Shown here one piece after another: positions 1-44,504 of a stretch of DNA of 44,504 bases. The stretch comes from an uncultured Lachnospiraceae bacterium (lineage in GTDB: Bacteria; Bacillota; Clostridia; Lachnospirales; Lachnospiraceae): assembly GCA_949502235.1 (NCBI GenBank), contig CATBDC010000031.1, forward strand, positions 1-44,504, written 5' to 3'. Position numbers and translations under genes: made by a program. Within the stretch, counting starts at the first letter, position 1; each line of letters starts with the position of its first letter. Under the pieces are notes generated by a model, which searched no databases, was not told the origin of the DNA, and was given only the letters and a program-made list of their open reading frames with translations.

Positions 1-140
1 GATAATACTTGATTATCCTTGGTTTATAGTAGAAAAACGGAGAATTTGTGGAGGGTAAAACAGTCCGGGGAATCCTGTGACCAGCGTTCCAGATGGCGGT
101 GGATGATGATGTGCTATAAGAATCCATTTGGCTTTGAACT

Positions 141-529
141 GTCGATGGTGGTGGTGACGGTATTCTTTTCCATACGGGGTTGCGAATTTCGGAGTTCTGC
201 GGGCTGACTTTGCGGGATATTGATCTGGAATATAAAATCCTCAACATTGACCACTAGCTTCGGTGGCGGCGAATATGAAGCTGGTGATTGAATCCACGAA
301 GAATGCAGGAACGAGGAAACTTCTTATGACGGATGATGCTGCGGATGAGTTGAAGAGGATGGAGGATTTAGAGATGGCAAGGAAGGAAATGGAAAAGAAG
401 CCTGTTTCAAAAAAATCTTTCAGGCAATCTGATATATGGAAAGTTTGTGCGCTCTGCTTTGGTAGGGCATCTTTTTATTTATACTTGCTATATCAAAATG
501 GTTGGATTTATGCTAAAATACCAGAGTAG
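141..529 (+). pseudogene. Remnant of a Tn916-type tyrosine integrase
   Basis: Two frames carry pieces of a Tn916-like integrase. Positions 177-254 encode GLRISEFCGLTLRDIDLEYK and a few more residues, which is the first catalytic-arginine motif, ending at a TAG (255-257). From 272 another frame reads KLVIESTKNAGTRKLLM and then DDAADELKRMEDLEMARKE, which in intact relatives lies after the catalytic His-x-x-Arg and Tyr motifs. The catalytic middle has therefore been deleted and the frame shifted. The tail after about 410 (SFRQSDIWKV to YAKIPE) is not recognisable as integrase. No function is expected. The left part of the gene may extend beyond the window in degraded form. Confidence 0.75.
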
Positions 530-532
530 TAA
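510..532 (+). repeat. Left copy of a 23-bp direct repeat
   Basis: ATGCTAAAATACCAGAGTAG followed by TAA at 510-532 recurs at 1295-1317 with one mismatch (CAGAG to CAAAG). The two copies lie 785 bp apart and bracket the 650-1258 gene. The left copy forms the last codons of the decayed integrase frame. Confidence 0.8.
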
Positions 533-649
533 ATTTTATATGAGAGAAATGTGTATCAAAGAATATTAATATGGAGTATTATTCATGAATTTTAGTATAG
601 AGAAAAAGAGATTAAGATTTGATGAAAGGTAGTCAGAGAGGTATGTATA

Positions 650-1258
650 ATGTCTTCAAAACGTAAATTTACTGGTGTTCCATTTACTCCTATGTCTAAA
701 TGTGCTGCTTGTGAACACCTTGAGCAGTGTAGAAATAGTGATAACTCATTGACAGTCAAAATGATGGTGCTTGAATGTGAAAGTTTTTATTATTTATTTA
801 AGCGATTGGAAGAATTTGAGAAATTTCCTACATTTTGTGAAAGTATGGAAAAAAATCAAGAGAGCATTGATGATTATGCAAAACAACACGAAGGTATTCC
901 ATCTCTCAAATCGCCTCTTGTTGTGAATGGGGCATTAGCAGCAGAATTAGCTCTTAAGTTTCTGATATTTAAGGAAATGGGCTCATACGAATGTATTCAT
1001 AATCTTCGACGCCTTTTTGAGCAACTGCCTGATTGCCACAAGAATGTTTTGACGGAAATAATCTATAAGCAAGCACACCAAAATGAAGAAACGTTGAAAT
1101 TTAACCTTACTAATATTTCAAATCTGTTTGAAGATTTCAGATATTCTTTTGGGAAAGAGCAATTGGGATATTCAGGGTTTTTTAATGAATTCGTAGATAT
1201 CGTTTGTGAATATGCAATATTGCAGAAACCAATTAATGAGGAAGGAATAGAGGATTAG
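650..1258 (+). CDS. Helical HEPN-like protein of unknown function
   Basis: A 202-residue protein preceded by AGAGAGG seven bases before the ATG. The N-terminus has three cysteines in a CxxC...C arrangement (KCAACEHLEQC, about residues 18-28), possibly a metal site. The rest is predicted helical. Residues about 85-125 (SPLVVNGALAAELALKFLIF, then HNLRRLFEQLP) resemble the helix pair of HEPN or AbiV-type proteins, in which an acidic helix is followed by a His-Asp/Asn-Leu motif before a loop. That similarity is my reading of the pattern and not a proven family match. The gene is AT-rich, stands alone and is bracketed by the direct repeats at 510 and 1295, so it looks like a separately acquired cassette. 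Confidence 0.6.
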   Translation: MSSKRKFTGVPFTPMSKCAACEHLEQCRNSDNSLTVKMMVLECESFYYLFKRLEEFEKFPTFCESMEKNQESIDDYAKQHEGIPSLKSPLVVNGALAAELALKFLIFKEMGSYECIHNLRRLFEQLPDCHKNVLTEIIYKQAHQNEETLKFNLTNISNLFEDFRYSFGKEQLGYSGFFNEFVDIVCEYAILQKPINEEGIED

Positions 1259-1294
1259 TGTTTAAAGGTATATATATTACAAACAACAAAATTC

Positions 1295-1317
1295 ATGCTA
1301 AAATACCAAAGTAGTAA
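1295..1317 (+). repeat. Right copy of the 23-bp direct repeat
   Basis: Partner of the repeat at 510-532, with 22 of 23 bases identical. The sequence after it (GAGTCCTCAATTCTTACTAC) differs from what follows the left copy. This fits a duplication or insertion boundary rather than a longer repeat. Confidence 0.8.
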
Positions 1318-1494
1318 GAGTCCTCAATTCTTACTACGTATTTACTACGATTGACGGCTTTAACTTGCCACATTTTGCTTATTCTGTGACTTTTTAACAA
1401 TTTTCTTTGGAAAATTCTCCGTCATTTGCTACACTCTAGAAATAGAAGTCAGGATAGGATTATCGGCGGAGTGGGTCATTGACAGTAATAGAAA
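1318..1494. other. Intergenic stretch, no gene seen
   Basis: No convincing coding frame on either strand. TACTAC motifs recur near 1334-1350. The stretch separates the repeat-bracketed cassette from the recombinase module. Confidence 0.5.
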
Positions 1495-1537
1495 AGCAGT
1501 GAACACGGTTCAGAAGAAATGTTCACTGCTTTTTTTC
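1495..1537 (+). terminator. Rho-independent terminator
   Basis: An 11-bp perfect stem, AGCAGTGAACA (1495-1505) with TGTTCACTGCT (1520-1530), is followed by seven T residues. It faces the end of the minus-strand recombinase gene and can stop rightward transcription. Confidence 0.85.
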
Positions 1538-1563
1538 AGGAAAGCTAAAAAGTAAACTTGCTT

Positions 1564-2490
1564 TTAACATTCATTTAGATGCATAAAGTTCCGAGGATGT
1601 TTGGTTGTCAGAATATTATTCTGCTTTGCCATGGATACGCTTGTATATATTTCAGTCGTTTTGATCGAACTGTGACCAAGCATTTTTTGTATATAACGGA
1701 TGTCAACGTCAGCTTCCAGCAGTAAAGTGGCAAATGAATGACGGAACATATGTGGAGTGATATGCATGTCAATCATAGCCAATTTTAAGTATTTTACGAT
1801 CATGGCCCGCACAGACTGCTCTGAATACCGCTGATGGAGCCGATTGATAAAGAACCATCCGGTGGCAGCAATATCAGTTTGAAATGCAGCATAGTATTCG
1901 GCTATTACCTTTTTTACGTCATCATTGCCGATCTGGATCAGGCGTTCTTTAGAGCCTTTACCATAAATGATTATTTTGTAGGATACCAGATCCACTTGTT
2001 GTATTCTTAAGGCGCACAATTCTGAAATCCTGACACCGGTTGAAAAGAGTAGCTCAATGATAGTGATGTCACGAAGAACAGCATTGTATTGGTACGTTGT
2101 AGTTGCAAATGATTTTTGTTTATACATCGTGGAGATAAATGTGGCAATCGTGGTTTCCGGTATTGTGCGGGGCAGTATTTGCGGTTCCCGAAATTTCACA
2201 TTTATTTTGTCAAAGGGATTTGTGGCAATCAGCTCTTCATAAACTAAATAATGGAAGAAGGCTTTTAAAGCAGCAATCTTTCTTTTGGTAGTACGTGGCT
2301 TATACTGGTCATGAAGTGAGGAAATGTAATCATTTATAGCATTCTTATCTTCAAAATCAGGGTATGCCAGCATAAATGTCTGAAATTGCGCCAGATCAAT
2401 GCGATAAGCCTTCAGGGTTTTCTTATCCAGTTTTTTAATGGATTCACAGTTTTTCATGTAGCTTGCAATTAAAGTCTCTAATCTGTTCAT
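1564..2490 (-). CDS. Tyrosine recombinase, XerC/XerD type
   Basis: A 308-residue site-specific recombinase, the usual length for Xer-like integrases. The N-terminal SAM-like DNA-binding domain (about 1-95, LDKKTLKAYRIDLAQF) is followed by the catalytic domain. It has TGVRISELCAL with the first Arg, GKGSKERLI with the active Lys region, HMFRHSFATLL with His-x-x-Arg, LGHSSIKTT, and the Tyr nucleophile in TEIYTSV. All catalytic residues are present. The ATG is preceded by AAGGAG, part of an inverted repeat that could hide the site (see 2493-2534). A partial copy of its 5' end lies at 13605-13892. It may move the element ending at 4836 or act on other sites; the substrate cannot be told from sequence. 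Confidence 0.92.
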   Translation of the reverse strand: MNRLETLIASYMKNCESIKKLDKKTLKAYRIDLAQFQTFMLAYPDFEDKNAINDYISSLHDQYKPRTTKRKIAALKAFFHYLVYEELIATNPFDKINVKFREPQILPRTIPETTIATFISTMYKQKSFATTTYQYNAVLRDITIIELLFSTGVRISELCALRIQQVDLVSYKIIIYGKGSKERLIQIGNDDVKKVIAEYYAAFQTDIAATGWFFINRLHQRYSEQSVRAMIVKYLKLAMIDMHITPHMFRHSFATLLLEADVDIRYIQKMLGHSSIKTTEIYTSVSMAKQNNILTTKHPRNFMHLNEC

Positions 2491-2492
2491 AA

Positions 2493-2534
2493 ATGGATAC
2501 TCCTTAGTTTTTTATATCTATTATGAGTATCCAT
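2493..2534 (-). promoter_or_regulatory. Inverted repeat covering the recombinase ribosome binding site
   Basis: Ten-base arms ATGGATACTC (2493-2502) and GAGTATCCAT (2525-2534) are perfect inverses with a 22-base spacer. On the minus-strand mRNA the second arm contains the GGAG of the recombinase ribosome binding site, just before its ATG. Pairing would hide that site. The arms could instead be a binding site for the recombinase. In the second copy of this region (13829-13869) the arms no longer match. Confidence 0.6.
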
Positions 2535-2553
2535 CTATGAAATGTCGATTACT

Positions 2554-3270
2554 TTAATCTTCGGGGAAAAATTCGTTTAGTATCTCAATAGTCTCTTTCG
2601 CTGTAAATCCCCACAGAATCGTACTTAATGCTTCAATGGCAGCATGGCGTTTCCGGTAGTAGGTACGATAGGAAATGTTGGCGATATGGGGTCTCAGCTT
2701 CTCTATGATTTCGTTCGTACCTTTCGGCTCCTGCGGAGAAAGGAAAGTATAGTAAAGGATCCAGTAATACTGTTCTCCGTGTTTGTGGTTAGTTCTAAGC
2801 AAGTCTACAGAGGAATCCAGCATCTTCAGCATCCGGTTACTTCGTTTGATGCTCTTTGCCCGTTCTTCAATATCATCTCCAGACAGATCGGCTCCTGCAG
2901 TATAAATGGAATCAAGGAATTCATCCACACTTGTTCCATATTTCAGCCGGAATTGCTTCTCCATTTGGTGAACTACCACCTTCAGGCTATAGGTTGCATC
3001 TCGGTATCTACGAAGAAATTTATAGGTGTCGTGAAAGCGTGGATCCTCTTCTGGCTTTAGATATCCCTGCTTATTCAAGTCACTCTTTATCTTTGCATTA
3101 TTCCCCTTCAGGCTTTTCTCTATCTTTGCATCCATTCCTCCTGCACCATTTATATCCATATGTATTGATTTCACTCGGCTCGTCCTCATATCCTTTGATT
3201 TTCCACCATCTCTTCTTGTATCCTCCAACTTTGCACCATTCCTTCCTGCATCCTTCCTGCTTGTATCCAT
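2554..3270 (-). CDS. Hypothetical protein with C-terminal helix-turn-helix-like end
   Basis: A 238-residue protein starting three bases after the stop of the upstream gene (3274-4464), so the two are co-transcribed. The first 70 residues are basic, low in complexity and rich in KD/GR pairs, probably disordered. The rest is helical. The C-terminal part around ISYRTYYRKRHAAIEALS looks like the DNA-binding end of ArpU or sigma-like phage regulators. Such proteins often sit beside replication initiators of conjugative elements. No enzymatic motif is seen. The function is unknown, and a role in replication or control of the element is inferred from position only. Confidence 0.6.
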   Translation of the reverse strand: MDTSRKDAGRNGAKLEDTRRDGGKSKDMRTSRVKSIHMDINGAGGMDAKIEKSLKGNNAKIKSDLNKQGYLKPEEDPRFHDTYKFLRRYRDATYSLKVVVHQMEKQFRLKYGTSVDEFLDSIYTAGADLSGDDIEERAKSIKRSNRMLKMLDSSVDLLRTNHKHGEQYYWILYYTFLSPQEPKGTNEIIEKLRPHIANISYRTYYRKRHAAIEALSTILWGFTAKETIEILNEFFPED

Positions 3271-3273
3271 CTT

Positions 3274-4464
3274 TTATTCAGCCCCCTTTAGAATCTTTTC
3301 CACAATATCTGCATGATCTTTTAGGATGGGATTCCTCTCCAGATAGTCCTTCTCTTCAGGCTTGACGGTCAGCTCAAAACGGTAGGCAGCATTTCCATAA
3401 GGGCAGATAATACTTAGAGTATATATATTTACTATATTCCTGCAGTCAGAGGATAAAGGAGATAATATATAGCGGGTTTTGGGACACTCGCAGCACGGAA
3501 TGCCTTGTGATTTCAGCATTTCCGCGACTTTTTGGATGATAAACTGCATGTGCGATTTCGGAACGCATGAATCATTTTCTGGAACGCTGACTTGTTCCTC
3601 TTTCACAGCTTCTGAAACGCAGAGTTCTTCCTTATTTTCGGGTATGTGGATTGGCAGTTGCATGGTCATAGCGATCTCCTCCTTATCAATCATTACATCA
3701 CTGATGTCGAACATAACTGACAGATAATCGTTCAAATAGATCATACTGCCATGCCTTCCGGTAAAAGAGACTAATGTGATGAAATTCATTTCTTCAAACT
3801 TCTTTAAGGTACGTGATACGGTTGTCTTTGAATGGTTCCAGCGGTCACCTAATGTCTGAAAACTGGTAACCGGATTGCCGGTGTGGTTGCGGTAATATAC
3901 AACCGGGCCGGAGTAGGAGCCTTGTACAGACGGATCGTTATAGATGGCATGAATCCACATGTCCAGAAGCATATCCATCTCCGAGCATTTGCCCATACTG
4001 ATAAGTTCATGGACTTTGGCGATTGGGAAAAAGAAAAAGCCGTCATCCTTCTTGCAGGGGAAATTGTATTCCAGTACAGTATTGTCTTTTGGCCAGTCTG
4101 TTATCTTGAACTTTACGACCTTTTTATTCTCCAGAAGAGAGTAAGTGATGTAGTTCTGTTTCTGCAGATAATCCAGGATTGAAACTGCCTGATGCTGGAA
4201 CCGGCACCGGAACCATGTGCGCAGATCTGCCAGAGTGCAGATCCATTCCCCAGGCCCGACAAGATAAGTCATAGTTTCTGTACGGCGATAAGACGACCGA
4301 TAATTTGCATAAGAGCAAAGGACGATGTAATAAAAAAGAAAAGAGCCTCCGTTTGTTCGGATGCCCTTGTTAGTGATGAGTGACCGTATGAAATCTCTGT
4401 AAATTCTGCAGCGTGGAAATTCTACGATTTGTTTCAGCTCTAATTGATAGGTTTGATTTTCCAT
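3274..4464 (-). CDS. Putative replication initiator-like protein with winged helix
   Basis: A 396-residue protein. The N-terminal 250 residues have the layout of plasmid and ICE replication initiators of Firmicutes: an N-terminal globular part (FLFYYIVLCSYANYRSSYRR), then a winged-helix-like segment around SFQTLGDRWNHSKTTVSRTL with recognition-helix character, followed by LKKFEEMNFITLV. The C-terminal third holds two CxxC-like cysteines (PCCECPKTRY) and an acidic linker. It lies in tandem with 2554-3270 and the recombinase, all on the minus strand, reading away from the tRNA-Leu remnant. The assignment as initiator is by resemblance and context. A general DnaD-like or regulatory role is also possible. 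Confidence 0.5.
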   Translation of the reverse strand: MENQTYQLELKQIVEFPRCRIYRDFIRSLITNKGIRTNGGSFLFYYIVLCSYANYRSSYRRTETMTYLVGPGEWICTLADLRTWFRCRFQHQAVSILDYLQKQNYITYSLLENKKVVKFKITDWPKDNTVLEYNFPCKKDDGFFFFPIAKVHELISMGKCSEMDMLLDMWIHAIYNDPSVQGSYSGPVVYYRNHTGNPVTSFQTLGDRWNHSKTTVSRTLKKFEEMNFITLVSFTGRHGSMIYLNDYLSVMFDISDVMIDKEEIAMTMQLPIHIPENKEELCVSEAVKEEQVSVPENDSCVPKSHMQFIIQKVAEMLKSQGIPCCECPKTRYILSPLSSDCRNIVNIYTLSIICPYGNAAYRFELTVKPEEKDYLERNPILKDHADIVEKILKGAE

Positions 4465-4489
4465 ATTAGTTCCTTTCTTTTGAATTGAA

Positions 4490-4520
4490 AAAGACGGATG
4501 GCTAAAAACCGTCCGTCTTT
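4490..4520 (-). terminator. Hairpin with T-tract upstream of the replication gene
   Basis: A 12-base stem (one G-T pair) with AAAGACGG arms encloses CTAAAAA. On the minus strand it ends in CTTTTTC, so it would stop leftward transcription about 25 bases before the 4464 start codon. It either insulates the element's genes from upstream promoters or acts as an attenuator of the replication gene. Confidence 0.6.
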
Positions 4521-4775
4521 GCTAATAGTAGTTATGGCAGTTACATTATATTTTACATGAGAGAGAAGATGAAATCCGGGCTGGATCCCTTCAACATCCC
4601 TCCAACATCCCTCCAATATGATTTTTGTCTTGCCAAAACCAAATTCTTGGTGTATCTTGTATTTAAAAGGATTACTAGCTTTTCGCTGTAAAAAACCTTG
4701 AATTTCCTGCATTTTCTAAGGGTTCTAAGTTCCAATGAGGTCCTATTTGTACTAATGGGGTTAAATGACCCCTAC

Positions 4776-4836
4776 GGACTTAAAATCCTGCGGGACTTAT
4801 ACTCCCGTACCGGTTCGATTCCGGTCTGCGGCACTT
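4776..4836 (+). tRNA. 3' fragment of a tRNA-Leu (anticodon TAA), likely right attachment site
   Basis: The sequence has the anticodon loop CTTAAAA, the 3' anticodon strand, a long class II variable arm (CGGGACTTATACTCCCG), a perfect T arm (ACCGG, loop TTCGATT, CCGGT), the acceptor strand CTGCGGC and discriminator A. The 5' side of the anticodon stem (ACGGA) pairs only in its inner three positions, and there is no D arm or 5' acceptor strand (GCCGCAG expected). This is a 3' half-gene, as left by an element that integrates into a tRNA 3' end. Chromosome would resume to the right, with the element and restored full tRNA to the left. It is not expected to yield a functional tRNA. Confidence 0.85.
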
Positions 4837-4838
4837 GT

Positions 4839-4880
4839 AAAAAGACTTATTTCGTGTATCGGATAAGTCTTTTTATTTTT
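4839..4880 (+). terminator. Terminator after the tRNA-Leu fragment
   Basis: AAAAAGACTTAT (4839-4850) pairs with ATAAGTCTTTTT (4863-4874), followed by ATTTTT. This is the normal tRNA terminator, left on the chromosomal side. Confidence 0.85.
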
Positions 4881-5204
4881 GGTGGAGGAGCATCCCTCCA
4901 AATCACCCCTCCCGCTTTAGGTCTGTACGGGATGCTTCTTGTTTGAAAATAAGATAAAGGAAGCGGAAGAAGAAACGCAAAGCAATGGAATAGGAATACA
5001 GAGTGTAAAGAATATGATGGGGAAAATGGGCGGGAAATGCAAGGCGGCACAGGAAGGAAATTGTTTTCGGGTGTCTCTTATGTTCCCGACTCAGGCGGTT
5101 CAAAGGCAAAGATGAAAATGAACAGCAGGCATTATCTAAGGATGGGTGCAATTCCTTTAAGTAACAATCTGCCGCCCTGAAATTTTCAATTACGAGTGGA
5201 CGGC
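4881..5204. other. Intergenic stretch, no gene seen
   Basis: Several short frames exist in both directions but none has a convincing ribosome binding site or recognisable product. The stretch is purine-rich around 4960-5040. It may hold decayed chromosomal sequence next to the attachment site. Confidence 0.4.
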
Positions 5205-5645
5205 CTATTCGTTCTCTAATTTTCGTGCCATTTCTTTTTCAAAGACTGTATTATACAAAGTAATGGAATCAACCATCTGCTGTACTCTGTCCCTTCCCAT
5301 GATCTGCAGTACGCGGTGTTCCAGCTCCTTGAGCGGCGCCAGTAATTCCCGTGCATAAGAAGCTCCCTCTTCCGTTAAGGAAACCTGCTTTTCCCGTTTG
5401 TCTCCGGTGCCTGGTGAGAGGATGATATACCCTTCTTTTTTCAGGGATCGGATCACATTGTTTACCGTCTGTTTTGTCAGACCTGTAAAATTGCAGATCT
5501 TTTTCTGTGTCATGGCCTTTTGTCCATCCAAGGCATACAGGACAAAGAGCAGATAGTAGTTGATGTTCTTAGAAGCAGCCCAAAAATCATATAGTGAACC
5601 TGCCTGTCCCCATACTTGCCACAATTTTTCCTCATCAGTCAGCAT
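5205..5645 (-). CDS. MarR-family transcriptional regulator
   Basis: A 146-residue dimeric winged-helix regulator. Residues about 48-100 (AMTQKKICNFTGLTKQTVNN, then VIRSLKKEGYI) form the helix-turn-helix, followed by the wing (SPGTGDKREKQVSLTEEG). The flanking helices fit the MarR dimerisation domain and the length is typical. Upstream of it lies a TAGT-N10-ACTG palindrome (5742-5759) that matches three palindromes between the decayed ABC exporter and the MATE gene. MarR proteins bind palindromes of about this size and often control neighbouring exporters, so this protein probably represses itself and both transport units. The ligand is unknown. Confidence 0.88.
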   Translation of the reverse strand: MLTDEEKLWQVWGQAGSLYDFWAASKNINYYLLFVLYALDGQKAMTQKKICNFTGLTKQTVNNVIRSLKKEGYIILSPGTGDKREKQVSLTEEGASYARELLAPLKELEHRVLQIMGRDRVQQMVDSITLYNTVFEKEMARKLENE

Positions 5646-5741
5646 AGCAGCGCCTCCTTAATTTCAATGTATTGTTTCTTATCCGCGACAGTTCAGACAA
5701 GTCGCCCTGTTACTTCTATTCAGTCTTTTCAAAAGTTATTA

Positions 5742-5759
5742 TAGTATATTGGAATACTG
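5742..5759. promoter_or_regulatory. Putative MarR operator, site 1
   Basis: TAGTATATTGGAATACTG is an 18-bp palindrome of the form TAGT-N10-ACTR, about 100 bases upstream of the MarR gene. It matches the sites at 6244, 6309 and 6337 with one base off the consensus ACTA half. Confidence 0.6.
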
Positions 5760-5778
5760 ATAGCAAGAGTTTTCTTAT

Positions 5779-6072
5779 TTACAGCGGCAGGTCTTTCTTT
5801 AGAAACCATACAATACCAATTGTATATAATGCAGCCGCAAGAATGCCCATAATCACAAATTTTTCCTGATAACCACTGCCGGACAGTATGTTCTGTGTAT
5901 TGAACAGCGTATTTAAGGTAAAATATTTCAGCAGCTCCGGTCAGCCATTGGGTCCCAGATATCCATACACTTCTCCCCTCCGTATGGAAAGCGTAACATT
6001 GAACACACCTTTGCCTGCTCCATAGTCTTTTGTGAAATGCTGTATACGAATCACATCATCTTTTCCATTCAT
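5779..6072 (-). pseudogene. ABC exporter remnant: ATPase N-terminus joined to permease C-terminus
   Basis: From the ATG at 6072 (after AGGAGAAGATAAG) the frame reads an ABC ATPase start, DVIRIQHFTKDYGAGKGVFN, then RRGEVYGYLGPNG, and stops at TGA (5941-5943) inside the Walker A motif (GPNGxGKT expected). In the same frame after the TGA follows the C-terminal tail of an ABC-2 type permease, LLKYFTLNTLFNTQNILSG to VWFLKKDLPL, ending at 5779. A deletion has removed most of the ATPase and most of the permease. Neither half can work. The TGA and the deletion together make this a clear pseudogene, though its promoter and operator appear intact. Confidence 0.85.
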
Positions 6073-6073
6073 C

Positions 6074-6217
6074 TTATCTTCTCCTGTTTTTCGTCTTGCC
6101 GAGTAACCAATTCACACCTAAAACCAGATGGTCGAAGGGCCACCGCAGACATTCCAGGATGGTCTCAAGAATAATAATGAGTACCATATAGAACACTAAT
6201 TTGTCCATCATCGTCAT
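6074..6217 (-). CDS. Small membrane protein at the head of the decayed ABC operon
   Basis: A 47-residue protein with one strong hydrophobic helix (LVFYMVLIIILETILECL) and a second amphipathic stretch ending in a basic tail (KTKNRRR). The ATG at 6217 is preceded by AAGGA eight bases away, and the stop lies one base before the ABC remnant's ATG, so it was the first gene of that operon. A longer frame upstream lacks a good ribosome binding site. It was probably an accessory of the lost transporter. I do not recognise a family. Confidence 0.55.
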   Translation of the reverse strand: MTMMDKLVFYMVLIIILETILECLRWPFDHLVLGVNWLLGKTKNRRR

Positions 6218-6243
6218 GATTACTATCCTTTTATGTTTTATTA

Positions 6244-6289
6244 TAGTATTAATATATACTATAATAGTAGTATTTTTAATATTAGTCAA
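6244..6289 (-). promoter_or_regulatory. Leftward promoter with operator site 2
   Basis: On the minus strand TTGACT (6284-6289), a 17-base spacer and TATTAT (6261-6266) form a good sigma-A promoter for the small membrane protein and ABC remnant. The palindrome TAGTATTAATATATACTA (6244-6261) starts at the last base of the -10 and covers the start point, as expected for repression. Confidence 0.7.
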
Positions 6290-6300
6290 TAAAAAACAAC

Positions 6301-6354
6301 TTGACATTTAGTAAATATGTGGACTATACTATTAACTAGTACATATATAGACTA
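6301..6354 (+). promoter_or_regulatory. Rightward promoter with operator sites 3 and 4
   Basis: TTGACA (6301-6306), 18 bases, TATACT (6325-6330) form the promoter of the MATE gene. Site 3, TAGTAAATATGTGGACTA (6309-6326), fills the spacer and touches the -10. Site 4, TAGTACATATATAGACTA (6337-6354), covers the start region. The sites match at 15 of 18 bases and their starts are 28 bp apart, so a dimer at each could block this promoter. Confidence 0.75.
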
Positions 6355-6374
6355 ATAGGGACAGGAGAAATACT

Positions 6375-6407
6375 ATGGTGAGCGATGCAGTTTTTTGGAA
6401 CAAGTGA
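6375..6407 (+). CDS. Possible 10-codon leader peptide before the MATE gene
   Basis: ATG at 6375 follows ACAGGAGAAA at good spacing and encodes MVSDAVFWNK and a TGA. It ends 48 bases before the MATE start. It may be a regulatory upstream frame or the stub of a lost gene. Nothing else supports translation. Confidence 0.3.
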   Translation: MVSDAVFWNK

Positions 6408-6455
6408 ACCAATACTATACGGTATGGTAATTATTCAGCAAAGCAGGAGGTAGAA

Positions 6456-7751
6456 ATGAATAAGCGTGATTTAAGAATCTTTTTTCAATTTGTGCTCCCA
6501 TCTGTATTGTCTTTCGCATTATCGGGAGTTTATGCGATTGTAGATGGGTTTTTTATAGGAAACAGTATCGGTGATGTAGGGCTGTCCGCCGTGAACATTG
6601 CGTACCCAATCGTTGCAGTCATCCAGGCGATAGGTACAGGGATTGGTATGGGCGGCGCAATCTATTATTCCATCAATACAGCGGAGAAACGGGCCAGGGA
6701 GTTTACGGCAGGCGCATTATGGGTTCTGATCTTTTCCAGTATCCTCTTCACATTTTTGATCTTCGTATTAAACAGGCCGCTTTTGAGATTGTTGGGCGCG
6801 GGAGGGGAAATCCTGTCACTTGGGGAAGAATACATTGCCATTATTGCCCTGGGCGCGGCGCTGCAGATCATCGGGACCGGGCTGATCCCGTTTATCCGGA
6901 ACCACGGGGGCTCTTTCTATGCGATGATCGCCATGATAGCAGGCTTTTTTACAAATATGCTTCTTGACTATGTATTTGTATGGGAATTAGAGCAAGGTGT
7001 TGCCGGAGCCGCCATCGCAACGATCATCGGTCAGGGTGTCACGATGCTGATCGCATTGGTTTATTTATTGCGCAAAAAGCAGTTTACGTTACACATTGCA
7101 TTTTCAAAGCTGGGAAGGACAGCGGCGGACATCATCAAGGTTGGGATTGCTCCCTTCGGACTTGCCATGAGCCCGAATATCTCCCTGATCATTATCAACC
7201 GTTTCTCCATGTCCTATGGAGGCGAGAAGGCAATCGCCACCTATGCGTGTATTGCCTATATCATCTGTATTATTTATCTGATCTTCCAGGGTGTGGGCGA
7301 CGGATGCCAGCCGCTGCTCAGCCAGTGCTACGGGGAAAAGGATTATACCAGGATGAAAAGCTTCCGGAAAATGGCGTATGCATTTGCCCTGATCTTATCT
7401 GTAGTGGGATGTATTGTGATGTTTTTGATGCGGAACAGCTTAGGGACCATGTTTGGCGCTTCCAGTGAAGTCAATATAGAGATTGCAAAGATCATACCGA
7501 TCTTCCTGGTTTCTGTGCCTTTTGTCGCTGTCATCCGTGTGGCAACGGCAAGCTTCTATGCAACGGAAAAAAGCATGTATTCTTATATTTTAACTTTTAT
7601 AGAGCCTGTTTTTATGCTGGTCCTCATGCTGCTCCTGCCGCCTCTGTTCGGAGGCCAGATCATGATCTGGTGGAGTACGGTAAACGCAAGGATTTTGTCC
7701 GCACTCTTAGCTTTATTATTAAAACAGAGGGTAGATAAAGAAGATTTGTAG
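6456..7751 (+). CDS. MATE-family multidrug/toxin exporter
   Basis: A 431-residue, twelve-helix membrane protein of normal MATE length, preceded by AGGAGGTAGAA. The N-terminus (FFQFVLPSVLSFALSGVYAI, then VDGFFIGNSIGDVGLSAVN) is the signature first repeat of the NorM/DinF-type superfamily. The second repeat begins near residue 230 (IIKVGIAPFGLAMSPNISL). Such proteins export drugs or toxins in exchange for Na+ or H+ across the cytoplasmic membrane. The promoter carries two of the TAGT-N10-ACTA palindromes, so it is probably repressed by the MarR regulator at 5205. The substrate is unknown. Confidence 0.92.
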   Translation: MNKRDLRIFFQFVLPSVLSFALSGVYAIVDGFFIGNSIGDVGLSAVNIAYPIVAVIQAIGTGIGMGGAIYYSINTAEKRAREFTAGALWVLIFSSILFTFLIFVLNRPLLRLLGAGGEILSLGEEYIAIIALGAALQIIGTGLIPFIRNHGGSFYAMIAMIAGFFTNMLLDYVFVWELEQGVAGAAIATIIGQGVTMLIALVYLLRKKQFTLHIAFSKLGRTAADIIKVGIAPFGLAMSPNISLIIINRFSMSYGGEKAIATYACIAYIICIIYLIFQGVGDGCQPLLSQCYGEKDYTRMKSFRKMAYAFALILSVVGCIVMFLMRNSLGTMFGASSEVNIEIAKIIPIFLVSVPFVAVIRVATASFYATEKSMYSYILTFIEPVFMLVLMLLLPPLFGGQIMIWWSTVNARILSALLALLLKQRVDKEDL

Positions 7752-7880
7752 CCGATCCCGGCATACTCGCTGATGGCGAGTACTTCGCTGGCGCTTGGCG
7801 AGGCCTATATGGACGGTGATCTGGAGGTGGAAGGGGATCTGTACCATGCGCTGAACCACTTTTTAGGGCAGATGGTATAA
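7752..7880 (+). pseudogene. Fragment of cyclopropane-fatty-acid synthase (N-terminal part)
   Basis: Forty-odd codons ending in TAA encode SLALGEAYMDGDLEVEGDLY and HALNHFLGQM, which matches the LGEAYMDGxLEVEGDLY region near the N-terminus of Cfa-type S-adenosylmethionine methyltransferases. The start and the whole catalytic domain are missing. The fragment begins directly after the MATE stop and ends at the joint with the next fragment. Confidence 0.65.
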
Positions 7881-8077
7881 TAAAAGAACTGTTTGATGGA
7901 TTGACGGGATTGTTAGTGAGCTGGAGAAAAAAGGAAGTTTATGGAGCAGATGGACATGGAAAGCTTGTAACCTTCCTGTTGTACGCAATGATGCTCGTCC
8001 ATTTGGTATGGTACGATATTCCGCTGGAACTATCCAATGTGTTGCTTGGTATCTGCGCTGTAACGAGCGCAGATTAG
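7880..8077 (+). pseudogene. C-terminal fragment of a CDP-alcohol phosphatidyltransferase-like protein
   Basis: The frame reads KELFDGLTGLLVSWRKKEVY, GADGHGKLVTFLLYAMMLVH and a second hydrophobic segment, ending at TAG. The RKKEVYGADGHGK part followed by two membrane helices resembles the second half of PgsA-type CDP-alcohol phosphatidyltransferases. No start codon with a ribosome binding site is present and the catalytic DG...AR...G...D...D motif is absent. The next hydrophobic helix also ends early. Together with the preceding cfa fragment it marks an old deletion of a lipid-synthesis locus. Confidence 0.55.
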
Positions 8078-8084
8078 CAAGAGG

Positions 8085-8122
8085 AAATTCCGGTCAGGTT
8101 TAATCCTCTGCCGGAATTTTTA
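8085..8122 (+). terminator. Rho-independent terminator
   Basis: AAATTCCGG (8085-8093) pairs with CCGGAATTT (8111-8119), followed by TTT. It closes the MATE region. Confidence 0.7.
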
Positions 8123-8270
8123 ATGGAATAATCTGCAGTTGATTTTCCTGGCCTGATTACATACAATATGATTATTAATTGCAAATGATAAACAGCAATC
8201 AAAGTAGAAATTGCTAAGATTACAGGATAAGCAGGTGAAATAAATCGTTAAGGAAAAGGAGAGAAAAATT
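8123..8270. other. Upstream region of yedK
   Basis: AT-rich and non-coding. It ends in AAGGAGAGAAAAATT, the ribosome binding site of the next gene. Confidence 0.5.
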
Positions 8271-8903
8271 ATGTGCGGACGGTTCTATGTAGACGAGGGG
8301 ACAGCCAGGGAAATTGAACGGGTAATCCGTGGTGTAGATCTGCAGTTACAGAAAATGCGTACAGGAGATATCTACCCGTCACAGTCTGCCGGTATTCTGG
8401 CTTGCCGCAGCCGACAGAAAAATCCGTTGTTGGCAGGTCCTGCGGCAGAAAAATCACCGGCATTGGAACTTACGGAAATGCACTGGGGATTCCCGCAGTA
8501 TCAGAAGAAAGGGCTTCTGATCAACGCCAGAGCAGAGACGGCACTGGAACGGAAGACATTTCGTGAAAGCGTATTGCACAGGCGCTGCGTGATTCCGGCC
8601 AGGCATTTTTACGAGTGGGATTCAGATAAGAATAAGGTGACTTTTTTCAGAGAGGCCAGGCCGGTTTTATTTATGGCGGGATTCTATAACCGATTTCAGA
8701 ATGAGGAGCGTTTTATTATTCTTACGACACAGGCGAATGCTGCTGTAAGCCCTGTTCATAATCGTATGCCGTTGGTTTTGGATGAGGGTGAACTTAAGGA
8801 CTGGGTTTATGATGACAAATTTACGGAGTATGCGCTTCATAAAACTTCAACAGAGCTTTTGCGGGAACAGGAATATGAGCAGCAGAGCTTGTTCCTGACA
8901 TGA
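8271..8903 (+). CDS. yedK: SRAP-family abasic-site-protecting protein (YedK/HMCES)
   Basis: A 210-residue SRAP domain protein. It starts MCGRF; after removal of Met the Cys2 becomes N-terminal and forms a thiazolidine link with abasic sites in single-stranded DNA, shielding them during replication. Further conserved parts are visible: INARAETA (about residue 84), the RRCVIPARHFYEWD block with the catalytic Glu region, and PVHNRMPLVL with the active His (about 163). Length and order are normal. The ATG lies seven bases after AAGGAGAG. It stands alone on the plus strand. Confidence 0.93.
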   Translation: MCGRFYVDEGTAREIERVIRGVDLQLQKMRTGDIYPSQSAGILACRSRQKNPLLAGPAAEKSPALELTEMHWGFPQYQKKGLLINARAETALERKTFRESVLHRRCVIPARHFYEWDSDKNKVTFFREARPVLFMAGFYNRFQNEERFIILTTQANAAVSPVHNRMPLVLDEGELKDWVYDDKFTEYALHKTSTELLREQEYEQQSLFLT

Positions 8904-9075
8904 AAAAGAGCCATAAATATTTTTTTCAGGTTGATATAAATTCCCCACCTGCCTGGCACCGTTTACTTCTAAAGTGCTTCGGTTTTGTTCGTTTTTCCAT
9001 TCCAAAAGTTTATCATGCTTTTTGTATTTACTCAATTCCTATTCAGACTACTTTGCTGCTTGAATTTATTAAATT
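8904..9075. other. Intergenic region before repeat copy 1
   Basis: No supported gene. It ends with ATTAAATT (9068-9075), the left half of the 8-bp duplication that flanks the repeat. Confidence 0.5.
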
Positions 9076-9206
9076 GTTACTGTCACTCCCGTTCACAGTA
9101 ACTTTCGCAAATCCATTTAAAATTGCCTTCGGCAATGGGATTTGCTCACACCTGAATCACTTTCTTACAGTCTGCGCAGTAAATGCGCAGACCTGTAAAC
9201 AGTAAC
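9076..9206 (-). repeat. Structured MITE-like repeat, copy 1, with 8-bp target duplication
   Basis: A 131-bp unit with terminal inverted repeats GTTACTGT and ACAGTAAC, flanked on both sides by ATTAAATT (9068-9075 and 9207-9214). Read on the minus strand it folds into three hairpins: GTCTGCGC/GCGCAGAC, ATTGCC/GGCAAT and GTTACTGT/ACAGTAAC. Its invariant core is GATTCAGGTGTGAGCAAATC followed by CCATT. Copies occur at 36151-36283 (opposite strand), 18936-19029 (degraded) and 16094-16133 (fragment). The target duplication shows it was inserted by a transposase acting in trans. It has no coding capacity. Confidence 0.85.
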
Positions 9207-9247
9207 ATTAAATTTTCCGAATTATCCCTGTGCCCACGCTACATTGA

Positions 9248-9277
9248 TTGACAATCACAGAACTATTGCAGTATATT
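9248..9277 (+). promoter_or_regulatory. Sigma-A promoter of the AraC regulator gene
   Basis: TTGACA (9248-9253), 18-base spacer, TATATT (9272-9277), 46 bases before the ATG at 9323. Confidence 0.65.
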
Positions 9278-9322
9278 TAATTCATAATACAGACAAAATT
9301 GCAGATGCGCAGGTGAATAGAC

Positions 9323-10255
9323 ATGAAAAATATCTATAGCATTGAATTTTATACTGAAAGTAAGGAAGAATTGCTTCCCGACTATGAAAAAGATTTCCCC
9401 TATATCGCTTCAAGGGCAGAACTTGACAAGTATATAGGGCGTTTTGTGCCGTGGCACTGGCACAAGACAGTAGAACTCTTTTACATGGAAAGCGGCAGCA
9501 TTGAATATGATACGCCGGGAGGTAAACTATTGTTTCCTGCCGGAAGTGGCGGCATGGTAAATTCCAATGTACTCCATATGACAAAAGCAATATCACAGAG
9601 CGAACAGAATATACAGCTGCTTCATATTTTTGATGTTTCTCTGCTTGCCGGGGAACAGGGAAGCAGGATTGAACAAAAATATATTGCACCTGTTATAACA
9701 GCCCCGCAGATTGAGATAATCCCGCTTTTTCCGGGCAATGCAGCAGAAGAAAGGGTTTTGAATCTTATTGCCGCAGCATTTCGTTTGTCCAGTGATGAAT
9801 TTGGGTATGAAATAAAACTGCGGGAAGCCCTGACGGAAATATGGCTAATGCTTTTTGAACTATCCCGCCCTATGCGTGAAAAGAAAGGAGAATATAACAA
9901 AAGCAATGATAAAATAAAGCTGCTGATGATATACATTCATGAGCATTACGGGGAGAAAATATCTATCCCGGAACTTGCGGCGGCGGCATACCTAAGCGAA
10001 AGAGAATGCTATAGAGTATTTCATGACTGTCTGCACATGACACCCGTAGAGTATATAAAGGCTTACCGTCTGAAAGCCGCCTGTCAGATGTTAGCAAATG
10101 GGCAGGAATCTGTTACAGTTATCAGCCATGACTGCGGTTTAGGGAGCAGCAGTTATTTTGGAAAGGTTTTTCGGGAATATGCACATTGTTCACCTACAGA
10201 ATACCGGAGGAAATGGCAAAACATTGCAAAAAAGCTGGAAAGCACATATAATTAA
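9323..10255 (+). CDS. AraC-family transcriptional regulator with cupin sensor domain
   Basis: A 310-residue protein. The N-terminal half (about 30-180) is a cupin-type ligand domain with FVPWHWHKTVELFYMESGSI at the first strands. The C-terminal 100 residues are a double helix-turn-helix: first IPELAAAAYLSERECYRVFH, then VTVISHDCGLGSSSYFGKVF and the closing SPTEYRRK. This is the layout of sugar-responsive activators in Clostridia. No transport or sugar-use operon sits next to it; fluC follows 30 bases later. Its ligand and targets cannot be told. Confidence 0.9.
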   Translation: MKNIYSIEFYTESKEELLPDYEKDFPYIASRAELDKYIGRFVPWHWHKTVELFYMESGSIEYDTPGGKLLFPAGSGGMVNSNVLHMTKAISQSEQNIQLLHIFDVSLLAGEQGSRIEQKYIAPVITAPQIEIIPLFPGNAAEERVLNLIAAAFRLSSDEFGYEIKLREALTEIWLMLFELSRPMREKKGEYNKSNDKIKLLMIYIHEHYGEKISIPELAAAAYLSERECYRVFHDCLHMTPVEYIKAYRLKAACQMLANGQESVTVISHDCGLGSSSYFGKVFREYAHCSPTEYRRKWQNIAKKLESTYN

Positions 10256-10285
10256 CATATCTTGAATTAGAAAAGGGTGTCTGTC

Positions 10286-10657
10286 ATGATAGAGTGTATC
10301 ATTGTCGGGGCCGGCGGATTTATTGGAGCGGTCTGCAGATATTTAATCGGAATAATTCCGTTGAAAGAAGGCTGTGTATTTCCAATCAAAACACTAATGA
10401 TAAATATCTTGGGATCGTTTCTGATCGGAATTGTGGCTGCATTGGCAATAAAAACAGATTTCCTGAATCCCCGAACGGTATTATTCCTTAAGGTTGGGAT
10501 ATGCGGAGGCTTTACTACATTTTCCTCCTTCGCATTGGAAACAACAGATTTGATGAAAGACGGGAAAATACATCTGGCTGTCATTTATACGGTACTGAGT
10601 GTTACGCTCGGAGTATTGGCTGTATTCGCAGGCCAGGGGATCGTCAGAAAGGGATAA
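10286..10657 (+). CDS. fluC: Fluoride ion channel FluC (CrcB)
   Basis: About 123 residues with four membrane helices, the size of a CrcB/Fluc subunit. The conserved GGFIGAVCRYLIG lies in helix 1, the Asn of MINILGSFLIG in helix 2, and the helix-break motif GICGGFTTFSSFALE with the two pore phenylalanines in helix 3. Two antiparallel subunits form a channel that lets fluoride leak out of the cell. I chose the ATG at 10286 because AAAAGGG lies at 10271-10277; an upstream start at 10277 has no such site. No fluoride riboswitch fits in the short gap after the AraC gene. The paired second crcB copy often seen in Firmicutes is absent here. Confidence 0.92.
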   Translation: MIECIIVGAGGFIGAVCRYLIGIIPLKEGCVFPIKTLMINILGSFLIGIVAALAIKTDFLNPRTVLFLKVGICGGFTTFSSFALETTDLMKDGKIHLAVIYTVLSVTLGVLAVFAGQGIVRKG

Positions 10658-10676
10658 GCGGATTGAGGTGAACAAA

Positions 10677-10739
10677 ATGTAGAAGTGTCCGAAATGCGGC
10701 CGTACATTTAGGAATACAAATCAGGATTATTATTTTATA
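10677..10739 (+). pseudogene. N-terminal stub of a zinc-ribbon DUF5655-like gene
   Basis: ATG is followed at once by TAG, then KCPKCGRTFRNTNQDYYF in frame. The CPxCGRxFxNTNQxxYF pattern matches the zinc-ribbon start of DUF5655-type proteins, where the second codon is normally Trp (TGG to TAG here). The sequence after 10740 is unrelated. It is a stub with a nonsense codon. Confidence 0.6.
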
Positions 10740-10834
10740 CCCGCCCGGGCATCCCGTAATACAAGCCCCAGATAGGGCAGGCGGACTATCGTCCGATAAG
10801 GTATGATTTAAAGATTGGATTCTGGGAGAACAGC

Positions 10835-13531
10835 ATGGAACACATACGATGCGTAGTAGAAAGAATTACATATACGAATACAGAAAATGGTTACACCGTA
10901 CTAAAGGCAGCGGCTAAAAATTATAATGACCTGGTCACTGTTGTCGGGGTCATGCCGGATACACATGTGGGGTCTGTGTTATCCCTGGAGGGTTTCTGGA
11001 AAATAGATGCCAAATACGGCAGGCAGTTTACTGTGGAGAGGTTTGAAGAGACACTCCCTGCAACAATTTATGGAATTGAAAAATATTTGGGATCCGGCCT
11101 GATTAAAGGCGTAGGACCGAAGTTTGCGAAACGGATTGTCCAAAAATTCGGAAAAGATACGCTGGATGTGATTGAGGGTGCACCGGATGAACTTATCACG
11201 GTGGAAGGAATCGGGAAGATACGTGTGGAACGGATTAAGAAAAGCTGGCAGGAGCAGAAGGAGATAAAGAATATCATGCTCTTTCTGCAGAGCCACGAGG
11301 TAAATACCACCCATGCCACGAAGATTTTCAAAACCTACGGAAGCGACAGCATCAGCGTGGTACAGGAGAATCCTTACCGTCTGGCGGATGATGTCTGGGG
11401 AATCGGATTTAAGACAGCGGATATGATTGCCGGAAAACTAGGTATTGGAAAAGACCGGTTTATCCGTTTGCGAAGCGGTCTGTTCTACACATTAAACAAA
11501 CTGGCGGAAGACGGGCACTGCTATGGCGACAGGGAGCAGCTGATCAAAAAAGCTGTGGAGCTTTTGGAAGTGGAGACACCGGAGCTTACGATTACGCTGG
11601 ATGAAATGCTCCGTACCGGAGATGTGATCAGGGATGAAGAGGCTATTTATCTGCCGCCCTTTTTCTTTTCTGAGACCGGGTGCGCTAAGAGGCTGATCAA
11701 GCTATTGATTTCCGAACGAAGGGTAAAAATGGATGTGCAGGCAGTTCTGTCACAGGTTCGGGAGCAATCTGGCCTTACATATGATGAGATCCAGCTGGCA
11801 GCAATCCGCACAGCGGTTTCATCGAAGGTAATGGTTCTGACAGGCGGGCCGGGAACCGGAAAAACGACTACAACCATGGGAATTATTTCCGCTTACCGGA
11901 AGGCAGGATGCAGCATTATATTGGCAGCGCCTACCGGGAGAGCAGCCAAGCGGATGTCCGAGACGACCGGAATGGAAGCGAAAACAATCCACCGGCTGCT
12001 AGAATACAAACCACCGGAAGGCTATCAGAAGAATGAGGAAAACCTGCTTGATGGAGATGTCCTGATACTGGACGAGTGTTCCATGATTGATGTGATGCTC
12101 ATGTATAATCTTCTGAAGGCGGTTCCGGAACATATGACATTGATTATGGTGGGCGATACGGATCAGCTTCCAAGCGTAGGGGCAGGGAATGTCCTGAAAG
12201 ATATCATTGCCTCCGGGCGAGTTCCGGTTGTGCGGCTGACCAGGATATTCCGGCAGGCACAGGGCAGCCGGATCATCATGAACGCCCATCGGATTAACAA
12301 AGGCGAACCCATTGACATGCGGGGCGGAAAGGAGTCGGACTTCTTTTTTGCCGGGAGAGAGACGAATGAGGAAGTAGTGGACACGCTGGTTAAGTTCTGT
12401 ACGAAGAATCTGCCCCGTTATTATCATGTGGACGCATTTCAGGATATCCAGGTGCTGACTCCGATGCAGCGGGGTATCTGCGGGGCAGCAAACTTAAACC
12501 AGGTGCTGCAGGAAGCCATGAATCCGTCCAAAATCTTTCTCCGCAGGGGAGGCACACAGTACCGGCTCCATGATAAGGTCATGCAGATTCGTAATAATTA
12601 CGATAAAGAAGTCTTTAATGGAGATATCGGAACCATTTGCAAGGTTGACATGGAGGAACGGGAGCTGACTGTAGATTATGAGGGCCGGGAGATTCTCTAT
12701 GATGTCAGTGAGCTGGATGAACTGGTTCTGGCCTATGCCACAACGATCCATAAGGCGCAGGGAAGCGAATACCCGATTGTGGTGATGCCCTTTACCATGA
12801 GCCATTTTGTGATGCTGCAGAGAAATCTCCTGTACACAGGGGTCACCAGGGCAAAGAAAATCCTGGTGCTTATTGGAGAGAAAAAAGCGGTAAGCTATGC
12901 CATAAAGAATGAGACTACCGCTGCAAGAAATACGAAGCTTGCCAAACGCCTGATGGAGGACAGTATGGAATCAAAGACCGCAGAGGCAAGTATTTTGAAA
13001 AAGAAGTTAAATGATGAACCAAAGGCGGTGATTTATAAGAATCATGTGCAGCCAATGAGAATGGAGGAGGAACCAGTCAGTTATGGGGGCGATATATTTG
13101 AGCGGCTGGCATGTTCCAGATTTCGAAGCAGCTTTACCTTAAACGCAAACGACAGGGCATACATCGCTGATAAGGGAATGGATACCATACGCAGACACAC
13201 ACATGATTTCGTAGAAAAGCGGCTGGCTCCTGCAGAACCACAGAATGACGGAAAGCAGACGCCGATGAGAGGCCATCCGGTGTTTGTTGCCCAACATGCG
13301 ACAGCCACCTGCTGCAGAGGATGCCTGGAAAAATGGCATAACATCCCAAGAGGCAGGGAACTGACCGTACAAGAGCAGGATTATGTGGCAGATATTATTA
13401 TGGAGTGGATAGACAGACAGGTTACTGTGCTGTGTCAGGATCGCGTCAGCATGGCACAGTCATTATTTGGCAGTGTCCCTGCCAGGATGACGCTTGAAGA
13501 AGCACAGGAAGAAAGGCGGAATAAAGAATGA
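10835..13531 (+). CDS. recD2: RecD2-type ATP-dependent 5'-3' DNA helicase fused to DUF4186
   Basis: At 898 residues it is about 150 longer than a usual RecD2 (around 740). The N-terminus holds the OB-like and helix-hairpin-helix region (to about 290). The SF1B motor shows Walker A GGPGTGKTTT (about 336-345), DECSMID (Walker B, about 412), GDTDQLPSVGAGNVL (about 440), ATTIHKAQGSEYPIV (about 637) and YTGVTRAKK (about 667). After a linker, residues about 754-880 form a second domain with FRSSFTLNANDRAYI, RRHTHDFVEKRLAP and HPVFVAQHATATCCRGCLEK, which I recognise as DUF4186. The CCRGC motif suggests a metal site. The stop overlaps the start of a truncated PIN gene (ATGA). RecD2 helps restart stalled forks; the role of the fused domain is unknown. 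Confidence 0.88.
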   Translation: MEHIRCVVERITYTNTENGYTVLKAAAKNYNDLVTVVGVMPDTHVGSVLSLEGFWKIDAKYGRQFTVERFEETLPATIYGIEKYLGSGLIKGVGPKFAKRIVQKFGKDTLDVIEGAPDELITVEGIGKIRVERIKKSWQEQKEIKNIMLFLQSHEVNTTHATKIFKTYGSDSISVVQENPYRLADDVWGIGFKTADMIAGKLGIGKDRFIRLRSGLFYTLNKLAEDGHCYGDREQLIKKAVELLEVETPELTITLDEMLRTGDVIRDEEAIYLPPFFFSETGCAKRLIKLLISERRVKMDVQAVLSQVREQSGLTYDEIQLAAIRTAVSSKVMVLTGGPGTGKTTTTMGIISAYRKAGCSIILAAPTGRAAKRMSETTGMEAKTIHRLLEYKPPEGYQKNEENLLDGDVLILDECSMIDVMLMYNLLKAVPEHMTLIMVGDTDQLPSVGAGNVLKDIIASGRVPVVRLTRIFRQAQGSRIIMNAHRINKGEPIDMRGGKESDFFFAGRETNEEVVDTLVKFCTKNLPRYYHVDAFQDIQVLTPMQRGICGAANLNQVLQEAMNPSKIFLRRGGTQYRLHDKVMQIRNNYDKEVFNGDIGTICKVDMEERELTVDYEGREILYDVSELDELVLAYATTIHKAQGSEYPIVVMPFTMSHFVMLQRNLLYTGVTRAKKILVLIGEKKAVSYAIKNETTAARNTKLAKRLMEDSMESKTAEASILKKKLNDEPKAVIYKNHVQPMRMEEEPVSYGGDIFERLACSRFRSSFTLNANDRAYIADKGMDTIRRHTHDFVEKRLAPAEPQNDGKQTPMRGHPVFVAQHATATCCRGCLEKWHNIPRGRELTVQEQDYVADIIMEWIDRQVTVLCQDRVSMAQSLFGSVPARMTLEEAQEERRNKE

Positions 13532-13665
13532 GGGCTCTGATAGACACCTGTATTGTGATTGATGTACTGCAGAGCCGGGAGCCCTTCTGCCTGGAGGCTC
13601 AGGAAGCAGCAATCTTCCTTTTTGTAGTCCGGGGCTTATATTGGTCATGGAGAGATGAAATATAA
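13528..13665 (+). pseudogene. Truncated PIN-domain (VapC-like) ribonuclease gene
   Basis: ATG overlaps the helicase stop (ATGA). The first 26 residues, MRALIDTCIVIDVLQSREPF and CLEAQE, are the first strand of a PIN domain with the first catalytic Asp (LIDT). From about 13604 the DNA becomes the antisense of a recombinase gene, and the frame runs on as AIFLFVVRGLYWSWRDEI to a TAA. The other three acidic catalytic residues are lost. A complete PIN gene once followed the helicase in the same operon. Confidence 0.8.
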
Positions 13666-13892
13666 TCATTTATAGCAGTTTTATCCGCAAAATCGGGGTA
13701 TTTCAGCATAAATGCCTGGAATTGCGCCAGATCAATACGATAAGCTTTTAGCGTTTTCTTATCCAGTTTTTTAATGGATTCGCAGTTTTTCATGTAGTTT
13801 GTAATTAAAGTCTCTAATCTGTTCATAAATGTATACTCCTTAGTTTTTATATTAATTATGAATACCCATCTATGAAATGTCGAATATTTTAA
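13605..13892 (-). pseudogene. 5' fragment of a second tyrosine recombinase gene
   Basis: From the ATG at 13826 the minus strand encodes MNRLETLITNYMKNCESIKK and on to PRTTKRKIAA, about 73 residues nearly identical to the start of the recombinase at 1564-2490. The homology also covers the upstream leader (13827-13892). The gene is cut at about 13604, in the truncated PIN gene. No catalytic domain remains. The RNA hairpin that can hide the ribosome binding site in the complete copy is broken here (ATGGGTATTC no longer pairs fully with GAGTATACAT). Confidence 0.88.
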
Positions 13893-13977
13893 GTTGTTAA
13901 AATATGATATAATTAGGAGGAAATGAAAACAGATGATAGCAGGTCTGTGTATAAAGAAGAAAAGGAGAAGCAAAAGA

Positions 13978-14519
13978 TGGTATATACAACGCATTATTAT
14001 CATTCACCTGTCGGCAGCCTGCTGCTGGCAGAGGAGGAAGGGGCGCTTATAGGGGTCTGGATGGAGGGACAGAAGTATTTTCCCTGTTCCCTGCGGGGGA
14101 AGATGGAAGAAAAACAGGATTCTAAGGTTTTGAATGGTGCAAAGAAATGGCTGGACCGTTATTTTAGAGGGGAGAGACCCCCGGTTGATGAGCTGGCTCT
14201 TGCTCCTTCTGGAAGCGAATTTCGTAAAGAGGTCTGGAAAATTCTTTGTGAGATTCCTTACGGGGAAGTAACAACCTATGGTGAGATAGCACAGAAAATC
14301 GCGGAAGGCCGGGGATTGGACCGAATGTCGGCACAGGCCGTAGGCGGCGCGGTAGGCCACAATCCCATCTCAATTATCATCCCCTGCCACCGTGTCGTTG
14401 GTGCGGATGGAAGTCTGACCGGATATGCAGGAGGCATACAGAAGAAAATCAGGCTTCTTGAACTGGAAGGGGTGGATATGGAAAAATTATATATTCCTAA
14501 AAAAGGGACAGCGTGTTAA
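13978..14519 (+). CDS. ogt: Methylated-DNA-[protein]-cysteine S-methyltransferase
   Basis: About 180 residues. It repairs O6-alkylguanine by moving the alkyl group to its own cysteine. The N-terminal ribonuclease-H-like domain starts YTTHYYHSPVGSLLLAEEEG. The DNA-binding domain has EIPYGEVTTYGEIA and the active site IIPCHRVVGADGSLTGYAGG (Cys about residue 135). I place the start at 13978, after AAGGAGAAGCAAAAG; an in-frame ATG at 13923 would add an odd charged tail. A short fragment of a similar gene lies at 24667-24759. Confidence 0.93.
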
Positions 14520-14544
14520 ACTAGAGAAAAAGAAAGGATGGCCA

Positions 14545-14705
14545 ATGATACAAAATCCGATCTTCCCGGGCTTCAATCCCGCTCCGTGCATATCAGAAAA
14601 GGGGATAACTATTATGTTGCGGTTTCAACGTTTGAATGGTTTCCGGGGATTCCCGTTTATTATTCAAAGGATCTAAAAAGCTGTTTTACGGAGGTGAATG
14701 AATGA
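14545..14705 (+). pseudogene. Frameshifted N-terminal fragment of a GH43 beta-xylosidase-like gene
   Basis: The ATG frame reads MIQNPIFPGFNPAPCI; after a frameshift near 14593 the next frame reads [20 protein letters not shown] and VYYSKDLKSCF, stopping at 14703-14705. Together these are the first blade of glycoside hydrolase family 43 (NPILPGFNPDPS...[22 protein letters not shown]). Only about 50 of some 500 residues remain. The fragment is joined directly to the next pseudogene. Confidence 0.8.
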
Positions 14706-15282
14706 AAGCCCTGGTAAATTGCCGGGAATGGTCAGAGCAGAGAACATTCGATTCACACATTTTTCAAGAAATCCTAAAATTGCCGAATTCTTAAAGGCAT
14801 ACGATTTTGTAAAGGAATATGGTGAAGGAGTAGATCGTATGTGTAAAGAATTGGAAAAGGCTGGACAGAAAAGTCCAGAGTATTATACAAATGCATTTAT
14901 GCTTCAGACTGTAATTTACAATAGTAAAAATCCGACTATTCATACAGTAAATCCGACTATTTATAATGTAAATCCGACTATTCAGGAGAAAAAGTTGGAT
15001 TTCACTACTGAAAAAATAAAAAAGGACACGCTCAATGCAATTCTTTCAGAGCAAAGCTATTTTGCAAAAACAAAGCAAAATTTACTGGAGGTATATAATT
15101 CTGTTGATATTAATCAGGTATTTGGCGCACCAGAAGTAAAAAAAATACTGGGCTGTACAGATACAGCTTCAAAAGACATTATGAAGAAACTAAGGAATAT
15201 GGGAATCATAACAGAAGTAAAGGGGAAAGGAAAAGGAAAATATCGGTTTCTATATGAAGACGAAATTGAAAATTTAGTATAG
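14698..15282 (+). pseudogene. C-terminal part of an AlbA_2 / RecG-like ATP-binding regulator
   Basis: The frame begins ESPGKLPGMVRAENIRFTHF and SRNPKIAEFLKAYDFVKEYG, then EGVDRMCKELEKAG, which is the C-terminal half of the family with an N-terminal AlbA_2 (Schlafen-like) domain. The N-terminal domain is missing and the 5' side is GH43 sequence, so the start is lost. The middle has three tandem copies of NPTI (aatccgactatt at the DNA level), and the end is winged-helix-like (FGAPEVKKILGCTDTASKDI, MKKLRNMGIITEV). An ATG with a GGAGG upstream exists at 14698, so a truncated protein might still be made. Confidence 0.7.
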
Positions 15283-15550
15283 TTCCTCAAGCAAATCTGC
15301 TTATTATTCTAATTGCTCAGGATATCCTTAAAACCGCGACCGAAACGACAAAAAGCGCAAGTCTTTTAACCACGCAGGTTTTCGTCCATAGCGGCGGCTC
15401 CTTTCCTAAAAACAACAGCAATTTACAAACATCCGAAATCCTCATGTATAACATGAGATATATTCGTTTTTATTATCTGTTATATTATGCTACACTATTA
15501 ACAGGCCAAAGCGCAATAACAACTTTTAATGATTATGTGGAGGCAGTAAA
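15283..15550. other. Intergenic region, no firm gene
   Basis: No supported plus-strand gene. The minus strand holds AGGAAAGGAGCC before ATG-GAC-GAA and a stop after seven codons (near 15370-15400), probably the stub of a decayed gene. GGAGG before 15551 is the next ribosome binding site. Confidence 0.4.
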
Positions 15551-16090
15551 ATGTTTTATATCAGTGAGATTATGACAACAGAACCTGAAGAATATAAAAA
15601 CAAGCTTCAAAAGGAAACCTATAAAGCCCTGGCACAGTTCAAGATCCCTTTTGAGAGGGTAGATACGGACGAGGCAGTTACCATGGACGATTGTGTATTA
15701 ATTGATCAGAAGCTTAATATGAAAATGGTAAAGACACTGTTTTTATGCAATCGTAAGAAGACGATTTTCTATCTGTTTATTACCACAGGGGAAAAGGCTT
15801 TTGACACTAAGAATTTCAGTAATGCACTGGGAATTTCCAGGGTATCTTTTGGCCCGGCGGAAATGATGGAAGAAATGCTAGGCAATAAGGTGGGTGCGGC
15901 AACGGTATTCGGAACACTTTTGGATCTGGACAGGGATGTGCAGGTCATTATTGACAAAGAGGTGGCGGATGAGGAATACTATGGGTGCAGCGATGGGACG
16001 ACGACCTGTTACATGAAAATCAGGACGGAGGACATTATGAACAGATTCTTGCCATTTGCAAAGCATAAGCCTGTAATCGTTGAGATATAG
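15551..16090 (+). CDS. Prolyl-tRNA deacylase-like protein (ProX/PrdX, YbaK superfamily)
   Basis: A 179-residue editing-domain protein. It resembles stand-alone ProX/PrdX deacylases that remove wrongly attached alanine (or relatives) from tRNA-Pro. Visible features are FKIPFERVDTDEAVTMDDC at the N-terminus, KTLFLCNRKKTIFYLFITTG with the substrate-pocket strand, LGISRVSFGPAEMMEEMLG, and GAATVFGTLLDLDRDVQVII with the late conserved glycine loop. Length is normal. It is preceded by GTGGAGG. It ends at a fragment of the structured repeat that may serve as terminator. Confidence 0.85.
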   Translation: MFYISEIMTTEPEEYKNKLQKETYKALAQFKIPFERVDTDEAVTMDDCVLIDQKLNMKMVKTLFLCNRKKTIFYLFITTGEKAFDTKNFSNALGISRVSFGPAEMMEEMLGNKVGAATVFGTLLDLDRDVQVIIDKEVADEEYYGCSDGTTTCYMKIRTEDIMNRFLPFAKHKPVIVEI

Positions 16091-16093
16091 CTT

Positions 16094-16140
16094 CTTACGG
16101 ACTTTGCAGTAAATGAAAAGTCCTGTGTGAACATTTTTTT
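16094..16140 (+). repeat. Fragment of the structured repeat, possibly a terminator
   Basis: CTTACGGACTTTGCAGTAAATG and AAAAGTCCTGTGTGAAC match the first-hairpin end of the structured repeat (compare the complement of 36151-36190). The stem GGACTTT/AAAGTCC is kept through base changes on both arms and is followed by T8. It could end transcription of the deacylase gene. Confidence 0.6.
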
Positions 16141-16145
16141 TGCTA

Positions 16146-16174
16146 TTGATTTCATTACGAGAGCGTGTTAAAAT
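16146..16174 (+). promoter_or_regulatory. Promoter of the HD-hydrolase operon
   Basis: TTGATT (16146-16151), 17-base spacer, TAAAAT (16169-16174). It would start an mRNA near 16181 with a leader of about 124 bases. Confidence 0.6.
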
Positions 16175-16199
16175 TAAAAAAAAGGAACATATTATTATA

Positions 16200-16283
16200 G
16201 TACCGAAGACAGTAGGTCACACGTAAACCCTACCGAGGGAAGTATTCTTTAGGAACTATGCAATAGGTGTATAGTTCCTAATT
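16200..16283 (+). promoter_or_regulatory. L10-leader-like RNA element and following hairpin
   Basis: ACCGAAGACAGTAGG (16202-16216) and CCTACCGAGG (16229-16238) form the hallmark of the ribosomal protein L10 autoregulatory leader: stem GTAGG/CCTAC next to an asymmetric kink-turn-type internal loop. A second hairpin follows, AGGAACTAT (16251-16259) with ATAGTTCCT (16271-16279), then an AT-rich stretch ending TTTT. In rplJ leaders the L10-L12 complex binds this structure to repress expression. The genes downstream here are not ribosomal. Assignment rests on motif recall only. Confidence 0.5.
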
Positions 16284-16304
16284 ATTGTTTTAGGAGGATT
16301 TGTT

Positions 16305-16634
16305 ATGTGCATGTATATTGGAACAGAAGTTTTGTTATCAAACTTATTGGGCTATTATCCAAAATCAAACGAGGGCATTGGTTTTTCCGAAATTGAAAAA
16401 TATTGTATTGCTATTAAAAAGGCTATAGTAAATGATAAAAACTCTAATGCAAATTTTATTTCTTTTCGGTTAAATGATGATGAATTAGAAAGCAATTTAC
16501 GACTTTACCCTGGTGTCTTTAAGAAATTTATGGATAAATACTATAAAGGAAAGAATTTCGATGGTTATAATTTTGACTCAAGAGTGCGGCCAGAGATTAG
16601 TTTAGTTATGAAAAGAACAGCGAGTACTTTGTAA
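16305..16634 (+). CDS. Small protein of unknown function, partner of the HD hydrolase
   Basis: A 109-residue protein preceded by TAGGAGGATTTGTT. No signal peptide or membrane segment is seen. The middle is mixed alpha/beta (IEKYCIAIKKAIVNDKN, FISFRLNDDELESNLRLYPG), and the end is basic (RVRPEISLVMKRTASTL). I recognise no family. It is the first gene after the L10-like leader and lies 30 bases before the HD gene, so the two form an operon. It could be a regulator, inhibitor or adaptor of the HD enzyme. Confidence 0.7.
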   Translation: MCMYIGTEVLLSNLLGYYPKSNEGIGFSEIEKYCIAIKKAIVNDKNSNANFISFRLNDDELESNLRLYPGVFKKFMDKYYKGKNFDGYNFDSRVRPEISLVMKRTASTL

Positions 16635-16664
16635 TTAAATTATACGATTGAGTAGGGGAAGGCT

Positions 16665-18815
16665 ATGATTGAGCAAAGGACAAAAGTTTTTAAAGATAAT
16701 GTACACGGCTATATAGAAATACCTCTTGACTATGTAGAATTATTTGTAGATACAGAAATATTTCAACGGTTACGGGGAATAGAGCAAACTGGGATGAGAA
16801 CTCTTTTTCCGTCAGCACGACATGACAGGTTTATTCATTCGTTGGGAACATTTTATTTAGGACATAAAGCACAATTATGTTTTCAGAGAAATGTTAAGGC
16901 TCGTTATAATAATGATACAAATAGTGTGAATCATTATAATGTATTTAAAAATGAATCTAAAAGTATAGCATTTTGGGAAAATTGCAGAGTGCTCTTTGAA
17001 ATCGCTTGCTTATTACATGACTGTGGACATGCTCCATTTTCTCATACTTTAGAATTTCATTATGATAAAGAATCGCTTGTGGAACCCATTGCTACATTAA
17101 AGGATAAATTAAAAGAGTATATAGGAACTAAAGGATTTTTATCCGATTTTAAAGGTCAGGGGTCTCCCCACGAACGGATGAGTGCTTTAATTGTTTGTAC
17201 GGAGTTCCAAAATCAAATAAATGGTCTTTTAACAAAGTATGGTCTTCTGCAAATTGATGATGAGAATGCAATTGAGTTTATAGTTAGAATGATAATTGGG
17301 TGTAAATTTGAAAATGAAACGAAACCTAATCAAATAAGAAACTGTTTTATAGAATTGCTAAATTCAAAGTCTATAGATGTTGACTCTTTAGATTATATTA
17401 TAAGGGATTCAAAACTGTCTGGAATTGATAATATGAATATCGATGTAGACCGTTTGTTGGGTTCTCTTACTTTGATTGAAGAAACGGAGTTTGTAAATGT
17501 TCATTTTCGTAATATTGAATTATCCACTAATATTACCGAGGGAATTTTAGTTAAAAATGGGATTCAGGCAAAAATAAACGGAAAATGCAGGGGGAGTGTA
17601 GAGCTAAAGGATAGAGTGAGTGGCACTGTTGCCGGCATGGTTGATATAGATGGAAATTTTAGGCCAAATAATAAGGTTGTCTTGAAACCAAATTCTAACG
17701 GAAATAATGTCCTTTTAGTTAACGGCGTATCATACATAAATGAAATTAGCCCGTTAGAGCATTCTGCAAACGTAAAATTGTATGGTAGTTTACAAGATGA
17801 GATATCTATAAAAGGTGAGGAAGTGAATTTTGGCGAAGATACGAATTCAATTATAAATGTAAATTCAGATTCAGTCTTTTTTTCGTCAGTCTATGTAAAT
17901 GCTAAATTAGAAGGAATATTTAAAGGAGTTATATTAGGAAATTATTCACATATTGCCGGAGGAAAATTAAAATGTCGATTAGGTTTTCATAAAAGTTCTT
18001 TAAGTGTTATTCAAAATGTAATTATTGCTAGAAATTATGAATATCAATGGATTTATTCCCACCATAAAGTTGTTTATTCGGCAAATTACTTAATCATTGA
18101 TTTGTTCCGAAACTGTATAGAGTATCTTCTGGAAGAAGAACATAGAAAAGAACTTCTTACTGATGATAAAGTACTCAAGAGAAGTCCTGATGATACATTG
18201 GCGAAAATTTTATCGTGGGATACAATGATAAATCACTCCGATAGGGAACAATGTTTTCATTTTTATAAATTGGGCTGTCACACTTTTTTTAGAATAAGTG
18301 ATGCTGATGTAATGTCCTTATTCAAAGACTGCTACATAGATTGTATAGAAAAAGGCAGAACAGATATTTTACTTTACAAGCTGCTTGTTGAATATCATAC
18401 TCGTAAATTTAAGCATAGCCTTTGGAAATCTTTCGCAGAATTTAATTTGTTTTTTAACGATTTTACTATTGATGATAGGAAATTGCTATTTGAAAAAATG
18501 ATTGAAAACTCTGGCTATCATTTATTTGATCAATACGGGTATTTTAACGAAGAATGGGAACGGGCATTTAATTCTTTTGGGATGTATAATGTTGTATGGG
18601 TAAATGGAGACAGTAAACTAAAGTCACTAAATCCAGATGATACATTTATAGCGTTTAAAGATGAAGTTATGACATATAGGACGATAAGCGCATCTAATGA
18701 TATTCGTCCTGTAAGCAGACTGGATTTATTTTACATCTACTATGACGTTATTTCAAAAGATTCTGTAAATAGGGAATTATTTAAAGACTATCTCAGAGAA
18801 AAAATACAGTTATAG
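16665..18815 (+). CDS. HD-domain phosphohydrolase (SAMHD1/dGTPase-like) with a beta-rich insert
   Basis: A 716-residue protein. The N-terminus is that of SAMHD1-like dNTP triphosphohydrolases: KVFKDNVHGYIEIPLDYVEL, FQRLRGIEQTGM, FPSARHDRFIHSLGTFYLG (metal His about 58), LLHDCGHAPFSHTLE (HD about 118-119) and SLDYIIRDS with the last metal Asp (about 241-247). Between this core and its continuation (SSLSVIQNVIIARNYEYQWI, about 444) sits some 160 residues (about 278-437) of short glycine-spaced beta strands, such as INGKCRGSVELKDRVSGTVA, which resembles a beta-solenoid. The family hydrolyses dNTPs, and some members deplete them against phages. The insert is unusual. Codon use is AT-rich, unlike flanking core genes. 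Confidence 0.85.
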   Translation: MIEQRTKVFKDNVHGYIEIPLDYVELFVDTEIFQRLRGIEQTGMRTLFPSARHDRFIHSLGTFYLGHKAQLCFQRNVKARYNNDTNSVNHYNVFKNESKSIAFWENCRVLFEIACLLHDCGHAPFSHTLEFHYDKESLVEPIATLKDKLKEYIGTKGFLSDFKGQGSPHERMSALIVCTEFQNQINGLLTKYGLLQIDDENAIEFIVRMIIGCKFENETKPNQIRNCFIELLNSKSIDVDSLDYIIRDSKLSGIDNMNIDVDRLLGSLTLIEETEFVNVHFRNIELSTNITEGILVKNGIQAKINGKCRGSVELKDRVSGTVAGMVDIDGNFRPNNKVVLKPNSNGNNVLLVNGVSYINEISPLEHSANVKLYGSLQDEISIKGEEVNFGEDTNSIINVNSDSVFFSSVYVNAKLEGIFKGVILGNYSHIAGGKLKCRLGFHKSSLSVIQNVIIARNYEYQWIYSHHKVVYSANYLIIDLFRNCIEYLLEEEHRKELLTDDKVLKRSPDDTLAKILSWDTMINHSDREQCFHFYKLGCHTFFRISDADVMSLFKDCYIDCIEKGRTDILLYKLLVEYHTRKFKHSLWKSFAEFNLFFNDFTIDDRKLLFEKMIENSGYHLFDQYGYFNEEWERAFNSFGMYNVVWVNGDSKLKSLNPDDTFIAFKDEVMTYRTISASNDIRPVSRLDLFYIYYDVISKDSVNRELFKDYLREKIQL

Positions 18816-18873
18816 TATATTAGTATCCCCTCTTACTGATAATCTAAAAGAAAGTTAATTCTTTTAAATGAAC

Positions 18874-18897
18874 CGGAAAACTATTTTTAGTTTTCCG
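18874..18897. terminator. Hairpin after the HD gene
   Basis: CGGAAAACT (18874-18882) pairs perfectly with AGTTTTCCG (18889-18897). No T-run follows, so it may be a weak terminator or an RNA-stabilising 3' end. Confidence 0.45.
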
Positions 18898-18935
18898 ATT
18901 CTATAACTCTGCTTATTAACGATTTCCTCCTGACT

Positions 18936-19029
18936 AATCCATTTAAAATTGCCTTCGTCAATGGGATTTGCTCACACCTGAATCATTTTCTTGCGGTCTG
19001 CGCAATAAATGCGCACTTGTGAACAGTAC
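18936..19029 (-). repeat. Structured repeat, degraded copy 2
   Basis: About 90 bases match copy 1 (core ATGGGATTTGCTCACACCTG), but the left end with its terminal inverted repeat is missing and the first hairpin is disrupted (TCTGCGCAATAAATGCGCA). No target duplication is visible. It lies between the two transcription units of the AT-rich island. Confidence 0.8.
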
Positions 19030-19061
19030 AAAATGGCTTCCCAAGACGCAAACTAATAAAC

Positions 19062-19090
19062 TTGATATCTGGCGATTCATGTCCTATAAT
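19062..19090 (+). promoter_or_regulatory. Strong sigma-A promoter of the kinase/TIR-like operon
   Basis: TTGATA (19062-19067), 17 bases, TATAAT (19085-19090), 38 bases before the ATG at 19129. The -10 is a perfect consensus. Confidence 0.8.
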
Positions 19091-19128
19091 GTTAAAATAT
19101 AGTAGGATTTGAAAGAGGGGGCATTTTT

Positions 19129-20238
19129 ATGAAAGTTCTGTTTTTAGTTGACGGTGCCGCTGGAGCAGGCAAGTCGGATTTGGTAAACTATATTGCGAAT
19201 ACATATCAAAATACGGCCACGAAAATCAGCAAATATACTACCCGGAAAAGACGTATTACAGAAGAAGCTAAAAAAACTGATTTAATTTTTATTTCGGAAG
19301 AAGAATTTACAAAAAAGAAAGCAAATAAAAAAGATACATTATTCAGTTATTTTTATGGAGGAAGCCAGTATGGTTTTTATAAGGGAGATGTCGATAAAGC
19401 CATTGAGCAATACAATTGTACCTTTATTATTATAAGGAATCAAGATTTGATTCGAAAGTTATGTGTGATATATAAAGATAAAGTTCTTGTTGTGCCGATT
19501 TACATTTATACAGATATGGGTCTTATTGAAGCTCGTTTAAAAGAAGATGGATATGACGAAGATACAATAAAATTTCGAATAGAGCGTTCAGAGGCGATTT
19601 TTAAAGAATATCTAGAAAATGATATTTATACAAATGTAATAATTAACCGTTCGAATGTAACTGATTTACACAGGAAAATCAGACTGCTCATGGATAAGTA
19701 TACCAATATTGATAAGCAAGAAGACAAACTATATGTATCACCTACACAATATTTTAGATTGCACAATTTATCATATTATAAGGATAGGTTAACGCGCCAA
19801 CTCAAGGAATATCCATATGAAAAAAACTTTTTTCTTATGATGAAATTCAGAAAAAACAATGAGGCATTTTACGGTTTTATAAAAAATGAATTAGAAAAGT
19901 ATGGGTATAATTGTGTACGTGCTGATGAGCCTGAATGGAATTTAACAAATAATGTGTATAATCCGATAGCGGTGCTTGACTGCTGCAAATATGGTATAGC
20001 TCTATTTGATGAGCCAGAAGAAGGTGCAAATTATAACCCTAATGTTGCATATGAGTTAGGGATTATGCAGGATCAAGGCAAGCCGTGTCTTATTCTTAAG
20101 CATTCCGCATTGAAAGTAGTACCTTTTGATTTAGTAAAAGAATTATATAAGTCGTATACACGTGAGATAGAGTTTCAGAAAATTTTTAAGGACTGGCTCA
20201 TTTCAATAAAAAATTCCGAGCAAAGTAGTACTGATTAG
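19129..20238 (+). CDS. Guanylate-kinase-like / TIR-like fusion protein
   Basis: A 369-residue two-domain protein after GAAAGAGGGGGC. Residues 1-195 are guanylate-kinase-like: P-loop GAAGAGKS (9-16), SKYTTRKRR (34-42, GMP-site arginines), ISEEEF (55-60), then the lid region ARLKEDGYDEDTIKFRIERS. Residues about 230-362 look like a TIR or nucleoside-deoxyribosyltransferase-like fold: FFLMMKFRKNNEAFYGFI, CVRADEPEW, CKYGIALFDEPEEGANYNPN and VAYELGIMQDQGKPCLIL, with Glu about 309 at the usual catalytic place. Such domains cleave NAD or related nucleotides or sense nucleotide signals. I infer an anti-phage effector whose kinase-like part may sense or modify a nucleotide. Two membrane protein genes follow. 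Confidence 0.72.
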   Translation: MKVLFLVDGAAGAGKSDLVNYIANTYQNTATKISKYTTRKRRITEEAKKTDLIFISEEEFTKKKANKKDTLFSYFYGGSQYGFYKGDVDKAIEQYNCTFIIIRNQDLIRKLCVIYKDKVLVVPIYIYTDMGLIEARLKEDGYDEDTIKFRIERSEAIFKEYLENDIYTNVIINRSNVTDLHRKIRLLMDKYTNIDKQEDKLYVSPTQYFRLHNLSYYKDRLTRQLKEYPYEKNFFLMMKFRKNNEAFYGFIKNELEKYGYNCVRADEPEWNLTNNVYNPIAVLDCCKYGIALFDEPEEGANYNPNVAYELGIMQDQGKPCLILKHSALKVVPFDLVKELYKSYTREIEFQKIFKDWLISIKNSEQSSTD

Positions 20239-20275
20239 GCGGATACGTAGTATTTGCTTTTGGGAGGTGAGAATT

Positions 20276-21295
20276 ATGTATGAGATTTCTTCATTAACCA
20301 TGCTATCAAATGTTCTGGGGCCACCATCTGCGCTCATTAGTTTCGCAGACAAGTTTCCTGACTGGATAGATGAAGCCAAGTATAGACGGAAAAAAAATTA
20401 CATACATGAGGAACTTCTACATGAATTATATACAGTACAAAAACGTGCAGAAACGCGTCTTGAAAAGTATATCAGTGATAGCGATTTTTCAGATATAAAT
20501 AAAAATGAATATAGGGATCTGCTCAAAAAAATTCAACAAGATGATGCCATATATTGGTTTAGAAACCTACCTTACCATGATTATTTGTCTGAGGATGGCT
20601 TTGGCCGTTTAATTGCTGGAATGAAGAAGCTCCAGGAACGTTATAAAAACAATGATAAAGCTGAAGAACTTGAGAATTTATATACGGGCTTTTTTTATGA
20701 AGAAATGGCACATTTTGATATGCTTGGGAAATGGTATAATTATACAATTAACAGAACATTGTTAGAAAAAGCCTTTGAAATTCAAAAGGAACTTGCTGTA
20801 TGTGATAGAAAAATCGGTAACATATTAAATGATACGGCCAGTATACAAGAAAGTGTGAATACAGCAACCCAATCTGTAATAAAAGGGAATCAAATTTTAC
20901 ATGGATTTTCTAAGGCATTTGATAATATATCGCTTTATGCTGCATTAGCCATTATTGGGACAGGAGTTGTTTTCTTATTTGGAGTACTTGTTGGCATTAA
21001 ATTAGATCCAATATATCTAGTAGGAACGCCTATATGCTTATTTCTGTCTGATCTGTTTGTCCGTGGTTTTAGGCAGAAAGACGATGAAGCTATATGCACA
21101 GCATCAAAACAAAGCTGGTGGTTTGTTTTGATGCTTACAATTCTTCAAACCATAATTGCAACTACGATTGTTTTTGTAATTTCAGGAGTGTTTTCAAATA
21201 ATGATAGCAGGAATTTTTGCTTTTGGATTCTTTCACTGCTTTTAGGAAGTCTTACAATTCAAATTATCCGAAACATAAAATTATCAAAATTCTGA
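20276..21295 (+). CDS. Membrane protein with helical cytosolic N-terminus
   Basis: About 339 residues. The first 220 are charged and helical (YRRKKNYIHEELLHELYTV) with a coiled-coil-like stretch around 170-215. The last 120 contain four likely membrane helices (LYAALAIIGTGVVFLFGVLV, IYLVGTPICLFLSDLFV, WFVLMLTILQTIIATTIVFV, FCFWILSLLLGSLTIQII). The ATG at 20276 is chosen because GGGAGGTGA precedes it. It starts 38 bases after the kinase/TIR-like gene, so they are probably co-transcribed. No known family is recognised. Position suggests a membrane partner or effector of the upstream protein. Confidence 0.72.
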   Translation: MYEISSLTMLSNVLGPPSALISFADKFPDWIDEAKYRRKKNYIHEELLHELYTVQKRAETRLEKYISDSDFSDINKNEYRDLLKKIQQDDAIYWFRNLPYHDYLSEDGFGRLIAGMKKLQERYKNNDKAEELENLYTGFFYEEMAHFDMLGKWYNYTINRTLLEKAFEIQKELAVCDRKIGNILNDTASIQESVNTATQSVIKGNQILHGFSKAFDNISLYAALAIIGTGVVFLFGVLVGIKLDPIYLVGTPICLFLSDLFVRGFRQKDDEAICTASKQSWWFVLMLTILQTIIATTIVFVISGVFSNNDSRNFCFWILSLLLGSLTIQIIRNIKLSKF

Positions 21296-21365
21296 CTTGA
21301 TATAAAGCTGCCTAAAATGCCATTGCTTTATAAAGCTTTTATTTTATACTGAAAAAGAAATGTGA

Positions 21366-22544
21366 TTGATAAATAAAGATGAATTTGGTATAATAATAAA
21401 ATTAAAACACGAAGATGCTTTTAGAAAATGTGATTCTAGTGTAAATTGTTTTTATGACAGAATATATTGTCCTTATATTTACATATCGGGAGGAAAAATG
21501 AGAAGTTTTGGATTATGGTATAAACATAGTAATGAAAGCAATAATATTCCTGTCTTTTCTGTACATATAAACTTTTGGTCGGAGTCGGTAAAGAAGGATA
21601 GCGGAACTCCGGATTTGGATGTCGGGATAAAAATCAAGAATTTCAGAAGTGTTAATGAGTTAATATTTCATTGCCCCTTTGTTATTGTGGAAAGAGAAGT
21701 TAAAGATTTGGCGTCTAAACTGTGCAAGTTAGAAAATGCTAATATTGTTTTTAATACAGATGGGGTTATACAAGCAAAGAAACCGTATTCTGTGTATTCT
21801 TTCAAAAAAAACGAGAATGAGGAAAACCTTTTGTTGTTCCCTCTAATTCAAGATCTTGAAGGGATATATTACCTAAATGAAGAAGATAATAAAACTGACA
21901 TAGTATTTAACTTTTCAATATTCAGGGAATATCTTAAAAATAAAAATGAGTTTGCTGGAATAAATGAGGTATATATTAGATTTAGAATTTCTTCTGCTGA
22001 ATTAAGAAATAGTATTTATTTTGATTGTGAACCATCAAATAAGTCGTTTGAGAGTGCTTTTTCGGGTACACGTATTTTTGATTTTAAGATTAATGAAAAG
22101 AGAAATTTAGGTTCAAAAACAATTGCAAAGATTGAGCTGCAGGAATATTTGTTTCCCCAAATAGATAATATTCATTTATTAGTTATGGAACCATCTTCTT
22201 ATGACGTTGAATCATTTGCTAACAAACAGATGACTTGCCGGGAATTGGAAGGGGAACTTTGGGATGATTATTTTGGGGCAAAAATTGATTATTCTAAAGA
22301 TAGGGTATTAGCATATCATTGGAAATTTGAAAATGAGTGTTCATGTTTGATTAAAGTTAAATATTCAAAAACGAATGTTGTAACTTTAATAGCATATATA
22401 GTTATGGTTTTGGCGTTAGGTGTCTTGGGTAGTACTATAGTGGCTATACTACAGAGCGAATGTGTTGAATATTTTCCTTATATATCGAGTGGTATTGGAT
22501 GTTTCCTTTTTGCGATTGGGCTTTTTCTGGGAAGAAAAAAATAG
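21366..22544 (+). CDS. Unknown protein with C-terminal membrane hairpin
   Basis: Up to 392 residues with a large, mostly beta-rich soluble part (VFSVHINFWSESVKKDSG, IRFRISSAELRNSIYFDCEP) and two C-terminal membrane helices (VVTLIAYIVMVLALGVLGST, YISSGIGCFLFAIGLFLG) ending in RKK. The first possible start is TTG (21366-21368) with only a weak AAAGAAATG upstream, and an internal ATG at 21498 (MRSFGLW) is an alternative. No family is recognised. It is in the same direction as the kinase/TIR-like and membrane genes, 70 bases downstream. The layout suggests a membrane-anchored sensor or effector. Confidence 0.65.
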   Translation: MINKDEFGIIIKLKHEDAFRKCDSSVNCFYDRIYCPYIYISGGKMRSFGLWYKHSNESNNIPVFSVHINFWSESVKKDSGTPDLDVGIKIKNFRSVNELIFHCPFVIVEREVKDLASKLCKLENANIVFNTDGVIQAKKPYSVYSFKKNENEENLLLFPLIQDLEGIYYLNEEDNKTDIVFNFSIFREYLKNKNEFAGINEVYIRFRISSAELRNSIYFDCEPSNKSFESAFSGTRIFDFKINEKRNLGSKTIAKIELQEYLFPQIDNIHLLVMEPSSYDVESFANKQMTCRELEGELWDDYFGAKIDYSKDRVLAYHWKFENECSCLIKVKYSKTNVVTLIAYIVMVLALGVLGSTIVAILQSECVEYFPYISSGIGCFLFAIGLFLGRKK

Positions 22545-22573
22545 AAATATAATTTGATAGGGAGGAAAGTAGA

Positions 22574-23224
22574 ATGAAAAAAATGATTAATGGTAAAAGG
22601 TACTATTTATATACATCACTTTCTAGAGAACTAAAGAAAATATATCAATATGAAATATACAGATTTTTGTGCCGGTTGGTGTTTGAGTATCAAGGATTTC
22701 AAGCTTGGTATCAAGGGTTATATACAGAAGATTTTGAATTAAAATGCAATCGTGAGATAATAATTTGTGAAGACCAATTTCGAATTGTTGGTGTAGCTAT
22801 AATAAAAAATGATTTACAAGAGAAAAAGATATGTACGCTAAGAGTGGCGCGAGAGTATCAGCATCAAGGAATTGGTCATAATTTAGTTGAAATGTGTATG
22901 CGGCAATTGCATACCGATAAACCGATGATTACGTTACATAAGAGCAAATTGAATCAGTTTGAAAAACTGCTAAGATACTATAATTTTGAGTTAGAGCAAA
23001 CACAGAAACATTATTACAGTATCTTTAGCACTGAATTAGTATTTAATGGTCTATTGCCAGAGAAAGAGCTTATTTTTAATAAAATTGAGCTAATAGACAT
23101 GGAAAAACTATATAGAGTTCTTGTCCTTAGAGGTAAGAAAAATTTTGAAGATTATGTGGACGCTTGTATTAAGTGTTGGTATAATCGGGCTCAAATGAGA
23201 AAGATTAATATGCTGGAAATTTAA
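22574..23224 (+). CDS. GNAT-family N-acetyltransferase
   Basis: A 216-residue protein after GGGAGGAAAGTAGA. The acetyl-CoA binding core is clear: strand LRVAREYQHQGIGHNLVEMC (about 89-108), where QHQGIG is the Q/R-x-x-G-x-G/A motif, followed by a later strand MITLHKSKLNQFEKLLRYYN. The N- and C-terminal parts are not conserved with a known subfamily. The substrate is unknown; GNAT proteins in toxin or defence loci can modify tRNA, nucleotides or proteins. It lies 29 bases after the preceding gene and ends at a terminator, so it is probably the last gene of the operon. Confidence 0.82.
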   Translation: MKKMINGKRYYLYTSLSRELKKIYQYEIYRFLCRLVFEYQGFQAWYQGLYTEDFELKCNREIIICEDQFRIVGVAIIKNDLQEKKICTLRVAREYQHQGIGHNLVEMCMRQLHTDKPMITLHKSKLNQFEKLLRYYNFELEQTQKHYYSIFSTELVFNGLLPEKELIFNKIELIDMEKLYRVLVLRGKKNFEDYVDACIKCWYNRAQMRKINMLEI

Positions 23225-23226
23225 TG

Positions 23227-23256
23227 AAAAGCCATCTGTATATATAGATGGCTTTT
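23227..23256. terminator. Terminator after the GNAT gene
   Basis: AAAAGCCATCT (23227-23237) pairs with AGATGGCTTTT (23246-23256). The stem ends in a T-run on either strand, so it can work in both directions. Confidence 0.85.
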
Positions 23257-23266
23257 ACATGAGTAG

Positions 23267-23682
23267 TCTCGGAAACTCAATGAAACTACAGCAAAAATAT
23301 AGAGCTACACAGAGATTCGGGGATAATGGAAGAAGAAATGATAACAGATGAAGGACTGTAAGTCAGTGGTTAGAAAAGAAGAGCATGCTGAGTAAGCCTG
23401 CCTAAAAGACTTTTTTGACAAGCTGGGTACTGATACGATTCGGATTCATTTATGGCCTACACAAACGGCCAGTTTTAAATCTTGCATCCAGATGGATGCA
23501 GGGGATCGAGATTAAGGCTGAGGAGTTTGTGGTAATCCTCGGAGTAAAGGTCAAAATGATAACGAGGGTTTATTTATTAAAATAATATAAACATTATGGA
23601 ATTGTTACAGAAATGTAGAGGTGAAAATGAATTTTTGGAAATGAAAAAAGTCTGTAAACTCAAGGGTTTTGAGTTTCCGAGA
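23267..23682. repeat. 416-bp unit bounded by 14-bp perfect inverted repeats
   Basis: TCTCGGAAACTCAA (23267-23280) and TTGAGTTTCCGAGA (23669-23682) are exact inverses. The enclosed DNA has no long frame and no recognisable gene; it holds a small hairpin near 23485-23500 (TTGCATCCAGATGGATGCAG). It resembles a non-autonomous insertion element or a decayed IS. No clear target duplication is seen outside the repeats. Confidence 0.5.
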
Positions 23683-23711
23683 ACACACTACATATGAAAG
23701 AGGTGAATTAA

Positions 23712-24593
23712 GTGCAGCTAATTTGTGGTGTTCATGGAGTCGGAAAAACTGTTTTTGCCAAAAAACTGTGCCAAAAATTATTGATTGAATATTATTCAGC
23801 AAGTGAGCTAATTAAGAAGATGGCAAACCGTGAAATAGGTGATTATAAAAAAGTACAATACATTTCAGAGAATCAAAAGTTATTGTTAGAAGCATTATCT
23901 AAAATAAATGATACTCAATATATATTAGATGGTCATTTGTGTTTAATGAATACGCAAAGTAAAATAGAACGAATATCCTATGATGTTTTTCAATCAATGA
24001 ATATAGAAAGTATTTATATAGTTGTAGATGTGCCTGAAAAGATACAAAATAGGCTAAGAGATAGGGATAATCAAATCTGGGATCTTGGAGTTATTGCGTC
24101 ATTTCAACAAGAAGAATTTGCGTATGCTAAATATTTAGCTAAAAAAATGAACATCCCGCTAAAAATTATTTATGATAATAAGGAAGTTGCTAAATGTTCT
24201 TTTTTAGAAAAAGAAAATATTATTATGCCAATAAAGCCAGTTTTTGCAGAGAAAATATTATCTGGAGAAAAGAAATATGAATATAGAAAACAATTATGCA
24301 AAAAGGAAATAAATAAAATATATATATATGCAACAGCTCCGGTAAAAATGATTATTGGTGAGGCTTGGGTTGTTGATAAATTGAGCATGGATAAGGAAAA
24401 ACTGTGGCAAGGAACACAGAAGTATGCAGGAATTTCTAAGAAATTCTACGACCAATACTTTAAATACCAGGATTGCGCGTGTGCGTATAGAATAGGAGAA
24501 GTAAGACAATATAGATTTCCGGTTACGCTAGACAGTATAGGAATAGAATATGTTCCACAATCATTTGTCTATGTGGACAAGCTAGGACTTTAG
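23712..24593 (+). CDS. P-loop kinase-like / ASCH-domain fusion protein
   Basis: A 293-residue protein starting at GTG, with GAAAGAGGTGAATTA upstream. Residues 1-165 are an adenylate-kinase-like P-loop domain: GVHGVGKT (6-13), YILDGHLCL (about 70-78, Walker B-like), and VVDVPEKIQNRLRDRD with LID-type arginines. Residues about 171-270 are an ASCH (PUA-like) domain: IKPVFAEKILSGEKKYEYRK, YATAPVKMIIGEAWV and LWQGTQKYAGISKKFYDQYF. ASCH domains bind RNA or modified nucleosides. A nucleotide kinase or RNA-repair role is plausible. The gene stands behind the 416-bp inverted-repeat unit and is AT-rich like the rest of the island. Confidence 0.78.
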   Translation: MQLICGVHGVGKTVFAKKLCQKLLIEYYSASELIKKMANREIGDYKKVQYISENQKLLLEALSKINDTQYILDGHLCLMNTQSKIERISYDVFQSMNIESIYIVVDVPEKIQNRLRDRDNQIWDLGVIASFQQEEFAYAKYLAKKMNIPLKIIYDNKEVAKCSFLEKENIIMPIKPVFAEKILSGEKKYEYRKQLCKKEINKIYIYATAPVKMIIGEAWVVDKLSMDKEKLWQGTQKYAGISKKFYDQYFKYQDCACAYRIGEVRQYRFPVTLDSIGIEYVPQSFVYVDKLGL

Positions 24594-24666
24594 CCTATGT
24601 TTTCTTTCCATCATTTCTCCATAGAAAAAATCCCCATCAAAGAAAGACGGAGAGGCGCGGATAAAT

Positions 24667-24759
24667 TTAAATAAAAATTTTCAGATCTGTCAGACCGATT
24701 TCATCAGCGGCCAGCAGGATTTTTTCTACCGATGACTGATATTTTGTCGTATATTGCAT
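24667..24759 (-). pseudogene. N-terminal fragment of a second ogt gene
   Basis: From the ATG at 24759 the minus strand reads MQYTTKYQSSVEKILLAADE and IGLTDLKIFI, then a TAA. This matches the start of methylguanine methyltransferases (TYxSPxGxILLAADExGLTGLWF) up to the second strand, after which homology ends. The catalytic domain is missing. Confidence 0.65.
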
Positions 24760-24824
24760 TACTATTTCCTCATTTAATATTCTCATTGAAAACTTCCGCC
24801 CATAAATGCTTTCCTGTTCAGTCA

Positions 24825-26039
24825 CTAAACAAGTTCTTTATCCAAAAGGAAGTCAATCACGTTTATATTCAAAATGCCATTATCATCATACCAACGCTTT
24901 CCAATATCTTTCCTTACTACAATTTTAGGGAAAGAATCTCTGGTAAGCATAAATGGTCTGAGTTCTGCCTCTGCTTTTTCATCAGTAGGCATAGCATATG
25001 CTGACTGGATATACGTTCGTTTTCCTCCCGAATTTACCACAAAGTCAATTTCTCTTGGAGTACGAACTGAGCTTCCACTGTCATTAACAGTTCTTGAATA
25101 AACGATGCCAACATCAACGGAAAACTGTCTGATAGTCAATTCATTATATATAATATTTTCCATTATATGCGTCATTTCCTGCTGTCGAAAACCAATTCTT
25201 GCATTTCTTAGCCCTATATCCTCACTGTAATATTTATTCGGAGAGTCAAAATAGGATTTTCCTTTTACGTCATATCGCTTGCTTTCTGAAAAAAGGAACG
25301 CATCCTCCAAATGTCCGATATATGCCCGAATCGTATTGGCAGACGCTCCTTCCCCTTGTTTAGACTTCAGAGTATTTGCAATTCTGGTTGGATTTGTCAA
25401 TGATCCAACCGATGAGCAAAGCAAATCTAAAATTTGCTCCAGTACATCTTGCCTTTCTATCCTCTTACGCTCAACAATATCCTTAATATACACTTCTGAG
25501 AAAAGTGATTTAAGATAATTCATCTTAGCCGTATCATCAGGTCTTGATAAAATAAGCGGCATACCGCCATAAAATGCGTATTCATCAAATGCTTCGTTCT
25601 TATCTCCACCAACAGCAGAATAATACTCAGCAAAACTAAGTGGATGTACTCTTATTTCATCGCTTCGTCCTCGAAACTCAGTAAGAATATCACTGGAAAG
25701 CATTTTTGAATTACTTCCGGTCACATAAACATCTAAATTTGATAAACTTCTTAAATCATTAAGAGCATCGTAAAAAGTAATTTTCTTACCATCTGGATTA
25801 TATGGATTTGCTACCTCATCAGACATTTGTATTTCATCAACAAAAAGATAATATTCCTCTTTGCTTCCTTCCACTTTTTCTCTTACATACGATGAAAGAA
25901 TGAGTGGATTACGATATTTAATATCTTTTGCAAGGTCAAGCTCAATCGTAATAACCTGCTCCTCTTTTACACCGTTCCGGGTTAAGTAATCTCTGTATAT
26001 ATTTTTTAAAAGATAGGATTTTCCGCACCTTCTGATATT
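24825..26039 (-). pseudogene. 5'-truncated AAA ATPase with DUF4143 domain
   Basis: About 405 codons in one frame: RRCGKSYLLKNIYRDYL (end of Walker A), YYLFVDEIQMSDEV (Walker B), VYVTGSNSKMLSSDI (sensor 1) and FRGRSDEIRVHPLSFAEYY, then the C-terminal DUF4143 nuclease-like part with REIDFVVNSGGKRTYIQSAY. The frame is cut at 26040-26042 by a stop just before Walker A. The first 40-50 residues and any start codon are missing. An internal ATG (25874) lies after Walker A, so any product would lack ATPase activity. These proteins are common stand-alone ATPases in gut Firmicutes. Confidence 0.82.
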
Positions 26040-26101
26040 CTAAAAAGAATTATTGATTCAGCTCAAGGGAACTTTACTTTTTAAAACGCGAATAGACAGA
26101 G

Positions 26102-26140
26102 AAAACCGCCCTTTGTACTTTTGGCGAGTGTCGGGGCGGT
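26102..26140 (-). terminator. Terminator of the degraded hicB copy
   Basis: On the minus strand ACCGCCC pairs with GGGCGGT, followed by TTTTCTCT. It lies 45-80 bases after the hicB-like stop. Confidence 0.6.
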
Positions 26141-26183
26141 GTTCTTATCAGATAAAGCATATTCTGTTTTGGACGGCTGCCAG

Positions 26184-26597
26184 TCATAGCGATTGTACTT
26201 TTGTCAATAAGGCATCCTGCAATACTTTTGAAAAGTTGATGCTTTTTTCCTCGCAAAGAGTATTCAGCCACATGGGAATGTTTAAAGTCTTTTTTACTGC
26301 CTTGTCGCTGTGCTGCCTTGCGTATTCGGTCATATCCACCAGTACCATGTTAACGAAAGCGCTTTCCGCAGCGGATTCCATTTCAAATTCTTTCAGGATG
26401 GCAGCAGGATTGATTTCGCCTAATGAACTGGGAGCCGGGAGGGGATCGCCGTCACGCAGAGCAGTAAACAGATGCAGGCCGCAGGCATCCTGGGCCATGT
26501 GCATAGCGTCCGCTACATTATCCCCAAACGTTGCGAGGTTTCCCAAATCGGGGAAGATACAAAATACTATAGACGCAGGACTGACATATTCTAATTC
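26184..26597 (-). pseudogene. Degraded HicB-like antitoxin gene
   Basis: The frame reads EYVSPASIVFCIFPDLGNLA, TFGDNVADAMHMAQDACGLH and a C-terminal ribbon-helix-helix-like end (VKKTLNIPMWLNTLCEEKSI, NFSKVLQDALL). This is a HicB antitoxin, but the N-terminal strands are fused after a small deletion (normally about ten more residues between the Pro and the IFPDLG strand). No start codon remains upstream of 26546, and no hicA is next to it. A start at an internal ATG would give a protein without the first strands. Confidence 0.7.
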
Positions 26598-26625
26598 TTA
26601 AACGTCCCTGGCATTTTTCTATTTT

Positions 26626-26655
26626 TTATTAGAATAAAATTTATTAGAATAAAAT
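26626..26655. repeat. Perfect 15-bp tandem duplication
   Basis: TTATTAGAATAAAAT occurs twice in a row (26626-26640, 26641-26655), immediately upstream of the hicAB promoter. Confidence 0.8.
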
Positions 26656-26657
26656 TA

Positions 26658-26686
26658 TTGAAAATACGCATAATACGCATTATAAT
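26658..26686 (+). promoter_or_regulatory. hicAB promoter with operator repeats in the spacer
   Basis: TTGAAA (26658-26663), 17 bases, TATAAT (26681-26686). Two direct copies of AATACGCAT (26663-26671 and 26672-26680) fill the spacer. A repressor bound there would block the polymerase; the HicB helix-type DNA-binding end is the natural candidate. Confidence 0.75.
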
Positions 26687-26739
26687 ATAGACAAATAAAC
26701 AGAAAGGAGAAATGCCATGAATGAATAAGGAGGTATTGA

Positions 26740-26919
26740 ATGAGATTTAGAGAAATTGAGAATCTGATAGAAAAAGATGGTTGGTATCAAGTAAAGCAAA
26801 AAGGTTCACACCACCAGTACAAACACCCGACTAAGCCAGGAAAAGTTACAATACCAGAATATGGAGGGGATTTGAACCCCGATACAATTAAATTAATTAT
26901 GAAGCAAGCGGGGCTTTAA
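26740..26919 (+). CDS. hicA: HicA toxin (mRNA interferase)
   Basis: A 59-residue protein: MRFREIENLIEKDGWYQVKQ, KGSHHQYKHP, TKPGKVTIPEYGGDLNP and ending in IMKQAGL. This is the double-stranded-RNA-binding-like fold of HicA, with the catalytic His in KGSHHQYKHP. It cleaves mRNA to stop growth unless bound by HicB. The ATG follows AAGGAGGTATTGA. A three-codon upstream frame (ATG-AAT-GAA-TAA, 26716-26727) overlaps the ribosome binding site region and may tune translation. The antitoxin gene starts 39 bases later. All hallmarks are intact. Confidence 0.92.
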   Translation: MRFREIENLIEKDGWYQVKQKGSHHQYKHPTKPGKVTIPEYGGDLNPDTIKLIMKQAGL

Positions 26920-26958
26920 GCCTCATTTGCCCAATCTTTATAAAAGGAGGCGAATATA

Positions 26959-27363
26959 TTGAAATTAATCTATCCGGCTGTATTTAAGCCTTTTACAGAT
27001 CAAAGCGGCGGATACGTAGTAGAATTTCCGGACTTGCCCGGTTGTGTAACAGAAGGCAAAAACTTAGAGCAAGCTATTGAAATGGGAATTGACGCGGCTA
27101 GTGGTTGGATATTGGGAGAACTGGAAGACGGAGAGCAAATACCATGTGCTTCTGATTATTCAGAGATAACCGCTGAAAATGGGTGTATGATAAATATGCT
27201 ATTACTGGACATTGATTCCTATGAAGAAAAGTATGGTGAAAAAGCAGTAAGAAAAAATCTTACAATTCCTGCGTGGCTGAATACTTTTGCTGAAAAAAAT
27301 AATATCAATTTCTCTAAACTTTTACAAGATGCTTTATTTTCAATGGCACAAGCAAATAAATAG
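26959..27363 (+). CDS. hicB: HicB antitoxin
   Basis: A 134-residue protein starting at TTG (26959-26961), eight bases after AAAGGAGG. The N-terminal partial-RNaseH-like domain is complete: IYPAVFKPFTDQSGGYVVEF, PDLPGCVTEGKNLEQAIEMG and IDAASGWILGELEDGEQIP. The C-terminus (RKNLTIPAWLNTFAEKNNIN, FSKLLQDALF) has the ribbon-helix-helix form used to bind the operator. It pairs with HicA, blocks it and represses the operon. Its C-terminal end closely resembles the degraded copy at 26184, which points to related systems nearby. Confidence 0.93.
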   Translation: MKLIYPAVFKPFTDQSGGYVVEFPDLPGCVTEGKNLEQAIEMGIDAASGWILGELEDGEQIPCASDYSEITAENGCMINMLLLDIDSYEEKYGEKAVRKNLTIPAWLNTFAEKNNINFSKLLQDALFSMAQANK

Positions 27364-27489
27364 ATATAGGATTTTCCTCTTATCTAAAGATTTTAGGAAA
27401 TTCTGAAAAATATTGACAAAAAAATTTTATTACTATTAAAGGAGAGTCCTGCCAATAAGTGGACATTCTCATTCCAAATTTTGAAATGC

Positions 27490-27702
27490 CAGATATAGCA
27501 AACTTGGAAATCTCAATGAATATCTTGTTGAGATTGACAAGCAAGTACAAAAACATTTTATTGGATTGTAGAGCAGATGAAACAAAAACAAGAAATGACA
27601 GAACAATTAAAGGCAATTAACCCTATAAATTGGACACAATTAATGAATTGTATCAGACAACAGGTAAATGAAATAATTTTTGCAGAACTTATTTTTAATT
27701 GA
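27490..27702 (+). pseudogene. Frameshifted TnpV remnant
   Basis: One frame gives LNEYLVEIDKQVQKHFIGL and a stop; after a shift near 27565 the other gives IVEQMKQKQEMTEQLKAINP and INWTQLMNCIRQQVNEIIFA, ending ELIFN. Together this is the C-terminal half of TnpV, an accessory protein of Tn4451/TnpX-type transposons (EQMxxxxGITEQLKAxNQMxWV...NEIIxxELI). The N-terminus is absent. It marks an old integrated transposon. Confidence 0.75.
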
Positions 27703-27709
27703 TTTGGAA

Positions 27710-27741
27710 AGCGGCATTGGCACACAGCTAATGCCGCTGTT
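27710..27741 (+). terminator. Hairpin after the tnpV remnant
   Basis: AGCGGCATT (27710-27718) pairs with AATGCCGCT (27730-27738), then GTTT. Probably the tnpV terminator. Confidence 0.65.
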
Positions 27742-27753
27742 TCATCTGAGAAA

Positions 27754-28017
27754 GTGGAAAAATTCAAGCCAGAATTTGCAGGAAAATTAAATTTCTATGT
27801 CACGGCTGTCAATAAACAGATGAAAACAGAAAAGGATAATCCGAAAATTGGTATACTAATATGTAAGGATAAAGATGATGTCGTTGCCGAGTATGCGCTT
27901 GATGATATTTCACAACCAATTGGAATTGCAGAATATGAATTGACAAAGATACTTCGTGAGGAATTTAAGAGCAGTCTGCCGACAGTAGAGGAAATAGAAA
28001 GTGGACTCTCCGAATAA
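27754..28017 (+). pseudogene. C-terminal fragment of a DUF1016 (YhcG-type) nuclease
   Basis: The frame reads KFKPEFAGKLNFYVTAVNKQ, MKTEKDNPKIGILICKDKDD and ISQPIGIAEYELTKIL, the C-terminal PD-(D/E)xK part of DUF1016 proteins; the DNPxIGILICK strand carries the catalytic Lys. The N-terminal DNA-binding half, the catalytic Asp/Glu and any proper start are missing. The sequence before 27754 is the tnpV terminator, so the breakpoint lies there. Confidence 0.78.
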
Positions 28018-28052
28018 ATTGGCTTACGGCTTGTAAGCCGATTTGCAGTTTC

Positions 28053-28094
28053 AGCCCCCTTGTTTTTTCCTTTGGGAAAATAAGGGGGCTTTTG
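28053..28094 (+). terminator. Rho-independent terminator
   Basis: AGCCCCCTT (28053-28061) pairs with AAGGGGGCT (28082-28090), then TTTTG. It follows the DUF1016 fragment. Confidence 0.8.
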
Positions 28095-28132
28095 TCTGCC
28101 CTCTCAATCATTTTCGATTGGAGGAAATAAGG

Positions 28133-28249
28133 ATGGCATACAATCACGGGCGATTGAGAGCAAACTTTAACATTTTCAAGGACTATAAGGTGAGGGATAT
28201 TTTCTCTCACTTTATTATTCAGACTGGACATAAAAAAGAAACAAAATAA
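28133..28249 (+). CDS. Possible 38-residue basic protein
   Basis: The ATG follows GGAGGAAATAAGG at good spacing and encodes MAYNHGRLRANFNIFKDYKV and 18 more residues, ending KKETK. CTCTCAATC and GATTGAGAG flank the start as inverted repeats. It may be a real short protein or the stub of an element gene. No family is recognised. Confidence 0.35.
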   Translation: MAYNHGRLRANFNIFKDYKVRDIFSHFIIQTGHKKETK

Positions 28250-28488
28250 TTTCTCCCCGCCCCAGGGGTTCACCCGGCTCAAATTTATTTCTAAAATTTC
28301 CCAATTTTTTCACCCCCGCAAATCCGCATAAAATGGGCGTTTCACAAAAAAACTTTAATTTTTTTTTAAAAAAAGTGGACCTTTTTGGTTTCCTGCGCTC
28401 TCTTTATTTATATAAGACAAAACAAAAAGGCAGAGTATAGAAATAAAAGGAAACAACGAGGAAAAGGAAAAAGTAAAGAAGGGGTAAT
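28250..28488. other. Non-coding region upstream of the pilus operon, with homopolymer tract
   Basis: No gene seen. It contains nine T followed by seven A (28359-28374). A promoter-like pair lies just after: TTGGTT (28385-28390), 18 bases, TATATA (28409-28414). From 28415 the strand is A/G-rich up to the ribosome binding site AAGAAGGGG before 28489. Confidence 0.5.
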
Positions 28489-29025
28489 ATGACAGATAAA
28501 GATTTACAGAAACTGAAAAGAAGAGAGCTTCTCCAGATGCTTCTTGTACAGTGCCAGGAGACAGAAAAGCATAAGCAGGAATCTATCGAAACGAGACTCC
28601 AGCTCGAAGAGCTTACCGAGAGATACGAACGGCTCATCGGAAAACTGAATATAAAGGATGAGCGGCTGAACCAGAAGGATGCAAAGATAAGAGAGCTTAG
28701 AGGCACCATTGACGAGATGAAGGCATCCAGAGCCATAGAGCTAAGCGAGGCCGGCAACATTGCGGAAGCGGCCCTTAGGCTCAACGGAGTATTTGAAGCA
28801 GCCCAGAAGGCGGCAGAGCAGTATCTGATGAACGTGCAGAAGCTAAGCGAAGCAGCCCCGGCGGCCGCAGAAGAAAACAAGATCCCTTTCGAACAGGGAT
28901 GGAGAGCAGGAGTAAGGAAAAAGACATCAGCTCCGCGGGCAAGGCAGATTGTTCCGCTGAACAAACACCAGGGAGACGATGACAGCGGCAGGCTTCCTGC
29001 AGCTTCAGGTGATGTTCATGGATAA
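28489..29025 (+). CDS. Coiled-coil protein, first gene of the pilus operon
   Basis: A 178-residue protein. The first 105 residues are almost entirely coiled coil (LQKLKRRELLQMLLVQCQET, LQLEELTERYERLIGKLNIK, DAKIRELRGTIDEM). The second part is alanine-rich and ends in a basic, flexible tail. No signal peptide or membrane helix is present, so it is cytosolic. The 3' end overlaps the signal peptidase gene. In my experience such proteins occur at the head of Lachnospiraceae pilus operons under vague names; the function is unknown. It might act as a cytosolic chaperone or regulator for the fibre genes. Confidence 0.72.
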   Translation: MTDKDLQKLKRRELLQMLLVQCQETEKHKQESIETRLQLEELTERYERLIGKLNIKDERLNQKDAKIRELRGTIDEMKASRAIELSEAGNIAEAALRLNGVFEAAQKAAEQYLMNVQKLSEAAPAAAEENKIPFEQGWRAGVRKKTSAPRARQIVPLNKHQGDDDSGRLPAASGDVHG

Positions 29026-29629
29026 CAAAACCATGGAGAACGAAGCCGCAAAAAGCGTGGAGCTTGAGATTCCCTCCATAGAGCTCTTGCAGAGAGAGCT
29101 GGCAAGAGAGGAATACAGGCACAGCTTCCGGAAAACACTCCTTAACATAGCCGGAATACTCGTTGTAATAGCTGCCCTGGCGGCGCTCTTAGCCACCAGA
29201 CTCTTCATATTAATAGAGATAAACGGTAACAGCATGAATCCAACATTAAAATCAGGAGAGATTATATTCCTGCGCCAGACAAAGAATGTAGAGACCGGAG
29301 ATATCGTTGGATTCTACTACGGAGGGAGAATACTCCTGAAACGCGCCATAGGAAGCGCGGGGGATTATATAAATATAGACCAGGAAGGCAATGTATATGT
29401 CAATGATAAAAAGATAGAAGAGCCGTACCTGACAGAGAAAAATCTGGGAAAATGCGAACTGGAATTTCCCTATCAGGTGCCGGAAGGGATGCTCTTCGTA
29501 TTAGGAGATAACAGAAGCCTCTCCATGGACAGCAGGATTAAGGCAATCGGATGTGTGGAAAAGGATCAGATTGTCGGTAAAGTAGCATTCAGGGCGTGGC
29601 CCCTGTCACGTATGGGAAATATGCACTAG
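29018..29629 (+). CDS. lepB: Signal peptidase I
   Basis: About 203 residues from the ATG at 29018 (AGGTGA five bases upstream); an in-frame ATG at 28979 would add 13 residues and overlap the previous gene further. One membrane helix (LLNIAGILVVIAALAALLAT) is followed by the catalytic motifs: INGNSMNPTLKSGEIIFL with the Ser, and GGRILLKRAIGSAGD with the Lys, then LFVLGDNRSLSMDSR. It is the classical Ser/Lys type, in contrast to SipW further on. It lies 12 bases before the adhesin gene and probably serves pilus precursors. Confidence 0.92.
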   Translation: MDNKTMENEAAKSVELEIPSIELLQRELAREEYRHSFRKTLLNIAGILVVIAALAALLATRLFILIEINGNSMNPTLKSGEIIFLRQTKNVETGDIVGFYYGGRILLKRAIGSAGDYINIDQEGNVYVNDKKIEEPYLTEKNLGKCELEFPYQVPEGMLFVLGDNRSLSMDSRIKAIGCVEKDQIVGKVAFRAWPLSRMGNMH

Positions 29630-29641
29630 GAAGGTGAGAAA

Positions 29642-32600
29642 ATGCAGGAGCTAGTAAGAGAATATTTAAGCAATGTAAAAAGTAGAAGAAAGAGACGCAG
29701 AAGAATAACCATTACCATAGCGGTATTCGCAGTGCTCGTAGTAGGCAGCGTAGTCTGGAGCTTGGCGCGGATGGGAATAGCTATGACAGGCGACCCCAAG
29801 TGCGGCGTGGAAGAGCACACCCACAGCGATGTCTGCTACACAGACACATTAGTCTGCGGGATGGAAGAAAGCGCAGGGCACACCCACAGCGATGCCTGCT
29901 ACCAGACAGAGTCCACACTGGTCTGCGGCATGGAAGAGTCAGAAGAGCATGTGCATGACGAGAGCTGCTATGCCGCGTCACAGACACTTATCTGCGGACA
30001 GGAAGAAAGCACGGGGCACACTCATACAGACGCATGTCATGACAAAGCCCTCTCCTGCGGAAAAGCAGAGCATACACATACAGAGGACTGCTTCATTGAT
30101 TCCGGCGCAGACGTAGAGGATGCTTCCGTTTGGGATGCACAGTACGCAGGCGTAGAGTGGAAGGATGCATGGGGCGAGGATCTGGCAGCAGCAGCCCAGA
30201 TGCAGGTTGGATATAAAGAAAGCACAAAGAACTATATCGTTGCCGAAGACGGAAGCCACAAAGGCTATACCCGCTACGGACAGTTCGTGGGAGACGCATA
30301 CGCAGACTGGGACGCACCGTTCGTAAACTTCTGCCTCCACTATGCAGGACTGGAAGCTTCGAATATGTTCCCGAACGAAAAGGTGACCGCACAGTGGTAT
30401 GACACATTTGTAAAAGCAAATGAAGAAAACCAGAAATATCTCACAGCCCCGGCAGGCTACGAGCCAAAGCCAGGCGATATCATTTTCTTCCATAAAGAAG
30501 GCGAAGAGACAGATACACAGATGGGAATCGTTTCTTCCTACGATAAGGAGAAAAATGAAATCAAGGTCATCGAAGGCAACAGCGGCAATGAAGTAAAAGA
30601 AAACAAATACGATATAGGCGACCAGTACATTTCTTCCTATATGATGGTAACCGAGATGGAAAAGGCATACAAACCGTCAGACGCAGGCGAAGGAAGTGCA
30701 GGGGAGAACACAGAAGCCCCGGAAGATACATCACAGATATTTACAACAGAGGAAAATGCAGAAGAGATCTGGGCCTATGAAAATTCTTACGAGGATGACA
30801 CTATCGTAATCCATGTAAGGGCAGGCGAAGGCGTAGTTCCGGAAGGCGCTGAATTATCCGTCACACCGATTGAGCAGAAGGAAGTTACATCGGATATGAC
30901 AGAGGAAGAGGCGGCAGAGGCAGAGAAGGTCAATGAGCAGTATGAGCTCACCAACCAGAAGCTTCAGGAGGAAAGCGAGAAGAAACAGGAAACACTGGAA
31001 GGATTCCTTGCATATGATATCTGCTTTATCGTGGACGGCGAAGAGGTAGAGCCAAGCGGTGACGTTAAGGTGACCATGGACTTCAAAGAAGCTACAAAAC
31101 CGGAAGGAGTATCAGAAAATGCAGTCGTTGCGGTAAATCACTTGAAGGAAGATGAAAATGCTGCAGACGGAATCGTAGTGGAGGATCTGACAGCGAAAGA
31201 TGAAACCACTATTGTTACATCAGAAGAGAATGCACCAGTGGAGAAAATAGAATTGGTTGCAGAGAGTTTTTCTACATTTGTAATTAGATGGTATAAGTAT
31301 ACTTATGACGACAAAGGAAACGAGATTATTAATTTAGAAACGCTAGGAAATATCGAAATTGAGTACTATGATTTGAACGATCAGAAACTCGAGATTGAAA
31401 AAGAGCAAAAGATCGAATTCCAAAGTGACTATAGTCAGGTTCGATTATTAGAAGTTTTTGATGGAAATATAGTATATAGTGGCAAAACGTATAGTTATAA
31501 AGACGTAAAGTTGTCTATAAATCAAAGTGAATACGTTAGTGTTGAGACTATTCAATATAATTCGGGAGAAGATGCTCTAATCTTTTTGGATTCTGAAGGT
31601 AGGAGTTATAAATATGATGTGAAAAATGATAGTGCTAGAATAAAAGTCATATGTGCTCCGAGTTCAGAGCTAAATGTAGATCTGGGATTTGCTACTGTTA
31701 AATTATCTAAAGAAATTGAACGTGTAGATGAAAATGGAAAAGCAATAAATATTAGTGCTGATGAAACAATTTCATTAAGTCAAGGTGTTCCGCGCGCTTT
31801 AGAAGATGTACTAAATCAGAGAATAACGGATAGTAATGGAAAAAAATATCAATACAAAAAGGCATGGGTAGACTTAACAACGTTTGGTCCGGGTTTCCAA
31901 GAAATTAAGAGTATAGCGTATATGGAAGGAGGAGTGATAGCGTTCTACGATGGTAATGACAATACTATTCTTACTTGTGGGTTATCAGAAGGAGCTGTTA
32001 GATTAAAGATTGAATATGGCCCTCTTATTGGCTTAGCGATATCAGATGATCAAATTACAGAAGATGGTAATTTAACGTTAGATGTAGGCGGCAATATAGA
32101 TAGCATAATTGGAGAAGCACAAAAAGAAGGAAAACGGGTTGAATATATATGGGAGAAAAGCATAAATGGAGGAGATTATGAAGAGGTTCAATCAGTAAGA
32201 TATGAGGATATGACTACTATTTCAGCCGATGGTAAATCACTTAATGTTCCTTTAGACAATGGAGGTTTGTCAAGAACAAGAAGTTCAGTAAAATATAGAG
32301 CTAAATTAGTAGCAATTGATGAGAGTGGGAGTTCGCAGACTCTTGCAGAAGCTAAACCATATTCCGTGCCATATTATAGCGAAGTTCAAAATGGAAGCTT
32401 TGAAAGTCCGGTTGTAAAAGAACTGACTAAGCAACAAATCGGTATGGAGGATGTGCCGGGATGGAAAACGACAGATTTACTAGGAAGTCAAGGAGATGGC
32501 GCTAGCTGTATTGAAATAGTTCGTGCTAACGAGGCAGGTGGCGTGGCAACGGAATATGGGGAGGCAGTTATTTTTGCTGATGAAGGAAAACAGTTTGCAG

Positions 32601-34447
32601 AGATCAATGCAGAGGGAAATGGGGCATTGTACCAAGATGTGATAACGCTTAAGGGCAGACCTTTAGATTATTATTTTTCTCACAGAGGGCGAATCAATTC
32701 GAATACAAATGGTTTTGATCAGATGTATGTTGTTATAATACCTACAGGTTTAGCAATGAAAGGGCTTCATGGTGACAATAATCCAATAGATACCAACGGC
32801 GAAGTAGGTGAGTTATTGCAACTGTCCGAAGAAGAACGGAATAGTAAAGGTATATATGTACAGCCTTATGTAGCATCACCAAGAATATGGCAAAGGAATC
32901 ATGATGTATATATTCCTACGTCAAGTATGACACGATTCTTCTTTGTTTCAAATCAACCGGCCTTGCCATCATATGGAAACTTTATAGATAATGTAACATT
33001 TAGTCAGAACATGCCAACGCCAACTGTAGATAAATTTAATCTAAGGGTTGAGAAGACGGTTAAAGGACTTAATGCGGAGGAACTTGAAAAATTAAAGGAT
33101 AGCTTAACTTTTAGCGTTGAAGTTAAAGATTCCCAAAATAAGAATTATATAGGAAATAAAGACAGCAAAGATGGCTTATTGGTGGGAGATAAAGTGACTG
33201 TAAGCGCAAAAGACATGATTTGGTACGCAGACAAAGAAGATTCCTTTACAGGCTATTATAATTATATTGATAATCCTATAAACGGAACATATACAATAAC
33301 CGTGACTGAAAATGCAGGTACGACAAGTGTAGAGGGGTATACATTATCAAGTACAACAAGTAAAACCACTGTGACCACACCTACTGATACGGGAAATCAG
33401 GAGGATATAAAGGATGGTTCAAATACGACTGTAGTTAGTAAACAAAGAGTTAGGATTAATTTTACTAATACGTATGTTAAGGAAAACGTTAAACCGGCTG
33501 CAACTAAAAAGATCAACTTTACTAAAATATGGAAAGATTTTGATGACAAATACGATACAAGGCCGGATAAGTTAGAGGTTGAATTGGTTGGTCAGATACC
33601 TGATAAAGAAAATGAGGATGGTTTGCATGAGCTTACAACTGTGGAATTAGAGAGTTTGCTTAAGGACTTGTTAGATGGTGAGCCACCGAAGACTTTGGAT
33701 CAGATTTTACACAAAGAAGTTACACCTGACGAGAAGGGTAATTGGAAATGTACATGGGAAAGTATTCCTGTATATTTTGACAAGGCCGGAACTATAGAGA
33801 TTAAGTGGTCAGTTAAAGAAACATTAACAGGCAATCAATATAAGCCAGAAACATCTGGAGAATTAGAAACGGAGAGTAAGCTTTTAGAAAAGAATAAGCC
33901 AGAAGCGGAAAAGGATGATGAATATTCTATCACTAATGTTTTAGATGATGAAGCTATGAAGAACTGGAGAATGGTAAAACATAGTACATCCGATAAGAAC
34001 AAAACGCTTCAAGGTGCTGAATTTGCTATGAGTAGTGCTTCCTTACCTTCGGAGATTGTTGCAACAGGTATTTCAAAGGAAGATGGAGAAATTGAATGGA
34101 AACCTGTTAATGGCACAGTGGCTGAGTGGAGTAACTTTAAAAAGACATTGGATGGACGATACATTATATCCGAGACAAAAGCACCAGAGGGATATTCTCG
34201 TAATGAGAGAGGCTGGGAGGTAGAGTTTGTTAATGGAATTTTAGATATAAAAACACAGACAGACATAAGTAAGGAAACAGAGGATGGAATTGTGTTTTAT
34301 ATCGGAAATACAGCTGTATATGCTCTTCCAGATTCAGGCGGTTCCGGAATCTACTTGTATATGTTCAGCGGCATACTGCTCATGGCAGTTGCAGTGCTGA
34401 TAACATATAAAAATAAAAAAAGGCGCAAGGGGGTGCTGAGAAGTTAA
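29642..34447 (+). CDS. Large cell-wall-anchored adhesin with Cys/His repeats and CHAP-like domain (pilus tip candidate)
   Basis: 1601 residues. A basic N-terminus and hydrophobic segment (RITITIAVFAVLVVGSVVWS) lead to five repeats of the form CGxEE...HxHxxxC (54-150). Residues about 200-340 resemble a CHAP/NlpC domain (YADWDAPFVNFCLHYAG, PKPGDIIFF), but the Cys and His sites hold Asp and Gln. Residues about 915-1125 (VQNGSFESPVV, EDVPGWKTTD, FAEINAEGNGALYQ) look like a jelly-roll binding module. Then come pilin-like domains (NLRVEKTVKGLNAEELEKL; KKINFTKIWKDFDDKYDTRP; YIISETKAPEGYS with the isopeptide Glu). The end is a sortase signal: LPDSG, hydrophobic helix, KKRRKG. Codon use shifts to AT-rich between about 31200 and 34320. 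Confidence 0.85.
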   Translation: MQELVREYLSNVKSRRKRRRRITITIAVFAVLVVGSVVWSLARMGIAMTGDPKCGVEEHTHSDVCYTDTLVCGMEESAGHTHSDACYQTESTLVCGMEESEEHVHDESCYAASQTLICGQEESTGHTHTDACHDKALSCGKAEHTHTEDCFIDSGADVEDASVWDAQYAGVEWKDAWGEDLAAAAQMQVGYKESTKNYIVAEDGSHKGYTRYGQFVGDAYADWDAPFVNFCLHYAGLEASNMFPNEKVTAQWYDTFVKANEENQKYLTAPAGYEPKPGDIIFFHKEGEETDTQMGIVSSYDKEKNEIKVIEGNSGNEVKENKYDIGDQYISSYMMVTEMEKAYKPSDAGEGSAGENTEAPEDTSQIFTTEENAEEIWAYENSYEDDTIVIHVRAGEGVVPEGAELSVTPIEQKEVTSDMTEEEAAEAEKVNEQYELTNQKLQEESEKKQETLEGFLAYDICFIVDGEEVEPSGDVKVTMDFKEATKPEGVSENAVVAVNHLKEDENAADGIVVEDLTAKDETTIVTSEENAPVEKIELVAESFSTFVIRWYKYTYDDKGNEIINLETLGNIEIEYYDLNDQKLEIEKEQKIEFQSDYSQVRLLEVFDGNIVYSGKTYSYKDVKLSINQSEYVSVETIQYNSGEDALIFLDSEGRSYKYDVKNDSARIKVICAPSSELNVDLGFATVKLSKEIERVDENGKAINISADETISLSQGVPRALEDVLNQRITDSNGKKYQYKKAWVDLTTFGPGFQEIKSIAYMEGGVIAFYDGNDNTILTCGLSEGAVRLKIEYGPLIGLAISDDQITEDGNLTLDVGGNIDSIIGEAQKEGKRVEYIWEKSINGGDYEEVQSVRYEDMTTISADGKSLNVPLDNGGLSRTRSSVKYRAKLVAIDESGSSQTLAEAKPYSVPYYSEVQNGSFESPVVKELTKQQIGMEDVPGWKTTDLLGSQGDGASCIEIVRANEAGGVATEYGEAVIFADEGKQFAEINAEGNGALYQDVITLKGRPLDYYFSHRGRINSNTNGFDQMYVVIIPTGLAMKGLHGDNNPIDTNGEVGELLQLSEEERNSKGIYVQPYVASPRIWQRNHDVYIPTSSMTRFFFVSNQPALPSYGNFIDNVTFSQNMPTPTVDKFNLRVEKTVKGLNAEELEKLKDSLTFSVEVKDSQNKNYIGNKDSKDGLLVGDKVTVSAKDMIWYADKEDSFTGYYNYIDNPINGTYTITVTENAGTTSVEGYTLSSTTSKTTVTTPTDTGNQEDIKDGSNTTVVSKQRVRINFTNTYVKENVKPAATKKINFTKIWKDFDDKYDTRPDKLEVELVGQIPDKENEDGLHELTTVELESLLKDLLDGEPPKTLDQILHKEVTPDEKGNWKCTWESIPVYFDKAGTIEIKWSVKETLTGNQYKPETSGELETESKLLEKNKPEAEKDDEYSITNVLDDEAMKNWRMVKHSTSDKNKTLQGAEFAMSSASLPSEIVATGISKEDGEIEWKPVNGTVAEWSNFKKTLDGRYIISETKAPEGYSRNERGWEVEFVNGILDIKTQTDISKETEDGIVFYIGNTAVYALPDSGGSGIYLYMFSGILLMAVAVLITYKNKKRRKGVLRS

Positions 34448-34582
34448 AGTATGAAACAACTTTTTAGCGGTCCTTGTACCGCAAAAGTGAGTGCGTGACG
34501 AGCACGAACAAAACAGTGTGCAAGACACGCACACAGTAACAAAATGGTAAAAACCATAAAGGAAAGAAAAGGAGAGAAAGAT
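34448..34582. other. Spacer between adhesin and backbone pilin
   Basis: Contains the hairpin GCGGTCCTTGTACCGC (about 34468-34483), and ends in AAAGGAGAGAAAGAT, a strong ribosome binding site for the pilin. No clear promoter is seen. Confidence 0.45.
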
Positions 34583-36061
34583 ATGAAGAAATTCAAGAAA
34601 ATTTTCGCAGTGTTAATGACACTGGCAATGGTACTCGGAATGAGTATGACAACTTTTGCAGCAAATTCGGTTGATATTCCGGTAAAGGACGCTGCTGAAG
34701 GAACATCATTCAAACATTTACAATTAATAGCGCCAGATACAAGTGCTGCAACAGGTTGGAAATTTACAACACCAGAAATTGCTGCTAATTTTAAAACAGC
34801 ATTAGGAGTTTCAGATGATCAGACAGCAATCTGGATGCTTGTTAAGAAGACAGATGCAACTAACACTAACATTCCTGCAACTATAACAGAAGCAGCATCA
34901 GATGATCAGGTTAAAAATGCTATTACTGCAGTAGCTAATGCAGGATATGCTTTAGTAGAGGGAAAAACTGTATCAGACGCAGGTGTATATTACATTAGAG
35001 CAGATAAAGCAGGTTATGCATACAATCCAATGGCAGCATATGTAAGCTTTGGTTATACTAACGGAGAGGTATCTAGCTTAACAACAGAGGGTGTTACAGT
35101 AAAAGGTTCAGAGATTTCTACAACAAAAACAAGTGACGAAGCAAATAAAGTTACAGAGATCGGACGTAGAGAAACATACTATGTAAGTTCAACAATACCA
35201 TTTGTACCGTTAGGAGATGATGTTAGATCATATGCTGTAAAAGATACAATTACAGGTGCAGAATATGTAGTAGATAACGACAATAAGGTAACATTGAATG
35301 TATATTATGGAAAGACTGTGGATGAGGTTAAAGCAGGAGGTCTTACACCAAACGCTACATTTACAGCAGAAGTAACAGATACTACAAAAGATAGCAAAGA
35401 TGCACAGACATTTACAGCAGATTTATCAAGTGTATTAGCTGCGAATACTTATGCTAATAGTCCTATTGTAATTACTTATCAGGCAATTGTAACAGATGTA
35501 GTTGTTGGTAATGATGTTTCTATTGGAAAAGCAGATAATGATGGTAATGTAGATGGTTCATTTGGTTCAAATACTGAAAACCTTTATACAGCAAAGATTA
35601 CAATTAATAAAATAGATGAGAAGAATCCGGAGACTAAACTTGCAGGTGCTGGATTTATTATCAGCAAGACTGTAGATGGTAATGTTCAGTATGCAACATT
35701 TGATGATAACAACAAGTTGTCAGGATGGGTAACGGAAGAATCACGGGCAATAGAAGTCTTTACAGCAGGCGAGGATGGAACTTTAACTGTAAGTGGTCTT
35801 GATGAAGGCACATATCATATTACAGAGAAGACTGCTCCGGATGGATATTCAATCCGTGATGGAATTGAAGATGTTGTGCTTACAGTTGACGGTACAGCTA
35901 CCGCAGAGATTAGTGCTACAAAAACAGTAGAGGATACAACACTTGCATCCCTTCCAGGAACTGGTGGTATCGGTACTACTATCTTCACAATCGGCGGATG
36001 TGCAATCATGATTATTGCAGCAGCATTATTCTTCGCAAGCCGCAGAAAAGCTGCTAAATAA
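34583..36061 (+). CDS. Major (backbone) pilin with LPGTG signal
   Basis: About 492 residues from the ATG at 34583 (AAAGGAGAGAAAGAT before it); an in-frame ATG at 34544 lacks a ribosome binding site and would put charged residues before the signal peptide. A signal peptide (MKKFKKIFAVLMTLAMVLG) cuts near TFAAN. The body has Fim/SpaA-type isopeptide domains, including the DTITGAEYVV-type middle domain and the C-terminal LAGAGFIISKTVDGNVQYAT to GTYHITEKTAPDGYSI, where the Glu of ITEKTAP closes an isopeptide bond. It ends LPGTG, a hydrophobic helix and SRRKAAK. Class C sortase would polymerise it. A and T-rich codons fit high expression or import. Confidence 0.9.
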   Translation: MKKFKKIFAVLMTLAMVLGMSMTTFAANSVDIPVKDAAEGTSFKHLQLIAPDTSAATGWKFTTPEIAANFKTALGVSDDQTAIWMLVKKTDATNTNIPATITEAASDDQVKNAITAVANAGYALVEGKTVSDAGVYYIRADKAGYAYNPMAAYVSFGYTNGEVSSLTTEGVTVKGSEISTTKTSDEANKVTEIGRRETYYVSSTIPFVPLGDDVRSYAVKDTITGAEYVVDNDNKVTLNVYYGKTVDEVKAGGLTPNATFTAEVTDTTKDSKDAQTFTADLSSVLAANTYANSPIVITYQAIVTDVVVGNDVSIGKADNDGNVDGSFGSNTENLYTAKITINKIDEKNPETKLAGAGFIISKTVDGNVQYATFDDNNKLSGWVTEESRAIEVFTAGEDGTLTVSGLDEGTYHITEKTAPDGYSIRDGIEDVVLTVDGTATAEISATKTVEDTTLASLPGTGGIGTTIFTIGGCAIMIIAAALFFASRRKAAK

Positions 36062-36110
36062 TTAAAGTAAAACGTATTGTATATATTTACTTAATATTTT
36101 TACTTAGCTT

Positions 36111-36131
36111 CGGGGCGGGGGTTCCGCCCCG
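36111..36131 (+). terminator. GC-rich hairpin after the backbone pilin
   Basis: CGGGGCGG (36111-36118) pairs with CCGCCCCG (36124-36131). No T-run follows, so it may be a partial terminator or 3' stabiliser that keeps pilin mRNA above sortase mRNA. Confidence 0.5.
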
Positions 36132-36150
36132 GGGCGCAAAAAGAGAGCGG

Positions 36151-36283
36151 GTTACTGTTCATACAGAACTTTGCATTTACTGCAAAGTTCGTAAGAAAGT
36201 GATTCAGGTGTGAGCAAATCCCATTCGCGAAGCGAATTATAAATGGATTTGCGAAAGTTATTGCGAACAGAGTGAGCAATAAC
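36151..36283 (+). repeat. Structured MITE-like repeat, copy 3
   Basis: 133 bases, opposite in direction to copies 1 and 2, lying inside the pilus operon between pilin and sortase. Stems: AACTTTGC/GCAAAGTT, ATTCGC/GCGAAT, GTTATTGC/GCAATAAC; the core GATTCAGGTGTGAGCAAATC is identical to copy 1. All three stems differ from copy 1 in sequence but keep pairing. No target duplication is recognised. As it is transcribed within the operon it could shape mRNA processing. Confidence 0.85.
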
Positions 36284-36308
36284 TATTACAACAGCAAGGA
36301 GAGTCCGG

Positions 36309-37199
36309 ATGAAAAAGAGAACCAGTAAAATTTGTATATCGATTTTATTTTTAGCCGGGTTGTCCTTGCTGCTGTATCCATTTTTAGCCAATCAGTGGAA
36401 CAGCTACAGACAGAAAAGACTGATGAGTAATTATGACCAGACAGTAGCTGAGATGGAGGCCTCGGGGATGATTGACTACGAGGCCCAGCAGGAGGCAGCA
36501 GTACAGTATAATGACGCGCTGCTCCCCAGTATCCTTCCTGATTCCTTTGCCATAGCGGAGGCATCAGAGGAGGATGAGGCATACATGAAGTGCCTCAATA
36601 TCACCGGGGACGGCATGATGGGGACAGTAGAGATTCCCAAGATTAAGGTAAAGCTTCCGATTTATCATACCACGAATGATGACGTGCTGCAGAGTGCGGC
36701 AGGGCATCTGGAGGGAAGCTCCCTTCCGGTAGGCGGGGAAAATACACATGCAGTCATATCTGCCCACAGGGGACTTCCCAGCGCGGCGCTGTTTACCGAC
36801 CTGGATAAGATGAAGAAGGGAGACCATTTCCTGCTTCATATCCTGAAGGAAACCCTCTGCTATGAGGTGGATGAGATTACGGTGGTTGAGCCGGAGGAGA
36901 CAGGCGGGCTTGCGGTGGAGGAAGGCATGGACTTAGTAACCCTTCTTACCTGTACGCCCTACGGAGTGAACAGCCACAGGCTTCTTGTGAGGGGACACAG
37001 AGTTCCTTATAACCCGGAGAAGCTTGCGGATGAGAAGGTTCCGCTTAGCAACATGAGCCTCCATACCAGCTATCTGCTGTGGATTGTCCTGGGTCTGGCC
37101 GTTACGGGAGGATTTAGTTTCTACCTATATAAAAGGGAGCGTAAGCGCGAGAGCAGGGAAGCTGCCGCGAAGCTTCCGGAAAAAGGGCAGGGAGATTAG
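36309..37199 (+). CDS. srtC: Class C sortase (pilus polymerase) 1
   Basis: A 296-residue transpeptidase that joins pilin subunits. One N-terminal membrane helix (ICISILFLAGLSLLLYPFLA), then the sortase barrel with SAHRGLPSAALFTDL (catalytic His), LLTCTPYGVNSHRLLVRGHR (Cys and Arg), and a C-terminal membrane helix (LLWIVLGLAVTGGFSFYLY), typical of class C. PDSFAIAEASEED before the barrel may be the lid that covers the active site (Asp and aromatic). It is preceded by AAGGAGAGTCCGG. A second class C sortase follows after 2 bases, about equally long and clearly homologous. Confidence 0.93.
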   Translation: MKKRTSKICISILFLAGLSLLLYPFLANQWNSYRQKRLMSNYDQTVAEMEASGMIDYEAQQEAAVQYNDALLPSILPDSFAIAEASEEDEAYMKCLNITGDGMMGTVEIPKIKVKLPIYHTTNDDVLQSAAGHLEGSSLPVGGENTHAVISAHRGLPSAALFTDLDKMKKGDHFLLHILKETLCYEVDEITVVEPEETGGLAVEEGMDLVTLLTCTPYGVNSHRLLVRGHRVPYNPEKLADEKVPLSNMSLHTSYLLWIVLGLAVTGGFSFYLYKRERKRESREAAAKLPEKGQGD

Positions 37200-37201
37200 A
37201 C

Positions 37202-38092
37202 ATGAAGAGAAAGATATCAACCGTTCTCTTTGGGCTGCTGTTTCTCATAGGCTTTGGGATTCTGGCATATCCCACGGTTGCCAACCAGTGGAACACCTAC
37301 CGCCAGTCGAGACTGATTTCCGGTTATGATGACGCGGTAAGCCAGATGACGGAGGAGGATTTTGACGATGCATGGACAGCGGCCAGGGGCTATAACCAGA
37401 CATTTGCCGAGAACAGCATTTTAAGTGATGTATTTGGTATTGACGAGGCTGATGATATAAAGACAACCGAGTACTGGAAGGTACTGAATGTCGGCGGGGA
37501 CGGTATCATGGGGTACATCACCATACCGAAAATAAATATTAAACTGGCTGTATATCATGGGACTGACACGGATGTACTCCAGACAGGGGTCGGGCACCTG
37601 AATGGGACGAAGCTTCCGGTAGGGGGTGAGAGTAACCACAGTGTCCTTTCTGCCCACAGGGGACTTCCCAGCGCGAAGCTATTTACGGACATCGACCAGC
37701 TAAAGGAGCGGGACAGATTTTATCTGCATATTCTGGATGAGGATATGGCGTATGAGGTGGACCGGATTCTTCCTATGGTTGACAAGGATGATTATGACGC
37801 GCTGGAGGAGGCGCTCAAGGTAGAGGAAGGGCAGGATTATGTGACACTATTCACCTGTACCCCTTACGGGGTGAACAGCCACCGCCTCTTGGTGCGGGGG
37901 CACAGGGTTCCCTATGACGGCGAGCTTGAGACAACGCCTACACAGTCCATGGTACAGGCAATTCAGAACTATTATATGTTATATTTATTACTTGGTCTTG
38001 GAGTGACGGTATTAGCAATATTTGTCATGAGGCGCATTATGAGGGCGAGAGAAGCAAAACGGACCGAGGAGCATAAGGAGGGAAAGAGTTGA
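37202..38092 (+). CDS. srtC: Class C sortase (pilus polymerase) 2
   Basis: A 296-residue paralogue of the preceding gene, with the same layout: N-terminal helix (VLFGLLFLIGFGILAYPTVA), SAHRGLPSAKLFTDI with catalytic His, LFTCTPYGVNSHRLLVRGHR with Cys and Arg, C-terminal helix (YYMLYLLLGLGVTVLAIFVM). The lid candidate is LSDVFGIDEADD. The divergence of the N-terminal halves and lids against the strongly kept catalytic strands suggests different pilin substrates, as when one sortase builds the shaft and the other adds minor pilins. It overlaps the next gene by four bases. Confidence 0.93.
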   Translation: MKRKISTVLFGLLFLIGFGILAYPTVANQWNTYRQSRLISGYDDAVSQMTEEDFDDAWTAARGYNQTFAENSILSDVFGIDEADDIKTTEYWKVLNVGGDGIMGYITIPKINIKLAVYHGTDTDVLQTGVGHLNGTKLPVGGESNHSVLSAHRGLPSAKLFTDIDQLKERDRFYLHILDEDMAYEVDRILPMVDKDDYDALEEALKVEEGQDYVTLFTCTPYGVNSHRLLVRGHRVPYDGELETTPTQSMVQAIQNYYMLYLLLGLGVTVLAIFVMRRIMRAREAKRTEEHKEGKS

Positions 38093-39096
38093 AGATAAGC
38101 AGGAGATTAAAAACAGGATGTGCACTGGCGCTTACGGCATTACTGGCGCTGCCGTGCGTGAATCTGATGCAGACAAAGGCAGCGGGGCCGGTCATTGAGG
38201 ATCAGAAATGTACCCTCACCATAGAGGCCGGGGAGGATTTGACAGGCGGGGATCTGAAGGATGGTATCCCGGTGAAGCTCTATAAGACGGCGGACGTGGA
38301 TGTGTCAGGAACCTTTACTTCATCAGGCATATTTGAAAGCATGGATTTTAATGTGTCCATGGATGGCGAAAAGAACGCTGACCAGTGGAGCGCCCTTGCA
38401 GAGGAAGCGGCACAGAAGCTTAAAGAAGCAGAAAATGAGCCGGCGGCCGCGGAAGGGACAGTAAAAGACGGCAGGGCAGTCATAGAGGGGCTTGAGGTAG
38501 GCATGTACCTGGTAGCGCCCGAGAATACCTTTAATGACGATATGACAGAGGAGTATGTATTTACCCCTTACCTCACGGCTCTTCCAAGCAGTGAGTATAC
38601 ACTGACAGGGGCAGGGAGCGATGAATGGGAATATGACAGGACCATTTCCCTCAAAGGCGAGGCAGAGCCTCAGTTTGGCAGCCTGACTATCAATAAGACA
38701 CTGGACAATTATAACGCTACCCTGGGCCAGGTAACCTGTGTGTTCCAGATTGAAGGAACGGATGAAGACGGAAAGGTATACAGCAACGTGGTAAGTATTA
38801 CCCATGACGGTGCGGGAGACGGTTCTGTTACCGTTGACAATATACCCGCAGGGCTTGAGGTTAAAGTAACAGAAATCTACTCCGGCGCAAGCTACACCTT
38901 GTCAAGCGCAGGAGAAGTAACAGCCCTTATTGTATCAGATGCAGGCGTAGAGGCCGGAGCGAACCCAGCGTCAGTAAGCTTCTCAAACAGCTATGACGGC
39001 GGAAACCGGGGCGGATACGGCGTGACGAATCATTTTGAGGTGCAGGAAGACGGAGAATGGCAGTGGGAGAATCCCACCGCTCCTGCGGTTCAGTAG
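38089..39096 (+). CDS. Minor pilin or fibre-associated secreted protein
   Basis: A 335-residue protein starting at TTG, which overlaps the sortase stop (TTGA) and follows AAGGAGGGAAAGAG. A signal peptide (TGCALALTALLALPCVNLMQ) ends near TKAA. The first domain has a pilin-like N-terminal strand (TIEAGEDLTGGDLKDGIPVK) and the EGLEVGMYLVAPE turn. The second (GSLTINKTLDNYNATLGQVT, VTVDNIPAGLEVKVTEIYSG) is a Cna-B/DUF5979-like isopeptide fold with a TE motif. There is no LPxTG and no C-terminal helix, so it must be held by another protein or released. Confidence 0.75.
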   Translation: MKISRRLKTGCALALTALLALPCVNLMQTKAAGPVIEDQKCTLTIEAGEDLTGGDLKDGIPVKLYKTADVDVSGTFTSSGIFESMDFNVSMDGEKNADQWSALAEEAAQKLKEAENEPAAAEGTVKDGRAVIEGLEVGMYLVAPENTFNDDMTEEYVFTPYLTALPSSEYTLTGAGSDEWEYDRTISLKGEAEPQFGSLTINKTLDNYNATLGQVTCVFQIEGTDEDGKVYSNVVSITHDGAGDGSVTVDNIPAGLEVKVTEIYSGASYTLSSAGEVTALIVSDAGVEAGANPASVSFSNSYDGGNRGGYGVTNHFEVQEDGEWQWENPTAPAVQ

Positions 39097-39114
39097 GAAG
39101 GAGCTGCGATAGGA

Positions 39115-39645
39115 ATGAAGATAATGAGAAGATATGGAAAAGTAATCACAATGTCTGCTGCAGCTCTTGCCATGACGGCGGCGCTCACAGTAGAAAGCTC
39201 TATGGCGTATTTTACCACCTATGCGGAGGCGGAAGGAAGCCAGGTAGTAAGCCTTGGGGCTACAACGGATATTACGGAGACAGTAACGAATAAGACAAAG
39301 CATGTGACAGTGAAAAATACCTCTGAAACAAACGAGTGCTTTGTACGTGTAAAGGTATTCAGCGGAAGACAGGTTGTATGTACCCCGCAAGGCCAGAACT
39401 GGTCACTGGGTGATGACGACTACTGGTATTACGGGCCGGTGCTGGCTCCTGGAGAGTCCTCAGAGGTTCTGGATGTAACCATTAATATAGACGGACTGGG
39501 AGAGAATCCTGACAGCTTTAATGTGGTAATTGTTCAGGAATGTACGCCTGCTATTTACGGCGAGGACGGTACGCCGGAGGCTGACTGGGATGTTACCTAT
39601 ACGGATTTTGAAGACAATACAGGCAGGAAGGAGGCTGACAACTAA
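39115..39645 (+). CDS. SipW-type secreted fibre protein (TasA/CalY-like) 1
   Basis: A 176-residue protein. The N-terminus, ITMSAAALAMTAALTVESSM ending AYFTTYAEAEG, has the form of SipW-cleaved signals (AYFT follows the hydrophobic core). The rest is beta-rich with a VTVKNTSETNECFVRVKVFS block that resembles the TasA/camelysin strand pattern. The stop and the next ATG overlap (TAATG), so translation is coupled. A SipW-type peptidase is encoded at 42236 in the same operon. It may form fibres or cap them. Confidence 0.78.
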   Translation: MKIMRRYGKVITMSAAALAMTAALTVESSMAYFTTYAEAEGSQVVSLGATTDITETVTNKTKHVTVKNTSETNECFVRVKVFSGRQVVCTPQGQNWSLGDDDYWYYGPVLAPGESSEVLDVTINIDGLGENPDSFNVVIVQECTPAIYGEDGTPEADWDVTYTDFEDNTGRKEADN

Positions 39646-40382
39646 TGAAGAATAAAAAGAAAGCCTCCCGGGGAAGGGGCATAACATATTTACTGCTTGC
39701 CCTTGCGGCAGTACTGCTTTTGGGAAGCGCAGTAGGGAGCACCCGCGCGGCTCTTACGTATTACAGTGAAAACTATACGGCAGAGATTCAGGTTCATCAG
39801 ATTGGCGTAAGCCTTCTGGAAAATGGAGATGTAGTAAGCAGCCGTAATTATGTAAATGACAGATTCCAGGAAACAGGCGGCGCCCTTCTTACGAAAATGT
39901 TAGGTAAGGAGGAGAAGCTGGTGCTGGGGAAGAAATATAACGAGAAGCTTACAGTTTCAAACAGCGGAAGCATTGACGAGTATGTGCGGGTAAGGATTTA
40001 CAAATATTGGACAGAAAAGGACAGTGACCGTAAAGTAACAACCCTGTCTCCTGACCTTATTAAGCTGAATCTTGTAAATACAGGACAGTGGGTAGAATCA
40101 AATCCCGGCGTAAAGGATAAGGAATGTACAGAGCTTTATTATAAGGGAATCCTTCCGTCAGGAAGCACGGCCGCAGAATTTGCAGACGGCATTTCCATAG
40201 ACGGGCAGCTTGCCGCAGAAGCAGAGATTAAGCAGGAAGGCAACACGATTACAACGACTTATAAATACGATGGCGTGGAGTTCCACGTAAATGTCGAGGT
40301 GGATGCAGTACAGACCCATAATGCGCAGGACGCGATTCTTAGTGCATGGGGCGTTGATGCGGCTTCCCTTGGAATTCTGTAA
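39645..40382 (+). CDS. SipW-type secreted fibre protein (TasA/CalY-like) 2
   Basis: A 245-residue protein coupled to the previous one by TAATG. The SipW-type signal (LLLALAAVLLLGSAVGSTRA, then ALTYYSENYTAEI) is clear, and it shares the NSGSIDEYVRVRIYKYWTEK strand pattern (compare NTSETNECFVRVKVF in its neighbour). The two are therefore distant paralogues. No wall-sorting signal is present. The likely role is an extracellular fibre or matrix protein. GGAGGAATGGGAGAATG follows at its 3' end for the next gene. Confidence 0.78.
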   Translation: MKNKKKASRGRGITYLLLALAAVLLLGSAVGSTRAALTYYSENYTAEIQVHQIGVSLLENGDVVSSRNYVNDRFQETGGALLTKMLGKEEKLVLGKKYNEKLTVSNSGSIDEYVRVRIYKYWTEKDSDRKVTTLSPDLIKLNLVNTGQWVESNPGVKDKECTELYYKGILPSGSTAAEFADGISIDGQLAAEAEIKQEGNTITTTYKYDGVEFHVNVEVDAVQTHNAQDAILSAWGVDAASLGIL

Positions 40383-40396
40383 GGAGGAATGGGAGA

Positions 40397-41227
40397 ATGA
40401 AGAAAAGATTTTTAGCTTTTAGCCTTATAAGCCTTTTGGTTCTTGCCTCCTCTATGACAGCATTTGCAGAAGACAGGCAGGGAGCCTCCGGCTGGCAGGT
40501 TGTTTTTGACGGACGGAAGCTGGAAAGCAATTTTACTAATGCAAATATGGACGATGAGATATTTGGGATAGAGCCGGGAGACTCTATAGAGCTTACCATA
40601 TCGCTTAAGAATAATTACAACGGCCAGGTAGACTGGTACATGAAGAACCAGGTGTTAAAGACTCTGGAGGAAGCGGAGAATAACAGAAATATTTCCGGCG
40701 GCGCATATGATTATTTGCTTACCTATACGGATGCGGACGGCGCGGTGAATACCCTTTTCTCCAGTGAAAAGTTCGGAGGCGAGGGACGCTACAACGGTGT
40801 CGGCCTTCACGGAGCTACAACAACGCTGGATGAGTATTTTTACCTGGAGCGTATGGGAAACGGGGATTCCGGAACCATAAAGCTTAAGGTAGCCCTTGAC
40901 GGCGAGACCCAGGGAAATGCTTACCAGAATACACTTGCAAGGCTGCAGATGGATTTTGCTACAGAGCTTGTACAGTCCGCCGCGCAGACGCCTGGAACAA
41001 ATGCAAGGCAGTCTGTAAAAACAGGCGACCAGACGAAGATTATGCTCTATATCCTTATGACCCTTGGGGCAGGGCTTGTGCTTCTGCTTATGGCTCTCAT
41101 CAGACTCCGCCGGGAGCGTGAGGATGAGGCAGTGACAGACGCCGGGGTCAGAGTGAGAATTAAGGATGAAGAGGACAGTAAGACAGACCGTAAGGAAACA
41201 CGGGCAGGGAGAAGGAGGCGCAGATAA
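40397..41227 (+). CDS. Surface protein with VKTGD-type C-terminal anchor
   Basis: A 276-residue protein. A signal peptide (LISLLVLASSMTAFA) is followed by a beta-rich domain with DSIELTISLKNNYNGQVDWY, a pattern seen in matrix-protein partners. At the C-terminus VKTGDQTKIMLYILMTLGAG begins a membrane helix followed by an Arg-rich tail. VKTGD resembles a variant sortase signal with the LPx part replaced; simple membrane anchoring is the alternative. RBS GGAGGAATGGGAGA precedes the ATG. It lies between the fibre proteins and the next anchored protein. Confidence 0.72.
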   Translation: MKKRFLAFSLISLLVLASSMTAFAEDRQGASGWQVVFDGRKLESNFTNANMDDEIFGIEPGDSIELTISLKNNYNGQVDWYMKNQVLKTLEEAENNRNISGGAYDYLLTYTDADGAVNTLFSSEKFGGEGRYNGVGLHGATTTLDEYFYLERMGNGDSGTIKLKVALDGETQGNAYQNTLARLQMDFATELVQSAAQTPGTNARQSVKTGDQTKIMLYILMTLGAGLVLLLMALIRLRREREDEAVTDAGVRVRIKDEEDSKTDRKETRAGRRRRR

Positions 41228-41228
41228 T

Positions 41229-42233
41229 ATGAGGTGGTTAAAAAAATTACACATAAGTCTTTTACTTCTGTCAGTGATGGTGATGACAATCGGGCAGACT
41301 GCATTTGCAGAGGAAGCGGCAGGGAGCGCTTCAGAGGGCGGCTATACGTATACGGTAAAGGTATACGGAGGCAACCCGAAGATCGGTAAGTCCACGGGCG
41401 GCGGCGTTGCAGTAGAGGCCGGATCCGGTGCAGACGTGTCATCTGACGGTAAATGTGTCACTGTTTCCGGATTAAAATACGGCGACAGGGTGTATATTAA
41501 CGCCCAGGACGCGGCAAATGTTGTTGACGGCAAATATTATGTAAAGGGCGTAAGAAAAGCCGGAAGAGAAGATTCTGAGGCGTCCGAGGGAAGCTTTGAG
41601 GTGGACGGTGACAGAGATTTTGTTATCTCCTATGGCATCAAGGGCAGTATGGTTGCATACACCGTAAATTATCTTGACGCGGCAGGGAATCCTCTTCTGC
41701 CCAGCGATACCTACTACGGCAATCCCGGTGAGCGCCAGTATGTGTCCTCCCGCTATGTGGACGGATATGTACCCCAGGCAATGAACCTTGTAAAGACTCT
41801 GTCAGCAAATGAGGCGGAGAATGTATTTGATTTCCAATATACGCCTGTAGCGCCGGGCACAGTTACAACTCCTCCGGCGGCAGACGCAGGAGTAGCGGCG
41901 CCCGCAGCAGACGCAGGAGCAGCAGCCCCGGCAGCGGACGCAGGAGCAGCGGCAGCGCCCACACCGGAAGGCGAAGAACTCGTAGCAGCGCCGGATGAGG
42001 AGACTCCCCAGGATCTTGTTGACCTGGATGAGGAAGGCGATGAGGTTCCGCTGGCAAATGTAAAGGCAGACCGTCCTGGCACAGTCATGAGCTATACGCC
42101 TGTCTATGTAGGCATCGGGGCGGCAGCCGTGGCAGCACTGGCTCTTATGGCATTTTATCTGAAAAAACGCCGCAAGGCTCCCGTCAGCGAAGCAGAGGAA
42201 TTTATCAGCGAAATGACGGATGATGAGAGATAG
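41229..42233 (+). CDS. Membrane-anchored surface protein with MucBP-like domain and Ala/Pro stalk
   Basis: About 334 residues from the ATG at 41229, which follows AAGGAGGCGCAGATA; an upstream in-frame ATG at 41166 lies in the previous gene and is unlikely. A signal peptide (LHISLLLLSVMVMTIGQTAF) ends at AEEA. Two beta domains follow, the second YTVNYLDAAGNPLLPSDTYY, a MucBP/InlB-repeat-like segment. A stalk with three copies of PAADAG/AADAGAA (41873-41955 at the DNA level) leads to a membrane helix (VYVGIGAAAVAALALMAFYL) and basic tail. No LPxTG is seen, so it stays in the membrane. SipW starts two bases downstream. Confidence 0.72.
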   Translation: MRWLKKLHISLLLLSVMVMTIGQTAFAEEAAGSASEGGYTYTVKVYGGNPKIGKSTGGGVAVEAGSGADVSSDGKCVTVSGLKYGDRVYINAQDAANVVDGKYYVKGVRKAGREDSEASEGSFEVDGDRDFVISYGIKGSMVAYTVNYLDAAGNPLLPSDTYYGNPGERQYVSSRYVDGYVPQAMNLVKTLSANEAENVFDFQYTPVAPGTVTTPPAADAGVAAPAADAGAAAPAADAGAAAAPTPEGEELVAAPDEETPQDLVDLDEEGDEVPLANVKADRPGTVMSYTPVYVGIGAAAVAALALMAFYLKKRRKAPVSEAEEFISEMTDDER

Positions 42234-42235
42234 CC

Positions 42236-42784
42236 ATGGGTGCGAAAGGCAGAAGAAATAATTCCGAGAGGCAGAAAAAAAAGAAAAATAATGGTGCGGC
42301 CGGCAGAGTGTGCAGCATAACAGGAACAGCGCTTATTGTAGTTGTAATTATCCTGTGCTCTCTGTTGGTACTCCCGGGTATATTTGGCTTCCACATGTAT
42401 CATGTTATCAGCGGCAGTATGGAACCGTCGATAAGGGTGGGAAGCCTTATCTACGTTCGGGGCGGAAAACCGGAAGAGATAAAGGAAAAGGACATTATCG
42501 CCTTTTACAGCTCCACCGAGGATGGAAGCATTATCACCCACCGGGTTGTAAAAAACAGTGTCGTGTCAGGTACATTTACAACAAAGGGAGATGCAAATGA
42601 CGGGGAAGACCCGACACCCGTGCCATACGAAAATTATATAGGAAAGGTCGTGCTGACAATCCCCCAGGTAGGAAAGATTTTGACTATCATGACCTCCTTT
42701 TACGGGAAGGTAGCAGCGGCATGTATTATTTTGCTGGGCGCGCTTCTTAACTTTATCGGCTCCCGGCAGAAAAAAGAAGAATAA
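42236..42784 (+). CDS. sipW: SipW-type signal peptidase
   Basis: A 182-residue endoplasmic-reticulum-type (Ser/His) signal peptidase. A basic N-terminus and first helix (ALIVVVIILCSLLVLPGIFG) lead to VISGSMEPSIRVGSLIYV with the Ser. IITHRVVKN has His in place of the Lys of classical enzymes, which is diagnostic for SipW. GDANDGEDP is the third motif, and a C-terminal helix follows. Its natural substrates are the TasA-like proteins at 39115 and 39645. A separate Ser/Lys signal peptidase is encoded at 29018, so the operon brings both types. Confidence 0.92.
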   Translation: MGAKGRRNNSERQKKKKNNGAAGRVCSITGTALIVVVIILCSLLVLPGIFGFHMYHVISGSMEPSIRVGSLIYVRGGKPEEIKEKDIIAFYSSTEDGSIITHRVVKNSVVSGTFTTKGDANDGEDPTPVPYENYIGKVVLTIPQVGKILTIMTSFYGKVAAACIILLGALLNFIGSRQKKEE

Positions 42785-42802
42785 GGGAAGGACTTGATTT
42801 AC

Positions 42803-44504
42803 ATGAAATATCCCAAGGTGCTGCAGATATTAACAATTGCAGCAGTCGTAACAACAGCAGTGCCCGCCGCGGCAGTTCCGGTGCAGGCTTCTGAAGGAAG
42901 AGAGACACCGGCAGAATACGAGGCGCGTACAGAATACATATTACCGGCAGGATACCATTATATACTGGATGATGTATATGTCATACTGGACGAGAACGGG
43001 ACGGCAGTCATAGAGGCAGATCCAGGAGTGCCGGACGCAGGAGTGCCGGACGCAGGGATGGCAGATGTGCAAGAGCCCGGAGCCTCCGGGGAGCCTGAGA
43101 TGGCTGAGGGGGAGATGGCAGACGGGATGCAGATCCCTGCAGATTCGGAGATGAGTGACGGAGTGCAGACCCCTGCGGATTCAGAAATGAGTGGCGGAGT
43201 GCAGCGTCCTGCAGATTCGGGGATGACTGCAGATCCGGAAACGCCGGAAGCTCCATCAGATCCGGAAAATCCAGTGAATCCAGATATCCCGGGAGTACCG
43301 GGAGAAGCTTCAGGAGATCCGGTAGCTCCATCGGAACCATCGGATCCGTTGAACCCGGAAAATCCGGTGAATCCAGATACCCCGACAGCACCTGGCGAAG
43401 TTTCAGGAGACCCGGTAGCTCCATCGGAACCATCGGATCCATCGAACCCGGAAAATCCGGTGAATCCAGATACCCCGACAGCACCTGGCGAAGGAGAAAA
43501 ACCAGAGCTTTCGGCAGGTCAGGTCACCCCTGCATTTCCAGACACTCCGGTCAGCAGCCTGCTTATAGGAGAGCAGCCGGAGATCGACATCAGCTACCTG
43601 ACCTCCGAAGAATTTAAGGCAATCAGGGATCGTATCCAGTACAACGTAGAAGTACCGATAGAAGGACTTCCCTCCTTCATCACACAAGAAATGATCGTAG
43701 GAGCATTAAAAGCCCAGGACGAGACCGGATACCCGGCCTCCGTAACCATTGCCCAGATTATCCAGGAGTCCGGTTTCGGCAAATACGGTCCGGGCGGCGA
43801 GGACGGGAAAGGACTTTCCTACCTTGCTTACCAATACTGCAATTTATTTGGAATCAAGGGGAAAGGGACAGCCGGAAGCGCATTTATGAATACATTGGAA
43901 ATGACAGCGGCCGGGGAGACCTATTCCACAAAAGCAGGCTTCCGTGCCTACCATACATACACAGAATGTATTGAAGACCGCAGCAAGCTTCTCGAAGAGG
44001 TATATTCCGACCTGACCGAGAATGTCACGGACGCAAACACATTTGCCATGAAAATAGGCAGGAGATGGGCTACAGACATTAACTACGGAAAAAGCCTCAT
44101 CCGTACCATGCAGAGATATGACCTCTACAGGCTGGATGAAATGACACTTGTGGACTTTAGTAAGCTGATGGGCAGATTTGCCAATCCATGTCCAGGCTCA
44201 TCCATCAGCAGCACCTTCGGCTACCGGACATTTGACCACAGCTTCCACAAAGGCCTCGACCTGGGAACCGGAACAGAAAATATTCCGACCTACGCGGCAG
44301 AAGCCGGTGTAGTAACATTCGCCGGAGAAGCCGGAAGCGCCGGGAACCTGATCATCATCGACCACGGCAACGGGCTGGTAACAAAGTACATGCATCATGA
44401 AGAAATCTACGTAGAAGAAGGCCAGGAGGTAGAAAAAGGCCAGCAAATCGGCCTGTCCGGAACAACAGGATATTCAACCGGCAACCACCTTCACTTCCAG
44501 GTAG
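42803..44504 (+). CDS. Cell-wall hydrolase with GH73 and M23 domains, right end outside window
   Basis: At least 567 residues; the frame is open at the window's end. The start is the ATG after AAGGAC-TTGATTTAC; an in-frame TTG nine bases earlier is possible. A signal peptide (ILTIAAVVTTAVPAAAVPVQ) leads to a Pro/Asp/Glu-rich stalk (about 75-235) with 31-residue repeats (PSEPSDPxNPENPVNPDTPT). GH73 glucosaminidase follows with the catalytic Glu in IAQIIQESGFGKYG (about 310-330) and YNCLFGIKGKG-like NLFGIKGKG. The M23 metallopeptidase has FHKGLDLGTGTEN (His, Asp) and HLHFQV (HxH). It would cut glycan and peptide bonds, perhaps to let fibres pass or to remodel the wall. Confidence 0.88.
   Translation, partial: MKYPKVLQILTIAAVVTTAVPAAAVPVQASEGRETPAEYEARTEYILPAGYHYILDDVYVILDENGTAVIEADPGVPDAGVPDAGMADVQEPGASGEPEMAEGEMADGMQIPADSEMSDGVQTPADSEMSGGVQRPADSGMTADPETPEAPSDPENPVNPDIPGVPGEASGDPVAPSEPSDPLNPENPVNPDTPTAPGEVSGDPVAPSEPSDPSNPENPVNPDTPTAPGEGEKPELSAGQVTPAFPDTPVSSLLIGEQPEIDISYLTSEEFKAIRDRIQYNVEVPIEGLPSFITQEMIVGALKAQDETGYPASVTIAQIIQESGFGKYGPGGEDGKGLSYLAYQYCNLFGIKGKGTAGSAFMNTLEMTAAGETYSTKAGFRAYHTYTECIEDRSKLLEEVYSDLTENVTDANTFAMKIGRRWATDINYGKSLIRTMQRYDLYRLDEMTLVDFSKLMGRFANPCPGSSISSTFGYRTFDHSFHKGLDLGTGTENIPTYAAEAGVVTFAGEAGSAGNLIIIDHGNGLVTKYMHHEEIYVEEGQEVEKGQQIGLSGTTGYSTGNHLHFQV

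Follow-up and report, generated by a model that had tools for sequence, protein, structure and literature searches.

A GNAT-P-loop/ASCH cassette with a membrane protein partner in an AT-rich island of an uncultured Lachnospiraceae bacterium

An AT-rich island composed of at least three units

Do seven AT-rich genes on a contig of an uncultured Lachnospiraceae bacterium (CATBDC010000031.1; the window, 44,504 nucleotides) form one undescribed anti-phage island, as originally predicted, or are they several systems that have come together? The genes (positions 16305-24593, all on the forward strand) are open, as predicted, and have G+C contents of 29.7-33.4%, compared to 43.8% (8000-15550), 47.1% (28001-31000), and 50.4% (36001-44504) in the flanks. 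Low-G+C stretches also occur outside of the island, at 1-7 kb (36-43%) and at both 25-28 kb and 31-36 kb (34-39%), such that the contrast is real but not uniform. The AT-rich island of this gut-type bacterium was probably imported; among the matches listed for five congeners, those inside 16300-24600 are limited to a repeat of the interspersed type and to 104 bp of an insert described below.

None of the searches run supported conservation of the entire island as a single system. At E 1e-3, the HD hydrolase, the kinase/TIR-like fusion (kinTIR), and the membrane protein that follows it (mem1) were absent from all 16 genome loci found with a GNAT profile, and an HD relative beside the cassette module was encountered only in Nitrosophilus among 21 loci. 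The island comprises at least three independent units: mem2-GNAT-P-loop/ASCH, u109-HD, and kinTIR-mem1. The co-occurrence elsewhere by which the prediction was to be judged is seen for the first of these, in several phyla, and not for the island, and the earlier grouping, which placed mem1 with mem2 and GNAT and set P-loop/ASCH apart, was wrong on both points. That grouping also invoked promoters and terminators; a scan of 16000-24900 yielded a total of 50 promoter-like sites, not above shuffled sequences (46.4 +/- 5.8), and 4 terminator-like hairpins were found in the region versus 2.7 +/- 1.8 in shuffles.

The mem2-GNAT-P-loop/ASCH cassette

A single cassette (21355-24590) comprises the genes for mem2, GNAT, and P-loop/ASCH. 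Its promoter-like site (TTGATA-17-TATAAT, 21366-21394, forward strand) agrees with the sigma-70-like pattern at 11 of 12 positions, is one of the two best in 16000-24900, and can also be read in the aligned relative L048. Homology of the window to L048 ends at 21355, which leaves mem1 outside of the mem2 unit. Alignment to L048 and L049 further delimits a 428-bp insert (23261-23688) that carries 14-bp perfect inverted repeats (23267-23280 and 23669-23682) and of which one partial copy (80%) is present on another contig (C51) of the same genome. Both relatives lack the insert and in them GNAT adjoins P-loop/ASCH; the two genes, which the insert separates in the window, are therefore considered one unit.

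A start of mem2 at TTG 21366 was rejected given that this codon belongs to the first hexamer of the sigma-70-like site and that homologs start at the position of ATG 21498, to which the start was corrected. The resulting protein (21498-22544, 348 aa; family alignment of 21 sequences) consists of a soluble beta-rich domain (about residues 1-290) followed by two C-terminal membrane helices, with hydropathy peaks at 297-315 and 326-344 and an AlphaFold2 model of pLDDT 84.7 and pTM 0.79. It is predicted to be a tail-anchored membrane protein. Against L048 and L049, mem2 and GNAT each show at least as many synonymous as non-synonymous codon changes.

The small GNAT acetyltransferase (22574-23224, 216 aa) matches PF13673 (2.8e-10), above the Pfam cut-off, and has no relative in the PDB at E 0.01. 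Residues E83, K85, and C87 are invariant across the 21 aligned sequences of its family. In a profile comparison (hhalign, E 1.3e-10) it matches the GNAT portion of GNAT-EVE proteins, and the free small GNAT is taken to be of the same subfamily. GNAT toxins of type II systems (TacT, AtaT, KacT) are paired with ribbon-helix-helix (DUF1778) antitoxins. The window GNAT is like them a single-domain protein beside a possible antitoxin, but has a conserved EKKICT motif of its own; a type II assignment was rejected, as its neighbors are mem2 and P-loop/ASCH and no ribbon-helix-helix protein.

In the product of the third gene (23712-24593), a P-loop kinase-like domain of the AAA_17 family (about residues 1-165; PF13207, 3e-14, above the Pfam cut-off) is fused to an ASCH domain (about 166-293). 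The latter is below the Pfam cut-off (16.4 of 21.2 bits) but is backed by a match to PADLOC PDC-M11B (1.5e-39 over residues 169-290). The nearest solved ASCH protein by sequence is ZmASCH (structure 5guq, 3e-11), a single-strand RNA nuclease with cleft residues Tyr47, Lys53, and Ser128 (PMC5615036). Tyr47 and Lys53 are aligned and identical in the window ASCH, while Ser128 falls outside of the aligned stretch, where a PQS triplet matches only by eye. Unlike ZmASCH, the window domain is fused to a P-loop domain, and any RNase activity is putative. A second ASCH protein, YqfB, hydrolyzes N4-acetylcytidine by means of a catalytic Thr24 with Lys21 and Arg26 (motif KxxTxR; PMC6972931). In the corresponding window motif, GEKKYEYR at residue 185 (matched by eye), Lys and Arg are kept but the nucleophile Thr24 is Glu; YqfB-type amidohydrolase chemistry is therefore not supported.

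Co-occurrence of the partners and relation to GNAT-EVE/ASCH systems

A scan with a GNAT profile recovered 17 loci, of which 16 are from genomes and 1 is a viral contig. Here, mem2 is beside GNAT in all 17, ASCH is nearby in 16, P-loop is present in 12, and a GNAT-EVE gene in 11. The initial mem2 profile found 14 of 16 loci; mem2 of L052 and L053 scored only once their reading frames were added to it, while that of L131 was detected without being part of it. Plasmids found with mem2 instead all encode ASCH, P-loop, and GNAT-EVE (4/4) and, in 3 of 4 cases, the small GNAT. No mem2, GNAT, ASCH, or GevT was detected in 38 control loci (213 kb) fetched for other reasons. The partners are constant while gene order varies between groups; outside of Lachnospiraceae they remain together in several phyla at 16-36% identity with order changed. 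Pairwise distances of mem2 correlate with those of GNAT (r 0.91, 20 loci) and ASCH (r 0.77, 19 loci). All four loci with a fused P-loop/ASCH (the window, L048, L049, and L127) encode the small GNAT and none encodes GNAT-EVE, whereas the three Lachnospiraceae loci in which ASCH and P-loop match clearly and are separate genes all encode GNAT-EVE and none the small GNAT. Thus, judged by gene content, GNAT-EVE is replaced by the small GNAT in the fused loci of Lachnospiraceae.

Operons of (PIN-)GNAT-EVE, ASCH, and AAA_17 have been described as a predicted toxin-antitoxin or defense set (Bell et al., 2020; PMC7641849), where they are credited to Iyer et al. and where the AAA_17 ATPase is a frequent though not invariable companion. 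PADLOC carries the PDC-M11A/B pair only as a candidate (PDC), and phage PhiR47_2 (PV340567) encodes a "GevT toxin" and "GevA antitoxin" beside cI. The window shares with these systems the ASCH that matches PDC-M11B and the AAA_17 companion, but differs in that P-loop and ASCH are fused, the EVE domain and a PDC-M11A protein are lacking, and two further components, mem2 and a free GNAT, are present. The match of the small GNAT to PDC-M11A (3.1e-5) is confined to the GNAT stretch. None of 258 window reading frames matched a GevT profile at 0.01, and tblastn returned only three short stretches (best E 0.015). Since PDC-M11A is missing, the cassette is a variant and not a member of the PDC-M11 system. 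The claim of an undescribed combination holds, within what could be searched, for mem2 with GNAT but not for ASCH with AAA_17. In the GNAT-EVE passages of PMC7641849, mem2-GNAT partners were not found and the word "membrane" does not occur, nor does "transmembrane" in its main text. Overall, the cassette looks like a variant of the known GNAT-EVE/ASCH kind, with predicted anti-phage activity.

Potential function of the cassette and alternative explanations

We tentatively propose, with somewhat less than even confidence, that the cassette is a toxin-antitoxin-like variant of GNAT-EVE/ASCH/AAA_17 in which GNAT is the toxic arm, ASCH the restraint, and mem2 a membrane arm. By analogy to known GNAT toxins, GNAT would acetylate a component of translation such as aminoacyl-tRNA. 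ASCH, with its ZmASCH-like RNA-contacting residues, could serve as the restraining or substrate-recognizing arm, and the fused kinase-like domain could reset or sense nucleotide state. With its beta domain presumably intracellular and its two C-terminal helices in the membrane, mem2 might tether GNAT to the membrane, or sense membrane damage during infection and free GNAT, release of which would lead to growth arrest.

The same genes might instead constitute a stability or addiction toxin-antitoxin system of mobile elements (GNAT toxin, ASCH-kinase antitoxin, mem2 accessory), with any effect on phage being incidental. This possible though not probable reading draws on the GevT/GevA pair beside cI in PhiR47_2, on an integrase-like stretch (by eye) with which L048 opens, and on the candidate-only status of the pair in PADLOC; a conserved membrane partner is, however, unusual in plain addiction cassettes. 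That unrelated imported genes accumulated here by chance, the three cassette genes being joined only by recent descent, is very unlikely as a general explanation. It accords with the island not being seen elsewhere, with the repeat and 104-bp stretch among the congener matches listed, and with kinTIR and mem1 lacking full-length relatives in the searches, and it is the best account of how the three units came together; for the cassette it is contradicted by partners that stay together in rearranged order at low identity in several phyla. It is improbable that the cassette is a modification system, in which GNAT would acetylate invading nucleic acid at a base or nucleotide, ASCH would read or remove the mark, the kinase would handle the nucleotide, and mem2 would position the system at the membrane. 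The proposed acetylation of a DNA base by GNAT-EVE (cited in PMC7641849) and the activity of YqfB (PMC6972931) favor such a role, but the window ASCH has Glu for the YqfB nucleophile and the unit lacks a reader (EVE) domain.

Returning to the toxin-antitoxin-like reading, predictions of GNAT-EVE/ASCH systems date back to at least 2020, and no published mechanism was found in the literature searched. The variant, which keeps ASCH and kinase, has a reduced GNAT in exchange, and gains a membrane protein, indicates which components can replace one another and allows the system to be tested with three genes; detection tools that require PDC-M11A are expected to overlook it. The broader proposal, that a membrane-anchored mem2-GNAT arm joins the GNAT-EVE/ASCH system and, in Lachnospiraceae, replaces its toxin and that an L10-leader-controlled, SAMHD1-like pair depletes nucleotides, both being new, is rather doubtful.

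The u109-HD pair, kinTIR-mem1, and the flanks

The u109-HD pair is a separate, SAMHD1-like unit, a predicted dNTPase behind an orphan ribosomal-protein L10 leader (RF00557; 16185-16314, forward strand). The leader had been missed in the original prediction. Its score (46.8 bits, E 5.5e-5) is above the Rfam gathering cut-off of 44, and its core, CCGAAGACAG...CCGAGG, is exact with a T-A pair; in 31 leaders of L10 genes this pair is T-A in 14 and C-G in 13, with no exact core in 4. Unlike the other L10 leader of the genome, which precedes rplJ, this copy stands before u109-HD: no L10 homolog was detected in the window, versus an L10 gene in every one of 31 further leader loci inspected, among them the 30 best-scoring of the leader search. 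A terminator-like hairpin (16249-16281, forward strand) lies between the leader core and u109, and 16245-16295 folds at -18.1 kcal/mol. In the broader, rather doubtful proposal, phage takeover would alter the level of free L10-L12 and thereby, through the orphan leader with its terminator, switch on u109-HD; the leader, if working, would be a direct line from ribosomal-protein supply to a nucleotide-hydrolyzing enzyme.

A profile built from two u109-like genes that precede HD in two other genomes (G087 and G163) matched u109 (16305-16634, 109 aa; E 2.7e-4) as the sole hit above inclusion among 136 window reading frames. The HD protein (16665-18815, 716 aa) scores weakly in Pfam (18.8 of 22 bits) and far below the cut-off of the NCBIfam dGTPase model, while its HD call is backed by PHROG and PDB matches (6pwy, 3.8e-14; 2o6i, 5e-14; SAMHD1 entries from 3.9e-12). 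It resembles SAMHD1 and bacterial dGTPase-type enzymes in a SAMHD1-like N-terminal region and in the H, HD, and D metal motif (places 55, 116, and 238), and differs from them in an extra insert (around 290-435), the small partner u109, and the leader in front.

The third unit, kinTIR-mem1, has a promoter-like site at 19062. Its first gene (19129-20238) combines a guanylate-kinase-like domain (PF00625, 6e-7, above the Pfam cut-off) with a region for which the predicted TIR-like call reduces to a weak nucleoside-deoxyribosyltransferase match (PF05014, 0.0096; 16.5 bits versus a cut-off of 28.8). It matches phrog_1815 (9.9e-21) and, in 10 records, plasmid proteins at 34-37% identity over 25-32% of the query. 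The orphan membrane protein mem1 (20276-21295, assigned by hydropathy) starts 37 bp after kinTIR; no intact relative of it was found in the searches, and its single-sequence model is too poor for use (pLDDT 42.6).

The predicted setting of the island, between core genes and a graveyard of fragments, is borne out in part. RecD2 is retained in congeners (DNA identity of 86% in G596 and 68% in G597 and G600), and the right flank is degraded, with a DUF4143 ATPase that lacks the first 90 profile positions. The left neighbor (15551-16090) is probably accessory, because its protein matches in five congeners reach just 37-48%. On visual inspection, the right flank also contains a fragment and genes resembling HicA/HicB.

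A conserved set of mem2, GNAT and P-loop/ASCH genes

The genes for a membrane protein (mem2, 21498..22544), a small GNAT acetyltransferase (22574..23224) and a fused P-loop (AAA_17)/ASCH protein (23712..24593) very probably constitute a real conserved module. A profile built from four GNATs and searched against genome contigs matched 57 stretches, 16 of them relatives, and one locus from 22 candidate stretches on viral contigs raised the GNAT-found loci to 17. Titles of the 16 genome relatives name Lachnospiraceae, another Clostridia MAG, Paenibacillus, Campylobacterales (Helicobacter among them), several Alphaproteobacteria, Duganella and a Coriobacteriaceae MAG. Mem2 accompanies the GNAT at all 17 loci, ASCH at 16 (it is absent from L058), the P-loop at 12 and a GNAT-EVE protein at 11 (counting that of L060, which is in pieces); partner absences in L048, L055 and L062 are weak evidence because these contigs end near the module. 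The first mem2 profile recovered 14 of 16 loci, L052 and L053 scoring only once added to it, while the mem2 of L131 was matched at 4e-96 by a profile that excluded it. A control set of 38 loci retrieved for unrelated purposes, totaling 213,358 bases, yielded no mem2, GNAT, ASCH or GevT, and its three weak P-loop matches all fell in loci from a guanylate-kinase search. Within Lachnospiraceae, P-loop/ASCH was matched in 8 of 200 genomes, including that of the window (three of the 8 weakly). The neighborhood conservation by which the original prediction was to be checked holds for this module but not for the kinase/TIR-like gene (19129..20238) and mem1 (20276..21295), for which the searches made returned no full-length relatives. 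These two genes are 37 bp apart and are preceded by a promoter-like site matching at 11 of 12 positions.

Similar groupings occur on mobile elements. In phage PhiR47_2, the ASCH half is annotated as "GevA antitoxin" and its neighbor as "GevT toxin". Vibrio and Burkholderia plasmids group genes for an acetyltransferase, an ASCH and an ATP-binding protein, and a Nitrosophilus plasmid carries the same set plus mem2 and the small GNAT. A tblastn search with mem2 of 72,556 plasmid records found four, one of which (L047) is from the same species as a GNAT-found locus (L051); ASCH, P-loop and GNAT-EVE were nearby in all four and the small GNAT in three. On the Nitrosophilus plasmid, a SAMHD1-like HD gene (9754-11661 of L040) adjoins the module, the sole such case among 21 loci checked. 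A caspase-domain (Peptidase_C14) protein is encoded near the module of Methylobacterium bullatum (3626-5422 of L045).

The order mem2-GNAT-P-loop/ASCH is shared by the window, L048 and L049. In Alphaproteobacteria (e.g., L054, L056, L057, L061, and L063), mem2-GNAT faces P-loop, ASCH and GNAT-EVE; the order is P-loop-GNAT-EVE-ASCH-mem2-GNAT in Paenibacillus and GNAT-EVE-ASCH-mem2-GNAT in Helicobacter. Pairwise distances, in correlations that ignore species relatedness and leave out two loci lacking the small GNAT (L046 and L108), gave r of 0.905 for mem2 versus GNAT (20 loci; 0.857 for 17 loci without L048, L049, and L053), 0.77 for mem2 versus ASCH (19 loci; 0.69 for 16), and 0.76 and 0.65 for GNAT versus ASCH (permutation p ≤0.0003 for the mem2 pairs and ≤0.0006 for the last). 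GNAT and P-loop/ASCH had been predicted to be separate units because a 428-bp insert parts them in the window. That division is not upheld by L048, where they are contiguous: window positions 21355-23260 and 23689-24590 align to it at 89% and 94% identity, and no L048 sequence separates the two stretches. The insert (23261-23688) is MITE-like: it contains inverted repeats of 14 bp that match perfectly, and contig C51 of this genome holds a single partial copy.

Relation to a predicted toxin-antitoxin system

Bell et al. (2020; PMC7641849) describe operons in which (PIN-)GNAT-EVE is accompanied by ASCH and frequently by an AAA_17 ATPase, and predict that these operons, which occur in defense contexts, are toxin-antitoxin systems. 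By profile match, PADLOC families PDC-M11A and PDC-M11B correspond to the GNAT-EVE and ASCH proteins, respectively; in the literature searched, which took in subscription papers and preprints only in part, "GNAT-EVE" was met in one paper and "PDC-M11" in none, so that other printed accounts may exist. The small GNAT aligns with the GNAT half of GNAT-EVE (profile alignment E of 1.3e-10), and the stretch before the core is common to both. In the four Lachnospiraceae loci with fused P-loop/ASCH, the small GNAT directly precedes the fusion and GNAT-EVE is lacking, which is weak evidence for L048 because its contig is only 3.7 kb; one fused locus (L127) has no mem2. In the three whose P-loop and ASCH are clear matches encoded separately, GNAT-EVE lies between them and the small GNAT is lacking. 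The mem2 proteins of the window, L049 and L054 had no match in PADLOC, and that of L052 had a weak DpdG match (0.0054). Judged from sequence, the module would be a variant of the predicted system, with mem2 as a new membrane partner. An unexpected L10 leader lies nearby. A toxin-antitoxin-like working, with defense as its selected role, is plausible, if slightly short of probable.

An orphan L10 leader before u109-HD

That L10 leader (RF00557; 16185-16314, + strand; 46.8 bits against a cut-off of 44) stands, with a terminator-like hairpin, before the u109 (16305..16634) and HD (16665..18815) genes and not before rplJ, which the genome's second L10 leader precedes. The leader scores above cut-off in 369 of 397 family genomes, and an L10 gene was present at all 31 leader loci examined, a selected set of the 30 best-scoring and this genome's own rplJ leader. 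The orphan matches the core exactly but carries a T-A pair where the rplJ leader has C-G, and it is therefore not a fresh copy of the latter. At homologous u109-HD pairs, no L10 leader was found in L105/L106 at gathering score, or up to E of 1 when the same places were searched as L084/L085. At least two L10-leader matches occur in 12 of 397 Lachnospiraceae genomes (e.g., G017, G083, G088, G194, G618, and G741).

U109-like genes immediately precede HD in genomes G087 and G163, and a profile of both matched the window's u109 (2.7e-4) as its sole match above inclusion. When HD loci were checked with a u109 profile, 12 from the family and the one from Nitrosophilus, it matched only G087 and G163, both in the profile. 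The HD protein is SAMHD1-like; an insert of ~150 aa at residues about 290-435 is missing from the three relatives aligned.

Setting of the island

The window is a complete contig (C31) of a 3.78 Mb genome in 101 contigs. The seven AT-rich genes originally predicted are present at 16305-24593 (29.7-33.4% G+C). Surrounding values are 43.8% (8000-15550), 47.1% (28001-31000) and 50.4% (36001-44504); low G+C is also seen at 25-28 kb and 31-36 kb (34-39%). Among the matches listed for five congeners against 10000-29900, most fall outside the island, those inside 16300-24600 amounting to an interspersed repeat plus a single stretch of 104 bp in the insert. The low G+C relative to the flanks and this distribution of listed matches suggest that the island was acquired by import. 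In L049, the module is likewise an AT-rich block (29.5%) amid flanks of 42-45%.

An interspersed repeat (~93 bp, 18936-19028), before the kinase/TIR-like gene, has dozens of copies in this genome and its congeners. A 42-bp repeat (16092-16133) immediately right of a YbaK-like gene has 98% copies on this genome's contig C36 and in congener G600 and a 90% copy on C51. A tyrosine-recombinase-like gene (1564-2490, 308 aa) has a close copy at 13599-14003, of which an N-terminal fragment is present (89% DNA identity over 290 bp). A HicA/HicB-like region (26651-27370), which shares 93% identity with congener G597 across 720 bp, adjoins a Hic-like fragment (26079-26558), and a large pilin/sortase-type surface-protein cluster, judged by eye, lies right of the island at 29642-42784.
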